DNA of 64,000 bases from Nautilus pompilius (taxonomy: Eukaryota > Mollusca > Cephalopoda > Nautilida > Nautilidae). The translations under genes were made by a program, and so were the position numbers. The stretch lies in contig JACATO010000624.1 of the NCBI GenBank assembly GCA_018389105.1, positions 1,364,001 to 1,428,000 on the forward strand, read 5' to 3'. The notes under the pieces are model-generated. The model ran no database searches. It saw nothing but the letters and a program-made list of their open reading frames with translations, and was not told where the DNA came from. The stretch's first letter is position 1. Each line of letters begins with the position of its first letter. This document shows, in pieces, positions 1-64,000 of the stretch.

Positions 1-2751
1 AACAAACTTATTATTTTTGTTTTGTTTTTGTTAAGATGGGAAAACCGACCGGACGCTTCCAGAACTTAAACTCTAAAGCCGAAACTAATAAGCGTCTTTT
101 CTATGTAACGTCAGGAAAATGGTAAAAGCTTCCTTTAAGTCTTTGATTTACTTTCACAGTTTATGCCGGTGTTCTAACACCTTGCTGTGGACCAATGAAA
201 CACTGACTGCTGACGCTGCTTCCGACGACGGATGATGTTAAATTTTGGTAACGTTTCAACTACGGCACTCATTTTCAGCGCAAGAAACGGTGATTCTGAA
301 GGTTTCTCGCTTCAGCCTTTTTTTTTCCCTGCTGTTTGTCTCAGGAAATACTTAAGTTGGGCTGTTGTTTCTCCGCCTACGACCGAAGGAAAATAAGTTT
401 GGAATCTCGTCGCTTCCAGCTGAAGCTATCTCGGCCGATTTTGTTGGTACAAGATAAAAGGAAGTTACTTAGTCTTCGGCTCCTAATGTTGCAGCTCGGG
501 GGGGGGGGGATTTTTTGCTTACCTAGCTAACAAAAATTTGCAGATCCGATAAAATCTTCTCCTACGCAGATTTATTTTTCTGTGTCGGCGGAAAGCGAGC
601 GAGAACACCTGCTGCGAAATCATTCGTTACATAATCAATAAATCTGCTTGGTTAAAAGTGAGAAACTGAATTACGGCGCAATTGACTGTCAGTTTTCTCT
701 CAAGTTGTCTGTTATCTTTCTTTTTTTTAATGTTCAAAAGCTAAAACGCACAATGAAAGGAAAGAAAGGATCGGTCTGTGAAGCGGTCCATCAGAAACTT
801 CTCTATTGTTGATATTTTCTAAGAACAAAGATTAGTTAACCCTCGATATGCCACAGTTTACCTTCCACAGCGACTCGCCCAGCTCGAGTTAATAATTCTG
901 TTGAACTGGCCATATATTTAGTCAACACAATCGTAATGCAGAAGACGTGCGTTTTGACCGATATTCAGATTTTCGGATACAAAGGGTTATAATAACGAAT
1001 AAGGTACAATATCGCAGTTCTTTGGCTCAACCTGTGCTGAGTAATACAGATTTTTAGTCACAAAAGGCTACATTAACGAGAAAGGTACTGTGTATTAGAC
1101 AGCACCTTTAGATCAACATGCAGATTTGAAGAATACTCCACTCCGAGTGGTATTCGGAGGGTTAATAACCATAGTACAGTACATTGTTTTTTGATTCCTA
1201 ACAAAACAATTACTAAAATAAAGAATCACTAAGTAGACAACTGCCATTTCCCTCTTTTGCTATTTAATAACCTTAAAGAACCACAAATAAATGTATGAAT
1301 CAATCAATGGCGCAGAACAGGTGGTGGAACTTAAAGCCACGCTGTTTTAAAACAAGGACAGTAAAACGGCTATGACTGATCCAATGAGGAAAAATATTTC
1401 GTCATTTGTGGAGGACATCCGGTTAACCCTCTTTACTATACCGCAAACTTTCTATTGAAATGCACTCACACCTTTATTTACCCGTTGAAACATTAAAAAA
1501 TTGATGACGTAGTCAAAATTTTAATTTTAACGCTTAGTTTCGACTATAATTTTAAATTTTAAGAATTTTTCAGAACTTTTAATTCTAATGGAACGATAAA
1601 GCTTAGTTTAATTTACGTACTTCAATTTTTTTCTTTTAGTCTTTACTTTTTGAAAGAAAAAAACAAAATTGTTGATCTGTTAACTCTCTTTTTTATGGAA
1701 AATTTGTAAATTAAATTAAGATTCTCCCCTCCTACGATTTTCATCTATGGAATCACGGAAGTTCATTGTGGCGAGCAAACATCGTGTCCAAGATGAAGGA
1801 CGACTTTCTCCGTCTTCCTCTCCAATTCTCCAGTAGTTTTACTAGCATTTTATTTTATCCTTCACCTTTTCCTTATTTATTTCGATTTCGATTTTCACCA
1901 CTCTCCTCTTCGTGATCCCGCACATATTTCGTCTCTTCGCCGAGAGTATTTATTCGCAACTGCTCACGCGAGTTTCCGATCCACTAATTTCGCCAAACTG
2001 TTCAAGTATTACCACTGTCAGCCGCCTGGTATCGGCTTAACCTTTTCCGTGTAAGACATTTCAATTATATATTCATTTTACTCCGAATATAGCGATTTTT
2101 TTTTCTTTGTTTACCTTGCTCATTAATATTAACCCATTGCAAAGACAAATCCGAGTTAAACCAATTTTTATTTCACTTTTTAACTATTGAAACTAACTAA
2201 TACTGAAGACCATTTTTCTGAACAAGGAAGTACACTTACTTTAAAATATGTAAGAACCTGGAATTAAAATAGCGTAAGTAAAATCATAGAATGAAACATG
2301 GTTGCAACATCTGTTTCAAAACTTTACGACAAAATTAATCTCTAAGATTTTCTAAGACGATATATATCAAATCCGAAGGAATGACGGCATTCTGACTGTT
2401 AGAACCATGAATTAAATGACATTTACCCAATAATGCAGGCATCAGTTAATATTAACAATATTAAATAACGATCCTATGTATACTGTTGTATTGTTAGAAC
2501 GACTTTGTCAGATCTACAAATTTCTGCGAAGAGAAGTATAATAGTATGTGCATTTTGAAAGAAAATTGTATCATTACAAGATTTAAACAAGCACTTTCGC
2601 GAGCCAATACTTGATTATCTGTTATAGCTGAAAACGCTTTGACTTTTGGTTTTATCCTGCAAGGCCCAAAATTTAATGAGTAATCTTAGCAGTTCGTAGA
2701 TTCCACAACCCAATCTGCGATATTTGGTAACCATTTTTCCAAGAGTACCTT
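1..2751. other. Non-coding, nothing recognised
   Basis: AT-rich sequence with a poly-G run near 499-509. The only open frame over 60 codons (336-530) has no recognisable family and looks random. Confidence 0.6.
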
Positions 2752-3598
2752 TCATAGATGATCTAGAGAAGTGCGGCTTCTGGTTCTCCGTTCCAAAATA
2801 TCCAACAGATGCTCAATGAGACTGAGGTCCAAAGAATTGCCGTATGGCTGTCCTGTAAACCATCCTTTCACAATACGGACTTGATGAACATTTTCGGCTT
2901 GAAACATCTTATCTCTGGTTAGAGAACCAACGATGTAAAATGAGCTTTTCTGTTGCAATCCCTACGTTTTCATGCGACGTGAATCAACCATTCATTGTGT
3001 TAAGGGGGTCACAATCATGCAATCACCACCTCCAGTAGAACTGTTGCTCTTATCCATGTGCGGTCCACTGCCTTATGACACCTCTGCCGTATCCTCATCC
3101 TTTTTTCTGCTGCATGAAGGCTGAAATGTGATTCTTTGTACCAAAGAACCTTTATATATTCATCCTTTTCCCACTCACGATTCCCAAGCGTTAGGATTTC
3201 ACTGATCTCAAGGAGGGATGAGGTTTGTTTACAGGTGATCTGCTATTAGATCCAACAATACGTATTTCCAGACGCGTTGTTTATGTGAAAACAGGTGAAC
3301 TTTGTCCAACGTTTGAAGATCTCCATAATTTAGGAAATTGTGCACGCGCGTCTGTTACTCATGAAAACAGCGCTAAACATCTACAATCGGAGATTAGCTT
3401 TCCAGAGGTGGATTTCTGCAAAAGTGGCAATGGCAGGAACTTCCGGAAGACCGCCTTAACATAAATCAGTGCCTTAAGGGAAAGAGCCGGCTGCACAGCC
3501 ACCACTATTCTATCTCTCGTGAAGTCAATGATATTTTTCTGGTTTCCCATGATTCTTGTTGAATAGTGACATGCAACGATCGCAAATCTTACATACAC
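2752..3598 (-). pseudogene. Tc1-like transposase relic
   Basis: Read on the minus strand, the pieces are colinear with Tc1/IS630 transposases. 3598-3400 gives an N-terminal helix-turn-helix-like segment ('RDRIVVAVQPALSLKALI'). Near 3185-3060 is 'EYIKVLWYKESHFSLHAAEK', the second-catalytic-residue block with Lys replacing Asp. 2900-2752 gives 'LDLSLIEHLLDILERR', corresponding to the 'PDLNPIEHLWD' motif with its Glu retained. Several frameshifts and stops are present. No terminal repeats were identified. Confidence 0.72.
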
Positions 3599-4158
3599 TT
3601 ATCTAGTGCCACATGATATCACATGATCGTTTGAATTTGCTCATTACGCTTTCATCAGTTCAGTTCGCAATTTATCGATGAGTTTCTTCACAGACGTCCG
3701 TGCTCAGATTATAGCTAATTACCTGCAAGTTTCATTATTATATTATGTTTACATGTGCGTGAATAATTACTAATACGAGATAAATTTCATAAATTATTTT
3801 TCTTCGCTTATAAAGAAACACACTTAATTTTTACTTTTCTAAATCATTTAAAAGAACAACCTGGGAGTGAACAAAACAATTTATGCAATTTATTTTCTCG
3901 TCAAATATTCATAATTTAAAATCTGATATAAATTTTGCCAGCGGAACTTCTGTTTATTTATTAATTTCTTTCAATTATTTATTATTCTTTTTAAAAAAAG
4001 ATGACAAAATCTTCTGACTATTTTAACAAATGCCTTCCGTATCTGGAGCACAACTTATAAGTTTGAATTTGCTTAACTCATTACTTTTTAAAGCGAGAGT
4101 ACTAGTTTGTAGTAGTCAGCCTCATTGAAGAATGTCAGAATTATCGTTAAAATCCTTT

Positions 4159-4201
<43 letters not shown>

Positions 4202-6479
4202 GAAACAAAAACAACCTGATGGATAAGTACATCAGAGTAAATAAAATAAATAAGTGCTTGGGGGTGGGCAGGGGAGAAGTTCAGTCTGCTTTCAGATTAT
4301 TCTGAGTTTCTCCTTTAATTCCCCTTAGCAATATATCTACTGCAATGACAGAAAGAAACACTTATAAAATGCATAGATAACGACGATATTGTAGCTCCAA
4401 ATCTTGATAACAGAATTGCGAGACGAAGAAATTGACGGTAAGTAAAGTAACCACCGACTGAAGACAACAAATCTCAAAGTTTTCGGATCTGAAAAAAAGA
4501 AATGTAAATTTAAAAAGCAAAAAAACAATAAATGAAATGTATAACTGTTATTTATATCATTTTTTTTAATCCCGAAAGATGCAATGTAAAACTATTCACA
4601 TCTTTCTATTGTTTGCAGTCTTTTTACCGTATTTCTTTACATTGGCCCCTGTGCAGTCGTATGTGAGTCGCCAATAACGGTAGTCAAGAACGTGAACCAT
4701 TTCAGTTCCACCTAGAAACAGTAGACTGTACTACACCACGAAACGTTTACGCACGTGAAAGTATATTCAAAATGCGGTTTTCAAACTTGCGTAGTTATTA
4801 GACGTTTCTGAAAAAAAAAATAACTTTTTCCATTGTCACCTGAAGTTCGACTGAGAATTTCTGATTTTAAGAAAATTTTGAGTTATCTTTCTCCGTTAGG
4901 ACAAGCAGAAGCCCTGTGATAACCCGGATATTTGCGTAATGTTACATAACTTCGAGCAAAAAAAAAGGTATTGTGAGATAGCACGTGCTAGAAATTGTAT
5001 AACTTTTGTTGTAAAGATCTCCTTATAACTTTTAAGCAATTTTTAAAAATAATTTTTTAAAAGGCTGTCAACTTCAGAGACCACCATTTCCATTGATTAC
5101 GTTCTCATTTCGCAACAACTTCAGCCAATTTAGAGGTATGGCCCCTAGTAATATTGAGTGTAGATAGCAGAATTCTTGCGAAAGCTTAGCTACAGTGCCT
5201 AATATAGGAGAATCTAATAATTTTTCTCGAGCAGCATATTCTGGGTGATTAAACTAAGGTTGATGGTCGTAAAGCTTTTCCGCAAAACATTTACGAATAT
5301 AAATTAATTAATCTATAGCAGCATACATCATTGGGAGTGGAGCCTTATTTTTATTATTAAAACTGTGTTTTGCTTTAATGACATTTTATACTTCTGTTAG
5401 CCGCCCACCTTGTGAATGACATAATTGGAGATATCTGAATCTGTTGATTGGAGACAACTCTGGCAAGATTTATTTCTTTTGTTAACTTATTAGATTTGGG
5501 TTTAAATTGGTTGAAAAACATTTCATTCATGTTAAATGTTCAAAAGAACCAAAAAACAAATGGTTGCCATATTTTGGACATATCCGTTATTACCCGTAAA
5601 AAATTATATAACATCTTTTAATAAACTATTTAGATTATTTCTTTATCAAAACTTACATCGATATTTGTCTTATATTAAATACAGGGTACTTTCTTTTTGT
5701 TTTGTTTTTTGCTCTTCTAGACTAATTGACTGTATTGAGACCAAAATAAATCTTTAAGGGGCATAACAGATAAACTTTGGAAACATTAAAATCTTAAAGT
5801 AATCTGTGGTAAAGAGATGCCGACATAAACTCTCTTCTATTGTGTTGACGACTCGGAATCTGACGGACTGAACTGGTAATACACGGAATGTGTGTATTAA
5901 TTAACTGCAGTTCAGAAGGTTCGTTTGTATTTGTGGCAGAGAAATGGTCCAATAAAGTGGTTACCCACCATGTTTGTCTTCGCAGCCCTGAGGTGAATAA
6001 ATAGGGCCTACACGTTCTCGTATTCAAATCAGCAGCGTTCTCTTTAATCAACAGGTCTTCGCTTCCGCCGAGTGAATGGATTAGAGTCGGTCTGACAGGA
6101 TCGATGGAGGTACTGCGAGAGACGAAATCGCCGTCCGCATCCATCAATCGCGGCTGCTCCAGACGAAGCAAACAGAAACTCGCGAAGGTCAGCGGCTGTA
6201 AACAAGTAGGAAAAGAGGGCTGGGGCTCGTGCAGCGTTAAATATCACGTCGAGAGCAGCTTTTGGTGGAGACTGTGGAGCAAAGTGAGGCGCGGGATGGG
6301 ACGCATAGAATAGGAAAATTTCTCAGGTTGGAGCGTCTCCAGCTGGAGCATATAATCATTGCATCAAATTTTAAAAAAAAAAAACAAAAGGCCTATTACG
6401 TAATAAATAATGGACTGTTAACTTTATTATTATTCATCACGTAGAAATTATGGTACTTCTATCCGGCGAAGATCACAAC
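3599..6479. other. Non-coding, only a TG repeat
   Basis: Apart from the (TG)n at 4161-4197, no gene or repeat was recognised. Overlapping short frames on both strands at 5794-6313 have no known motif. Confidence 0.55.
4161..4197. repeat. (TG)n microsatellite
   Basis: About 18 uninterrupted TG units. Confidence 0.97.
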
Positions 6480-6696
6480 GCATGATACTTCAAATCGACA
6501 AAGATAATTCACATTTTTCTAGTTAGACAAATAACTGGCGTAGCATCGTATGCTACTTCTGATAAAGAAAAAGAAAATTATATTGTCATATTCTATTTAA
6601 GGAATATATTTCGTATTAATTCCCTGTATAATAATCACGAAAGATAACTCATCACCTGGCATGCTACTTTTAATCAAAGAAGATAACACGCGCTAT
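6480..6696 (+). repeat. Degenerate repeats with GATAACTC-like motif around the hAT insertion
   Basis: Variants of 'agataactca...catgctactt' occur near 6500, 6645 and 6680, and resume after the hAT element ('ggtaactcgcac' near 8876, 'ggagataactca' near 8930). The hAT element sits inside this array. Confidence 0.45.
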
Positions 6697-6912
6697 CACC
6701 TTGTCAGTGGCGCAGCCAGCAGGGGGCCGATGGAGGCCTGCCCCCTCCCCCCGAAAAAATCTCTGACAATTTTTTGACTGACTTTTTGTGCGATAAACTG
6801 CACAAAATTCACATTGCCGTGTTAAAGTCACACCTCACGGTGTATTGATTTCAAAGCAGTCACCAGTGTCTGTGTTGGTGGCGTCTTATGCTACATACAG
6901 TCCTCTACACTG

Positions 6913-8705
6913 GTGTGCTGTGCATGTTTGTTTGACGTAGCTACGTCATTTTACCAATCAATTTGTTGTTTCAAGCAAATTATTTTGTTTTCAGCTCTGT
7001 CTAACAAACGAGACAAACCATCAAGTTCTTCTCAATTGGGCATTGAGTCATATTTTGTAAAGAGACCGAAGGGTAATGCAGCTACGAGGAAGGAAACATC
7101 TGGTGAATCAGTAGAAGTACTACGTAAACTTCCTGATGCGCCTGAACCACTTCTACCAACCGATCCTCTTCAACCTTTTCCAAATGATATAGGAGGATAT
7201 ATAGGTTCAACTGTCACTGATGAAAAACGAAAAACGATATAATTTACTGAAATGTCCATGGATACATTCTGCAGACTACAAATTTTCAAGTGTTGTGCAG
7301 TGTGGGCATAACAGATCCTTTTAATGCCACTGTCTAAACACCTGGGATTTCCTCGTGTACAGCCCAAGCCAGCATGGTGTCTACTGCAAATATTGTGCAT
7401 TATTTGGTCGGGAGAATATTAGAAAACAAAAGCTTCAAAAATTTGTAACGGAACCACTGCCCGAAAAGATTTTGGGAAGACCCGAACCCAATTCGCAACT
7501 GTTATGGCCAAGTGAAGGAGATAGCCACTTTCTTTTATATCTCAGCAAAACGAACAACAGTATTGCAAGCGCATCTCCCTTCCAGGAAAGGAATCAAAAA
7601 GTTTTGCCCAACCCGTTGGGTCAAAGGTCATGCATCAATCATACGTTTCACAGAATTGCTGGTGCTTGTTGTTCGAGCTTTGGAGGATATTTCTCAGCAG
7701 GGTGGTAATTGGGGTGGAAATTCTACGTCATTGCTGCTTGCAACATGCAACACAGAATTTATCATTGCCATTCATGTCATGAACGAAATGGCAGTCTTGT
7801 TCTTGCCATTGTCTAAACTCTAAGGCTCTGCCAACTCCAGATATTGATCTTTTAAAGTGCATGTCAATGGTGGACAAGGTTTTGAATGTTTTGAGAAACA
7901 AAAGAGAAAATGCAGAAGCAGAATTCCATTCTATTTTTACTGATTCAGTTATGACCACATCTGATCAACTGGATGTCGATATCAAACTTCCAAGACGCAC
8001 TGGGCGCCAAGTTCAACGAGAAAATCACGAAGCATCTAGTCCAGAGGAATTCTACAGAAGAACCATCTACCTTCCATACTTGGACAACATGATTCACCAG
8101 ATGGAGGAGAAAATCACGAAGCATCTAGTCCAGAGGAATTCTACAGAAGAACCATCTACCTTCCATACTTGGACAACATGATTCACCAGATGGAGGTGAG
8201 ATTTGACCATATGGAACGACACTGTTTAAAGATGCAACATTTGTTCCCTGCTTTCCTTAGTTCGGGCAACTTCACTGCTCTCCAAGAAATATTTGACCTT
8301 TACAGCTGTGACATTTACACCTCTATGCCAGTCTTGGAAGGAGAGTACGAGAGATGGACATCAAAGTGGGCCAGTGTTTTGAAGACTGAACTGCCAGAAA
8401 ATGTCATCGAGACACTGTGTGTCTATGATTCCTTCTCGTTTCCGAACATCCACACACTGCTGCGCTTATTTGCAACATTGCCAGTCACTACAGCAACAAG
8501 TGAACATTCGTTTTCAACACTTCAGCGGATGCTCACCTATCTACAGAGCACTATGGAACAAGACCGTTTGATTCGATTGGCTCATTTAACGATCAACCGT
8601 GACATTGCAATTGATACAGAACTTGTTATCAATGAGATGTCTAAGATAAAACGCAGACTGAATTTTGTTTGTAATTATTTGTGTCGTAAATCAGTTGCAA
8701 AATAA
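6913..8705 (+). pseudogene. hAT transposase (ZMYM1-like), several frameshifts
   Basis: Fragments of one transposase lie in shifting frames. 6985-7242 holds the N-terminal 'KRDKPSSSSQLGIESYFVK' region. 7355-7470 holds a TTF-type zinc-finger segment ('GVYCKYCALFG'). 7512-7708 holds 'CPTRWVKGHASIIRF', the conserved TRW block. 7861-8181 and 8169-8705 hold the C-terminal half with 'LPVTTATSEHSFSTLQRM', the hAT dimerisation signature. Much of the catalytic core (DUF4371-like) between the zinc finger and TRW block is missing, so the copy cannot encode an active enzyme. An 89-bp tandem duplication near 8018-8195 causes one of the frame breaks. Confidence 0.85.
8018..8195 (+). repeat. 89-bp tandem duplication inside the hAT transposase
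   Basis: The block starting 'gagaaaatcacgaagcatct' at 8018 recurs at 8107 and is essentially identical over 89 bases, ending 'attcaccagatggag'. As 89 is not a multiple of three, the reading frame shifts at the second copy. The lack of divergence shows that the duplication is recent. Confidence 0.93.
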
Positions 8706-8853
8706 AGCTTTGCATACTCTAGTTTATTTCTTAAGAATCTAGAAATTTAGGTACGTACTTCTTTGGTCCTAGTCTGGATTTTGAATAAACATCTCTGTCA
8801 GTTGGTTGGGACCCTCCCCGAAAATATATCCTGGCTGCGCCACTGCACCTTGT

Positions 8854-11219
8854 ATGCTGTATAAATTCAAGGAAGGTAACTCGCACTATCAAACTGTAAA
8901 CTGCAAATGCATATATATTGTAATCAATGGAGATAACTCATGTTAACACATGGTATTGGCGGTTCTCAATCTGAACTGGTTTCAGATCAGTTTTAATAAT
9001 TATCCAATAATAAAAATTAATTAATGAAATGTTCTCACATCAATGGTACCAAGATCACCAAATAGAAAAAAGAAGTAACGAACGCCGGTCTTGGCGGGAA
9101 AGCGATGATACTATCCGTATATGTTTGAAAAGTAACCTTTTACTTATGAAGTAAAGTCTGCTCATCAACCGAATTTGGTGCTGTCTTTTAGATAATTTCG
9201 CCAGAGTAACCAGTTTCTAACGGACATAAAGAAAGATTAGTTATAAAAAAAAACAAACTTGCACAATTAATTTAAAAGGGTAATACATCGGAAACAATAT
9301 GAACCATGTGATAACCATCTTCTACATAAAAATGAATAGTGCATGGATTAATGGGGAAGGAATTACAAAAACACAGTTTACGGGAGGTAAAAGAATATCC
9401 TGCCTCTAGATATAAGGTGCTTCTTATCTTCCGTGTCCTACGATTTTCCAGGTGTGGGTAGCGGATCCCTCCCTGACTTGGTTACGAGATTAGAGATCGC
9501 GTGCTGACGTACTGCATGGGTTTGGCTACATGAAGAGGTAACGCTCAGAATCCAGATGTGGGAGAAAACTTACACGGCCAGCCAGTAGAAAAAGAGCGAA
9601 GCGAGAAGAGAGTATGCCAAACGGACACCGCCAAAACGAGATCCGAACACTGGCCGCGCAGAAGAATTATCTATGTTGTGTTCTTCATTAGGATCTCGCT
9701 TTCATCTGAATTATTCCTAAATGCTAGATACCGGTATTCCAGACCCGTGCCCGCGGTTATGAGTAACAGAATTACCAGTTCTAGCCGCTGCACTAGTTGA
9801 AAGCGAACATTCGTGGTAAAACTATTAATGTCCATCACGGATGTCATTTGGCGGCGATTGTCTATTTCATCGTGCAAAGACTGTCAAAAGATCTCTTACT
9901 ATTCGATTGATTTGATTACCATTTCGAACAAACAAGAGCAGCGAGTTAACTCTCAGTGCTCTCCGTAGATTCCAGATCAATTTAGTTTCTCATTTGTCAG
10001 ATAATCCATCTAAATTCCACCGGTACCGATTGCTGGAGGTTCCCAAATTGTATTGGGGTACCTGTATACAGTCGTTTCCAATCACTCACATACTAAATTG
10101 CTTTGGCAATGTACCGGCGTGGCTTCTCCATATTGTGGGAAAATATGTGGGTTCTTCTAAGAGTTCCAATGCGTGTTTGCTTTTTTAAAAAAAAAATCGC
10201 TTGTAAAATGTAATAACTTTGACCGCATCGGTTCTACAGGTGAAATGCGATTTCTATGTTCAATCTGGAAGACAGCACCGTTTATCTGATTGCTTTTAAG
10301 ACGACTGAGAAGGGCGACGATCCGTAACCTCACCTTAGTCGCTTTCCCCGTCTCAGTCCATCACCACCTATTTAAATCCGAAACACGCTCAGCGTAAAAA
10401 GAGACATTAAAAATTGGTCTGAACACTTTGTCGGTCTGCCTGACCTTAAAGGAAAATCAATACTCACTGAAACGGCAAAACTTTGTGGAATAAAAGTCAT
10501 TTCAAAATCACTAATCGTCTGGCTCGTAGTATTTGCTTGATTTTTCTTTTCTCCAAAATAAATTCTCCAGATTTCCTCGGAGAGTTCGGGTTTCCAAATA
10601 AAAGAGAAACTAAAGGACTGTAGTTGCATCATCTTAACGAAAAACTGATGTTGATGTTGCTGATGACGTCATCGTTTACGGGATGCGTGCTGGATTAACG
10701 CAGCCATTTTAGGAAAACTGGGATGGGAACCGTCCGAACGGACGGGTACGGAATGCAATAAAGTTTGTTGTCAGATCAATCATGATGGCTGGTCCGGGAA
10801 GAGTGGGGGGGGGGTTACCAATGATATTTCCTTTCTTGTTCTGGTCAATCTTTAGCAGCAGATAAAAGATCGTTGTTCTGACGTTAGGCATACAGTGCAT
10901 TGCCATAAATCATATTTTAAAAAAATAAAATACTAAAATAACGTATGTTTATCTCAGCGCCTTTTCTACCGAAAGTAATCTGGTTTACCGCTGAACTGAT
11001 TGGAAATTAATATTCTATTTACCTTTATCAACAAACATCGTCATATCTAATTGCAACCAAATCCAGAAATAGTAAATAAATTTATTTAGTTAATAAAAGT
11101 AATTTCTAATAATTTCCAAAAGCCAAACAGAATTAGTGATGTATACATTTCTTAGCTAAACTGAAAATAATTCAGTTAAATAATAAATTCTTCCCAATGA
11201 ATGCGGCTGCTCAGATTTA
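8854..11219. other. Non-coding, nothing firm
   Basis: The rest of the GATAACTC-like repeat runs to about 8960. Then comes AT-rich sequence, with some GC-richer stretches near 9420-9700 and 10310-10370 but no identifiable exon. Confidence 0.5.
10662..10673. promoter_or_regulatory. Perfect CRE palindrome
   Basis: GATGACGTCATC, a 12-base palindrome containing the CREB/ATF site TGACGTCA. No gene was identified next to it. Confidence 0.35.
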
Positions 11220-11555
11220 TCCTGTTAGTCTACTGGAGTGCCATGGTTAAAGACTTGAGTCCGAATCCCGGTCGTGACTGGCGAGGGTTGGCATGACTCC
11301 CTAATTTCTTCTCGCTATTCTTCACCAGCTGACCACACTCCGGTTTCTTCCTACATCTAAAAAGAAAAATTTCTAGTGGGGTTCACCGGTACACGAGCTG
11401 AAGCTTTCGCGGGTAACTTTACGACTGCCCAGACTCTCGTTCAAGAGCCCACAATCATACCTAGGTAACTGCTCGCTCGCTCACCAAGAAGGCTTCCTCC
11501 TCTGGTCGACTGCTTTAAGATTCTCACCTCGAGAGTCGGGAAAGGGGTTCACCAA
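11220..11555 (+). mobile_element. tRNA-derived SINE, copy 1
   Basis: A polymerase III-like head carries an A-box-like TTAGTCTACTGG (11225-11236) and a B box AGTCCGAATCC (11258-11268). A body with 'cacatctaaaaa', 'tttctagt' and 'cgttcaagag...catacctaggtaactgctcg' is shared with copies at 41.1, 43.4 and 51.3 kb. The copies are far too diverged to be segmental duplicates. Confidence 0.75.
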
Positions 11556-11578
11556 GGTGGATTGAGTAATGAACTGCT

Positions 11579-11582
<4 letters not shown>

Positions 11583-11624
<42 letters not shown>
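11583..11624. repeat. (TG)n microsatellite
   Basis: About 21 TG units immediately after SINE copy 1. Confidence 0.97.
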
Positions 11625-11627
<3 letters not shown>

Positions 11628-14600
11628 TATGATGTCTACTTGATTACCAACAAAACTGCTAGCATTCTTACCAGCCTGGATCAAGCCACTTCATCCAAGC
11701 AATTACCACTGGCAGATTGTATGTCTGAGTTCATTATATTCGTCTTTTGTTCCACTGTCAAATGTGCAGTTTCTTGATGTATAACATGTCATATTGCTAT
11801 TGTGGAAAACCCCCGTTTATCTGATTTGAGCAGTATTGCGCTAATTCAAGACACTGATTCCAAAATCCGGGCGCCTCTAATGCGTCAGTGGTGATCAGGT
11901 AAAGTTAATGTATATTGGAAAATTCCAGCAAAGTAAAGACAAATTTTTCGTATTTTTCAATGACTCAGGAAATTTGAGCCAACTTTCGAGGATGTTAAAT
12001 GGCAAAAAAAATTGCTTTTGCATTGTAAACAGAGTAGATAACTCTTTACTTATATATAGATATATTTTATTTCAGGGAGCCCCCAAAAATATCCGTCCAT
12101 CGGAGCAGATCAGATGACGTGGCGGAGCTAACGAATTTGGCGCCGTTTTTTTCTGTCCTATCAATCCCACCAAATATCGATGGCATTCATCCAGTGCCTT
12201 CTTTCTGATTTCCTACTTAACTCTTCTCACCGGATCCCTAATTATTGCTCGGCGCGCGTCACACGTCCAACTTGTACTTTTACGCTCTCCAAACAGTTCA
12301 TTCTGCATTCCGACGTCATCAAGGCGTTTGAACCCCCCGAATCTCCTGTCAAAGGAGGTAGGTAAAGCCGAACAGGTTACCCATATGCAAACAATGCACC
12401 GACCACTGACGGAAGAACCTACAGAATAAAAGCCGACCTGAACCACGTTCGAACGTAGAATAAATGACAAAAACCTTTAAAACTATTTCCAAACACTTTA
12501 GCTTAAACACGACGTCCGCTTCTCCGAATAATTCAGAGATAAAGCGAACATCTCTACGTCAGATGAGCGGACGGCGAGAAGCTTCCTCCCTTTCAGTGCT
12601 GCTGTCGATCGACCGATTAAACGGGCCGCTGGAGAACTGAAAGAGAGATATGGTAAACTGTCGAGGCTCACGGCCATCCCGCACCCTGTAATGAAAGAAT
12701 CCACAACTTACATCCGTCTCGACTCGGCTAGTAAAAGACTTTTAAAAAATAAATTAGTTTCTACTCTTATATTTTAAAAAGGGGGGATAATTCTGAAAAG
12801 AAATATTAGTTTTTGTTAAACATTTTAGCAGCTTTCGAAATATTTTTAAAAATAAGAGTTTATTCCTCCAAAAGCCGTCTTTCAGTTCACCTACAAGATT
12901 TCAGAATCAAATTTCTGTAGAGCCCTATGTCTGTTTTATCGACATATAAAATTCGAACTGGCTCCTGTTTCCTTCCACGTTTATCCGGCTTCTTGCGTGG
13001 TACTTAGAAAAATCGACTTCCCTGAAGACGGAACGATTCCAGCGGCGGGGTGTGGTCATCCGAGTTGCCGAACTAAATGAAGGTTTCCTTTTAAATAGGT
13101 TGGGACTTCCCGTTTCTTTCATATGCCCTTGATCTTCTAGGCATCTTGATTGATGAAGCTGTTGTTACTGCCGCTGAGACTTTCTCGGAAGATTAATGAC
13201 TACCGTCTGAACAGAGATTGCACTCCGATCCACGTCTTCCTGACAGCAACAGCAGCAATGAATTCGAGATTTTGTCTGAAGATGGGGTGTTTATCAAAGT
13301 GTATCTGTGCCGATGATGCCAGCTCCACTCCATCAATATTACTTTTCAGAGTGGCTTTAACATCTCCAAATTGCGATAACTCAAGAAAGATCTTGCGAAA
13401 ACCTTCATTTTATGACTTTATACATCTGTATAATTTTATTCCTGTTAAATCACCATTTTTTTTTAAATCTTTGAAGTCACTAAACAAAACCTGCAACATG
13501 AGATTTTTAAAAAGTTGCTTAGTTTGTATGCAGACTATTTTTCTCATTTATTTATTTATTCACAAAAGATTCATCTGAGCTTGTCTTTCCAACTAATATA
13601 AAGAACAAAAAAGACATCTTTACTTGGTATTTATATGGTAGTAAATATAGTAGTGGTATATCATGTATGTTATGGCTCTCTGTTTCAGGTGGACCGATGG
13701 TTCGGGACGTCATATTCTGTAAAAGACTCCTTCATATTAATATACAGACAATAAGAATTGGTGATCATCGATTTACCCGGAAATTAGACCATGTTAATGT
13801 GACTAAACCAAACGCCAGGATACACTCGTAAACTAAGAAATTATAATTAGTAAAATAATGATTGATTGATTAATGAGCTGCTATAAAAGATGTTTAGAAA
13901 GATGCTCAGAAACTAGTAGCGAGAAAACCAATTTTAACAGAAAAGTTTTTAATAAATAGTAAACAAAATCTGTACTGATATTGAGCTGAGTAATGCATTC
14001 AGGGCTGGATATACCTTCTCTGCCAGTCCCAGGCCAGTTTTCAGCCCACCTTTCCCGCACCAACTCTCTACCTTACTCACTACAAACTGGGTCAGGTCGA
14101 GTCTCGGGAACTGATGCTACGAGTTTACCAGCTTCACTGGCGTGACAATTTAAAACATGAAAATGATTCACAAACACAAGATTATATTGAGTTAACAGGT
14201 ATATCGAAATATACAACAATATAATCAACACAAAGTAATTTTACTCACAGTTTCAGGTGTAATAGAGTCGAACACCTCAGTTCGAATCAGGTTCACTGGG
14301 GTATCATCTCACATTTTTGGAGTGAGCTTTTCTGTTGGCGAAATCATCAATAGCATTATCATGATAAAATGTATTCAGAGTTCAGACTCATGGGAGGCAA
14401 AGAAAAGCTGTTCAGTCTTTTTTGACTTGACTATGACCTTAAGTAATTCTTTACGCACTTTGGACAAAAGAATGACCTCTTGGCTCCACAGCTGGTAGCT
14501 GAAATGCAAAGAAAAGGTCCGGAAGGCCTTGTTTACGGTCGGATAAATCACCTGTAATTTATCAGCTCTGTTTTTGATTTACGAAGTCCTACAATGGGTT

Positions 14601-14908
14601 TGTGTCAAATTTATTGACAGTCTTCAAATAAGATCAAAGCTTCACCGTTTCATCAACTAGACTGCTAGAGCATCTTCTAAATCGTCAGTGTAGTGATTAC
14701 ATGAATTCATAGCTTTTAGCTTCCCTTACTAGAGTTTCCTCCCCTGGTTCACGCTTCGTAGGGCTATGCAGAAATCCGGCCCACATCGTATTATAAGTTT
14801 ATTAATGATAATAATCTTCGTGTTTAAATAGCCACTCTAACAGTGAAATTTTATTTCCTTGAAACAAAACCTTTTTAAAAAATTGCTAAATCAAGCGGCT
14901 AAAGGAAA
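11625..14908. other. Intergenic stretch upstream of AS3MT-A
   Basis: GC-richer stretches at 12080-12700 and 12950-13090 hold short overlapping open frames on both strands without recognisable motifs. A B-box-like 'agttcgaatc' at about 14280 may mark another old SINE. No convincing promoter was found next to AS3MT-A. Confidence 0.45.
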
Positions 14909-15025
14909 ATGGCATTTATCCCGAGGTGTTACGGAAGATCCTTGTATTCACTGCACTTTTTTCCCCCGCGTTGTTATTTCTTTCGTTGGAAGGCGCTCTT
15001 CGTCCGAAGAACTTTCCACGCTAAA
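14909..15025 (+). other. Possible alternative N-terminal extension of AS3MT copy A
   Basis: An in-frame ATG at 14909 (AAAATGG context) lies 117 nt upstream of the family-conserved start, with an in-frame TAA at 14900-14902 just before it. The 39 extra residues contain six Arg, two Lys and no acidic residue, with many Phe/Leu/Tyr, a composition like a mitochondrial presequence. It may equally be 5' untranslated sequence that happens to be open. Confidence 0.3.
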
Positions 15026-18000
15026 ATGGCGGAGCTTAATCGATCTTCTATTCGCGACCAAATGAAGGATTTTTACGGGAAGAAGTTGCAGAAAACAGGA
15101 GACCTGAAGGTGCAGGTATGCGCAAAGGATGTGTCCTTAATTCAGCCAGTTAAAGCTGCGCTGAAGTTAGTACACCCCGATGTTACCGAAAGGTAAGCAG
15201 TTAATCAGACTTTAAAGGGCACTCACCCCCCCCCGAAAGTAGTTTCCTAGAATGTAGGTGGGGTGATCGAAGTCCATCACAGGTATGGATTAGTAAAGGG
15301 GCAGCAAGTCGAACAATTTTAAAAAGTAAATTAAAAAATAAATATCAGTCCTATTTCATTCTTGTTGTTGTATGACGTCGATCACAGGTACGTGTAATTA
15401 AGAATAACTAGCGATGTAACAACTCGCCACTGAGACAGCCAGTATCCGCCCCCATCCCTCCTCCCCTTACTGTTTTTTGGACTTTCTTCACCAGTTACCT
15501 CCACCAGCAGATGGCGGTGTTGTTTTTCTCCTCCTGTCGCAGACTACCTTCCTTACCGGGTCTACATTAGACTAATTCCCCCCTCCCTCTCTCTCTATCA
15601 TCTTCAGATATCGGCGACATACTGATCCTATGGGATCGCTAGTTTTCCGTGTTAAGGAGACTGCGGGAAGACCGATCGGTTTGACAGCTGGCGTGGACAG
15701 CCAGCCTTCTCTTGTTGAAAAAAAAGACCAAGTTTAACCATTTCTCCCCTTTGATGTGGTTTCCCAATTTGTCAGAACTGTTTGTTTTTGGTTTTCTTTG
15801 CGAATTTGTTTTGTTTGTTTAACTGTCAGTTTTCTTTATGATTGTAGCATCTCCAAATTATTATTATTTTTTAATCTATTTGCATATACACCATTCATGT
15901 AATATAATGAAATAATTTACCGCATATCAGCATTTATACCGTAATTTTATTGGTACCGCATTATTATTATTATTCCACTGAATTTTAACAGTAACAGACC
16001 TACAACGACCATTTAGTCTGGAAAATATTTTTTGATTTTTCTGGTATGCAGTTCTCTGTAAATCTGGTTGGTTTAAAAGGGGAGAAAGGGGCTGGTTGTA
16101 CAGAGGTAATTTTTTCAGCAGTTCCTAATTAAATGTATAGATATGTCCATTATCTACGTCATCTGGTTTGACCTTCAGTCATATGACATCGATTATATAC
16201 TCATCTATACATCTAATTAGGAACTGTTGATTCTATAACAACTTGCCACTGTGACCAGCCCATTTACACAGTAAAATAGAATACCAGATCATGTACACTA
16301 TAAAATGCATGCTCCTGCCATAATTAAGTATAACACTAAATAATACTGTAGTTGAATTATTTATAAACAAACAATTATCAACGACTTCCTTAAATTCAGA
16401 TGAGAATCTTATTGTTTTAACAATTTGTAAGTTATAGCCCTGTTCCAGATTCATGAAGATTTCATTAAAGACATTTACACTGTTACTGCAAAATCCCAGA
16501 GTCTAGTCATCTTTTGTCAGATTTTATGGATGTGGTTGCTGTATCCCAGAGTGTGTAGAAGGAAGAACAGTTTTGGATTTGGGAAGTGGAAGTGGAAGAG
16601 ACTGCTTCATTTTGTCAAAACTTGTGGGTGCAACTGGTTCAGTTATTGGACTGGATATGACTGAAGAACTAGTAAGCATTTAAAGGTTAATACTACTACG
16701 AACACTGAGCTAAAAAGCATTTCAAGACTTAAGTGTTTAACTTGTGAGCATTTAAATACTAATACTAACTCTAACAAGTTTTATCACAAAATCAATTTTT
16801 TCTCACTCCCCCTTCCCTTTTTTTTTTAAAAAAAATATCAAAATTTTTTCTAATAATTATTTTTTGCAGTTGTGAAATTGTCATGGCAGCTCTGGCTGCT
16901 GCTGATTATGAATGTAATGTTGTACTTGAAGCTTCAAGCCTCCAGAAACTACATTGACTATCACATGGACAAATTTGGCTACAGTTCACCCAATGTTCAT
17001 TTTGTAAAGGGATACATTGAAGAGCTGACTGATGCTGGATTAAAAGAAAACAGTATTGATATTATTGTGTGAGTAACTTCCCAACCTGTTGTGTCTAGTG
17101 GATAAGTCTTTCTCACTTTGGAAATTCTAAAGAGGTTAATATCATGAAGAGAAGCCAATATATTTAACTGTAATTTCTTGGTCACTCTCACTCAGACCAA
17201 CTTTATGTTCAGGTTTTAGTTTTTAGAAAATTTTAAACAAATAAGAACAAAGTAGAATCTATACAGCATTTCACAGCCATTTGGTTAGTTTAACTACTAC
17301 AGATATTTAAGTGGAGCCCTGCCAGATACCATTACAGCAATGCTAGGTTTCATTTCAGCATCCTGTTTAAAACCTGTCAGCAATCTTTTCCTCTTGCCAT
17401 CATCATCAATTAATTTTGAGGATATTTGCAAGGAAGTTAATTTGCAGTAGGTGGTTTGTGTTTGTAGCAGACCCCTGATCTGCTAGTCACCAAGTCTCTT
17501 TGATGTAGTATTGTTTAATCATTGTTTTAATTCACTGCACCGCCAGGCCTTCTACAGAAGATCAGATTTCCCAAAAAAACAATTCATCATATGACTGAGA
17601 TGGACCAGTTACTTTCTTCTTTGTTTTTTTGGGGGCAAGCTAATGCAGAAAGAAATGAGTTTTGGTTAGATAAAACATTCAGTTACCAAATAATCAGCTT
17701 TTTCAAGATCTTAAAGTTCATGTGCTTATCTTTTCTATTGCTTTTAGTTTTATTTGCTTTTAATCTGTTGGTAGTTGTTTGATATTGAAATATTTTTAAA
17801 AAATTATTTTTAGATCTAATTGTGTTGTAAATCTCTCTGCTGAGAAGCATGCGGTTCTGTCTGAAGCTAACAAGGTGTTGAAGGTAAACATTTTAATTAG
17901 AACTACATTGTTAACATTGTAGGGATTTTGTTTGATCATTTGCTTGTTTACTTTCATAGCAGAATGGACTCTTAGGTTATTATTGGATATATGATCTATT

Positions 18001-21000
18001 AGAAATCCTATGCAGTTGGAAACCCTTTATTTTGATTGTTTGATGATTACTTTCTAAAAATTCTTGATCCTTGATTTCAGAAGGAAAACAACAACACAAA
18101 TAAATAAATAAAATAAGTTGGTCTGGTTGGTAAATAACCTTTTTTTCTGGCGAAATGAATCTTTACAGAATACTTTGCTGTCTTACCAGTCATTCATCTG
18201 GTTAATAGATCCCATGTGATTAGATGTTGGAGGAGTAGAGCAGCCTGATATGAAGAACAAGCGAAAACACTAACGCACTGGTTACATACCTAAGAAATCC
18301 AAGATCCATTCTTGGCCTAATCCTGGCTGGATCCTTTTTAAATCAATCAAGAAATACAATAAATTGTGAATATTAGATAATACAACATTTGAAATGTTGT
18401 TGTTCTGAACTTTTTGGTTGGTGATGAAAGTTCATTAAAGTGCATGTCAGATATCTTATGTCTGTAACATTCTGTAAATATAATGCAGTGTACATAGAAA
18501 CAAACTAAGTTAATATAAAGATAGCATTTCTTTGAATGCAATGTCATAAGGATTTTGCATATTTTCCGTATCTCTCATTTTTCTTCATTTTTGACATTTT
18601 GAAAAATACAAAGTTTGACACATTTATCCAAAGTTTACAAATTAATACAAAGAGGATAAAAATTTTGTTGTGGTTGGACTACATTTTATACTTGAAGGAT
18701 TAAAAACAAAAAAGCTATTGGAGCTAAAAAATAACTTAAAATATCATATTCAGGAAAATGCAGCAGAAAATATAGACAGACATGATAATACAGAATCCAT
18801 ATTTTCTCCACTGATACTCTCTGTCTCTATTCCAGTATACCATTTTAATATCCACTTATGAATCCAGTAGACATTTAAAACTAAAAGATATTGCTTAAAA
18901 TTAATTTTCTTCAATCCCAGATGTCTAAAGGTTTTAAGTACAGGGACATTTACAATATTTTTTGACTGTCTATAACAAACCATAACTATAAACTGTTTAC
19001 AGTATCAGCATGGCATATTACTAGTAAAACAGTTATATAATTAAAATAGAATAGATTAGTAATAGTGTAAGCCAGTTTTAGAAACAAACTAATGGACATT
19101 TCCCTTCCCTGGGGTCTGTATCAACAAAGATGACTTGTTAAACCTAAAGTAAACTAATCTAAGCTAAACCAGCATGTTGGTCAGGTTTAAAAAATGAGTA
19201 AGAAAGATAAAAACGAACAATACAAGTTATTTAATGCAAGCAAATTAAAAACCTGAAGAATATTATAAAAGTTGATAAATGAATACTATTTTCTTCAAAA
19301 TTTAAAAATGGGTGCAGGTGAAATTTGAATTAAAAGATTTCTAATTTTATTATTTCCAGCCTGGAGGAGAGATTTACTTTAGTGACATGTATGCAGACAG
19401 GGAACTCCCAATAGATGTTAAAGAAAACAAAGACATTTGGGGTATGTATGAGATGTTTTTTTTACAGCCTTAAATGGGGATATCCATTAATTAAAAAAAA
19501 AAAAATATTGTAATTTATGAATAGTTTCATGGCACACCTTTCCTCTTTGATGTGGATTATCAAACTATCTGTCAAGTCTTTATGTAAGATGTTATATATA
19601 AGGGATATCACAGATTTAGAGTAAACTTTTTAAAATTGCATAATAATGACATGAGTGCATTCTCTGTAAAGGCAACTGATATGGCAGTATAAAGTAGACT
19701 GGAAATATTATTTCCAAAGTCTTTGCACTCATACTAAGATATGCAGAAGGTATAATATTTTTAATTGAACAACCATTTTGGTAAAAAAAGTTTTTTCTTT
19801 GCCTATCTAGAATAAAACCACATGAGAAACCTGTCATGAGACTGGAAGATGTGATGTCATTACTAATGTCAGCCACAGCATTATTTCTCATGGCTTTACA
19901 TTCTTAAAAAATAGATTTAGATCCTACTCCTTAAGTTCTAAATAACATAACTGAGATTTTGCTTAGAATTATTGTAAATAATAAGGAAATTCAAATAATG
20001 TCACAAAATAACTGGGGCTGTTTTTCATCTTCACATTTGTATTAGAGTTAAATTATATCATATTAGATTGCATTTGACAATTTCCCATATTATGTAAAGC
20101 CCCTTTTGCAAAAAAATCTGCATCTATTCTTTTCTAAACACTGATGCTGCTTGCTCCTGCTGTCTGATTTCATAAAGCATTCAAACCATGGCATTACAAT
20201 TACAACAACAACATTTTATAAGGTCTAGTTTTAAACATTACCTTGCAAGTTTAAGCCTGTGCCCCCTAGTTGCTTATGATGGGCATTTAGCATGACAGCC
20301 CACTACGTACAATTTTGTTTTGATATGCCGCTATTGTTAATAATAAAAATTACTTAACATGTTTTTTTTTCAAGTTGTTATTTTTTTTAAGATTTCAACA
20401 TCACATGCTTCTGAAATGAGTCTCCACCTTGTATAAATAGCTACATGTTGCACAATTTGTTCATTTTTTACATAGTGAAATTTCACAGTATTTTTTCATG
20501 AAGGTTTCCACAGTTAGTGCACAATGTCCCCTCCCCCAAGTCTGCCCCTGTCTTATATAGTGTTGGCTTCTGGATTTTTCCCAGTTAGATAGTGATATAT
20601 TGTACAGTTGATTCCTGCATTAGGCATTGATGTGTTCTACAGTTTGTCTGTTACAGCTTAATTTGTTTTTCACAATATTTCTATAAAGGCCATTTTATTT
20701 TAGGATTCATGAGCTAATAAAAATATAATAGAGCCAACTTCCATATTAATCATAAAACCAAACGCATAAGGAAACTGTGTGTGTAGTTTTGTAAATGGAA
20801 TGTTGTCATCATCACTGGAAAAGGAAATAAATAGTCTTTTATAATTTCTGACAAAGATAATTTTTTTTTAATTATTTTGAACTTACTCCTTTTTTAAAGA
20901 ATCCAATTACATAGTAATCTTTCCCTGTACACACTTACAACGTTTTCTGTATCACATTCTTTCTGATTTTGTGATTGAAAATGATGAAAACAATTAATTA

Positions 21001-23720
21001 CATTCTGCTATGATGCACTTGTAGCTTTTTAGAAAAGCATCAGGGTTTTGATAGGCAGTCCTTTAGTATTCCAAGGAAATACAAATATTCCATCATTATT
21101 TAAGAATATGTTGTTTTATTTTTAACATGGTTAATAAAAGTAGTTAACAAAAGAAGGATTTACTTTTCTTCACCAAAGCATTTTCATTACCTGATGTGTT
21201 AGTAAATTGAGCAGAATCATTAAAAGTATTTAAATCACTGACTGAACTAGAGAAAAACATGTATACATTAAATTTAGAACATTGGCTATATGTGCAACTT
21301 CATTAGACCTTGCACATCTTTTCGCAGGTGAAGGATTTTCTGGAGCTTTATGGTGGAAAGAATTATTTACTTTGGCTAAAAATGCTGGACTCTCCAAGCC
21401 ATACCTGGTGACCAGCTCACCTATTCCAATACACAATGAAACTATCAAACGGGCTGTTGGTAAGTCTGGATTCAGGTTTCAGATGGTTATCTGAAGGCTA
21501 CAAGCAAGGGCTAGGATTCTGTGCTTATTATTATTACTCTGTAGTCATATCTCCACAAGAAATTATTATTAAGGATTTCAAGTACAGAGATCCCTATCAA
21601 TACCAAAGTAATACTTAATTAGCTTTGTTATGCTAAAAATGTATTTTCATTTTCACATTGTGAGCTGTGTAGGGAACACTCAATGTTCTGTTTAAAAACA
21701 CAGGGTAATGCAGTGATTTAGGCTAGGCTTGAATTTGTGCACTACATAATCAATACTGAGTCCTGTTCTCAAGTCACAGAAACTTCTGGTTACTTTCCTG
21801 ACAAGATTTTATGGGCCAGGTATTTCCCTTGTGACTGGTCTGTCCAGGCTGCTTTGGAACTATTACTCTTGCTGTAATGCAACATTGCGATTATCTTGGG
21901 ATTTTCCTTTCGATGACATGCCAACACTTAATTTCACATAGTAAAATGTGTCTGACCCCTGTTCAACAAATATTTAACTTGATATTTTAGACTTTGGTGA
22001 TTGACTACAACATTCCCCCTTGTCACTGAGAGAGAAACTTAATCTGTACTTTAAAGGTAATATGTAATTGTTTTGTAAATGTTTCAACTACTTTTTATGA
22101 TGTTACACTATAGTAGGACATTTTAGACTTCGAAGTGTGCAATACTGTCATTTTGCACTAACTACATTTTTAGATGGTATTTAAACAGTATTGTATTTGT
22201 GTGTAGAAATTTTGAAGCAAAGGTACATGACAAACTTCAAGGTTGTGCACAGAATTCGTCCTCACCACTTGTAAATGCTGTCTTCTTGACAATATGCAAA
22301 ATAATAACAATAAATAATAATAAAATAATGATTGCAAATATAGATTTTTAGTAAAGTGTGGAGGTTTCAAAAGGTTTTGAATATGTAAAAGGTGGAGCTT
22401 TTAGTAGCAGGATTAAACTTGTAATGTTTATTTTTTTAAGAATTTATCTGCTCAGCATAAAAATAATTAACTAATGATTTGGAATGAACTAATTAACATA
22501 GACATTAGCTTTTGTTGCCATTGGGGATATTTTGGAATGTTTGTTTGCTTGCTTAATTTCATTTTTTGTGCCTATTTCTTTTTTCATCAGGTGATGTCAA
22601 TTATGCAGCTGCAACATACCGTCTCTTCAAACTGCCCAGTAATAAAGAAAAGCCAGCACAGGTCACCTACAAAGGTGAAATACCTGGATATAAGGCACAA
22701 ATAAAATTTGATAACCAGCTAATATTCAAGGTATGGTTAAGTTTATGTTACTTACACAGCATAAGAAAACAATCAAGGGAAATCTGGAAACTGAAGCTGG
22801 AGATATTATTAGAAATATCAGAAGTTTAAAAAAGAGAATATGCTATCAACTTCATGAACATATCTGAAATTCATAGAAAACAGTCCAAGGAAAAATATCT
22901 TCAAAATTTATTGCACTCCTTGTTTCCAAAAATGAGAATCAAGCCAGTTAAATACATCAAACTATTTTAAAATCCTCCTTCATAAACTAACCTTTTTGAA
23001 TTATTTATACTGGACATTGTACAAAACATTTATAAAGAAAAAATTCATCTTTTATTTTATCTTTAATGACTGACACATTCATTATCTTTTATTTCAGTTT
23101 CTAACATTCTCCAAATTTTTAAGGTATAAATATACAAACCCCTAAATGTTCTCCCACCTCTACATTTGCCTCTGTAGAATTATCTGGTCTTTTCAATCCA
23201 TTAAACTGAGATCTTTTAATTCACTTTGATGTGAAATGTGCATTTGAAATTATTAAAGCTGCTTTGTCTTTTAGACTAACTAACTATATAACTGCTGCAT
23301 TTTGCCTTTAGTCTGGTGAAGCGGTTACTGTCAACAGCGAAATTACCACTATTTTGAAAGCATCTCGATTTTGGAAGGAGTTTGACTTTCAACCGGTATC
23401 TACCAATTGCTGTAATTCAACTTGTTGCCAGGTACAATTCTATTTTTTACTTGTAATATTACATCAATGTCTAGGAACAGAAATTTGATGTAGTAGCCAC
23501 CACATCTGGGTATGTTTATGAGCAACTTATTTTTAAACTGTTCAGGCATTCTGTTTCTTTACCCACTTCATTGGATGTTCTAAGATGATTCCAGCTCTAG
23601 TCTGAAGAATGTTTTTAAAAAACCCATTTCTATTCATTTTAGCCTTATCCTGGTCATTTCTTAAAATTAAAGTTGTTTTTATTTTATATATTTCCTGTTT
23701 GTTTGTTTGTTTGTTTGTTT

Positions 23721-23768
<48 letters not shown>

Positions 23769-24179
23769 ACTCACCAATCGAATAATTCAAGAAGCTTAGT
23801 AGATATTTTAAAAAATGAACTTTTTTTTTGCATTTGCAAATTTTCTGATATATATTAATGTGTAACTACCCTCCCTAGTAAATTGATTTACATTTGAATT
23901 ATTATGAAATGTGGAATCTCGCATGTTAAGTCCACATTTATGGTGGTGGTCATCAAAATGTCCTCCAAAAGATATTTAATTAGTGAGTCTACAATTATGA
24001 CCACCAGTTCATTATATCCAGGATGTATATTGAGAAACGTTTTGTGTAGTCAAGGTTCCTACATACATTCAGCTCTTTTTAAATTTTTTATTTTGAAGAT
24101 ATCTGACCCATTTGAACTGTTAAAAGGGGTGAAGACAACTAAAACAAAGCCAGAAACTTCTTGCTGTACTGAGAACTGA
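15026..24179 (+). CDS. AS3MT: Arsenite methyltransferase, copy A (nine coding exons)
   Basis: SAM-dependent cytosolic enzyme that methylates trivalent arsenic to mono- and dimethyl forms. Exons read from GT/AG borders: 15026-15192, 16521-16671, 16932-17068, 17814-17883, 19360-19441, 21328-21459, 22591-22730, 23312-23431, 24099-24179; all phases join and give 359 residues (human about 375). Seen: N-terminal region with C32, 'YGCG' with C60, SAM motif I LDLGSGSGRD (residues 74-83), a GLDMT motif, 'SNCVVNL' with C155, the 'GGEIYFSD' strand, then 'GALWWKEL' and 'YRLFKLP'. The tail is cysteine-rich (NCCNSTCC, TSCC). C32, C60 and C155 match human Cys32, Cys61 and Cys156, but the position of human Cys206 is glycine (GEGFSG). 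The start at 15026 (AAAATGG) matches the family N-terminus; an in-frame upstream ATG at 14909 is also well placed. Introns contain little recognisable transposon sequence. The last exon is supported by 'DPFELL' and a stop but is short. Confidence 0.9.
16119..16226. repeat. Short inverted repeat (hairpin or MITE-like) in intron 1 of AS3MT-A
   Basis: Arms 16119-16142 and 16203-16226 begin CAGTTCCTAATT and match at 23 of 24 positions, separated by 60 bases. No clear target-site duplication is seen at the edges. It could be a small MITE or a stem-loop in the transcript. Confidence 0.6.
23697..23767. repeat. (GTTT)n then (GT)n compound microsatellite
   Basis: A GTTT run followed by about 20 GT units in intron 8 of AS3MT-A. 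It explains the spurious Cys/Val and Thr/His open frames here. Confidence 0.97.
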
Positions 24180-24389
24180 AGCTGTGAGATTTTCTCCTTA
24201 ACTAGCATGGCTTTTAAACTCAAACACAAATTTGCTGCTTCTGCAATGCAAGGATTCATAGGAAAGGAGTGCACTAGTCTACACTTTGCTTATTTGAGTG
24301 CACATTCAAGTTTTTAAAATATCCAGATATTACACAGACTGTGGAAATTGAAGATGTCTTGTCCATTAGATTATTAATGATTCAGTATA

Positions 24390-24395
24390 ATTAAA
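24390..24395 (+). promoter_or_regulatory. Candidate polyadenylation signal of AS3MT copy A
   Basis: ATTAAA variant about 210 nt after the stop codon. No canonical AATAAA was noticed closer. Weak on its own. Confidence 0.25.
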
Positions 24396-24969
24396 TGGTT
24401 AATTTGAGCATTACATTGTTAGTAGAACTGATTAGAGATCCTGTATTTTGGTAATTCCCCAATGGAGTAAGTTGGTTTTAGAAATACCTCAAAACATTTT
24501 GGCCATTAGCTGTGAATTACCACTGTGCTAGCTGATGATGGTAACAGAGAAAGATCAATGAAATATAGTCACTAGTTGGTTCTAAGGACAGGAAAGCACA
24601 AAATATCTGAACAAACCATCTAGTTTCTACAATATAATTTTATTCTTTTAATTTTCTTTGTTTAATATGGTGTGTGGTTCATTAAATTTTGTTTTACAAA
24701 CAATATTTTTAGTTAAAGGTAAAATGTTTATTAAAAGACTTCAGTAAAATTTTAATGAATGTCATGCAACAATTAATTTAGTTTGAAATTTTGCTAAATA
24801 ATTGATTGTATTTGTAAATTATCACAAAAGGTAGAAAAATTAAACACATTTTTAACAGGGAAACAACTGGCCAACTTTTTCCAATATGTATATATTTACA
24901 TATGTTTAATAGAAATTTACACCGATTTCACTTTCTTTTTGTTTGAACTAAAGTGATTCTTTAGAAAAT

Positions 24970-25560
24970 TACAGCTGCTCAGTCTGGGTGGGACTTTTTT
25001 TTTTGTCTAATGTCTAAATGACAGCTTCAACACATTGTACATAGATGGTATTGTGCTTGAACACAGTGGTGTGCATTTGGGTTTTTGACACTTCATTCTA
25101 AGACAATCTACAAATGTTTGATTGGATTGAGATCATGATTAGGCACACCAAAGATGTGTGAAGCCCCATTCAGGTTTAAAACCCTACACAACATGGATCA
25201 GATAATGGTGGCAGAATAAAATTCTGTACAGAATGCTTAGGATTTTGCTTGATGTATATCCTGCTTTAAAATGAGGTGAGAGATGCCGATGCCTCAGACA
25301 ATGACATTACCATTGTTGAGAACAAACTGATATTTGCGATGTGTTACCCCTAGAAATGAAACAGTTAGTCCAGGCATTTCTTAGCCACCTCATAAGTAGA
25401 ACTAGAGAACCCATGCTTCAATGATATTGCTGGGATAAAGCATTGGTCTGAAAAAATATGTTAAAGACTGTTCAAGACCAAGTCCAAACACTTATCTTCC
25501 AGAAATAGAAATGTCAGCTGCAAGTTACCACCACCACCAAAATATGCTTGCATCATATCT
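24970..25560 (-). pseudogene. Tc1-like transposase relic
   Basis: On the minus strand, 25128-25100 reads 'DLNPIKHL', a clear remnant of the DPDLNPIEHLW signature near the C-terminus of Tc1 transposases. Upstream sequence is heavily mutated and has no open frame. The boundaries are approximate. It lies 0.8 kb beyond AS3MT-A. Confidence 0.45.
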
Positions 25561-25749
25561 CACACACACACACTCCCAAGCCCCAGTAGTACTTTTCATT
25601 TTTAGATGTAAGAAACTGAAGAACAAGAAATAATAGCAATAGAAAATCTTGAAATTACCAATTTAGACATTTCAGAGAACTTGTTTTTCTATAAAACAAT
25701 TTAGTGCTAAAACTAATTCAAACATTTCAATTAATGTCTATTGCTTGGT

Positions 25750-26520
25750 GTGGTTTCTTACTGCATCTCTTTATTTTAAAAATGTCAACAGTTAAGTTGG
25801 GACTGGTAAATGTCAAGAATGTAATTATACAAACGCATCTTGACCACTGTGGTTTAAGCTATTGGTGGCATGTTTGATCAAGATTAATCTGCTAATATTT
25901 GTTTGCCATTAATTTCAGCACACTGCTGACACACAAAGATCCTAAGACCATCTTTACATGACATTTGCCTGACATGAAATATAAAAGATAGCAAATACCA
26001 GCTGTCATCTCACTTAAAAACTTAAAGATGGCAGTTTGGTTTAATGAGTCACTGAAAATTTTTGTTCGTTGATGACTGCTGGACTTGTGAAATGCAGCAG
26101 CAAGATAGTGAAAAATAAGAAACCCCAGTCCTAGACTAAGTAATGGATATTCTTATGCATCAAACATAAGTAGAAAATTTAGAACTTAGCATGTTGTCCT
26201 GTGAGCAGTGGGACATGTTTCTATCAGTGTTGGTGGAGAGGTTGCATGTGAAGCTATATACTACTTGAGTTTTATGGGGAGCATTCTTTACCAACAGGAA
26301 AACTGAAAATGAAATTACTGGAAACATCTACAGTAGTAAATTACACTAGGGAATTGTTTATACTGTAGCAACGAAATAATTTGAAACAATAACTTGCTAG
26401 AAAAGACTTAAAACCCTGGTTTGGCCACAGTCTCCTGATCCAAACCCCATTGGAGAATGAACTAGAGAAGTATCAAGAGATATCAGAACTATGCAAGAGA
26501 AATTTGGGTTACTTTACTAG
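25750..26520 (+). pseudogene. Tc1-like transposase relic, opposite orientation
   Basis: On the plus strand, about 26420-26480 reads 'WPQSPDPNPIGE', matching the 'WP.QSPDLNPIE' block. Before it, near 26290-26330, is 'EITGNIYSSKLH', resembling the 'I.G.MNS..Y' segment of Tc1 enzymes. Frames are broken throughout. It stands head-to-head with the minus-strand relic just upstream. Confidence 0.5.
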
Positions 26521-26717
26521 AAATACTGTTTATATTTATGGAACAAACTAAGTGCAGTACTTACATGAAAAGTGTCTATTTTGATTTTAAAATAGTTTAG
26601 TAAGAACGTCACAGTTAATGCTATATCCGTTTTTTTAATTTGATTTTGCAAGAATAATGCATTTTTATTAACAATAAATAAAAATGGCAAAAAAGCAGAG
26701 TTTTTGTATTGTGTGAG

Positions 26718-26733
26718 ATATATATATATATAT
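26718..26733. repeat. (TA)n microsatellite
   Basis: Short TA run. Similar runs occur at about 37410-37427 and 51740-51756. Confidence 0.9.
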
Positions 26734-28056
26734 GTGTCTTCTCCACGGCCCATTTTCCCAACATAAACACTTTTTTTCTTTTTATATTGCAAAAACATCA
26801 ACGATAATGCGCGATTGCCTACCCATAATACTCTCCAAAAAGTCGTATTTGGTCAGTTTATGTTCTCATGTATTTACCTTTTTTTTAACACGAATAACTA
26901 CGCGAATTGTTATTTACGATATCAAAGATATAGAAAGTAATTATTATAAATCTATTTTTAAAATGTTTGAAAATACCAGTACGATTGGACCAGCTCTAGA
27001 AATCAATCAATTTTCAAAGATCCAATCTCCCTAAACAATGCCTTTACTTTCAAACAAGAACCTACATCTTTCGTATTAGTCATTGAAGCGAGAAAACAGC
27101 AGTACGTAGGCAATCTTGTCGATTTTGTAAAAAATAAAATCTTGGTGAGTTGTAGATTTTTAATTTTGAAAAATCAGTCTGATAAATCGCATGTCGTAAC
27201 TTTCCCCCTAACCTGGGGCTTTAAAAAAAAAAGATTGACTTTGCATGTAATTACTTCAGTTCTTTTCCAATGGGGAGAATATGGCTAAGGGCTAATGGTA
27301 TCCAGCCGTCTACTAAGATCTCTTAGCTTTCATTTCTTTAATTGAAAAAATAACAAAAACAAACTGCCCGAAGACAGCTGCGTTAAGATCACGCCCTAGA
27401 AATCCCCAACTCTACCCTCACCACGTTTGGTTCTGTTTTTCTCTTGATTGACAGAAGAAGAAATTATTGATATGGAAGCAGAATTCCGGCCTCAGCGAAT
27501 TCGATAAAGTTTAACCACCTCTCTCGTAAAAATGATTGGGAGATATTTCTTCTCCCTAGTACATACACGCCAGAGAATTAGTCTTCTGGCCCCTTATTAT
27601 AAACCCCAATCGCGCCGTAACTGACTAATTGCCCAGAACCCACTACAGTTTTTCTTTTTCCTTTTGCGGAGAAAGTCACGCATAAGTATCTATCCTGCTC
27701 CGTGAAAGGACAAATCGGAGGGTGACTCATCACGCCTTACGCTTTGTTTAACCCCTGTCCGCTCAGGAAGGGCATAGCTGCACAAAATGCGACACGCACC
27801 TGACTGAAATTATTTTAAAACACATTAGAAAAGTCATGATAGCACAATCATTTCGGTTTCGGCCGACTTGAATGGGAAAGGTTTTAACACGTCTTTTTTT
27901 CGTTTTCTTCTTTAAAGATGTAAAAGGAAATACTTTTATAGTTGAGATTTTTGCCTAATTGTCGCTATAAATGCCAACCTTCGACGCAAAGATTATCGAG
28001 GGAAAGAAAAAAAGCAATAAGGCGAGCAAGTTTATTGTCTCCCTTAGCATTTCTCG

Positions 28057-28142
28057 TGACGTCACACTAGCCGTAATTATTATGGCGCTCCTGCTGACTG
28101 GTAGTTCATCCGTGACGTCCCGATGACGTGTTACACCACGTG
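28057..28142. promoter_or_regulatory. Cluster of CRE-like sites and an E box
   Basis: TGACGTCA (28057-28064), TGACGTCC (28113-28120), TGACGTG (28124-28130) and CACGTG (28137-28142) fall within 86 bases in a locally GC-richer stretch. This is the binding pattern of CREB/ATF and bHLH factors; function is inference. Confidence 0.4.
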
Positions 28143-29020
28143 TGCGCGCTAAATGGTTTTTTTGTTTGTTTCGAAGTCTGTTAAATAGGCTTTACAGAGG
28201 TTATTTTGCTTGAAATTTGTATAATAATAATAACCGTCTAAAATTATATCAAGAAAATGATTAAAATGTCCATTACATTAGTAGACAATACATAGGTCGT
28301 CATTATAATACGAACAGACAGTAGTAATCTTGATAGATAAAGGAAATGCTTCGCCAGGCTGAATAACTGAGTAATCTCCCTTTACGTTGCCCATTTTTCT
28401 TTTTATAATTTAATATTCATTTATTCAAATGCATAACATTTTCAAGACGCAGTTGGATTCAGACGATACATGTCAGGAAAAACTATTTATCCATCCTCTG
28501 ATTGTGTGGCTTTCTCGCGACATTGTTTTTCTTGTCTGCCCCAATGTCGAAGAGAAGATAAGATACAGTGATAATTACTTCAATCTCGCATTCGTTTTTG
28601 TTTTGTTTTTTATTCTTCTTTTATTTTTCCGCAGAAAATTAATGGATCCTCAAAGCTGCTGTTTGTTCGTTTCTCCAATTTTAGAAAACTGGCAAAACTG
28701 ACAAATATCGGCCTCCGTGTCGATAACAGGGAGCAATCAAAATAGCGGAGGGATTTCCGCATAACTGTTAAATAGCCGAAATTATCCGCAGTAACACATC
28801 CCGGATCTCGTGTTTTGTTTTACGTTTTCTTTCTTCGAGATACCGCACTTTATGCCGGTTTTTTTTTCTTTTTGTTCTTATATTTGAAAATTCTGTTAAA
28901 TAAATAATGCAGCGTAACAAATTTTCGCAAGCAAATCCGTTCGATCCCAGATTAGGCTCCATTTTTTTTTTTTTTTTTTGGTTTCATTACTTTGTTCTGT
29001 TTAAGTTTTCCGTTGTTGCT

Positions 29021-29250
29021 CTACGTCACCTCTCCCTCCCTCCCTATTACTGACATCACCTCTCTCTCTCTCCTTCCCTCCCTCCCTATTACTGACATCA
29101 CCTCTCTCTCCCTCCCTCCCTATTACTGACATCACCTCTCTCTCCCTCCCTCCCTATTACTGACGTCACCCCTCTCTCCATATTACTGACATCACCTCTC
29201 TCTCTCTCCTTCCCTCCCTCCCTATTACTGACGTCACCTCTCTCTCTTAT
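29021..29250. repeat. CT-rich minisatellite with CRE-like motifs
   Basis: The unit 'tattactgacatcacctctctc' plus a variable 'ccctccctccc' run repeats about six times with spacings of 26-42 bases. TGACATCA or TGACGTCA occurs at 29051, 29093, 29127, 29161, 29187 and 29229, with a partial TACGTCA at 29022. Two of these are perfect CRE palindromes. Confidence 0.92.
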
Positions 29251-32200
29251 TGCAATGTAGTTTAATCGCATTAATATCTTTAGAGTATTGCTGATGATGC
29301 TGTTGGTTTGGGGGAGAAATGGGGAGCCGTCTGTTAGTAGAAACACTTTTCGTGTTCAATAAATAAATAAACATTTCGCAGAAGGCCGGCGTCTGATACA
29401 GTTCGTTTCCCGCTCAAGACCTGCTTCGGACCAGTAGACAGACAGCACGTGAACAAATGATACCTGGTAGTCTCGTCTGGATAAGCGATTTCTGTCCCCC
29501 TAACTCCTCTAAAACTGAGCCAAATAAATTTGGTCGGTCAACCTGTGCCGAGTAAAACAGATGTGAAATGTACTAGGGTTCAAATGCATCCCATGTGGTA
29601 TATAGGGGGTTAAGAGAGAAGACAACCCATGTAATTAAAAATGAAATCCGTGATTAAATCACGTCTATAATCGCAAAAATCTTCAGGATTTAACGTTATA
29701 AATGGTTCATTCACAACCCATTTTTTAAAATAGTTTGCTCTGAATGATTACACCTCATATTTGTAATTCTAAAATATGTATATTTTAACCAGCTGCGCAT
29801 AAGTAAAGTGAAGGACGTATAAAACTCCCATCCAAAAGTTCTGGAAAACAGAGACTTGAGAAAGGGGGGGGCTGAACATTGTATTGTTATATCGAAATAG
29901 TTTCACTGAATACGAACTTTTTAATATCTTAATACTGGAACTTTCCCCTTTAGAGCTGCCATGCAAAATCCATTATGTCATAGCGCTTAATTTTCCAAAA
30001 TAACCTGCTTTACTGAGTTCCATTACTATGAAGCATTACGTGGCATCATTTGTCTCACTTTCGTTTTAATTTCATCCGCCAGAAGTTCGAGGTGACAAAT
30101 CTGCGACCTGTGCTGGCCAATCCGTGTTTGGGAAAGCGCGTTTCTTGCGTTCCACATACGGCTTGGGTAATATGGATGGATGCTTGGAGTAATTATCCTG
30201 TAGGAGAATAAACCACCGATAAGTCGGGCGTCAGAGAGCGTTGTACGTTGATTTGTGTCGACAACCATTGATCCAGCCAGGTATATTTCAATATTTTCAA
30301 AAATAACAATATTATTCTGTGATTAACGTTACTCTACCTAAGAGTATTTAAAAGAAAACAGTAATAAACATTCCATTCAGAAAAATTTGTTCTATATTCA
30401 ATTCCTATGCCTAATTAATAGTTTCGGTTGTTTTCTCTTTTATTTTTTACATATGTACCATTCTTCTTCTTAATTTTGCGTTCTACTGATCTTAGATATT
30501 TTTCATTAAACAGACAAAGTTAGAAATAGTTTTTTTATAGTTAATTATATATAATTCGTTATTTCATGACAACACAAAATGTCCAAGGTCAAATTCTTTT
30601 ATCAAACAAGGGAAATCCCAACGTGATATAGAATCGAAAGCATCCGACGGAATTGTGCTGTATACCGCGAGAATGTACCTGGAAACTTGAGGTCGTGGAA
30701 ATGCTCCTGGAAGAGGTAGAAAGTGTAAAACTACACCATTGCATTTCCCTTTTATCACTAGAGGATAAAAATACATCTGCCATTAGCATTCTTCAGGGTA
30801 TTTAAGTAGAAATGCTACGGTTAGCTTACCGAAGACAAAAACAACAAAGAATATGCTTTTAATGATTGGAAAGGTGATATTTGCAGGTGAAGCATAACTC
30901 GATTTGTTTAGCAAACGAAAGGCAGTACACATAAGGCGACGCTAAAATCAGTCAATCATGGTGAGTGAACGCTGTTGGTTTGAAGTTGTTTCAGTGGCCA
31001 AAGCATTCGACACATGTTCAAAAATCAATGGCATCGTGAGAAAGGATCAATGATACAGCATCGTGTCATATCGATTAACATTTTCTTTTTGTGAGAGCGA
31101 CGCTTAGCCTAAATCTGAGACACCTTTTCAACGCTGCGAGAAACCGCTCTGGGTTATTTGCGATTTAAGAGTCCACTGCTTTTATACCAGCGTAAGACAC
31201 GTGGCCTTTCCTGATTGGCCGACTTTTTCACCATCCGCGCCGGAGAGAGCGCTCGTTAGATGCCAGCCCAGACTAACAGCTCGATGTAGCCATCCTGTGG
31301 AAGATAACGGTTTGTTTTCGAAGATAACCACCGTCTTTCAGCTGCTTTATCGCACCGTGGAAGGGTTGGTTTCATTCAAATGCGTCAGCTCCTCCTCCAC
31401 AATCAGCCTGGGGCTAAGGGATACACAATAAACAATCCTTTTACTGTTCATTTGTAGAGGTTTTACGACTCGGAACAAATAATCGTATTTCGCATTTTGT
31501 TTCAATACAAAAACGGAAAAATAGTTTGTATTTTTTTTTCATTTCCGTTATTCGACGAACGATGTATTCATAATGAAAATATTCCGTGATGGAAGTTTTA
31601 TAATTCATTCTTACTCCCCCTCCCCGTTTACTTTTGTCTTTCTCTCTTCCTTTTCGTCGCGAATTACTAGATAAATAGATTCCCTGCCAAATTCGGTCTG
31701 AGCGGAATAAGCCCTATACGATTGGAAGCCCTGTGTAAATGGGCTATCGAGGCACAGCTGCTGTCAGGCTACCCACTGACAATGCACCCGTTGACTCGCT
31801 TCAGAAAACTCTGAACATTTGGTTATAACTGCTGTTAGCTTAAGGAAAAGTAGCTCTGCAATTTCACGGGAGAGAACTGCCTTGCAACTTGTGTGGATAG
31901 CACTTTACGTCGAAGGCGCATTAAAGATTGTCAATGCTCTACTGTTAAAGTGAGGCTGCAGAACGGACACACGCGGATATCGGATGACCCTCCCCCGCCC
32001 TTTAATATTTAAATTAATGGCTGCATATTTATGCACAGGTCACTTGATTCCTAACATTTCAAAGCAACTCTCTCGCCACAGAAGCAGATAAACAAGCTGC
32101 AGTTGCCACCTACACTAACTGGATATAAGCAGTGGATATGATGTAGACAGGTAATTCAAATCTACGGGTCCCTTCCACACAGGAAACAGAGAAACAAATT

Positions 32201-32899
32201 TCAAGTTGTAAATTCAAAAAAATAAGGCAGAGCCTACCTGGACTTCCTGATATTTTCCAGGCAATATCTGATGGCCCAAAACAAACTTTAGACTTCAGTT
32301 CCATCTGGTTCAAAATGTTTCAATGGATTGAATATAATGTAACTACTAATGGAATATTCTAGCTTCTACATAGATTTTTCCATGCGCCAAACAGAAATCC
32401 AAATGGCAGGACAGTCCTTGTAAATGATGGCTTCAGAAACTGGGAGAAAGCTTTGCAGAAAGATGCAGGGTTGTATCTTTATGTCTGAAGTGCATCACAA
32501 AGATGCTGTAGTTCAGTGACAGGGTTATAAGTGAATAAAAACAATGGAAAATCAATCAGTTTCCAATTAAATGAAACAGAAATGCTTGTGCAAGACAACT
32601 GTTATTATGTTAAAATTGTAGTGGACATTCTTCTTTTCACTGCTTAGCAAAGGACAACACAGCGATAGTAAAACTAGTTTAAAATACGAAAGTTTTCTAG
32701 CACTGCTGTTAATCAGTAAACATGACAAAATTCAAAATTAAAATGTGGCCAAAAAAAAGTTACCTACATATCTTCATCAATACCAAAATTAGCTCTTTAA
32801 TGTTATAGTCAACAATACACGAGAACAGATTAGGATTTAGATCAAAGCATCAGAGTTGTTTGCTTTGATAAGTCAATAAGGTAAAAAAAAAGGAAACAG

Positions 32900-34527
32900 G
32901 ATCAGGTGTCCAAAGCACTAAGATACTTTCATGAGAAAGCTATATATGAAATATTTCTGGGGTGCTCGACTTTTCAGTTTTTTTAATGTAAAATCACTGC
33001 TCTACTATATCCAAATCTTTGCTCAGGATGGCATAGATATCCAAAAGTATGCTGCTCAGATTTATGTAGTAGCAAGAGTAATGAGTGGCCATTCAGCATA
33101 TGTACAAACCATTTATTTCCATTGCTTCAATCATCAGTTGAACTTTTTTTTTTTAACTACAACTTTTTATTTTCCAAAATGATCTAACCTTTTTATGCAT
33201 ACACACACAGACATAAAAGTAAACATGACATTGCTAAAGAATATGTTGCATGACTAGTTGTTAATTGTTACATATTATATCTTCCAAATTTGATAACTTA
33301 GCAATTATGGATACTTATAGGATTCACTGAAGCATCCTGATTTTCTGTACTTCAGGAAAATCTTCACTTTTTCATGTCTAGATTAGCTGAGCATCCAAGT
33401 TCTCTGGAAGTGCAAAGGTCCATGAATCCTGATGAGACTCTGACTGAGCTAAAACACTTGCCCGATACTTGGTGTGTGTGTGTTAGATCTCAGCTTGCAG
33501 TGCAATTAAGAAAACCTTTGCACCTGCCAGAAAATTTCTGTCTAGGATTTCTACAACCAGCCTAGGTAGTGTCTCAGAGGTAGAAGCCCAAATTTTCCTT
33601 CTGTAACCTAACTTTGCTTCTGTTTGATCTTGCTTTCAAGAATTCTGGAATTACCATGTACTAGAAATTCAGAAAGAAGTTTTAATGGGTTTCAGCAGCT
33701 AAGGAAAACTTTGAATTTAAAGTTTTGCAGATAGAAGCTATTTTTTTTACTAAATAAAATGGCATTGATGAAGACTAATACAGTGCAATGAAAACCAAAA
33801 AGATAATGCCTGTTTCCTGCACATTTCAAGGAACCTGTTCCAGAGCAATGATGTAACAAACAGGAATCATCAACAACTTCCGAGGAATATCTCGTCAACT
33901 TGTACTCACAACTATTGACAGAATTGTAACTGAGCTAAGAAGCAGATTCAGTGAAATTAATAGCATCATGAAAGGCATTAGTAGTATGAGTTTGGATCCC
34001 AAAGTGATACCTTCCTCCACTTGCTGAGCATCCTATATGTGGCATGAATACTATGGAAGCTGAGGGTTGGATTTTAGTTTGTAAAGAGCACAATAGTAGT
34101 TTGTATTGTTTTTAAAGTTTGCAGGTCTACTGAATAATCATATTGCATTTCAAGAGCTGCTCAAATTTTGTCATTGTCATCATCTACCCTCCATCCACTC
34201 CTGCTGCTGAACATACCTTTCTACATGAGATGTTCAAAGACATATCTGCATAAACAAATATCAATGACTTTACTAGAAAACTGGACCTTGTTGCTGATGT
34301 GAACAAGTCTGCCTAGTCATCACAACAAATTAAAATAATGTATGATATTCTTACTTTAAAAAGTAAAGTTTGTTTTTTTTCATTTTAAACATGAAAAATA
34401 AATCTATAAATACAATTTGACAACCAAAAAGAGTTTGAGCTTCTTTAATTAATCTCCTGTCTTTCCTTAAAATTATATTTTTTTATAACCCCCCCCCCTT
34501 ACTTTCAGAAACCTGGACTTGCCACTA
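32900..34527 (+). pseudogene. Second hAT (ZMYM1-like) transposase relic
   Basis: Decayed plus-strand fragments occur in the order of a hAT transposase. Near 33040-33155 is 'VMSGHSAYVQ...YFHCFNHQLN', matching the 'DGA..MSG..VQ...HC.AH.LNL' block. Near 33445-33530 is 'ELKHLPDTWCVC', the 'L..TRW..R' block. Near 33860-33990 is 'TSEEYLVNLY' followed by 'ELRSRFSEIN'. Near 34170-34320 is 'STPAAEHTFLHEMFKDI', the C-terminal dimerisation signature, then a stop. A degenerate end (complement 'AGTGGCAAGTCCAGG') may mark the 3' terminus at about 34527; the 5' end was not found. Confidence 0.7.
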
Positions 34528-36992
34528 AGTTCATCAATAATCACCAGCTTTCATAAAGAGTTGTATCCACCTTTCCAATGTTTTCATCAGTTGTGTTATG
34601 CAAGTTATTTAATCATTGTCCAATACTGTTCAGTTATTTTTAAACCTGTCCACCCACTCGCACACTTTGTGCTATACAGCTTGAGCTAACCTTCTCAACA
34701 GGTACTTCAGTCAACAGAACACCTTCAGCCCACAGAAAACAAACTAGATTGTTGCTCTTCCATAAGGAACACTGACAACTGCAGGATCATGTTTTGATTT
34801 GGTACATCAAATGGTGCTCGGCTTCACAGCCTTTACCACTGTCACACAAAATATGCTGATGTAAATATTGCCTTTATTTTCTGAAATACCTTCAGAGGTG
34901 TATACGCACAAACACATTAGTATTTTTTTGTTTCTTTATGCGTCCTACAAATTATTTCTACTTGTTTATGTTAGACTCCTGCATAATTCATGGAAACATT
35001 TAAATGGTTGATGTGTAAACGATCCTAAGTAATTAATGCTAAATTCAAAGACAGATTAAACAATTAAGTAAAATTTATTAGTAGTGAATGTACCATACAA
35101 TCATGCAAGCTGTCTCTTAAAATGAGTCAAATAAAAACAAGCTAGTTCTCTGATTAATTGCATATTAGTCTCCACTTAACTGTATATCAAATAATAAAAC
35201 CTGATTATTTTGAGTTAAATAACCAGGTCATACTTTCAAAGCAGTTTCCACCAAACTGTTAGCAGCATGCATAATCAAAGGCATGCTTGACTAAGAGAAT
35301 GCAGTCATTTAACCAGTTTATTTATATATGTTATCTCCAGCAGTATAAACAAATTTGTAGCTTTAAACCAGCACAATATAGCAGACAGTTTGACAATCTG
35401 CGTATGTTTTAACATTAAAACACTCCTCCTAACCTCCAAAGAGTTCCATGTGTGGACTAGGTGTTACTTTGTATGTAATTTGCAACAGGATCTTGTTTCC
35501 AGGTGATTTTTTTTTAAAAAGTATACATGCATTATTTTTTAAACCACTCATTCACACTCAGCAAATTGACAATCAAGACATTACTGCATGGCAACAAAAC
35601 CAAAATTCTTCTACATGCACAAAGGTGAAACCAAATACAGTACATTAAATCATCTTCCCTAAACAATAAGCTACATATTTTAATGGGAGAAACAATAATG
35701 AAAGATTTAACCAGCCATGTGATGCCTGTCATTACATTTACAAACACCAAGTAGTTATCACCATAGCTCAGTGTCTAAAAAGCCTATTTTAACTTTTTAA
35801 TTTCCTAGATGCCAAAGCACACACATCAGCTTTATTATCTGTAATTGTTCCAGAACATTTACTTTATCCAGTGCCTGATACCATTCCTTCTTACAGTAAC
35901 TTATTTGGCTAGCTAAACTGGTTGTTTTTCTCTTATTATGCCTCATGCCATTCACTCTGGTCTCATTTTTAGCCTCAGGCTGGGGCTTAAGATTGAGCAA
36001 ATTCAGTACACCATTTTAAAACAGTTTCAACAGAATAATTGTGAAAGTTTTAACTGCTGATAGAATGACTCAACTTACTATCAGCAATCTCCGATCTTAT
36101 TTATTTTCATTAAGAAAAAGAAAAAATTATCCACATGAGAGCTCACTATCAGGTTCTAGATTAATTTTAAGTCAATTTAAAATTTAATTTAATTAATTGC
36201 ACCTACAGTTGTATTCATTTTGATGCAAGCAAAAACCACAAGATTGCTGCAACAGGAGACCACTCAAACAGCCCACAACCGTGGTGCAGCTCGGGTAGTA
36301 GTTCATCCAGCAATGAACCCAGCAGAAATAATATAGTAACATGCACTGAAATATATATCTATATTTAAGCAACTATCCCCAAAAATTATTTAATTCTACA
36401 ATTACTGAACTGAGTCACCTCCCTTTTACTGCATTATGTAATCTTGTAAATAAAATAAATTTTGTTTAAATGTACAAGATATTTCTGCAGTTTAACACAT
36501 TTCAATGATATTTTTGACACCAGCCCCAACATACACAGTCAGCCCTGTTCTCCCTGTACTGTGATGATTGTGGAATGACAGTAACTACTACAAAATAGAA
36601 TTAAATCACTGTATATTCTTTCAACTAAATATTATCGTCTGAAAAATCAAATGTTACACCTCGTTTTTGAAACTGACCAGACTTTGCTGTCAACATTTGA
36701 ACAAAATATTTCAGCAACACTTTTTTGAAGAGCAGCAAGATGTCATTGACCTTAGTCCAGCATCCCCCATCTTTGCCAGAAATTCAAATGGATCAGACAT
36801 CTAAAAAAAAAAATAATAATATGCTTATGAAGGTTGTGCCTCACACCAACTTTTTCAAATTACAGATGTTCTTACATTCAGATCTTTTGCAGGCATTGGA
36901 CCTACGAAATCTCTCTCCCTGTGTTGTCAATCAGTATAGCTAGTCAGTCAGCTATGGCGAAATGTTTTCTGTTTCATTTTTAGGTTTCTATT
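34528..36992. other. Non-coding stretch beyond AS3MT-B
   Basis: AT-rich sequence with no recognised gene, transposon or RNA. Confidence 0.5.
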
Positions 36993-36998
36993 TTTATT
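36993..36998 (-). promoter_or_regulatory. Candidate polyadenylation signal of AS3MT copy B
   Basis: AATAAA on the minus strand about 200 nt beyond the tentative stop codon of copy B. The spacing fits a 3' end if the proposed exon 9 is real. Confidence 0.3.
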
Positions 36999-37196
36999 TT
37001 AAAGTTTCCATAAAACAACTAAAGATTTTAAAAAACAAAAAACTTCAACAGTAAAAAGTATGAAGACAAGCAATGCATTTGTCAGTACACACAGAATTAC
37101 AGCAAAATTTCAAACAAAACTCTATTCTTCACCCAAAATTATCAAACACTTTGCATCCAATTCTATCAGGATGGCAGGTGTTGTAACACATTACAC

Positions 37197-40100
37197 TTAG
37201 ATACAACTGGATCTTCTTGGGGAGATTTTGCAGACTGGTTTTCTCCAACATCTAAAAATGAAGAGTTCTAAATATGGATCTTCCACTAAAGCACAGGAGA
37301 GTGGAAAAGTGCATGGATGGTGCAATGAAAGCCACCATCTTGACAAATGATGCAAGAATTCTGCCATTAAAAGCTCACCATCAGCAGCATAATTTTGGTC
37401 ATGAAAAATTATATATATATATATATAAGGCATAAAGGACACAAAGTAAACATGCACACACAAACAGCAAATGTTAAAATATTAACAATAAATCACACGT
37501 TAAAAAAAAATAGCAAGACACATCACATCTCTGTACATAATTTCCTGTCTCTGTAGCAAGTCTGAATGACACCACACCATTAAGAATATTTATGTCTGAG
37601 TTGCTTTTTTTTTTTTTTTTTTGTCACTTTAGACAGTGGCTGGAAACAAGGTTCTAATTTGAAGACTACAACTTGTGAAAATAAAATGGAACAAAATCTG
37701 TTGTTTCGATAAGCTGTAATACAATAAAATACAGGTTAACAGCCCACATTTGGCTGTAGAGAGAGAGAGAGAAAAGCAACCCATTGTTAACTCCAGGTCT
37801 TCAAAAGCAGACATCACAACCAGAATTAATTTTGAGGAATTATAGGAAAATGACCTTATGTACGTAAGGGTTGATGCAGGATAACTATTTGTTACTTCTT
37901 GTATTAATTTGAAGCTCAACTTATATCCAAAATGGAGAATAAAATTACATGAACTGGAATTGCTCTGCTGTGTAAACAATTTATGCCATTAGAAAAGAAG
38001 GTACTACAAATACATTTAAAATTCAGATTTAGAGAGAGTAGGGATTTATCTACAGAAAGAAACACATAAACCAACTTAACTGTTTTGCACTTACATTCTG
38101 TTATAAAATAAATGACAACTTGAGATGGTAAAAATTAGGGTCAAAGTTACTTACATCTTTTAGAATTATCTTGCATAACACTGAATAATTTATGCTTTTA
38201 TATAATAAAGTAATTTTTTTTAAATTTAATTTTAAATGTACTGAATTCCTGATTGCAGTTTTAAAACTAAAAAAAAATAAGATTCAATAAACCTACAATA
38301 ATAGCTTAATTATCATTTAATACACATTTTCAAAAAATAATGCTGTATATAACAAATTTAGTGTCTAAGGGAAAACATTCTTTTGACGGAAGGTAAAGCT
38401 AGTTTGAAACAAAAGAATAAATAATTTCCCATGTGTTTCAATTGTTCTTTCACCATTTACATTACAAGAAGCAAAATATAACTGTCACCCTGACAACCTG
38501 AAACATTTCTACATAGCCAATAAGTCTGGCAAAATCTTTAAACACTTTTAATTAATAAAATCAAAAGCATTTACAGTCAAACCTGTCTATAACAGCCACT
38601 TAGGGGACTGACCAAAAATGGCCTTTATGAGCAGGTGGCCTTTATATCCAGGTTGGGTAGTATGGCCGGCCAAATTATAAATAATTAAACACATGCAAGT
38701 ACAATGTATTTAAAACAACACTTTTATTAATTATATACATATTTGTAAAAATCAAATGCTATTTCTAATCGAATATTTATATCAAATAAATGTCTTTTTT
38801 TGGAAAAAATCATCAATTTTCATTTGTTTCCTTTGTTTACTGATATTCATTGCTTCAATCGTTGCCTGGATGTCCAAAAGTGATTCTAGTACATCATGTC
38901 GACCAGCAAGTTTCATGTAGTTGATGACATCCTTCAGTCCGGATTGGCATTTTGACATGGTGATCATTTCTTCTTTGGTAGCTTCTGGCTCAGGAATATC
39001 ATCATCTGTAGATTCTACATCTGAAGTGCTGTGGCTAGGTACTGTAACTGCAGGGCCATCCAACTGTGTTGTTGCCACTTCATTATCTATCTTAACAAGA
39101 TCTCTAAATTCACAGCTAAACAAATCTGTGGAAAGCTTGAGGGCCATAAGGGGAACATTAACATAATCTGAGTCATCATCCTCCGTAGATGTGGAAGGCG
39201 CCGGTTCGGGATTATCGTTGGAGAGAGGGGTGTCTAGCACACCAAAGCCACATGATTTAAAGCATTTTTCAATTGTGGTAGCCTCGACCGCTTTCCAACA
39301 AGAATTAATCCAATAAATGGCGTCAAAGACCGATATTTCCTTCAAGATTTGACTGCCGCATTTTGTTTTGTCCTCCTCCATGGCATTGAGGACAAACTGC
39401 AGCTGTCGGGTGCGGAATTTAAGTTTAAAGGCTTGGATGATTCCTTGATCCATTGGCTGTGACATGGACGTTGTGTTGGGGGGCAAGAATTGAAGCTTGA
39501 CATTGGAAAGTTTTACATTAGGGTGTGATGGAGCATTATCTAGGAACAATAACACATTTCTCTTTTGGCGACGCATGCGATTGTTGAAGGATTTTAGCCA
39601 ATCATCGAACACATAGCTGGTCATCCACGCCTTGCTATTGGACATGTAGGTAACCGGCAAGGATTTGACATCAAGATTCTTGAAGCAGCGAGGCTTAGCA
39701 GATTTACCGATCACCAATGGTGTGTACTTTTCGCCTGTCATACTAGCGCAAAGTGCTATCGTCAATCTTTTTTTCGACATTTTGCCACCACGACACTATG
39801 TGCCTTTCACGTGAAATGTTTTTTTATTGGTTGTTGCACAGTAAATCAGACCGGTCTCGTCCATGTTAAAGATGTCTGCTGGTGCGTAGTTTTCACACAG
39901 CTTGGGGATCTTTGCTTTCCAATCACTGACGACTTTTTCGCTGACGTCACCACTTTCACCGGTGATAGTACCAAATGCAATGTTATGGCGCTTTACGAAG
40001 GCCTCTAGCCAACCATTTGAACCTTTAAACTCGTCATTGTCAAGTTGTTTTGCGAACTCAAGTGCTTTTTGTTTTAATAGTGGACCAGTAATCACGATTC

Positions 40101-43100
40101 GTCGAGAAGATGCATCACAAAACCATTCCCAGCACATTCTATTGATTTCCTCATTGCCAGTTTTTCTAGATTTGCGCTTGCGCTCACTTGAAACATTTGA
40201 TTCATAATCGGCTAACACTTCTGCTTTGCGTTTCACAATGTTTTGAATCTGAGTGCGCCCTACACCTAACTCATCTGCTATTTTCCGAGCACTTTTGCCA
40301 TTATCACTGAGGTTTACAACTTTCACACAATCTTCGAGTGTCAATGTCGTCCGTTTTGGCGTAGCCATTGTGTACAGTATGGAAATTCAATGCAGAATGA
40401 AATGCAATGAAAAACGGAGGCTATTTATACAAATGTCTTGCTTCGCTATAAATAGAAAAAGTCATCAAAGAATTCAAATAACATATTATAATTAATAGGC
40501 GAATGTCTGAAGTTGATAAGCGCATGTCATGTGGCATGAATTGTGATAAAGTGCTCAGTGGGAGACGCGTTCACTGCATAAATATTGTTGTTCACTCGTA
40601 GTGTTATTAATGAAAAGTGTATGTTATTATTCTTCAATAAAAAAGCAAACCATTGTCTTTAGTTTACATTATTTTTTTCTTTGATGTTTGTACTCATGGG
40701 AGAATGCGTCTCCCACTGAGCACTTTATCACAATTCATGCCACATGACATGCGCTTATCTGGCAGTTAATTGGCATGCTGGCGCCACGCCAGAGCTGGGG
40801 CCGATAATGGCCGCTATTTAGCAGGTATAATATGGACGACTGGGGCCTCAAATGAGCGGCCGTTGGCCGCGTTGACCAGGTGGCCGTTCTATCAAGGCCG
40901 TTGTCAATGTAATTTGGTACGGGACTGTTTCAAGATGGCCTTTAAGAGCAGGTGGCCGTTCTAAGCAGGTGGCCGCTTGAGCAGGTTTAACTGTACTTTT
41001 TAGTTATTCAGGTTTTCAGCTTTTAAACTCTGTTTACATTTATTTCCACAAACTCTTAATAAGTTAAAAAAGCAAAACAAAACTAACTACTTCCAGAGTT
41101 TTAATCCCAGTTTGGCAAACATCCCTGGCACAGTTTATTCTCACTCTTCTTTGCCAGCTGGCTTCAGTTTCCTCCCACATCGAAAAACGAAGAGTTTAGT
41201 TGGGATTTTCTGATACGGTAGTGGAGGTTCTGCAGGTAACTCTCCACTGTCCTGCAACTGTTCAAGCTCTCAAACATACCTAGATAACTACTCACCCGGT
41301 CTCCCACCAGCACCCCCCCTTCTAGCTCACTGCTGTGAAACGTCCTTAAACCCCCAACAGTCAGGACATGGGTTTGCCATTGAGGAATTTGTCGACCTTA
41401 TTAACCCAGGATTCTCAGTGCTTTATGTGGCTGAGAATGAATATGTGCATAAATTAAAGGTAAACCTACAACAGAATCTGGCTGGCAGCAGACGGGGCTG
41501 CATTTTGACGAGGGCTGGAAGTCAAACTCCCCAATGAACCGGGACATCTTCAGAATGGAAGCCATTTCTCCACTAACAGGCACCACATCACCAGCCTGAG
41601 AAAGAAAAACAAAATTATCATTCATTTAGAAGCAAAAGCTACTGTGGAGTCATTTTGATAAAAAAAAAAGAAAAAAAGCACCTTCACATTTTTAAGCATA
41701 ATACTCTTCTTCCAATAACCTCTCAAGTCTGTATATTTTAATGAGTTTACTGAGTACAATACAATGTCTAGCCACAATAATTTGGACACCTGTTGTTACT
41801 GCAATATGTTAGTTTACTGAGAAAAACAGCAAGAAAAGCAATAGAGTAAAATTATTTATGTTAGTACTTTGTCTAGCCATCATTTGCTGTGCAAAAAGCT
41901 TCTACCTTGTTTGATACTGAATCAAGGAGACCCAGTACTACAGTCTGCTCCTCCATATGAAAGCTTAATTTAATTCTATCACAATAGGAGGTCATGAATG
42001 GCTTGCTCTCTGCTGATGAACAGATGCTCCCATAGGTTTTTGATCCTATTCTTATCATCCCTTAAGGGTACCCAGTGAAGTTGGGAGCCTTGATTCCACT
42101 TCCCAGATTGTATGTCATGTTGATGCATGTCTTCAAGATGTTAATGTTCCCAAAAGATTTGAGATGTCCTTTAAACAAACCAATTCTGTCTTTCCATAAC
42201 ACCAGATTCCAGGCTTCACACTTGACCATGAACTGAAGGCACTGAGATTGAGAATCTTTGTTAAGTCTTCTCCAAACCCAGACAAGAATTGCTGAAACCT
42301 AATCACATCTTACTACATGCCTTCTGTCACCAAACTGGAGATGTTGTTACACTGATCCTTGGCTGATTGGGTAACGTCAGCAAAAGAATCTTCACACTGT
42401 GTGGGAGACATGACATGTTCTTGTCAAGGTGACACTGCTGGAGGACTTGTAGATCATTTTGCCACAGCAGTAACCTTCACCTAACTAAACTTCACAGTAA
42501 TATTAATCACATATCCATAGAAACTACTGAAATCTTTTGACACCACACTCTGAATGGCTTATAACGAGAAAACAGAAAAATATCATGAGGTCTGTGTTTT
42601 TGGTATTATGATAGTGCATTCTTGTTATGTACCCCTATACATTCAATATATACATATTCATGGCTGAAATATTTAAATTTCAAACAAAATACGTCCATTT
42701 ATGGATCGCTATATTAATATGGAAAAGTATTGTGGAATGCCTAAGGGAAGTAACTTAGAATTATAGTTAATTTTTTTTAATTATATAAATTATTTCCCTT
42801 TCAAGTAAAATAAAACTATCATACATGTAAAAGAGCTGCAATATATATTGGTTCTACTACGTGGAATTTTTGAATTAATAAAAAAATAATAATTTCCTGT
42901 GTGCATTTTCTACACCTGATAATTATCAAAGCTTAAATTTCTGAATTAAAAAGTCAGTTTTGTCTGATAATTGAAAAAAAAAAAAAAGGAATTTACTCAG
43001 TTTACCATCTTTCCTCCATACCTTGAATGTCACTTGGTGGTCAAACATCAGTTCATTTTCATATCCTGGTACTTCTCCTCTGTAAATGACGTTTGTGGCT

Positions 43101-46100
43101 TTTTCCTTTTTGTCAGGCAATTTAAACAGTCGAAATGTTGCCGAAACAAACTTAGCATCCCCTGTAAGTAAAGTAACAAGTGACACAGGCAAGGAACATT
43201 ACAGTTAAGTGTTGTATTTGTTGCAACATAATACAAAACATAACAAGTATTAACTCATTTCTGTAGAATGAATTATGCAACAGTACTTAAACAGGCTTGC
43301 ATATAAGGCAAACTAAAGGGCATATAGTGACAAAGACATGTTAGTTAAGTTCTGACTAACAAACAATCTAAGTGAGAGAAATCCGAATTTAAACAAGTAT
43401 ATTTTTGGTCTTGAGTCTTGAGGTTTAAGGATATCTCATAGCAGTGCGCTAACTGGGAGGAGAGGAGCTGTCTGCCCTGGTAACCAAGCAAGCTACTGAG
43501 GTACAGTTGAAGCTCTCGAATAGCAGTCGAGGTGGAAGCCAAACCTCTACCACATATACCCAGAAAACCATACTATAAATTTTCATGGTTAGATGTGAGT
43601 GGAAACTCACATGACAAGCTGGTGAAGAGCAAAAACAAACCATGCAATGGAGGTACACCAAACCAAACTGTTCTTGACCAGGATTCAAACTTGGGTCATC
43701 AGCCTAGCAGTCCAGTAAGCTAAATACTAGGCCACTACCTTCCCAGAAGCAGGTTAAACATGTGCACTGCAAAAAAGAATGTCTTAGGTGGCCTTACAGA
43801 AATTTTAAAACAACACTGCTATTTTTCCAGAAGCCAGAAATGTTTTGCATAGGCATACTGTAAATCATTATTTTCTTGTCCTGTTAACTTTGCAATTTTG
43901 CTATAAAGACCATCTTGTGTTGTCCATCAGATGTAAGTTGACTGACTACAGCATATGATCTATTACAATTTAATGGATTTGCTTAATGTTGTTGTTACAG
44001 AATACTGACGACAATGCAGTAGTAGTGTACAAGAGTGGAAGTAAACCATAAAAACCAAATGAAGGAAACTTAATACTAGTGCAGTATCAAGTTTCTGGTG
44101 ATTCTTTTTTCTGTTCGTTAAACATGATTAATTTGTATGAGTAATCAGTTTTAATGCATTTATATTTTTTTTATTATGCTAATAAAATGCCAACTGTAAG
44201 AAAGAAACGTAAACATTGAAAAGTTGTATTTTACATGAACGTATACTATTACCAATATTTAGTTTTATAGGGGAGATAACTGCGCAAAAACATCTTATTT
44301 CTGGAATTTTTTTTAAAAAGTTTTCACTACTCTCAATTTTGCAATATATTTAATATTGTTAAAATGAAGAAAGTAAAACAACAAAAATTTTGTAAAAGAT
44401 AATCAGCCAATGCAATATGAATATGTTAAAATTTTGTCTGACATTTTTAAAAGAATGGTAAAAGGAATACATGTATGAGGGAGATTCCAGGTTTGCCTGC
44501 ACTTTGAATTGTAGAAAATCTCAAGGGGAAAACAAAATTCCAATGATGTTGAGTGATAGTAGTGAGCCTGCTCTACTCTTGGCAGGATGAAGGTGGCTGC
44601 TGTGCAGTGCAAGCTGGATACAGCTATGACAGCATTAACCGGTGTATCATGTGTTGGGGAACAGCATTGTTTTATTGAGTTCTTAGTGAAGAAGAAAGAT
44701 TTACAGAAGATTATCTAAAGGAAAAGTGCACTTGAATGGTACATTAAATTCATAAATAAACAAAAATTCACTCTGGAACCAAAGCAAGAAAGCAGGCATG
44801 CAGTGGCATCACTTGTGGTCTCCACAGCCAAAGAAACTGAAGACTAAGGCATCCATTGGGAACATTGAGGCAGCAATGTTTTGAGATCTCCAGGAATTAA
44901 TACACATGGATTTCCTTGAATGTAGAAAAATGTTTAACAGACAGTATTATAAGGACCTCCTGAGCAATGGAGCTTCAGTAGTACTATACAAAACATCCCA
45001 AAATGCCAACTGCTGGTGTGGTGTGTTGTCCTACATACAGCAAATGTGACTATTGCAACCATTACAAATCTAGATCTGCTTACCATATGATTTCAACCTG
45101 TTTGGTCCCCATGAAGAACATTTTGATGGCATAAAGTTTAAGAATAAAGATGTAATAGTATCCTGAAGTGGTTACATGCCAAACCCAAAGCTTTCTATGC
45201 ACCACACAAGCAGTATAAGTGCACCTGTGTAGCAGGGAACAGAGAAGTAAATAAAAAGTTACACCAACTCTAATTAAAACCAACTTTTTTTTGTTGTTAG
45301 GAAATAAATTGCAGGTAGATCTTGAATGACCCTGATATATAAAAAAGAAATTACCAATAAATTTGCCTACATATAGCAGATGATACGAGTTCATTTTATA
45401 TGTTTACTAAAAATCAAAATAAGGTAATAGATCTTTAAATACTATAATGCTTACAGATTGGCTAATGATCGTCACCTACCAAATCTTTTGGTTTCAATTT
45501 TGGTTTTGTTTCCTTGCATATCACTCACACAAGTAAAACTATTCTTTTAACTTCAAAGGACTACCAGATTACTTCAGTTTTGTTTTGTTTTTTTCAAGTA
45601 AAATTGTTTTTTTTAATCTTTAATTCTGGTGTAATAATCTTGAAACAATATGCATTTAAAAAATAATTCTTACGAGAATGAAAAAATTAAACAAATTAAA
45701 TGCATTTTTTAAAAAAATTAATTTTAATGCAATATTTATTCTTGTTGTTGTAATAATGGTAAGCTGCTGCTATCAGAACTCACACTATTTATAGAAATTC
45801 CACTAAAGAGATTTCCAGGTAAATGACTGACCAGAGAACTCACCAAGTATCTGTCTGTAGTTTTCACTGCTTACCACCACTGCTGACGCAGTCACAAGCC
45901 TTGGCTTACTGAACCCAATGCTGTCAGCTAGATTCACCAACTCTTTCCACCATAACGCCCCAGAAATGCATTCCCCTGTAAAAGAACATCCAAAAAATAC
46001 CTGTACAAACTGTTTTATCAAAGTAGATGAAAAAAACTAGTGACTACAAATTATCTACCTTGTTTGTTTTCCTACTATAAGGAATAGTGACTAACAGTAC

Positions 46101-49100
46101 AGCATGACTAAAAATATTAGATTTAAAAACCTAGGTCTTTCTTCTTTTAAGAAAAACCCTGATAATTCCTTTTTCTCTTTAAATAATTAAAGGGTTCAGA
46201 ATGTGTAAACATTAGCAGGTAGGTTTTCTACAGATCATAATAATACTAGAGGCAATTATAAGTTGGTAGGGGCTTCATCGTTGCTAAATAGTAGAAAATT
46301 TTCAAAAACTGAATAAACTGAAATAAAAAAAATAGCTGTGTTGGTAATGATAGTGCGAAATCAACTTGTATTCACAGTCAGAAACCGTTCTCTTTCTGTG
46401 AGATCTTCTATCAGCAACAATGTAAAAACTCAACAATATAAACTAAACAAAGCATGATCTCTTTTTAATGGAATTTACTGCAAGATCTTAACAAGCAAAA
46501 AAAGTGCTTATCCAGAAATAGCAGTTTCTCTTCAGCCTACTGGTGTCATAGTTTAAAAATATTTATAAAAAATATTTTGTTCACTTAGAAGCCATAGTGA
46601 AATACTGGTCGGTGACATTTTACATTCCACTAAAGAAAATCAGCTACAAAGTTCTCCTTGATGCAAAACAGTCTGTCCAAAACAAACCAAAAAAAATGTC
46701 ATCTCTATTAAGCACAACCACAAATAAAAACAAGCAAAAATAGCTCTATTTTAAATAAACCTTGTTTTCTCAAAAGAAGCCACACTTTTACTCATTTCAT
46801 CAACTATCTACATTTAAACCTTTCTATTTTCAAATTTGATTGAAAATTTAGAATTACAAGGAATGAATCAAAACAGTAAATAAAAAAAAAAGAATATCCA
46901 ATAATTTTCACTAAATGAGTGTTGAGATTTCAAAAGTAACATTAATATATTTGCCAGTACTTTGTTCTTTATTATAAAATAAATCTTTTAATCTAATCTG
47001 TTCATCAATAAAAGGGCATAAAGAACTTTTCCATAGTATAAATACCTGTATTTCTCTTACATTGAACAAACAATGGGCAAAGTATATTTAGTACAATGTT
47101 GGTTCAGTTTCTACCCAGTAGAATCAATTCACTCTCTGTATACCTCCTTTGTTGCATTTGCACTCCACCACCCTTTATATATACTGGCTTTTTCACACAT
47201 CCAAAAATGAAGCTTTCTAGTAAGAAGTTTTGTTAAGTTCATTTGGTAGCAAAGATCCAAATCACCAACTTGCAAAGGTCTGGCCATCCACCAAGTACTA
47301 TACTTGGTCAAAGACAACACTATATTCAACTTACGGAGACAGATAGACCTTTCAGATTTGTACTACATAGCACAGGGTGAACCATAAGCACTGTTATACA
47401 CAATACTTTCCTTATTAAAATAACCCTTTTTTTGTCAACAAATCTCCAACCACACATATTTTTTTATTACAAGTGTGTCAACTAAATATACAGTCAGTTC
47501 GGCACTACTGCTAACTAATGCTTCTAGGCTTGGGTGATAGAAGGGAGGTAAAAACTGACATGAAGGATTAAATACACACTAATCAAAAATACTATAAATG
47601 CACATAATTTTCTTTTTAATTTAAAAATTAAAAGGAGATAACTTAATATTTTCTCCCTCGATTTTGCAGTGTTTGGTTGGATAGTCTGTTTTTTGGCAAG
47701 AGAAATCATGGCCTTTTAGTCACAGCTCTGTTTCACAAAGGCAACATCTCTCTCACCCCACAGGTCACTATGCTTCCTGGCTTCTTCAGGAATGTCCCTG
47801 TCTGCATAAACGTCACTGAAGTAAATCTCCCCACCAAACTGCAAACAAATAGATACAAACAGAAAACAAAACAACACCTGAAGCATCCAGACAACTTTCA
47901 AGAGGATGGGAGGAGAATTTTAAAAGTTGTGGTATCATTATTTTTTGATCTCTCAGTTATTTCTAAAGCCAAAGAAAACTAATCAACATCTTGAGAAATT
48001 TACTGTTATAACCATTACAATCTTTTAATCACAAAAATATGCATTAAAAATATCTTTAACTTACAAAAAGCCTATTTGCAACTACTCAATCTTGAAATAT
48101 GTATTGTTTTTTTGCATAGGTATATATTTTAATAATTAAAATATCCCTACATGTAAAAATAATAAAATTCACCTTCAACACTTTGAAGGCTTCAGATAAA
48201 ACAGCTCTCTTGTCTGGGGACAAGTTAATCACACAATTTGATCTGCAAAAGAAAAACCAAAAACTAAAGATGATGATGATGACAAACAGCTGCATGCATA
48301 TGGCTAACTAATTTAGGTCCATCAAAGGATTTGGTCAGTCACATTTTAAAAAGTGCCTAAACAAGAAAAGATCCCTTTTCTGTGCAAGTCCCTGCTTACC
48401 CATAGCACCATATCTATATAAAAGATACTAAAACATCTGTTAAGTATTACAGCATGTATGGCTGCCACAGAAAGATTTTTGGTGCACTTGACACCAGATT
48501 TCTGGTAAACAAACTTCTGTCAAATCTAAAATTCATTTCTGACTAAGAAATTGCCAAACGTAGCAAAATACTAATATTTTGGAAAAGAAAAACAATATTG
48601 AAAGATGGCATTTGTTTGTTTTTCTGTATTATATGCTTTATAAAATGTCATTACAAAATAAAATTTAGAAAATGGCCACTGAAAAAAGTACTGTTGTAAA
48701 GCATACGTCAAATGCATCATTAGTAGTATTTTAAAATGAAAATGGCATGTCGAATGTAATTGCTTCTCGAATGGCTGATTATCGCACACGTGATCCTCAT
48801 GCTGTTAAGATGCTGAATGAGTGCAAATCTGTGGTATTCTCTGCCATTTCTAGTGTAAAGTCCAGACAACAATATTCAGGACTTTTCTTTATGCTAAACC
48901 CAATTTGATCACAAGTGTGATCTATCAAATTTAAATCTGGGTTCAGAACAAACAACCAAATTACTCTTTGTCCTGGGAAAACTACACCACTGCAGCCGTA
49001 CAGTGGGGTGATACTGTCATATATGAATACTTAGGGCACAAATTCAGTAACAAGATTAAGCTTACATTCATGAGATGCACATCCCCACAACACAATGGAT

Positions 49101-52100
49101 CAGCAGTCCCAGCAATGATTATTTGATTGAGGTTTGATCAGGTACTTGAACTTTAATGTATCTTTCATTTAGGAAGCTTCTTATTGATTTTAACATGTTC
49201 CCTGCTATTTCAATTTTTGCTACCTTAGTGATGAGATCCTCCCATCACACCTTATCAAAGGCACCTTCAAGATCAATTAAAACTAAAACAGTACATTCCT
49301 TGTGGAACAGACCTTTGTGACACTGCTCAGTGATTTTCATTAGAGCATCAACAGTTCCAGCCTTTGGTCTGAATCCACATTGTGAGTGGTGGAAGACTTG
49401 ATCTTTGTGTAGTCTCCAGTTCAAACAGGTGTTAATGAGTCTTTCAAATAGCTTGCCTAGACAGAATGAGAGAGCTATTGGTCTGTAAGACTTAATTTTT
49501 TGCTAATCCTGATTAAGTTTTAACAAAGGAATAATTTTACTAATCTTCAATGATGAGAGGTAAGTTCCCTGTTTTCAGACATCATTGAAGAGTGGAAGTA
49601 TCATGTTTTTCCCATTTATAGTTAAATCTTTAAGCATCTGGTTGTGGATCTTATCATCTCCAGTAGTTGAGTTGGAAAGCTCAGCAAGTCCAAGAATGAG
49701 ATTTTCCACTGTGAATGGATGATCACACCCCTTCTCTATCACAAAGCAGGTCTATAGATTTGTTGTTAAGACTATCTGCATCTGAAAATAATTTAGGATT
49801 GATTGAAGAATCCAAAATACTGCATTTTTTGGAATAATGCTCTCAAAATAAGTGGGCTTGGTCTTGAAGATCTGTCACAATTTTACCCTTATGCTCCAAA
49901 GCTATTTGGATAGGTCGACTTGAACCATTGACAGACTTGATTCTTTTCCAGATGATGCATGAAGGGGTATCTCGATTAATTGAGCCAACAAAATCTTTCC
50001 ATGAACTGCTTTTTGTTAGTTTGATGAATCTTCTAACTACAGCTTGTTGTCTTTTGTAAGCAACACAGTGTTTGATAGTGTGTGATTTTTTCTACTTTCG
50101 CCCTGCTTTCCTTTTTATTTGGCGCTCCCTACCAATCTCTTCATTGCACCATGGCGTTGGAGGGTATATATGGGGTCCTGTTAGGAACCTCTGCAACACT
50201 GTGATTATACAAGATGTGACAACTTCAACTTTTTCATCAATGTTCAGCTGCTGTTTACTTGAGATAATAACATCAGCTGCTTTGTGCTGAATAACCAAAC
50301 TAGATAGCTGCCTGTTTGCTTTTCTGATGCTCCATTTGGGCTGTGCTTGAATGTTTCTTTTCACTCCTGGATATTCTATGCAGGTTACTATAGGAAAATG
50401 GTCAGAGCCAAATGAATCATGAAGAACTCTCCACTCATTGACTCTGGCTGCCATGTCTGGGCTAGTGATTGTGATATCTATTTGTCCAGAGGAATGGTTC
50501 TGGTAGGGTGTTCTGTTGTTGAGGACAATGAGATCATGATCATTAATCCATTCCTGTAATCTTGTACCTGACTGATTTGTCTTTGCGCTGCCCCAGTAAG
50601 GGTGTTTGGCAGTAAAATCGCCAGCTAAAAGTGATTGTCTTGCATTAGGAATATAATTTAATTCTGCTGTAATCTTTTTGCAACCATCTCTTGCATATAC
50701 AGATGTCAAGTGAATGTTGAAGTCTTTATTGATAGTAATGTTGGCTGAGATGTATTCTACAATATCAAAATATCTGGTGGATAAATTTCAGATACCTAGA
50801 CTGTTTCGCACACCAACACACGTTTTTCTTTTTTTGTTAAATAAAGTCATTTAAAAAATATAAAGATTAATTACATGAATTCTTCTTTAATAAAAACTCT
50901 TTTTACAAATATGTATATATTTATTTAACGTGTTTTACAACAATATTTTCAGCTTGTAAAATATTAATAATAGTGATAACATTTTAGGAGATTTAAAACT
51001 CATGGCCCACCAGTCAAAAGACAAGTTTTTTATGGCCCCCTAATCAATAAAGGTTGCCAACTCCTGTCCTAAACTTTTAAACTGTTTTACACTATCAATG
51101 TCAACAACTACTGCTGTTCACCAACTGTTCATCTACAATTCAACCAACAATCATTTTCTAAATATGTTGTTGTGCCAATACTTTCTTCTTTTGCAAACCC
51201 ATGTGCCAACATTGGTACATAATACATCCACCAGAAAAAAAACCCTGTTCAGTGTCCTAAACCAAGTGGAAGAGATCAGGGTGCATGGTTACTGCACAAA
51301 GGTCCTACTGAAGCCCTTCATTTCTTAGATGTGAGAGGAAGCCAGAAAGGCTGGAGCAAATGGAAACTATACAAGGTATGCCAAACTGAGCCAGTCAAAA
51401 CCAAGATTCAAAGTCAGGCCCTCAACCATAGCAGTCCAGTAGTCTACCAATAGACCACTGGCTGATACTCTGCCCAAATTCTAATTATTGTCCTTATACT
51501 CAAGACTTCCATTTAAAAAATCAGAAAGAAATCCCATGACTGTCTAATACCAAAACCAAATAAATCTAATAGTTGTGTTCAGCACATTCTAGATGCTTAA
51601 ATTGTAAAATTCTGTTAACACAATTTAATAAATTCTGGTGAACATGATATTAAATGTTTAAAATATAAAGTAAATTTTCGAGTTTGTTTTTTTGGTTAAA
51701 GTGAGCAATGGGTAATGTTTTAGCTATAATGATTTCTTACATATATATATATATATGTCTCTTCCTGCTTCATTTAGACATTTCTTACTTCACAAAATCA
51801 CAGGTATTACATCTTAAAATGTATCTGTTTTTTTTTTTTTGTATTGAGAAAAGGTGTATTAAAAAAGTGGGAGGCACAGACATCTTTAAAGTTTCTCTGG
51901 CTATCCTAATGTGAAAGCCATGTTCTCATTATTGTTAGTAAATTCTCTGGTCACCCTATTGAGACAGGGAGGCACAAAACAGGCATGGTAAATGATGAGG
52001 CCCACAAACAGGGAAGATGGAGCATGCCAGATCCATCAGGGACAGACTGCAACAGCCATGATAAGTGAGCAAAGTACTAATTATCCTAATCCCAGTGACA

Positions 52101-55100
52101 AGGCCTTGTTATTTCTACCTGCTTGCATCGAATCAAGAGAAACTAAAAAAAAAAAAAAAAATGCAACTAAACAACCCAAAAGAATTTGAAAGACAGAGAT
52201 GAAGTCTGCTTACATGATAATATCAAATTCGTTTTCTTTCAGTCCAGCAGCTGTCAAATTTTCTATGTAGCCTTTGATAAATCTGATGTTTGGTGAGCTA
52301 TACCCAAACTTGTGTGTGTGGTATTCTATGTAATTTCTGGCCACTTCAAGCTTTAAAAATTACAAACAAAATACAAAATATAAAGCAAACTGCACATTAT
52401 TACTTCTTAATATTATAACAAAGGCTTACTTTAATTTAGCTTATTAGACCAGACACTATTTTCTAACAAATATTAAACTTAAACTAAGTTATACCTGCAG
52501 AGACTTAAAAATTAATATGGCAAAGATAGAGTATATTTAAATTTAGATATTTAATATCTATATTAATACTGCACATTACTCAAACATAAGAATAAGCAGG
52601 ATTAATAAATGAATAGCAGTTAAGTCTAAGTCAAAATGCACAAATACCAAAAGTGAGAAAAGGTAATCCAAATTTTCTTTTGTTTGCTTGTTTCTTCATT
52701 TAATATTAATTTATTTTAGATTTCCTGCATGGTACACATGTAACTACAATCATCAGACAGTAAAAACAAATGTACATAACAAACATAGACATAGTAAAAT
52801 ACATACAACAGTAATAGATACAGTAAACATGCCTGTGTTTGTAATAAAAGAAACTTACTTGTTCATCCGTCATGTCTATACCAACTACAGAACCATTCTG
52901 TCCAACAAGTTTGGATACAGCAAAACAATCTCTTCCACTACCACTGCCTAAATCCAAGACTTTCATTCCATTCAGATTCTCAGGTATCACAAGGCCACAC
53001 CCATAGTATCTACATTGCAGAAATGAAAGAGAAAATAATGCAAAGCATTCATTCAAAAGTAACAAAAAAAAAAAAAAAGAGGAGCTATTTCCAAATTTAT
53101 GTAAACTTTGCCAGAGGAAAAGACTAAGAAAGAGAGAAGGAAACATAGCATATTTTTAACTGTTGTGATTACTTCATTTTCTAACCTGACATGTTGCAGG
53201 ATTTCAGTCTAGTCTAAAAACTGTTGTAATTAAGAAAGAAAAACAGCTTTATAGCAGGTAGATATCTATACACTAACAGGAATGTCTACCCAAAATTTTA
53301 GCAATTGGGGGGGCTCAGATTTTCATGAAGTTTCAGTGACCCTGTGGAAACCTACACTAATAAATAAATGCCTTGTGCTTTATGTCCAGTCACAAATTTT
53401 ATACATTATATCCTAAATTAAACCGATTATATTACATTTTAAATATGCTTGCCATCACCTGTTCCTTCTGATCCCTTCAAATTTTGCCCCTCTAAAGCAC
53501 CTATGCACAGAAATAAGTATACTACACAAATAAAAGAATAAAATATTCACTTTTTTCAGAAATTTTGAATCTTCTTTCTGTTGCTTGTTTCTGAAAAAAT
53601 TGTGATGTGGAATTCTGGTTATCAGAATTTAATGAAATCAAAATAGGCAAAGGGAAATTTTTCATGAGTAGCATAGAGCTGCTGCTGCTCCCATATTTTG
53701 AGCAAGATTATATCAAAAGGAGCTGTGCCACCTCACCACAATACCCTGCATACTGAGAATATTCAAACAAAACCTAGCTGGAAAAGAATCACTATAATCA
53801 TATCTGGCTGGCTTTTATTTGAACACCACTTATATTTGCATGGTATGGTTTTACTTATGAGATTCCAAATAAAACCTAAATGTTTCCATAAAATAAACAG
53901 GTAATGTGTTACTTAAAATTAGAGTTACTTATTACTTTGAATAATTAATTCCAAATTAACTTTCTGACGTCTGTGAGTAACACATCACTAATATCTGCCC
54001 CTTTTTCCTTCTTTTTTAAATCAAGAATCTGATTAGATCTTATAGATAAATTGTCAGCATTATTTATATGAGTAAAAAACACTACATGCCAAATTTATCA
54101 TCCACAGGGCTAAACATTAACATTGGTAACAAGGAAACAATCAAAACAGGTTCATGGAGTGATGATGGAAAACTAGATCCAATTCTGATTTCTTTAAACA
54201 AGATTTCAGGGCCAAAACACTAACTTTCAACACCCACCTACCATACAAAGACCAGCTTTTTACCTGATACCATTTCCGCATGGCACCAAAGTGAAAGGCC
54301 AATCTGTTTTGTTGGCAAGCACAAAGATACTTCCTTGCCAGCAACAGTTTGCTGATAAGACCACCATTCCAAAAACAATGTGGAGTTACACATCTTGCCA
54401 AAACATCAGCTAACATAGCCATTGTGTTGAAGGATGAGCCACCAAGATGCATACCTGCTAAGATGGCTCCTGTGAAACATACACCAATCCTCCTCCTAAC
54501 TGTTGAATATTATATATTATTTTACAAATCTTGCAATCAGACTGTATATTAAGTTGGATTACATGGACTTTCCTAGTGAGCACAATTTAAAATACCCATT
54601 TATAATGGGAAAAAATGTAGTGAGCCTAATTATTCCAACTACATCGGTTGTAAAATCATGCATGAAATAATAAATATTAAAATGAAGACATTCACAGACT
54701 CCACTATATTATATTAAAAGATACATTGTTTTACTGCAGTGTTAATAACAAAGAATAATCTTTGAGGATATTCTTGATTTTAATATATTTTAAATAACAC
54801 ATTTAGATAATACTCTTTTTTTTTTTCATAAAAAGTTACTTCCCTTTGAACATGTTACTTTGATCAAATTTTTACAGGCCAAAAGTTGAAATCCACACAA
54901 ACAAATGAACCAGAAATACATTTCATCTACTTTTTTAAAAAGAAACCAGATTTCCTTTGGTTTTTTTAGCAAATGCAAAAACTTGAGAGTTCACATTTAA
55001 TCCAGTGTTTCCCCTAATGCAGTAGATAAATCAAAATCTCAACAAAGGTCTTACGTATTTCAAATTTTTATTATTTCACATTAATTAATAATAATCCAGG

Positions 55101-55476
55101 ATGGTTTTATTGCTGTTAAGGAGGATTAGAGTTTCTTCCCAATCAAGGTGCTAAACACTTTTCAGCTAAAATCAATTTATGAATAATTTTTTTAATTTCT
55201 TATGCTGAGAGTTGTACGCGCTCAGAGATTTCAGCAAATTGATTTCTTCTAAATTGGTAAGACTGTGGTAAAACTCTTTCAGGGCACTCTACAGAGCCTT
55301 GTTTCTTCTACTTACTTTTTGATCACTTCTTCATGCACAGAAGCCAAGGCCTGACGCATGGCCTTGGTCTTAGGGGCTGAAGCAGACAAGCATGCATTCT
55401 CTTGCAGGTCAGCAGTTTTCTGCAACCTCTTCCCGTAATAGTCCTTCACATTCTCATGAACTGATTCCAAATCCAT
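37197..55476 (-). CDS. AS3MT: Arsenite methyltransferase, copy B (inverted duplicate)
   Basis: Second SAM-dependent arsenic methyltransferase, on the opposite strand and convergent with copy A. Exons, 5' to 3' on the minus strand: 55476-55316, 53009-52859, 52350-52214, 48242-48173, 47838-47757, 45975-45844, 43161-43022, 41595-41466, 37285-37197 (last one tentative). Exons 2-7 have exactly the lengths of copy A. Product about 363 residues: C29, 'YYGCG' with C58, LDLGSGSGRDCF, GIDMT, 'SNCVINL' with C153, 'GECISGALWWKEL' with C203, 'FRLFKLP', a 'CSPVCC' tail. All four arsenic-ligand cysteine positions of the mammalian enzyme are present. The start has no competitor nearby. Exons 1-8 are firm. 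Exon 9 is inferred from a pyrimidine-rich acceptor, matching phase and a DPYLEL motif; without it, exon 8 reads on to a stop at 41401. Introns carry a Tigger element, Tc1, mariner and LINE relics and SINEs. Expression is untested, but the frame is clean. Confidence 0.87.
38782..40368 (-). pseudogene. Tigger transposase interrupted by one in-frame stop
   Basis: Two open stretches, 40368-39796 and 39780-38782, lie in the same frame and are separated by one TAG at 39796-39798 (codon 191 of about 529). Residues 1-60 form the CENP-B/Psq-type helix-turn-helix, and residues about 75-150 a CENPB-type DNA-binding domain ending near 'SNGWLEAFVKRHNI'. The DDE_1 nuclease domain shows D170 in 'FNMDETGL', D277 in 'LLFLDNAPSH' and D307 in 'QPMDQGIIQ'. 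The product would bind the terminal repeats and catalyse cut-and-paste transposition in the nucleus. All catalytic aspartates are present and no frameshift was found. The second stretch starts at an ATG (39780) but lacks the DNA-binding domains and the first Asp. Confidence 0.9.
40515..40759. repeat. Nested inverted repeat inside the Tigger element
   Basis: Arms 40515-40572 and 40702-40759 are reverse complements over 58 bases with one mismatch; both contain 'gtggcatgaattgtgataaa' or its complement. The 129-base spacer is AT-rich. It sits between the transposase start and the right terminal repeat. It may be a nested MITE or a palindrome belonging to the element. Confidence 0.85.
41090..41395 (+). 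mobile_element. tRNA-derived SINE, copy 2 (head truncated)
   Basis: It starts at the B-box remnant 'tttaatcccag' and continues with the family body: 'cctcccacatcgaaaaacgaag', 'ctcaaacatacctagataactactcaccc' in pieces, and the 3' part 'cactgctgtgaaacgtcctt'. It lies about 100 bp outside the right end of the Tigger element, in the proposed last intron of AS3MT-B. Confidence 0.7.
41760..42480 (-). pseudogene. Tc1-like transposon relic in intron 7 of AS3MT-B
   Basis: On the minus strand, 42290-42120 reads 'VWRRLNKDSQSQCLQFMVK' and then a WGCF-region-like stretch, as in Tc1 transposases ('P.CL.PTVKHGGG'). The 3' end near 41795-41765 is 'GGTGTCCAAATTATTGTGGC', typical of Tc1 terminal repeats. The opposite end was not located. 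Frames are broken. Confidence 0.5.
43395..43745 (-). mobile_element. tRNA-derived SINE, copy 3
   Basis: Complement reading gives an A-box-like TTAGCTTACTGG and a B box AGTTTGAATCC (about 43680-43692), then 'ctcacatctaaccatgaaaa', 'attcgagagcttcaactgta' and the 3' part 'cactgctatgagatatcctt'. Same family as copy 1. Located in intron 6 of AS3MT-B, same strand as the gene. Confidence 0.75.
44580..45200 (+). pseudogene. Mariner-like transposase relic in intron 6 of AS3MT-B
   Basis: Plus-strand pieces follow mariner order. Near 44660-44715 is 'EQHCFIEFLVKKKDLQ', like the mariner N-terminus. Near 44830-44875 is 'KKLKTKASIGNIEAAMF', the 'KK.KT..S.V..MLIVFFD' block. Near 45070-45150 is 'LPYDFNLFGPHEEHFDG', the 'PCDFFLFP.LKEHL.G' block with Asp retained. 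The segment between the first two is mostly deleted. It is antisense to AS3MT-B. Confidence 0.6.
47140..47345 (+). mobile_element. Possible degenerate SINE of the same family
   Basis: 'ctttttcacacatccaaaaa' and 'tgaagctttctagt' resemble the conserved body block of the other SINE copies. No head is recognisable. Weak. Confidence 0.3.
48790..49130 (-). pseudogene. Tc1-like fragment in intron 3 of AS3MT-B
   Basis: The minus strand near 48950-48895 reads 'LNPDLNLIDHTCDQIG', resembling the PDLNPIEHLWD signature. No further conserved blocks are certain. It abuts the LINE fragment at about 49130. Confidence 0.35.
49130..50790 (-). pseudogene. Jockey/I-type non-LTR retrotransposon fragment (endonuclease and part of RT)
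   Basis: On the minus strand, 50790-50300 encodes the second half of an apurinic-type endonuclease: 'LTSVYARDG', 'LLAGDFTAKHPYWGS' (GDFNA motif with Thr for Asn), 'LIVLNNRTPY', 'GQIDITITSPD' and an intact 'SDHFPI'. The linker follows to 50092. Then, in broken frames to about 49150, comes the start of the reverse transcriptase: 'LSFCLGKLFERLIN', 'HHSQCGFRPKAGTVDAL' and 'LIDLEGAFDKVWWEDLI', which holds the first catalytic Asp. The YADD box and 3' tail are missing, as is the 5' end, so the copy is truncated at both sides. It lies in intron 3 of AS3MT-B, same orientation. Confidence 0.85.
51300..51476 (-). mobile_element. tRNA-derived SINE, copy 4 (3' truncated)
   Basis: Complement reading gives GTAGACTACTGG, 'gactgctatggttgaggg', a B-box-like ACTTTGAATCT and 'tctcacatctaagaaatgaa'. 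It is the head and middle of the family only. In intron 3 of AS3MT-B. Confidence 0.65.
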
Positions 55477-57584
55477 TGCTCTTTAAATACCTTCGCACTT
55501 CTAGGACCATACACAGAGCTGAAGATAGAGATATCAATGTCATCTGGTGAAACTAGACGCTCTACTATCAAGTATAATCTTTTGGGGGGTGGTGGTGCAA
55601 TTGTTAGGGCATGTTTGTTAAGTTTGCAAGTGTATGTATGTGGTGTAAGCTGGGTCGGTTCCACGACCGGCCGCCTCAGCTGTTTATAAGTGAGGTCTTA
55701 TTTCGACCTGTATTATTTTTTCTTAATGTTAGTAGACCTCTGTTTCGGAGCGTAAGAATTCAGCTACGGAGCACAAGCTACAGTTAGAGGTAGAAATATC
55801 TCTGGAAAAGATTTCGAGTTACGAGGATGATTTAGAATGTGTGTAACCTCTCGGTTGCCTGATCTGACCTATCAATATATATGGGGGATAACATGACCAT
55901 GATTTCCAAAATATTTTCTGGAAAAGAACGGATAAAGATACATGGATTCTTTCATACGAGGGGTAAATAGCGGTTATGAGCATAGTATTGACAGGAAACA
56001 TTCTGAATTAGAGGTAAGACGCATGGCTTCCAGGTAGTTGTGCATCTTCTGCGTGGAGTGCTACAAACTGGAGAAAGGGAGACAGGTACATCTATTTGTT
56101 TATTTTAAAATAGAGATTGTAGAACGAACTACGTTTTCGGGGCGTATGCGCTGTTTATTAATTACAAGTTAAAAATTCCTTCGCTTCTACCAACTTTCTC
56201 CATTTCCGTCAACCAAAACTATCCAACGCGTTGAAAGAAAAGAAAGGTGCAAAAAAACAAAAAAAACAGTTAGGTGTGTCGCGAACAATCCCACTTGTCC
56301 GACGGCACAGGTGAGCTGAGAGTAGGTTAGACCGGGATCGGCCATATTTGATCCTGCCCCACCCCAGCAACCTCATGGCCGGGCGACACACTTGGCATTT
56401 CTGACCTACGTATATTTAAAGGATTCAGCAGGTAAAATGCTTATATCTTCCACACCCACAAAACAAAGCCATAAATAAAATTACCCTCGTGTAGATTCTT
56501 ACCTGTGAAAAAAATTCTCAAACAGGACTACGCCTTCACCACACAACAGCGCACAAGGGTCGCGTACGACAATAACAAAACGGTTGTTTGTTTTAATATT
56601 CTCGTTTTTAAAATAAATATCAAGTTTAAAACTATTAGCATTTTTAAATATAGGGGTTTTTTTAATTCTATTTTTAATAAGATCCAGAAAATGGTTAATA
56701 TTTCGAAATAAGTAATCGTAAAGTTGTCCGGAATAAAATTTGATTCTCTCCCCTTTCTCGAGACATTTTCCATCTTCTCCGTTTGTTTTCCGCTAAGGGC
56801 CTGTTTGATAATTTTATGTTTCTGTTTGTTAGTTGTTTTTTTTTTGTTTTTTTTTTTTTAAATTGACTTCATATAGAAAGAAACAACTGACATCACTGAT
56901 TAAAAGACTTCGACTACTGGTTGTTGGAAGAGGAAGATCTTGGACTAGGACCGCAAAATCAGTTCTAGTTACTTGACATGTATTATGAAAAGATAGTAAA
57001 GCCATGTAACTGCCACGAAATCGTTAAAAAAAAACAATTGAAGCTGACTTTAGCCTATTTATATATTTATCTCACTCGAGTAAATTTAAAACAATTTCAG
57101 CAAACAATTCTAACATAGATAATTTAAACAATGCTACCCCATTTGGAATATATAAATATTTAATAATGATTTATCTTTGACTTTCATTGTTTTAAAACAC
57201 GTATGAATTGTTTATCCTTTTCTTTAAAAAAATGTGTAAAGTAAATAATTAATTTTAAGACACTATTTACAAATAAATGAATTAATTAATAAACATGTAT
57301 TTAGTCATCTTTAATTTTCTACTATTCCGATTTCCAACTGTGAGTTTCTTGATTCATTTTTCTGTAAAAATCCTAGGAATATCCATATGTTTATCAGGAG
57401 TACTTTCCGTTAGATTTGTTTTCTTTCATTAATTTATTTCTTTATTTTATTTTATTTCATTTTTAAATATTATTATATCGCGGGCCCTGTGGGAGTAGAG
57501 GGGACTGTGTAGAATTAGCATAGCAGAGAAAGATAAAGCGTTAGCATTGTCTGCATCATACACAAAAATAAAGCCTTAAAAGGC

Positions 57585-57604
57585 AACAACAACAACAACA
57601 ACAA
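57585..57604. repeat. (CAA)n microsatellite
   Basis: Six to seven CAA units. Confidence 0.9.
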
Positions 57605-57756
57605 TGCCACATTATTGCAGCCGTGAAAACTTTCCGGAAAAAAAACAAAAAACAACTCTGGTTCGAACAGTGGTTTCTCTCCGCCAGTCGACATCTGACA
57701 GGAAGGGAAGGGAGGGGTTACCGCCAGATCAGTGATATGCTTATTCCGACGAGTGC

Positions 57757-57765
57757 TATAAATAG
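57757..57765 (+). promoter_or_regulatory. TATA-box-like sequence
   Basis: TATAAATAG in a GC-richer stretch (57650-57850). A short stretch without stops follows (57781-57892) and ends 'KKKIDDYF', but it lacks a Met. Possibly a promoter and first exon; not proven. Confidence 0.25.
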
Positions 57766-60406
57766 TATCCGCTGACTTTGAGCTTTCGTCCTGACGCCGA
57801 CCTCACCCCCTGAGTTTACAGGCCCGTCCGGGGATGAAGACAACATATCAGACAAATTATCAAGAAAGAAGAAAATTGACGATTATTTCTGAATACTACC
57901 GTCCGAACTGGCGAGGTTTTGCTCGCTCTTTATAAACGATAATTCCATGCAACTTAAAACTATACAGTTTTTGTCATTATGGTACTTATATAGCTGGACA
58001 GCTTAGTTAAAAGAGAAATACATCCAGAAGAATTCTGGGACTTGCAATTTCATTTTACTCTTGAGCAGCAGCCATGATTTGCGATAGTAAATGGCAGATA
58101 CACGAATAAATAGTTGTTTATTATTTAACTGTTGAATAATGCTACATAGGCGATAGGACATCCAGCACAACGTGTTGTACTCAAGTTGTGTATGTGTGAC
58201 TAATAGCGAATTAATGCTGGTCGATAAGTACAATATCCTTCTCAAATACATTTGCACCTCTCTCTCTCTGAATAAATTGCGCATGTATTATGATTTAGAC
58301 ACGTTCCCAGACCACCGGTCGATCTGAAACGTTATCAAACGTCTACCAAGTCTCATGAAGTATACGCCGCTGGATTATACACGAGGTCAGGTTCATCGGT
58401 ATTCTTGTAATCACCACTTACGAAAGCTGCGCTGGAGTTTCCTCCGTTGCTCCACGACATCCATCTGTCGTAAAATATGCTGCACACGGTTTCAAGTTTC
58501 CAAACGCCCATAACGGATATTTCATTCGATAGCTTCTGAATAGCTGAAGGTTTTACGTAGTGGGGAAGTCAAAGTTTTTCGGTATAAAAGTCCTAAATAC
58601 TTTTTTTTTTTTTTTGAAAACGGTTAAATGAAGGTTCTCCAGTATTTGGAGAACGTTTTATTTGTGGTTTCCAAACTTTCTCAATGAATCGAATAGTCTA
58701 ACACACAGTACTACATATGCCAGTGAAAATCTATTTTAAAGCGCGCTCGTGCGAGGGTGGCGGAGAGGGTAGTAATCCACCCCCCACCTCCCTGAGTAAC
58801 ACTCCCCTACGAAACGGCTATCTCTCAGCTTTGTTGAACCAATACAGTTCAATGAGCGAACAATTACGTAATAAAAACCACAAAAATGCTCTTATAGGTC
58901 CGTGTGGTAAAACTCCTACAGAATAGTAGAGCAGCCAATCAAAACTACGATAACAACCGTTCAAAGCGCTTATTTAGTTGTCCTACATCTTTAAGCGAAA
59001 TTTTAATCACCTAGGACGAAGAAAACAGAAAAAAAAAATTGTGAAAAGCATATACATAACAGCCCTTATGTGCACTAGGAGGAATTTGACTTAAATCCGC
59101 AGCAAATATCATGCCAGAAGTCCACGGCCTGCCTTTGATTCTGATCGGTGAATGATCGTTAGTCATCAAATGAAACTGATAATATGGCTTATAATTTGCA
59201 TGTTTGACTGGGTCTGAAAACGGTCAACTGAGAGGCCAGTTTTATAAAAATATTATAAAAGACCATAATTTGGGAGAAAGGTTGAAAGAGGCGGAGGCTC
59301 TCAATGATCTCCCCTGATCCTACCGCGTGCTACAAATTACGTCAAATGCTTCACTGTTCGAGGTCGGTTTGTCTACGCCATCTTTGCCCGTTTTTGCCTA
59401 TTCTTTTCCTTTAGCCTTTTCGTCTGTTTCCATCGAAAAACGTCTGCTGTAGTCCAACACATGGTGCGTGGGCTTAGAGCGCACGAGAGTCAAACTTCGT
59501 GGCCACTTTTATTCCCTTTATTGTACAATTTCCCAGATATCATCAGTAACCTTAATTGGCTTAATCTCAGCTTCCTATCAAATCTCAGTGAATAGATTAG
59601 ATAAATCACGTGGTCTCAGAATATACGTTTCAAATTATAGCCCGGCTTGGCTGGAAAATTTACGTCAACAAATTCAAGGAGAAACAAATAACGAAGAATA
59701 ATAGATAGACTACAAATTGATTTTCTCTTTACCAGGAAGCGTATACAGAATACCAAGTGGTTCGTCGGAATTTTGACTGATGGTAGGAGGACACAATATA
59801 CACCATTGAGAAATCAACATATGTATCCATTTTCGAGAATTTCCATCCGATTAACCATGTCAATGAATCAAAAGAGAAGCCAACGTTCAGGATTTCACAT
59901 CATTATGTCCAAGTAATCAAAAGATTTGAGAAAATTTATCAAAATCACATTTCAAAAAATGACCATTAGAAAAATTACGACAAACATTGACAAGAAATTC
60001 GTAAAATTCAGAATTCCTATATTAAAAAAGAGAAAGTAGAAAATTGGTATTTAAAAAATAACAATAGAAATTGGAGTAAGTGGTAATTAAATATAAACAT
60101 TTTTCAGCAATCAAAGCGAAATTATATTCAAATTGAAATTTTTGAAAAAGATAATAATGGTGGCAAAAGAAATAATTTAAGTTCCATAAACAAAAATAAA
60201 AATTGAACAAAATCAAATGTTAATATGACAATTACGAAGCAAAATATCGAAAACAGAAAAACTGAAAATTAAAAGAATAGAGAGAATAATTTTACACGTA
60301 CAATAGAGAAGAGTAGAAATGCAAACAATATATGAAATATTGAAATTTGAGGAATCATTTAATATGGTTAGAATTACTGTAGAAAGAAAGGCTAAGTAAG
60401 TAATTT

Positions 60407-60488
60407 CAGGAAATAGGAGAAAAGTAGCATAAATGAGAGAGCATTTAGCTGAAAATAAAAACATACCGGTATCGAAAGGATATCGGCA
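60407..60488 (+). pseudogene. Decayed tRNA-Phe remnant
   Basis: Aligned one unit upstream of the intact tRNA, this stretch keeps 'gaaatag', 'gagagcattta', 'ctgaaaat' and a final 'tatcggca' in register with the tRNA's GAAATAG, GAGAGCGTTA, CTGAAGAT and TTTCGGCA. A 5' insertion and many substitutions are present. Upstream 'atggttagaattact' also parallels the tRNA flank 'atgattaaatttacg'. Confidence 0.45.
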
Positions 60489-61893
60489 TTTAATTCGAAA
60501 TAAATAGGAATAAACAACAGAAATAAATCCATCGTGAAATCTGAAATAAAGGTTATTACGACACCAAGTAAATAATATTGTATTAACATCAATTATTTTA
60601 ACACCTGAAAAGATGTGTTTCAACAGAAGGTCGTAGCTATTTTTGTAATTAAAGGAAGAACAGGAAATCGTTTGCTCCAAAGAACAATTTGTGATAATAA
60701 CGTACGCAGCGATTGAAAAACAAGACTAGCGGGAAAGTTTATTGGAATCTGATTGATTAACCCAAGACGATTCCTTTCATTTCAAGATCATTTATTTCCT
60801 CCAAGTTCACTTTGAACGTGTCATTAATTACCCATCGGAACCTATTATTATATGAATTATCTACACATTTAGATATGTTCTCATCAGACCTTTATTCCGA
60901 GATAATCAAAAAATGAATCAACGTAATTCACCTGTCAAACATGTGGAAATCTTTTAGTCACCACATTCGGCAACCGGCTTCCCGCGCCAGCCAATGATTT
61001 GGTTTATGACTTTCGGTTATGCTTCAATAGAAAACGAAGTTTAAATGTCGTTATTTATCCAATTGATGAGGATATCATCTGTTTATTTAAATATTATATT
61101 TATTCATACTCTATGATATGACAATGTCGTCAACTATTAAAATAACATTTCATCAGCAAAAGGAATCAATAGGTCTGTATTTATTGTACCTGGCGCTAAC
61201 GATGCTAAAACGATATAACAAACTTTTTTTATCGTATCAGTCTTCATTTGAACTGCTGAAAATGAGATATACACAAATAAAATTGATGAAAAATTCCGAC
61301 TACCTTCACCTGCGGATTCTTGTATAATTCCCTTTTATCTTAAAGAGTCTCACATCATCTCTAATCAATCATTTCCTAACCGATTCCTTCAATAAATAGA
61401 ATATCTTCAAAAGAAAATATTTTCGAAAATGCGGTAACCTTTCGTGTGTAATTTATGATTATACTTATTGTCAGATACTTCCAATCATGGTTATATTTTT
61501 GACGTACTATTGGTTATATAAATGAGATGCACGATTACCAGACGAACATAGAAATTACTCTAGAATGTGACATCACAACAGATTGTGTCTGTTTTCATTT
61601 AAAGACTACTCTATTGATTAATAAATGTGCCGCGGATGTAAGATGATTAATTCGACTATAAAGACATGGAAATTAATAGCAGCAACAAATAAGATTCTAC
61701 ATTCATTAGAAGAAAGCAGAAAATTATTCCGATAAATAAAAAAATGAAATCGAAACGAAGACTCAATATGATTAAATTTACGGTTTAAAGAAGGTATAAG
61801 CCAACTTTTAAGTAAGAATGGCCGAAATAGCTCAGTTGGGAGAGCGTTAGACTGAAGATCTAAAGGTCCCTGGTTCGATCCCGGGTTTCGGCA
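60489..61893 (+). repeat. Tandem unit 1 (~1.4 kb) ending in tRNA-Phe
   Basis: From about 60660 onward this unit is nearly identical to the next one. Its first ~170 bases are more diverged. It contains the short frame 61118-61327, which recurs in unit 2 but is broken in unit 3 and so is not considered a gene. Unit length 1405 bp. Confidence 0.92.
61821..61893 (+). tRNA. tRNA-Phe (GAA)
   Basis: A 73-base cloverleaf: acceptor GCCGAAA/TTTCGGC with discriminator A, D arm GCTC/GAGC, anticodon stem TTAGA/TCTAA with loop CTGAAGA (anticodon GAA, G37), and T arm CCTGG/CCGGG. The internal A box TAGCTCAGTTGG and B box GGTTCGATCCC are both intact. There is no intron and no encoded CCA. The first run of four T downstream is at 62001-62004, about 108 nt away, which is unusually far for a polymerase III terminator. 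It lies at the end of a ~1.4 kb tandem unit. Confidence 0.96.
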
Positions 61894-63290
61894 CGTAGGT
61901 CAACGCATATTGGAATAAATATCGGAAATGCTTCCTTACTGAAATCTGAAAGACAGATTATTACGATACCATTACTGTGATGTCATACTCGCATCAATTA
62001 TTTTCACATCTGAAAAGTTGTACGTTTCAAAAGAAGGTCATAGCTATTTTTGTACTTAAAGGAAGACCAGGAAATCGTTTGCTCCAAAGAACAATTTGTG
62101 ATAATAACGTACGCAGCGATTGAAAAACAAGACTAGCGGGAAAGTTTATTGGAATCTGATTGATTAACCCAAGACGATTCCTTTCATTTTAAGATCATTT
62201 ATTTCCTCAAAGTTCACTTTGAACGTGTCATTAATTACCCATCGGAACCTATTATTAAATGAAATATCTACACATTTAGATATGTTCTCATCAGACCTTT
62301 ATTCCGAGATAATAAAAAATGAACCAAACTTAATTCACATGTGGAACTCTTTTAGTCACCACATTGGGTAACCGGCTTCCCGCGCCAGCCAATAATTTGG
62401 TTTATGACTGTCGGTTATGCTTCAATAGAAAACGAAGTTTAAATGACGTTATTTATCCAATTGATGAGGATATCATCTCTTCATTTAAATATTATATTTA
62501 TTTATACTCTATGATATGACAATGTCGTCAACTATTAAAATAACATTTCATCAGCAAAAGGAATCAATAGGTCTGTATTTATTGTACCTGGCGCTAACGA
62601 TGCTAAAACGATATAACAAACTTTTTTTATCGTATCAGTCTTCATTTGAACTGCTGAAAATGAGATATACACAAATAAAATTGATGAAAAATTCCGACTA
62701 CCTTCACCTGCGGATTCTTGTATAATTCCCTTTTATCTTAAAGAGTCTCACATCATCTCTAATCAATCATTTCCTAACCGATTCCTTCAATAAATAGAAT
62801 ATCTTCAAAAGAAAATATTTTCGAAAATGCGGTAACCTTTCGTGTGTAATTTATGATTATACTTATTGTCAGATACTTCCAATCATGGTTATATTTTTGA
62901 CGTACTATTGGTTATATAAATGAGATGCACGATTACCAGACGAACATAGAAATTACTCTAGAATGTGACATCACAACAGATTGTGTCTGTTTTCATTTAA
63001 AGACTACTCTATTGATTAATAAATGTGCCGAGGATGTAAGATGATTAATTCGACTATAAAGACATGGAAATTAATAGCAGCAACAAATAAGATTCTACAT
63101 TCATTAGAAGAAAGCAGAAAATTATTCCGATAAATAAAAAAATGAAATCGAAACAAAGATTCAATATGATTAAATTTACGGTTTAAAGAAGGTATAAGCC
63201 AACTTTTAAGTAAGAATGGCCGAATAGCTCAGTTGGGAGAGCGTTAGACTGAAAATCTAATGGTCCCTGGTTCGATCCCGGGTTTCGGCA
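61894..63290 (+). repeat. Tandem unit 2 (~1.4 kb) ending in tRNA-Phe
   Basis: 1397 bp; starts 'cgtaggtcaacgcatattgg' directly after the first tRNA. Nearly identical to unit 1 beyond its beginning and to the visible part of unit 3. Confidence 0.95.
63219..63290 (+). tRNA. tRNA-Phe (GAA), second copy with acceptor-stem deletion
   Basis: Same gene one repeat unit (1398 bp) downstream, but 72 bases long: one A is missing from the 5' acceptor strand (GCCGAA then TAGCTC), so the seventh acceptor pair is lost. The anticodon loop is CTGAAAA, giving A37 instead of the G37 normal for eukaryotic tRNA-Phe, and base 44 is T. A and B boxes remain intact. It may be transcribed but is probably a weak or non-functional copy. 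Confidence 0.8.
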
Positions 63291-64000
63291 CGTAGGTCAA
63301 CGCATATTGGAATAAATATCGGAAATGCTTCCTTACTGAAATCTGAAAGACAGATTATTACGATACCATTACTGTGATGTCATACTCGCATCAATTATTT
63401 TCACATCTGAAAAGTTGTACGTTTCAAAAGAAGGTCATAGCTATTTTTGTACTTAAAGGAAGACCAGGAAATCGTTTGCTCCAAAGAACAATTTGTGATA
63501 ATAACGTACGCAGCGATTGAAAAACAAGACTAGCGGGAAAGTTTATTGGAATCTGATTGATTAACCCAAGACGATTCCTTTCATTTTAAGATCATTTATT
63601 TCCTCAAAGTTCACTTTGAACGTGTCATTAATTACCCATCGGAACCTATTATTAAATGAAATATCTACACATTTAGATATGTTCTCATCAGACCTTTATT
63701 CCGAGATAATAAAAAATGAATCAACGTAATTCACATGTGGAAATCTTTTAGTCACCACATTGGGTAACCGGCTTCCCGCGCCAGCCAATAATTTGGTTTA
63801 TGACTGTCGGTTATGCTTCAATAGAAAACGAAGTTTAAATGACGTTATTTATCCAATTGATGAGGATATCATCTGTTTATTTAAATATTATATTTATTCA
63901 TATTCTAAGATATGACAATGTCGTCAACTATTAAAATAACATTTCACACAAAAAGGAATCAATAGGTCTGTATTTATTGTACCTGGCGCTAACAATGCTA
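63291..64000 (+). repeat. Tandem unit 3, cut by the window end
   Basis: Begins with the same 'cgtaggtcaacgcatattgg' and follows unit 2 to the end of the window. A further tRNA-Phe copy would be expected at about position 64620, outside the window. Confidence 0.92.

Follow-up and report, generated by a model that had tools for sequence, protein, structure and literature searches.

The window, the whole 64,000-nucleotide stretch of Nautilus pompilius DNA that was analysed, carries two AS3MT genes, one of which, copy A, encodes Gly where the human enzyme has the arsenic ligand Cys206. Comparison of sequences leads us to favour, with some reserve, a reading in which copy A is one case of a type of AS3MT paralogue that has evolved repeatedly and is maintained by selection, its arsenic pocket remodelled and its reaction changed. 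The Gly copies found in different animals are not one clade and trees force at least nine changes at this position. The repeated swap of Cys for Gly in spare copies suggests a change of job rather than decay.

The AS3MT gene pair of the window

Copy A is an AS3MT by descent. Its product is homologous to AS3MT/ArsM in sequence and fold along the full protein, and the SAM-binding motifs DLGSGSGRD, DMT, GYIE and NC are present. Residue numbers of copy A are one lower than those of human AS3MT from Cys60 onward. Re-reading of the frame bears out the original prediction that copy A has GEGFSGALWW, with Gly at the Cys206 equivalent, in a segment which is exactly exon 6 (Table 1). Cys stands at this site both in copy B, as Cys203 (codon TGC), and in human AS3MT, whose chain 8xt7_A has WGECL here. 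The three other cysteines are kept, as had also been noted; Cys32, Cys60 and Cys155 of copy A correspond to human Cys32, Cys61 and Cys156. The canonical Cys156/Cys206 pair is incomplete in copy A, with Cys155 kept and Gly205 at the second position, and the first-step residues Cys32/Cys61 are kept as Cys32/Cys60.

Human AS3MT (PDB 8xt7) and copy A differ further by V186M, F252Y, S254A and Q107L (human numbering) and by extra Cys residues at positions 62, 63 and 67 of copy A. At the 12 SAM-site positions checked, copy A departs only at position 106 (human Gln107), which is Leu; this residue is Gln in 152 of the 153 aligned rows listed. Comparison of copies A and B gives dN 0.34 and dS 2.2 (NG86). 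The dN/dS ratio of about 0.15, a check put forward with the original prediction, fits constraint on copy A, though dS is saturated.

Table 1. Positions in the window of the AS3MT genes and of other recognisable features
Feature	Position	Strand	Remarks
Copy A	15026..24179	+	9 intact exons; 359-aa AS3MT, ORF uninterrupted
Copy A exon 1	15026..15192	+	ATG start, Cys32, donor gtaagc
Copy A exon 2	16521..16671	+	Cys60, extra Cys62/Cys63/Cys67, SAM motif DLGSGSGRD, Leu106
Copy A exon 3	16932..17068	+	acceptor tgaag
Copy A exon 4	17814..17883	+	SNC155
Copy A exon 5	19360..19441	+	FSDM185Y; site is Val/Ile in 136/138 Cys copies listed
Copy A exon 6	21328..21459	+	GEG205FSGALWW; acceptor cgcag, donor gtaagt
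Codon 205 of copy A	21333..21335	+	GGA (Gly); human Cys206 equivalent
Copy A exon 7	22591..22730	+	Y251-A252-A253; F251 and S253 in 138/138 Cys copies listed
Copy A exon 8	23312..23431	+	
Copy A exon 9	24099..24179	+	stop codon included
Copy B	36711..55476	-	Cys-type AS3MT paralogue; 9 exons
Copy B exons 1-3	55476-55316, 53009-52859, 52350-52214	-	
Copy B exons 4-6	48242-48173, 47838-47757, 45975-45844	-	
Copy B exons 7-9	43161-43022, 41595-41482 (or to 41470), 36800-36711	-	
hAT-family transposase	8040-8702	+	C-terminal dimerisation region
Tc5/pogo-like transposase	38785-40386	-	copy B intron 8; DDE_1, HTH_Tnp_Tc5, CENP-B_N
LINE-like element	50095-50787	-	copy B intron 3; endonuclease fragment (Exo_endo_phos_2)
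tRNA genes (two)	61821-61893, 63219-63290	+	scores above Rfam gathering score

Two splice sites of the models deserve mention. Upstream of the tgaag acceptor needed for copy A exon 3, at a distance of 62 nt, lies a stronger-looking acceptor, ttttttgcag, at 16869, whose use (region 16869-16931) would lead to an immediate stop; a branchpoint-like word, TGCTGAT, is seen by eye about 25-30 nt upstream of the exon 3 acceptor. In copy B, the end of exon 8 is tentative, as no GT follows 41482, where homology with copy A would place it; a donor 12 nt beyond, gtaggt, ending the exon at 41470, would add four residues. The Tc5/pogo-like transposase of copy B intron 8 is divided by a stop codon into two open stretches.

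Copies A and B are arranged tail to tail, the end of copy B lying 12.5 kb downstream of copy A. When the copy B protein was searched against all six frames of the assembly (727.6 Mb in 2558 contigs), each of the 17 matches was an exon of A or B, and no third AS3MT copy was found. The possibility that the window contains a further, overlooked exon 6 was considered and rejected: a six-frame pattern scan of the window recovered only those of A and B, and tblastn of the window for exon 6 gave otherwise chance-level matches, the best of which (58807-58763, E 0.25) is outside both genes. A protein search with exon 6 only gave no match.

Distribution and recurrence of Gly at the Cys206 site

Two protein searches (best 120 of 5987 and best 120 of 7122 matches) yielded 151 distinct relatives, which together with copies A and B make 153 aligned rows. 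Alignment at the site, proposed along with the original prediction, gives Cys in 138 of these listed rows and Gly in 15, with no third state; the proportion 15/153 is not a frequency since the query of the second search was built from Gly copies. The positions of Cys32, Cys61 and Cys156 are Cys in all 153 rows listed. Prokaryotic loci likewise have Cys at the Cys206 site, in all 80 of those taken as the best among at least 580 relatives; 2 of these 80 translations contain a stop. Neither of the two patterns of the prokaryotic scan touches this site, and one contains SNC, which makes Cys156 present partly by construction. Given this uniformity of the best-listed prokaryotic loci, Cys is treated as the ancestral state and Gly as the derived one. 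A large survey that kept only sequences with at least three of the four cysteines reports that every ArsM it retrieved has the arsenic cysteines conserved (accessible text of PMC5552862).

The molluscan Gly rows come from the scallops Mizuhopecten and Pecten, Ostrea edulis, the freshwater mussel Sinanodonta, Solemya, Octopus, Argonauta and copy A itself. Those of fishes belong to the ray Narcine and to the pipefishes Nerophis (twice), Dunckerocampus, Syngnathus and Stigmatopora, and one further Gly row is P0036. The closest named relatives among the matches listed are molluscan (Haliotis rufescens, 56% identity). In the Pecten maximus protein P0020 the exon 6 equivalent reads GEGC, with Gly at the Cys206 site and a Cys one residue on. 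The Mizuhopecten yessoensis proteins P0010 and P0015 carry the labels X2 and X1, but an origin as splice isoforms was rejected as they differ along their full length (72% identity); from these sequences, the Gly and Cys proteins of this scallop are read as paralogues, with no mutually exclusive exons.

The trees were computed from 69, 42 and 31 of the 153 rows, picked to retain the Gly copies and their neighbours; the 42-row and 31-row sets contain the nine Gly copies of the invertebrate-type group. In the 69-row tree, built without columns 185, 205 and 251-253 and with all 15 Gly rows, the Gly label requires 10 changes, 9 of them forced by supported branches, and the Gly copies form one clade in 0 of 200 bootstraps. 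An earlier 122-row tree gave 11 changes, 9 forced. With residues 1-172 only, the 42 invertebrate-type rows show 8 changes, all forced. Residues 173-294 minus the signature columns give 7 changes in the same number of rows, 6 of them forced, with two scallop copies joining and a single clade again in 0 of 200 bootstraps. The AU test (31 rows) rejects a single clade of the eight molluscan Gly copies (p 1.8e-52); a clade of copy A, which is a long branch, with the two coleoid Gly copies is also rejected (p 0.0016). The end branch is longest in copy A. Copies A and B adjoin coleoid cephalopod sequences in the 69-row tree (97/87), though not in the 31-row tree, and the pipefish and ray Gly copies nest in their own vertebrate clades in the former. 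If scallops, coleoids and pipefishes are each counted once, the sequences point to about nine origins of Gly.

Eight of the 14 Gly rows other than copy A are matched by a conspecific Cys copy on an equally long contig, presumably the same one. These apparently linked pairs are those of Mizuhopecten, Pecten, Ostrea, Sinanodonta, Octopus, Argonauta, Solemya and Syngnathus acus; the matches listed include no linked Cys partner for the other six. AS3MT is described as rarely duplicated (accessible text of PMC5398495). Titles and abstract openings of the open-licence papers listed for this subject gave no description of AS3MT paralogues without Cys206, or of duplicates in molluscs, rays or pipefish.

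Residues retained and altered in the Gly copies

Single-base changes of a Cys codon lead to Ser by two routes, to Gly by one and to four other residues as well. The roughly nine changes at the Cys206 site were all to Gly and never to Ser. Ten of the 12 SAM-site positions are unchanged in all 15 Gly rows, the exceptions being Tyr59, which is Phe in four of them and in 1/138 Cys rows listed, and Gln107, which is Leu in copy A. Three other substitutions (human numbering) recur in the Gly rows against the listed Cys rows: Val186Met (10/15 versus 1/138), Phe252Tyr (7/15 versus 0/138) and Ser254Ala (4/15 versus 0/138). Of nine independent pairs, five (four in a few pairings) have Met186 on the Gly side and five have Tyr252 there, the reverse being found in none; the sign test gives for each a median p of 0.0625, the minimum possible for five differing pairs.

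Departures from conservation were counted at 92 columns that are at least 97% conserved in the Cys rows, column 205 excluded. By lineage there are 38 departures in the 31 columns of arsenic-site segments, 1 in the 14 columns of SAM segments and 23 in the remaining 47. This lean to the arsenic pocket has a permutation p of 0.00035, and a difference as large as that observed arises in 1 of 91 circular shifts, for arsenic segments drawn after viewing the alignment. Windows fixed beforehand around Cys60, Cys155 and Cys205 show the same lean more weakly, with p 0.09 (+/-4), 0.014 (+/-6) and 0.010 (+/-8); with Cys32 added, p is 0.13, 0.017 and 0.013 for the same widths. Per row, departures at conserved columns amount to 5.9 in Gly against 0.59 in Cys copies with column 205 included, and 4.9 against 0.59 with it excluded, the Cys count being lowered by construction as the columns were set on Cys rows; a split-half count that allows for this gives 5.4 against 0.98. 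All 12 pairs compared, which are not all independent, show a longer path for the Gly copy than for its Cys partner, by a factor of 1.1 to 7.5, and many differences between Gly copies and partners are at variable positions along the full protein.

Explanations for the Gly copies

In the favoured reading, AS3MT is duplicated, often with the Cys copy remaining on the same contig, and in one copy the arsenic ligand Cys206 is replaced by Gly and further residues of the arsenic pocket are altered, Cys32, Cys61, Cys156 and nearly the whole SAM site being retained meanwhile. Selection would maintain the Gly copies for a function, in binding or in methyl transfer, independent of the Cys156/Cys206 pair by which methylarsenicals are bound. 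The Cys copy would ensure ordinary methylation of As(III) to MMA and DMA, and the Gly copy would handle another thiophilic substrate or step: SAM would be bound much as before and the substrate held by Cys156, Cys61 and Cys32, without the Cys206 clamp.

Mutants of the human enzyme give a measure of what such a change may cost. C206S is fully inactive on iAs(III) and MMA(III) with GSH, TCEP or DHLA, and C32S and C61S fail on the first step, As(III), only (accessible text of PMC3877260). By analogy, the Gly copies would lack a residue that both steps need and keep those that the first step alone needs. At the SAM site, human Y59A has lost its activity and Q107A still has 22% of Vmax (accessible text of PMC3790734). 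Canonical activity of copy A is unlikely, as human C206S is dead. The functional readings offered in the original prediction stand in part: inactivity on inorganic arsenic is expected from C206S; limitation to one methylation step is not, as C206S loses both steps and C32S and C61S lose the first only (PMC3877260, accessible text); a changed substrate is the candidate to which the recurrence, the invariable choice of Gly and the reappearance of identical second changes lend weight.

The predicted structure of copy A (mean pLDDT 79; 12 sequences) falls below 50 at residues 26-35 and 57-60, stretches that contain Cys32 and Cys60. In this model Met185 is at the end of strand 174-187 and Cys155 just past strand 148-154. 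Such strand ends border the active site in class I methyltransferases, which makes Met185 a possible soft ligand; it could provide a soft sulfur ligand near Cys155.

The main rival, unlikely in our estimate yet the likeliest of the alternatives, is relaxed constraint: once duplicated, the redundant copy would lose its arsenic site and decay as a gene that is dispensable or on its way out, and Gly would simply be a residue that a tight loop tolerates. The longer path of the Gly partner in every pair, the roughly fivefold excess of departures over held-out Cys rows at conserved columns and the weakness of the clustering near the cysteines, which with fixed windows reaches only p 0.01 to 0.13, are in line with it. 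Against it are the outcome of about nine changes, Gly each time and never Ser despite the two routes to Ser versus one, the presence of Cys32, Cys61 and Cys156 in 15/15 Gly rows with 10/12 SAM-site positions intact throughout, the recurrence of identical second changes, and copy A being open across nine exons with a dN/dS of about 0.15 versus B. Relaxed constraint with some residual function would give a similar picture, and the loss of activity in human C206S also agrees with it (PMC3877260, accessible text).

Improbable, but next in order, is a role without catalysis, as a regulator or as a partner that binds arsenic: the Gly copy would bind As(III) through Cys32, Cys61 and Cys156 or pair with the Cys copy. 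Three thiols kept in all 15 Gly rows with Cys206 gone would suit such a protein, as would the apparent linkage of Gly and Cys copies in eight species; however, a pure binder would have no need of the SAM site, most of which is retained, and to our knowledge AS3MT is not known to act as a hetero-oligomer.

Slightly less probable still, the Gly copies might be a convergent enzyme dedicated to late single-thiol arsenic methylation, for example of a dimethylarsenic(III) compound to a trimethylated one such as arsenobetaine. Loss of Cys206 would end the trapping of inorganic and monomethyl arsenic and free the enzyme for the late step; DMA(III) is said to need one cysteine only (accessible text of PMC3877260). 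The named carriers of Gly copies are all aquatic, in lists made mostly of molluscs and fishes that offer no terrestrial contrast. Invariance of Cys32 and Cys61 speaks against this role, as a one-thiol step should not need them.

Two further explanations have a very slim chance, the same for both. One ancient Gly paralogue could have been overwritten by conversion from the neighbouring Cys copy except near the pocket, a process that linkage favours and that would account for Met185, Tyr251 and Ala253 being common to several molluscan Gly copies. However, residues 173-294 without the signature columns follow lineage (7 changes, 6 forced, 0/200 bootstraps), and the Gly copies of pipefishes and ray each group within the vertebrate clade to which they belong; conversion in very short tracts is compatible with such nesting. 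Alternatively, copy A could still methylate arsenic with Cys62, Cys63 or Met185 in place of Cys206. The original prediction had named a nearby compensating cysteine in the structure as one observation that would count against it, and copy A does have Cys62, Cys63 and Cys67 after Cys60, which from the sequence might compensate locally; the Thermus ArsM, moreover, is active with a single cysteine (accessible text of PMC8649762). Yet the other 14 Gly rows all lack Cys at 62 and 63, Met185 is absent from 5/15, and the extra cysteines are no feature of the Gly class. A sequencing, assembly or gene-model error, which had been raised for codon 205, has practically no standing: the gene comes from a single assembly and its exon 3 acceptor is less obvious, but GGA is two bases off either Cys codon, so that a single-base error is unable to explain Gly205, and the identical residue change occurs in sequences of other species.

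Known enzymes approach the Gly copies from several sides. The equivalent laboratory mutant, CmArsM C224A, has a crystal structure (PDB 5jx7), but it is a point mutant of a working enzyme to Ala, whereas copy A is natural, has Gly and carries second changes. The ArsM of Bacillus sp. CX-1 is, like the Gly copies, a natural ArsM with fewer conserved cysteines; it needs only two cysteines, Cys145 and Cys195, which are required for As(III) to MMA, and keeps this pair, equated here with human Cys156/Cys206, which is the reverse of the Gly copies, where Cys32/61 are kept and Cys206 is lost (accessible text of PMC6950371). TtArsM of Thermus thermophilus is likewise a natural arsenite methyltransferase without the usual three-cysteine site, but unlike copy A it is only distantly related, has one cysteine and is proposed to use histidines as ligands (PMC8649762, accessible text).

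Annotation pipelines label the Gly copies 'arsenite methyltransferase', yet Ser at the Cys206 site of human AS3MT abolishes that activity (accessible text of PMC3877260). The Gly206 class, always Gly and with matching second changes, would amount to a natural experiment in altering the reaction of a metalloid enzyme, and the Gly/Cys pairs would provide paired enzymes within one animal for direct comparison.
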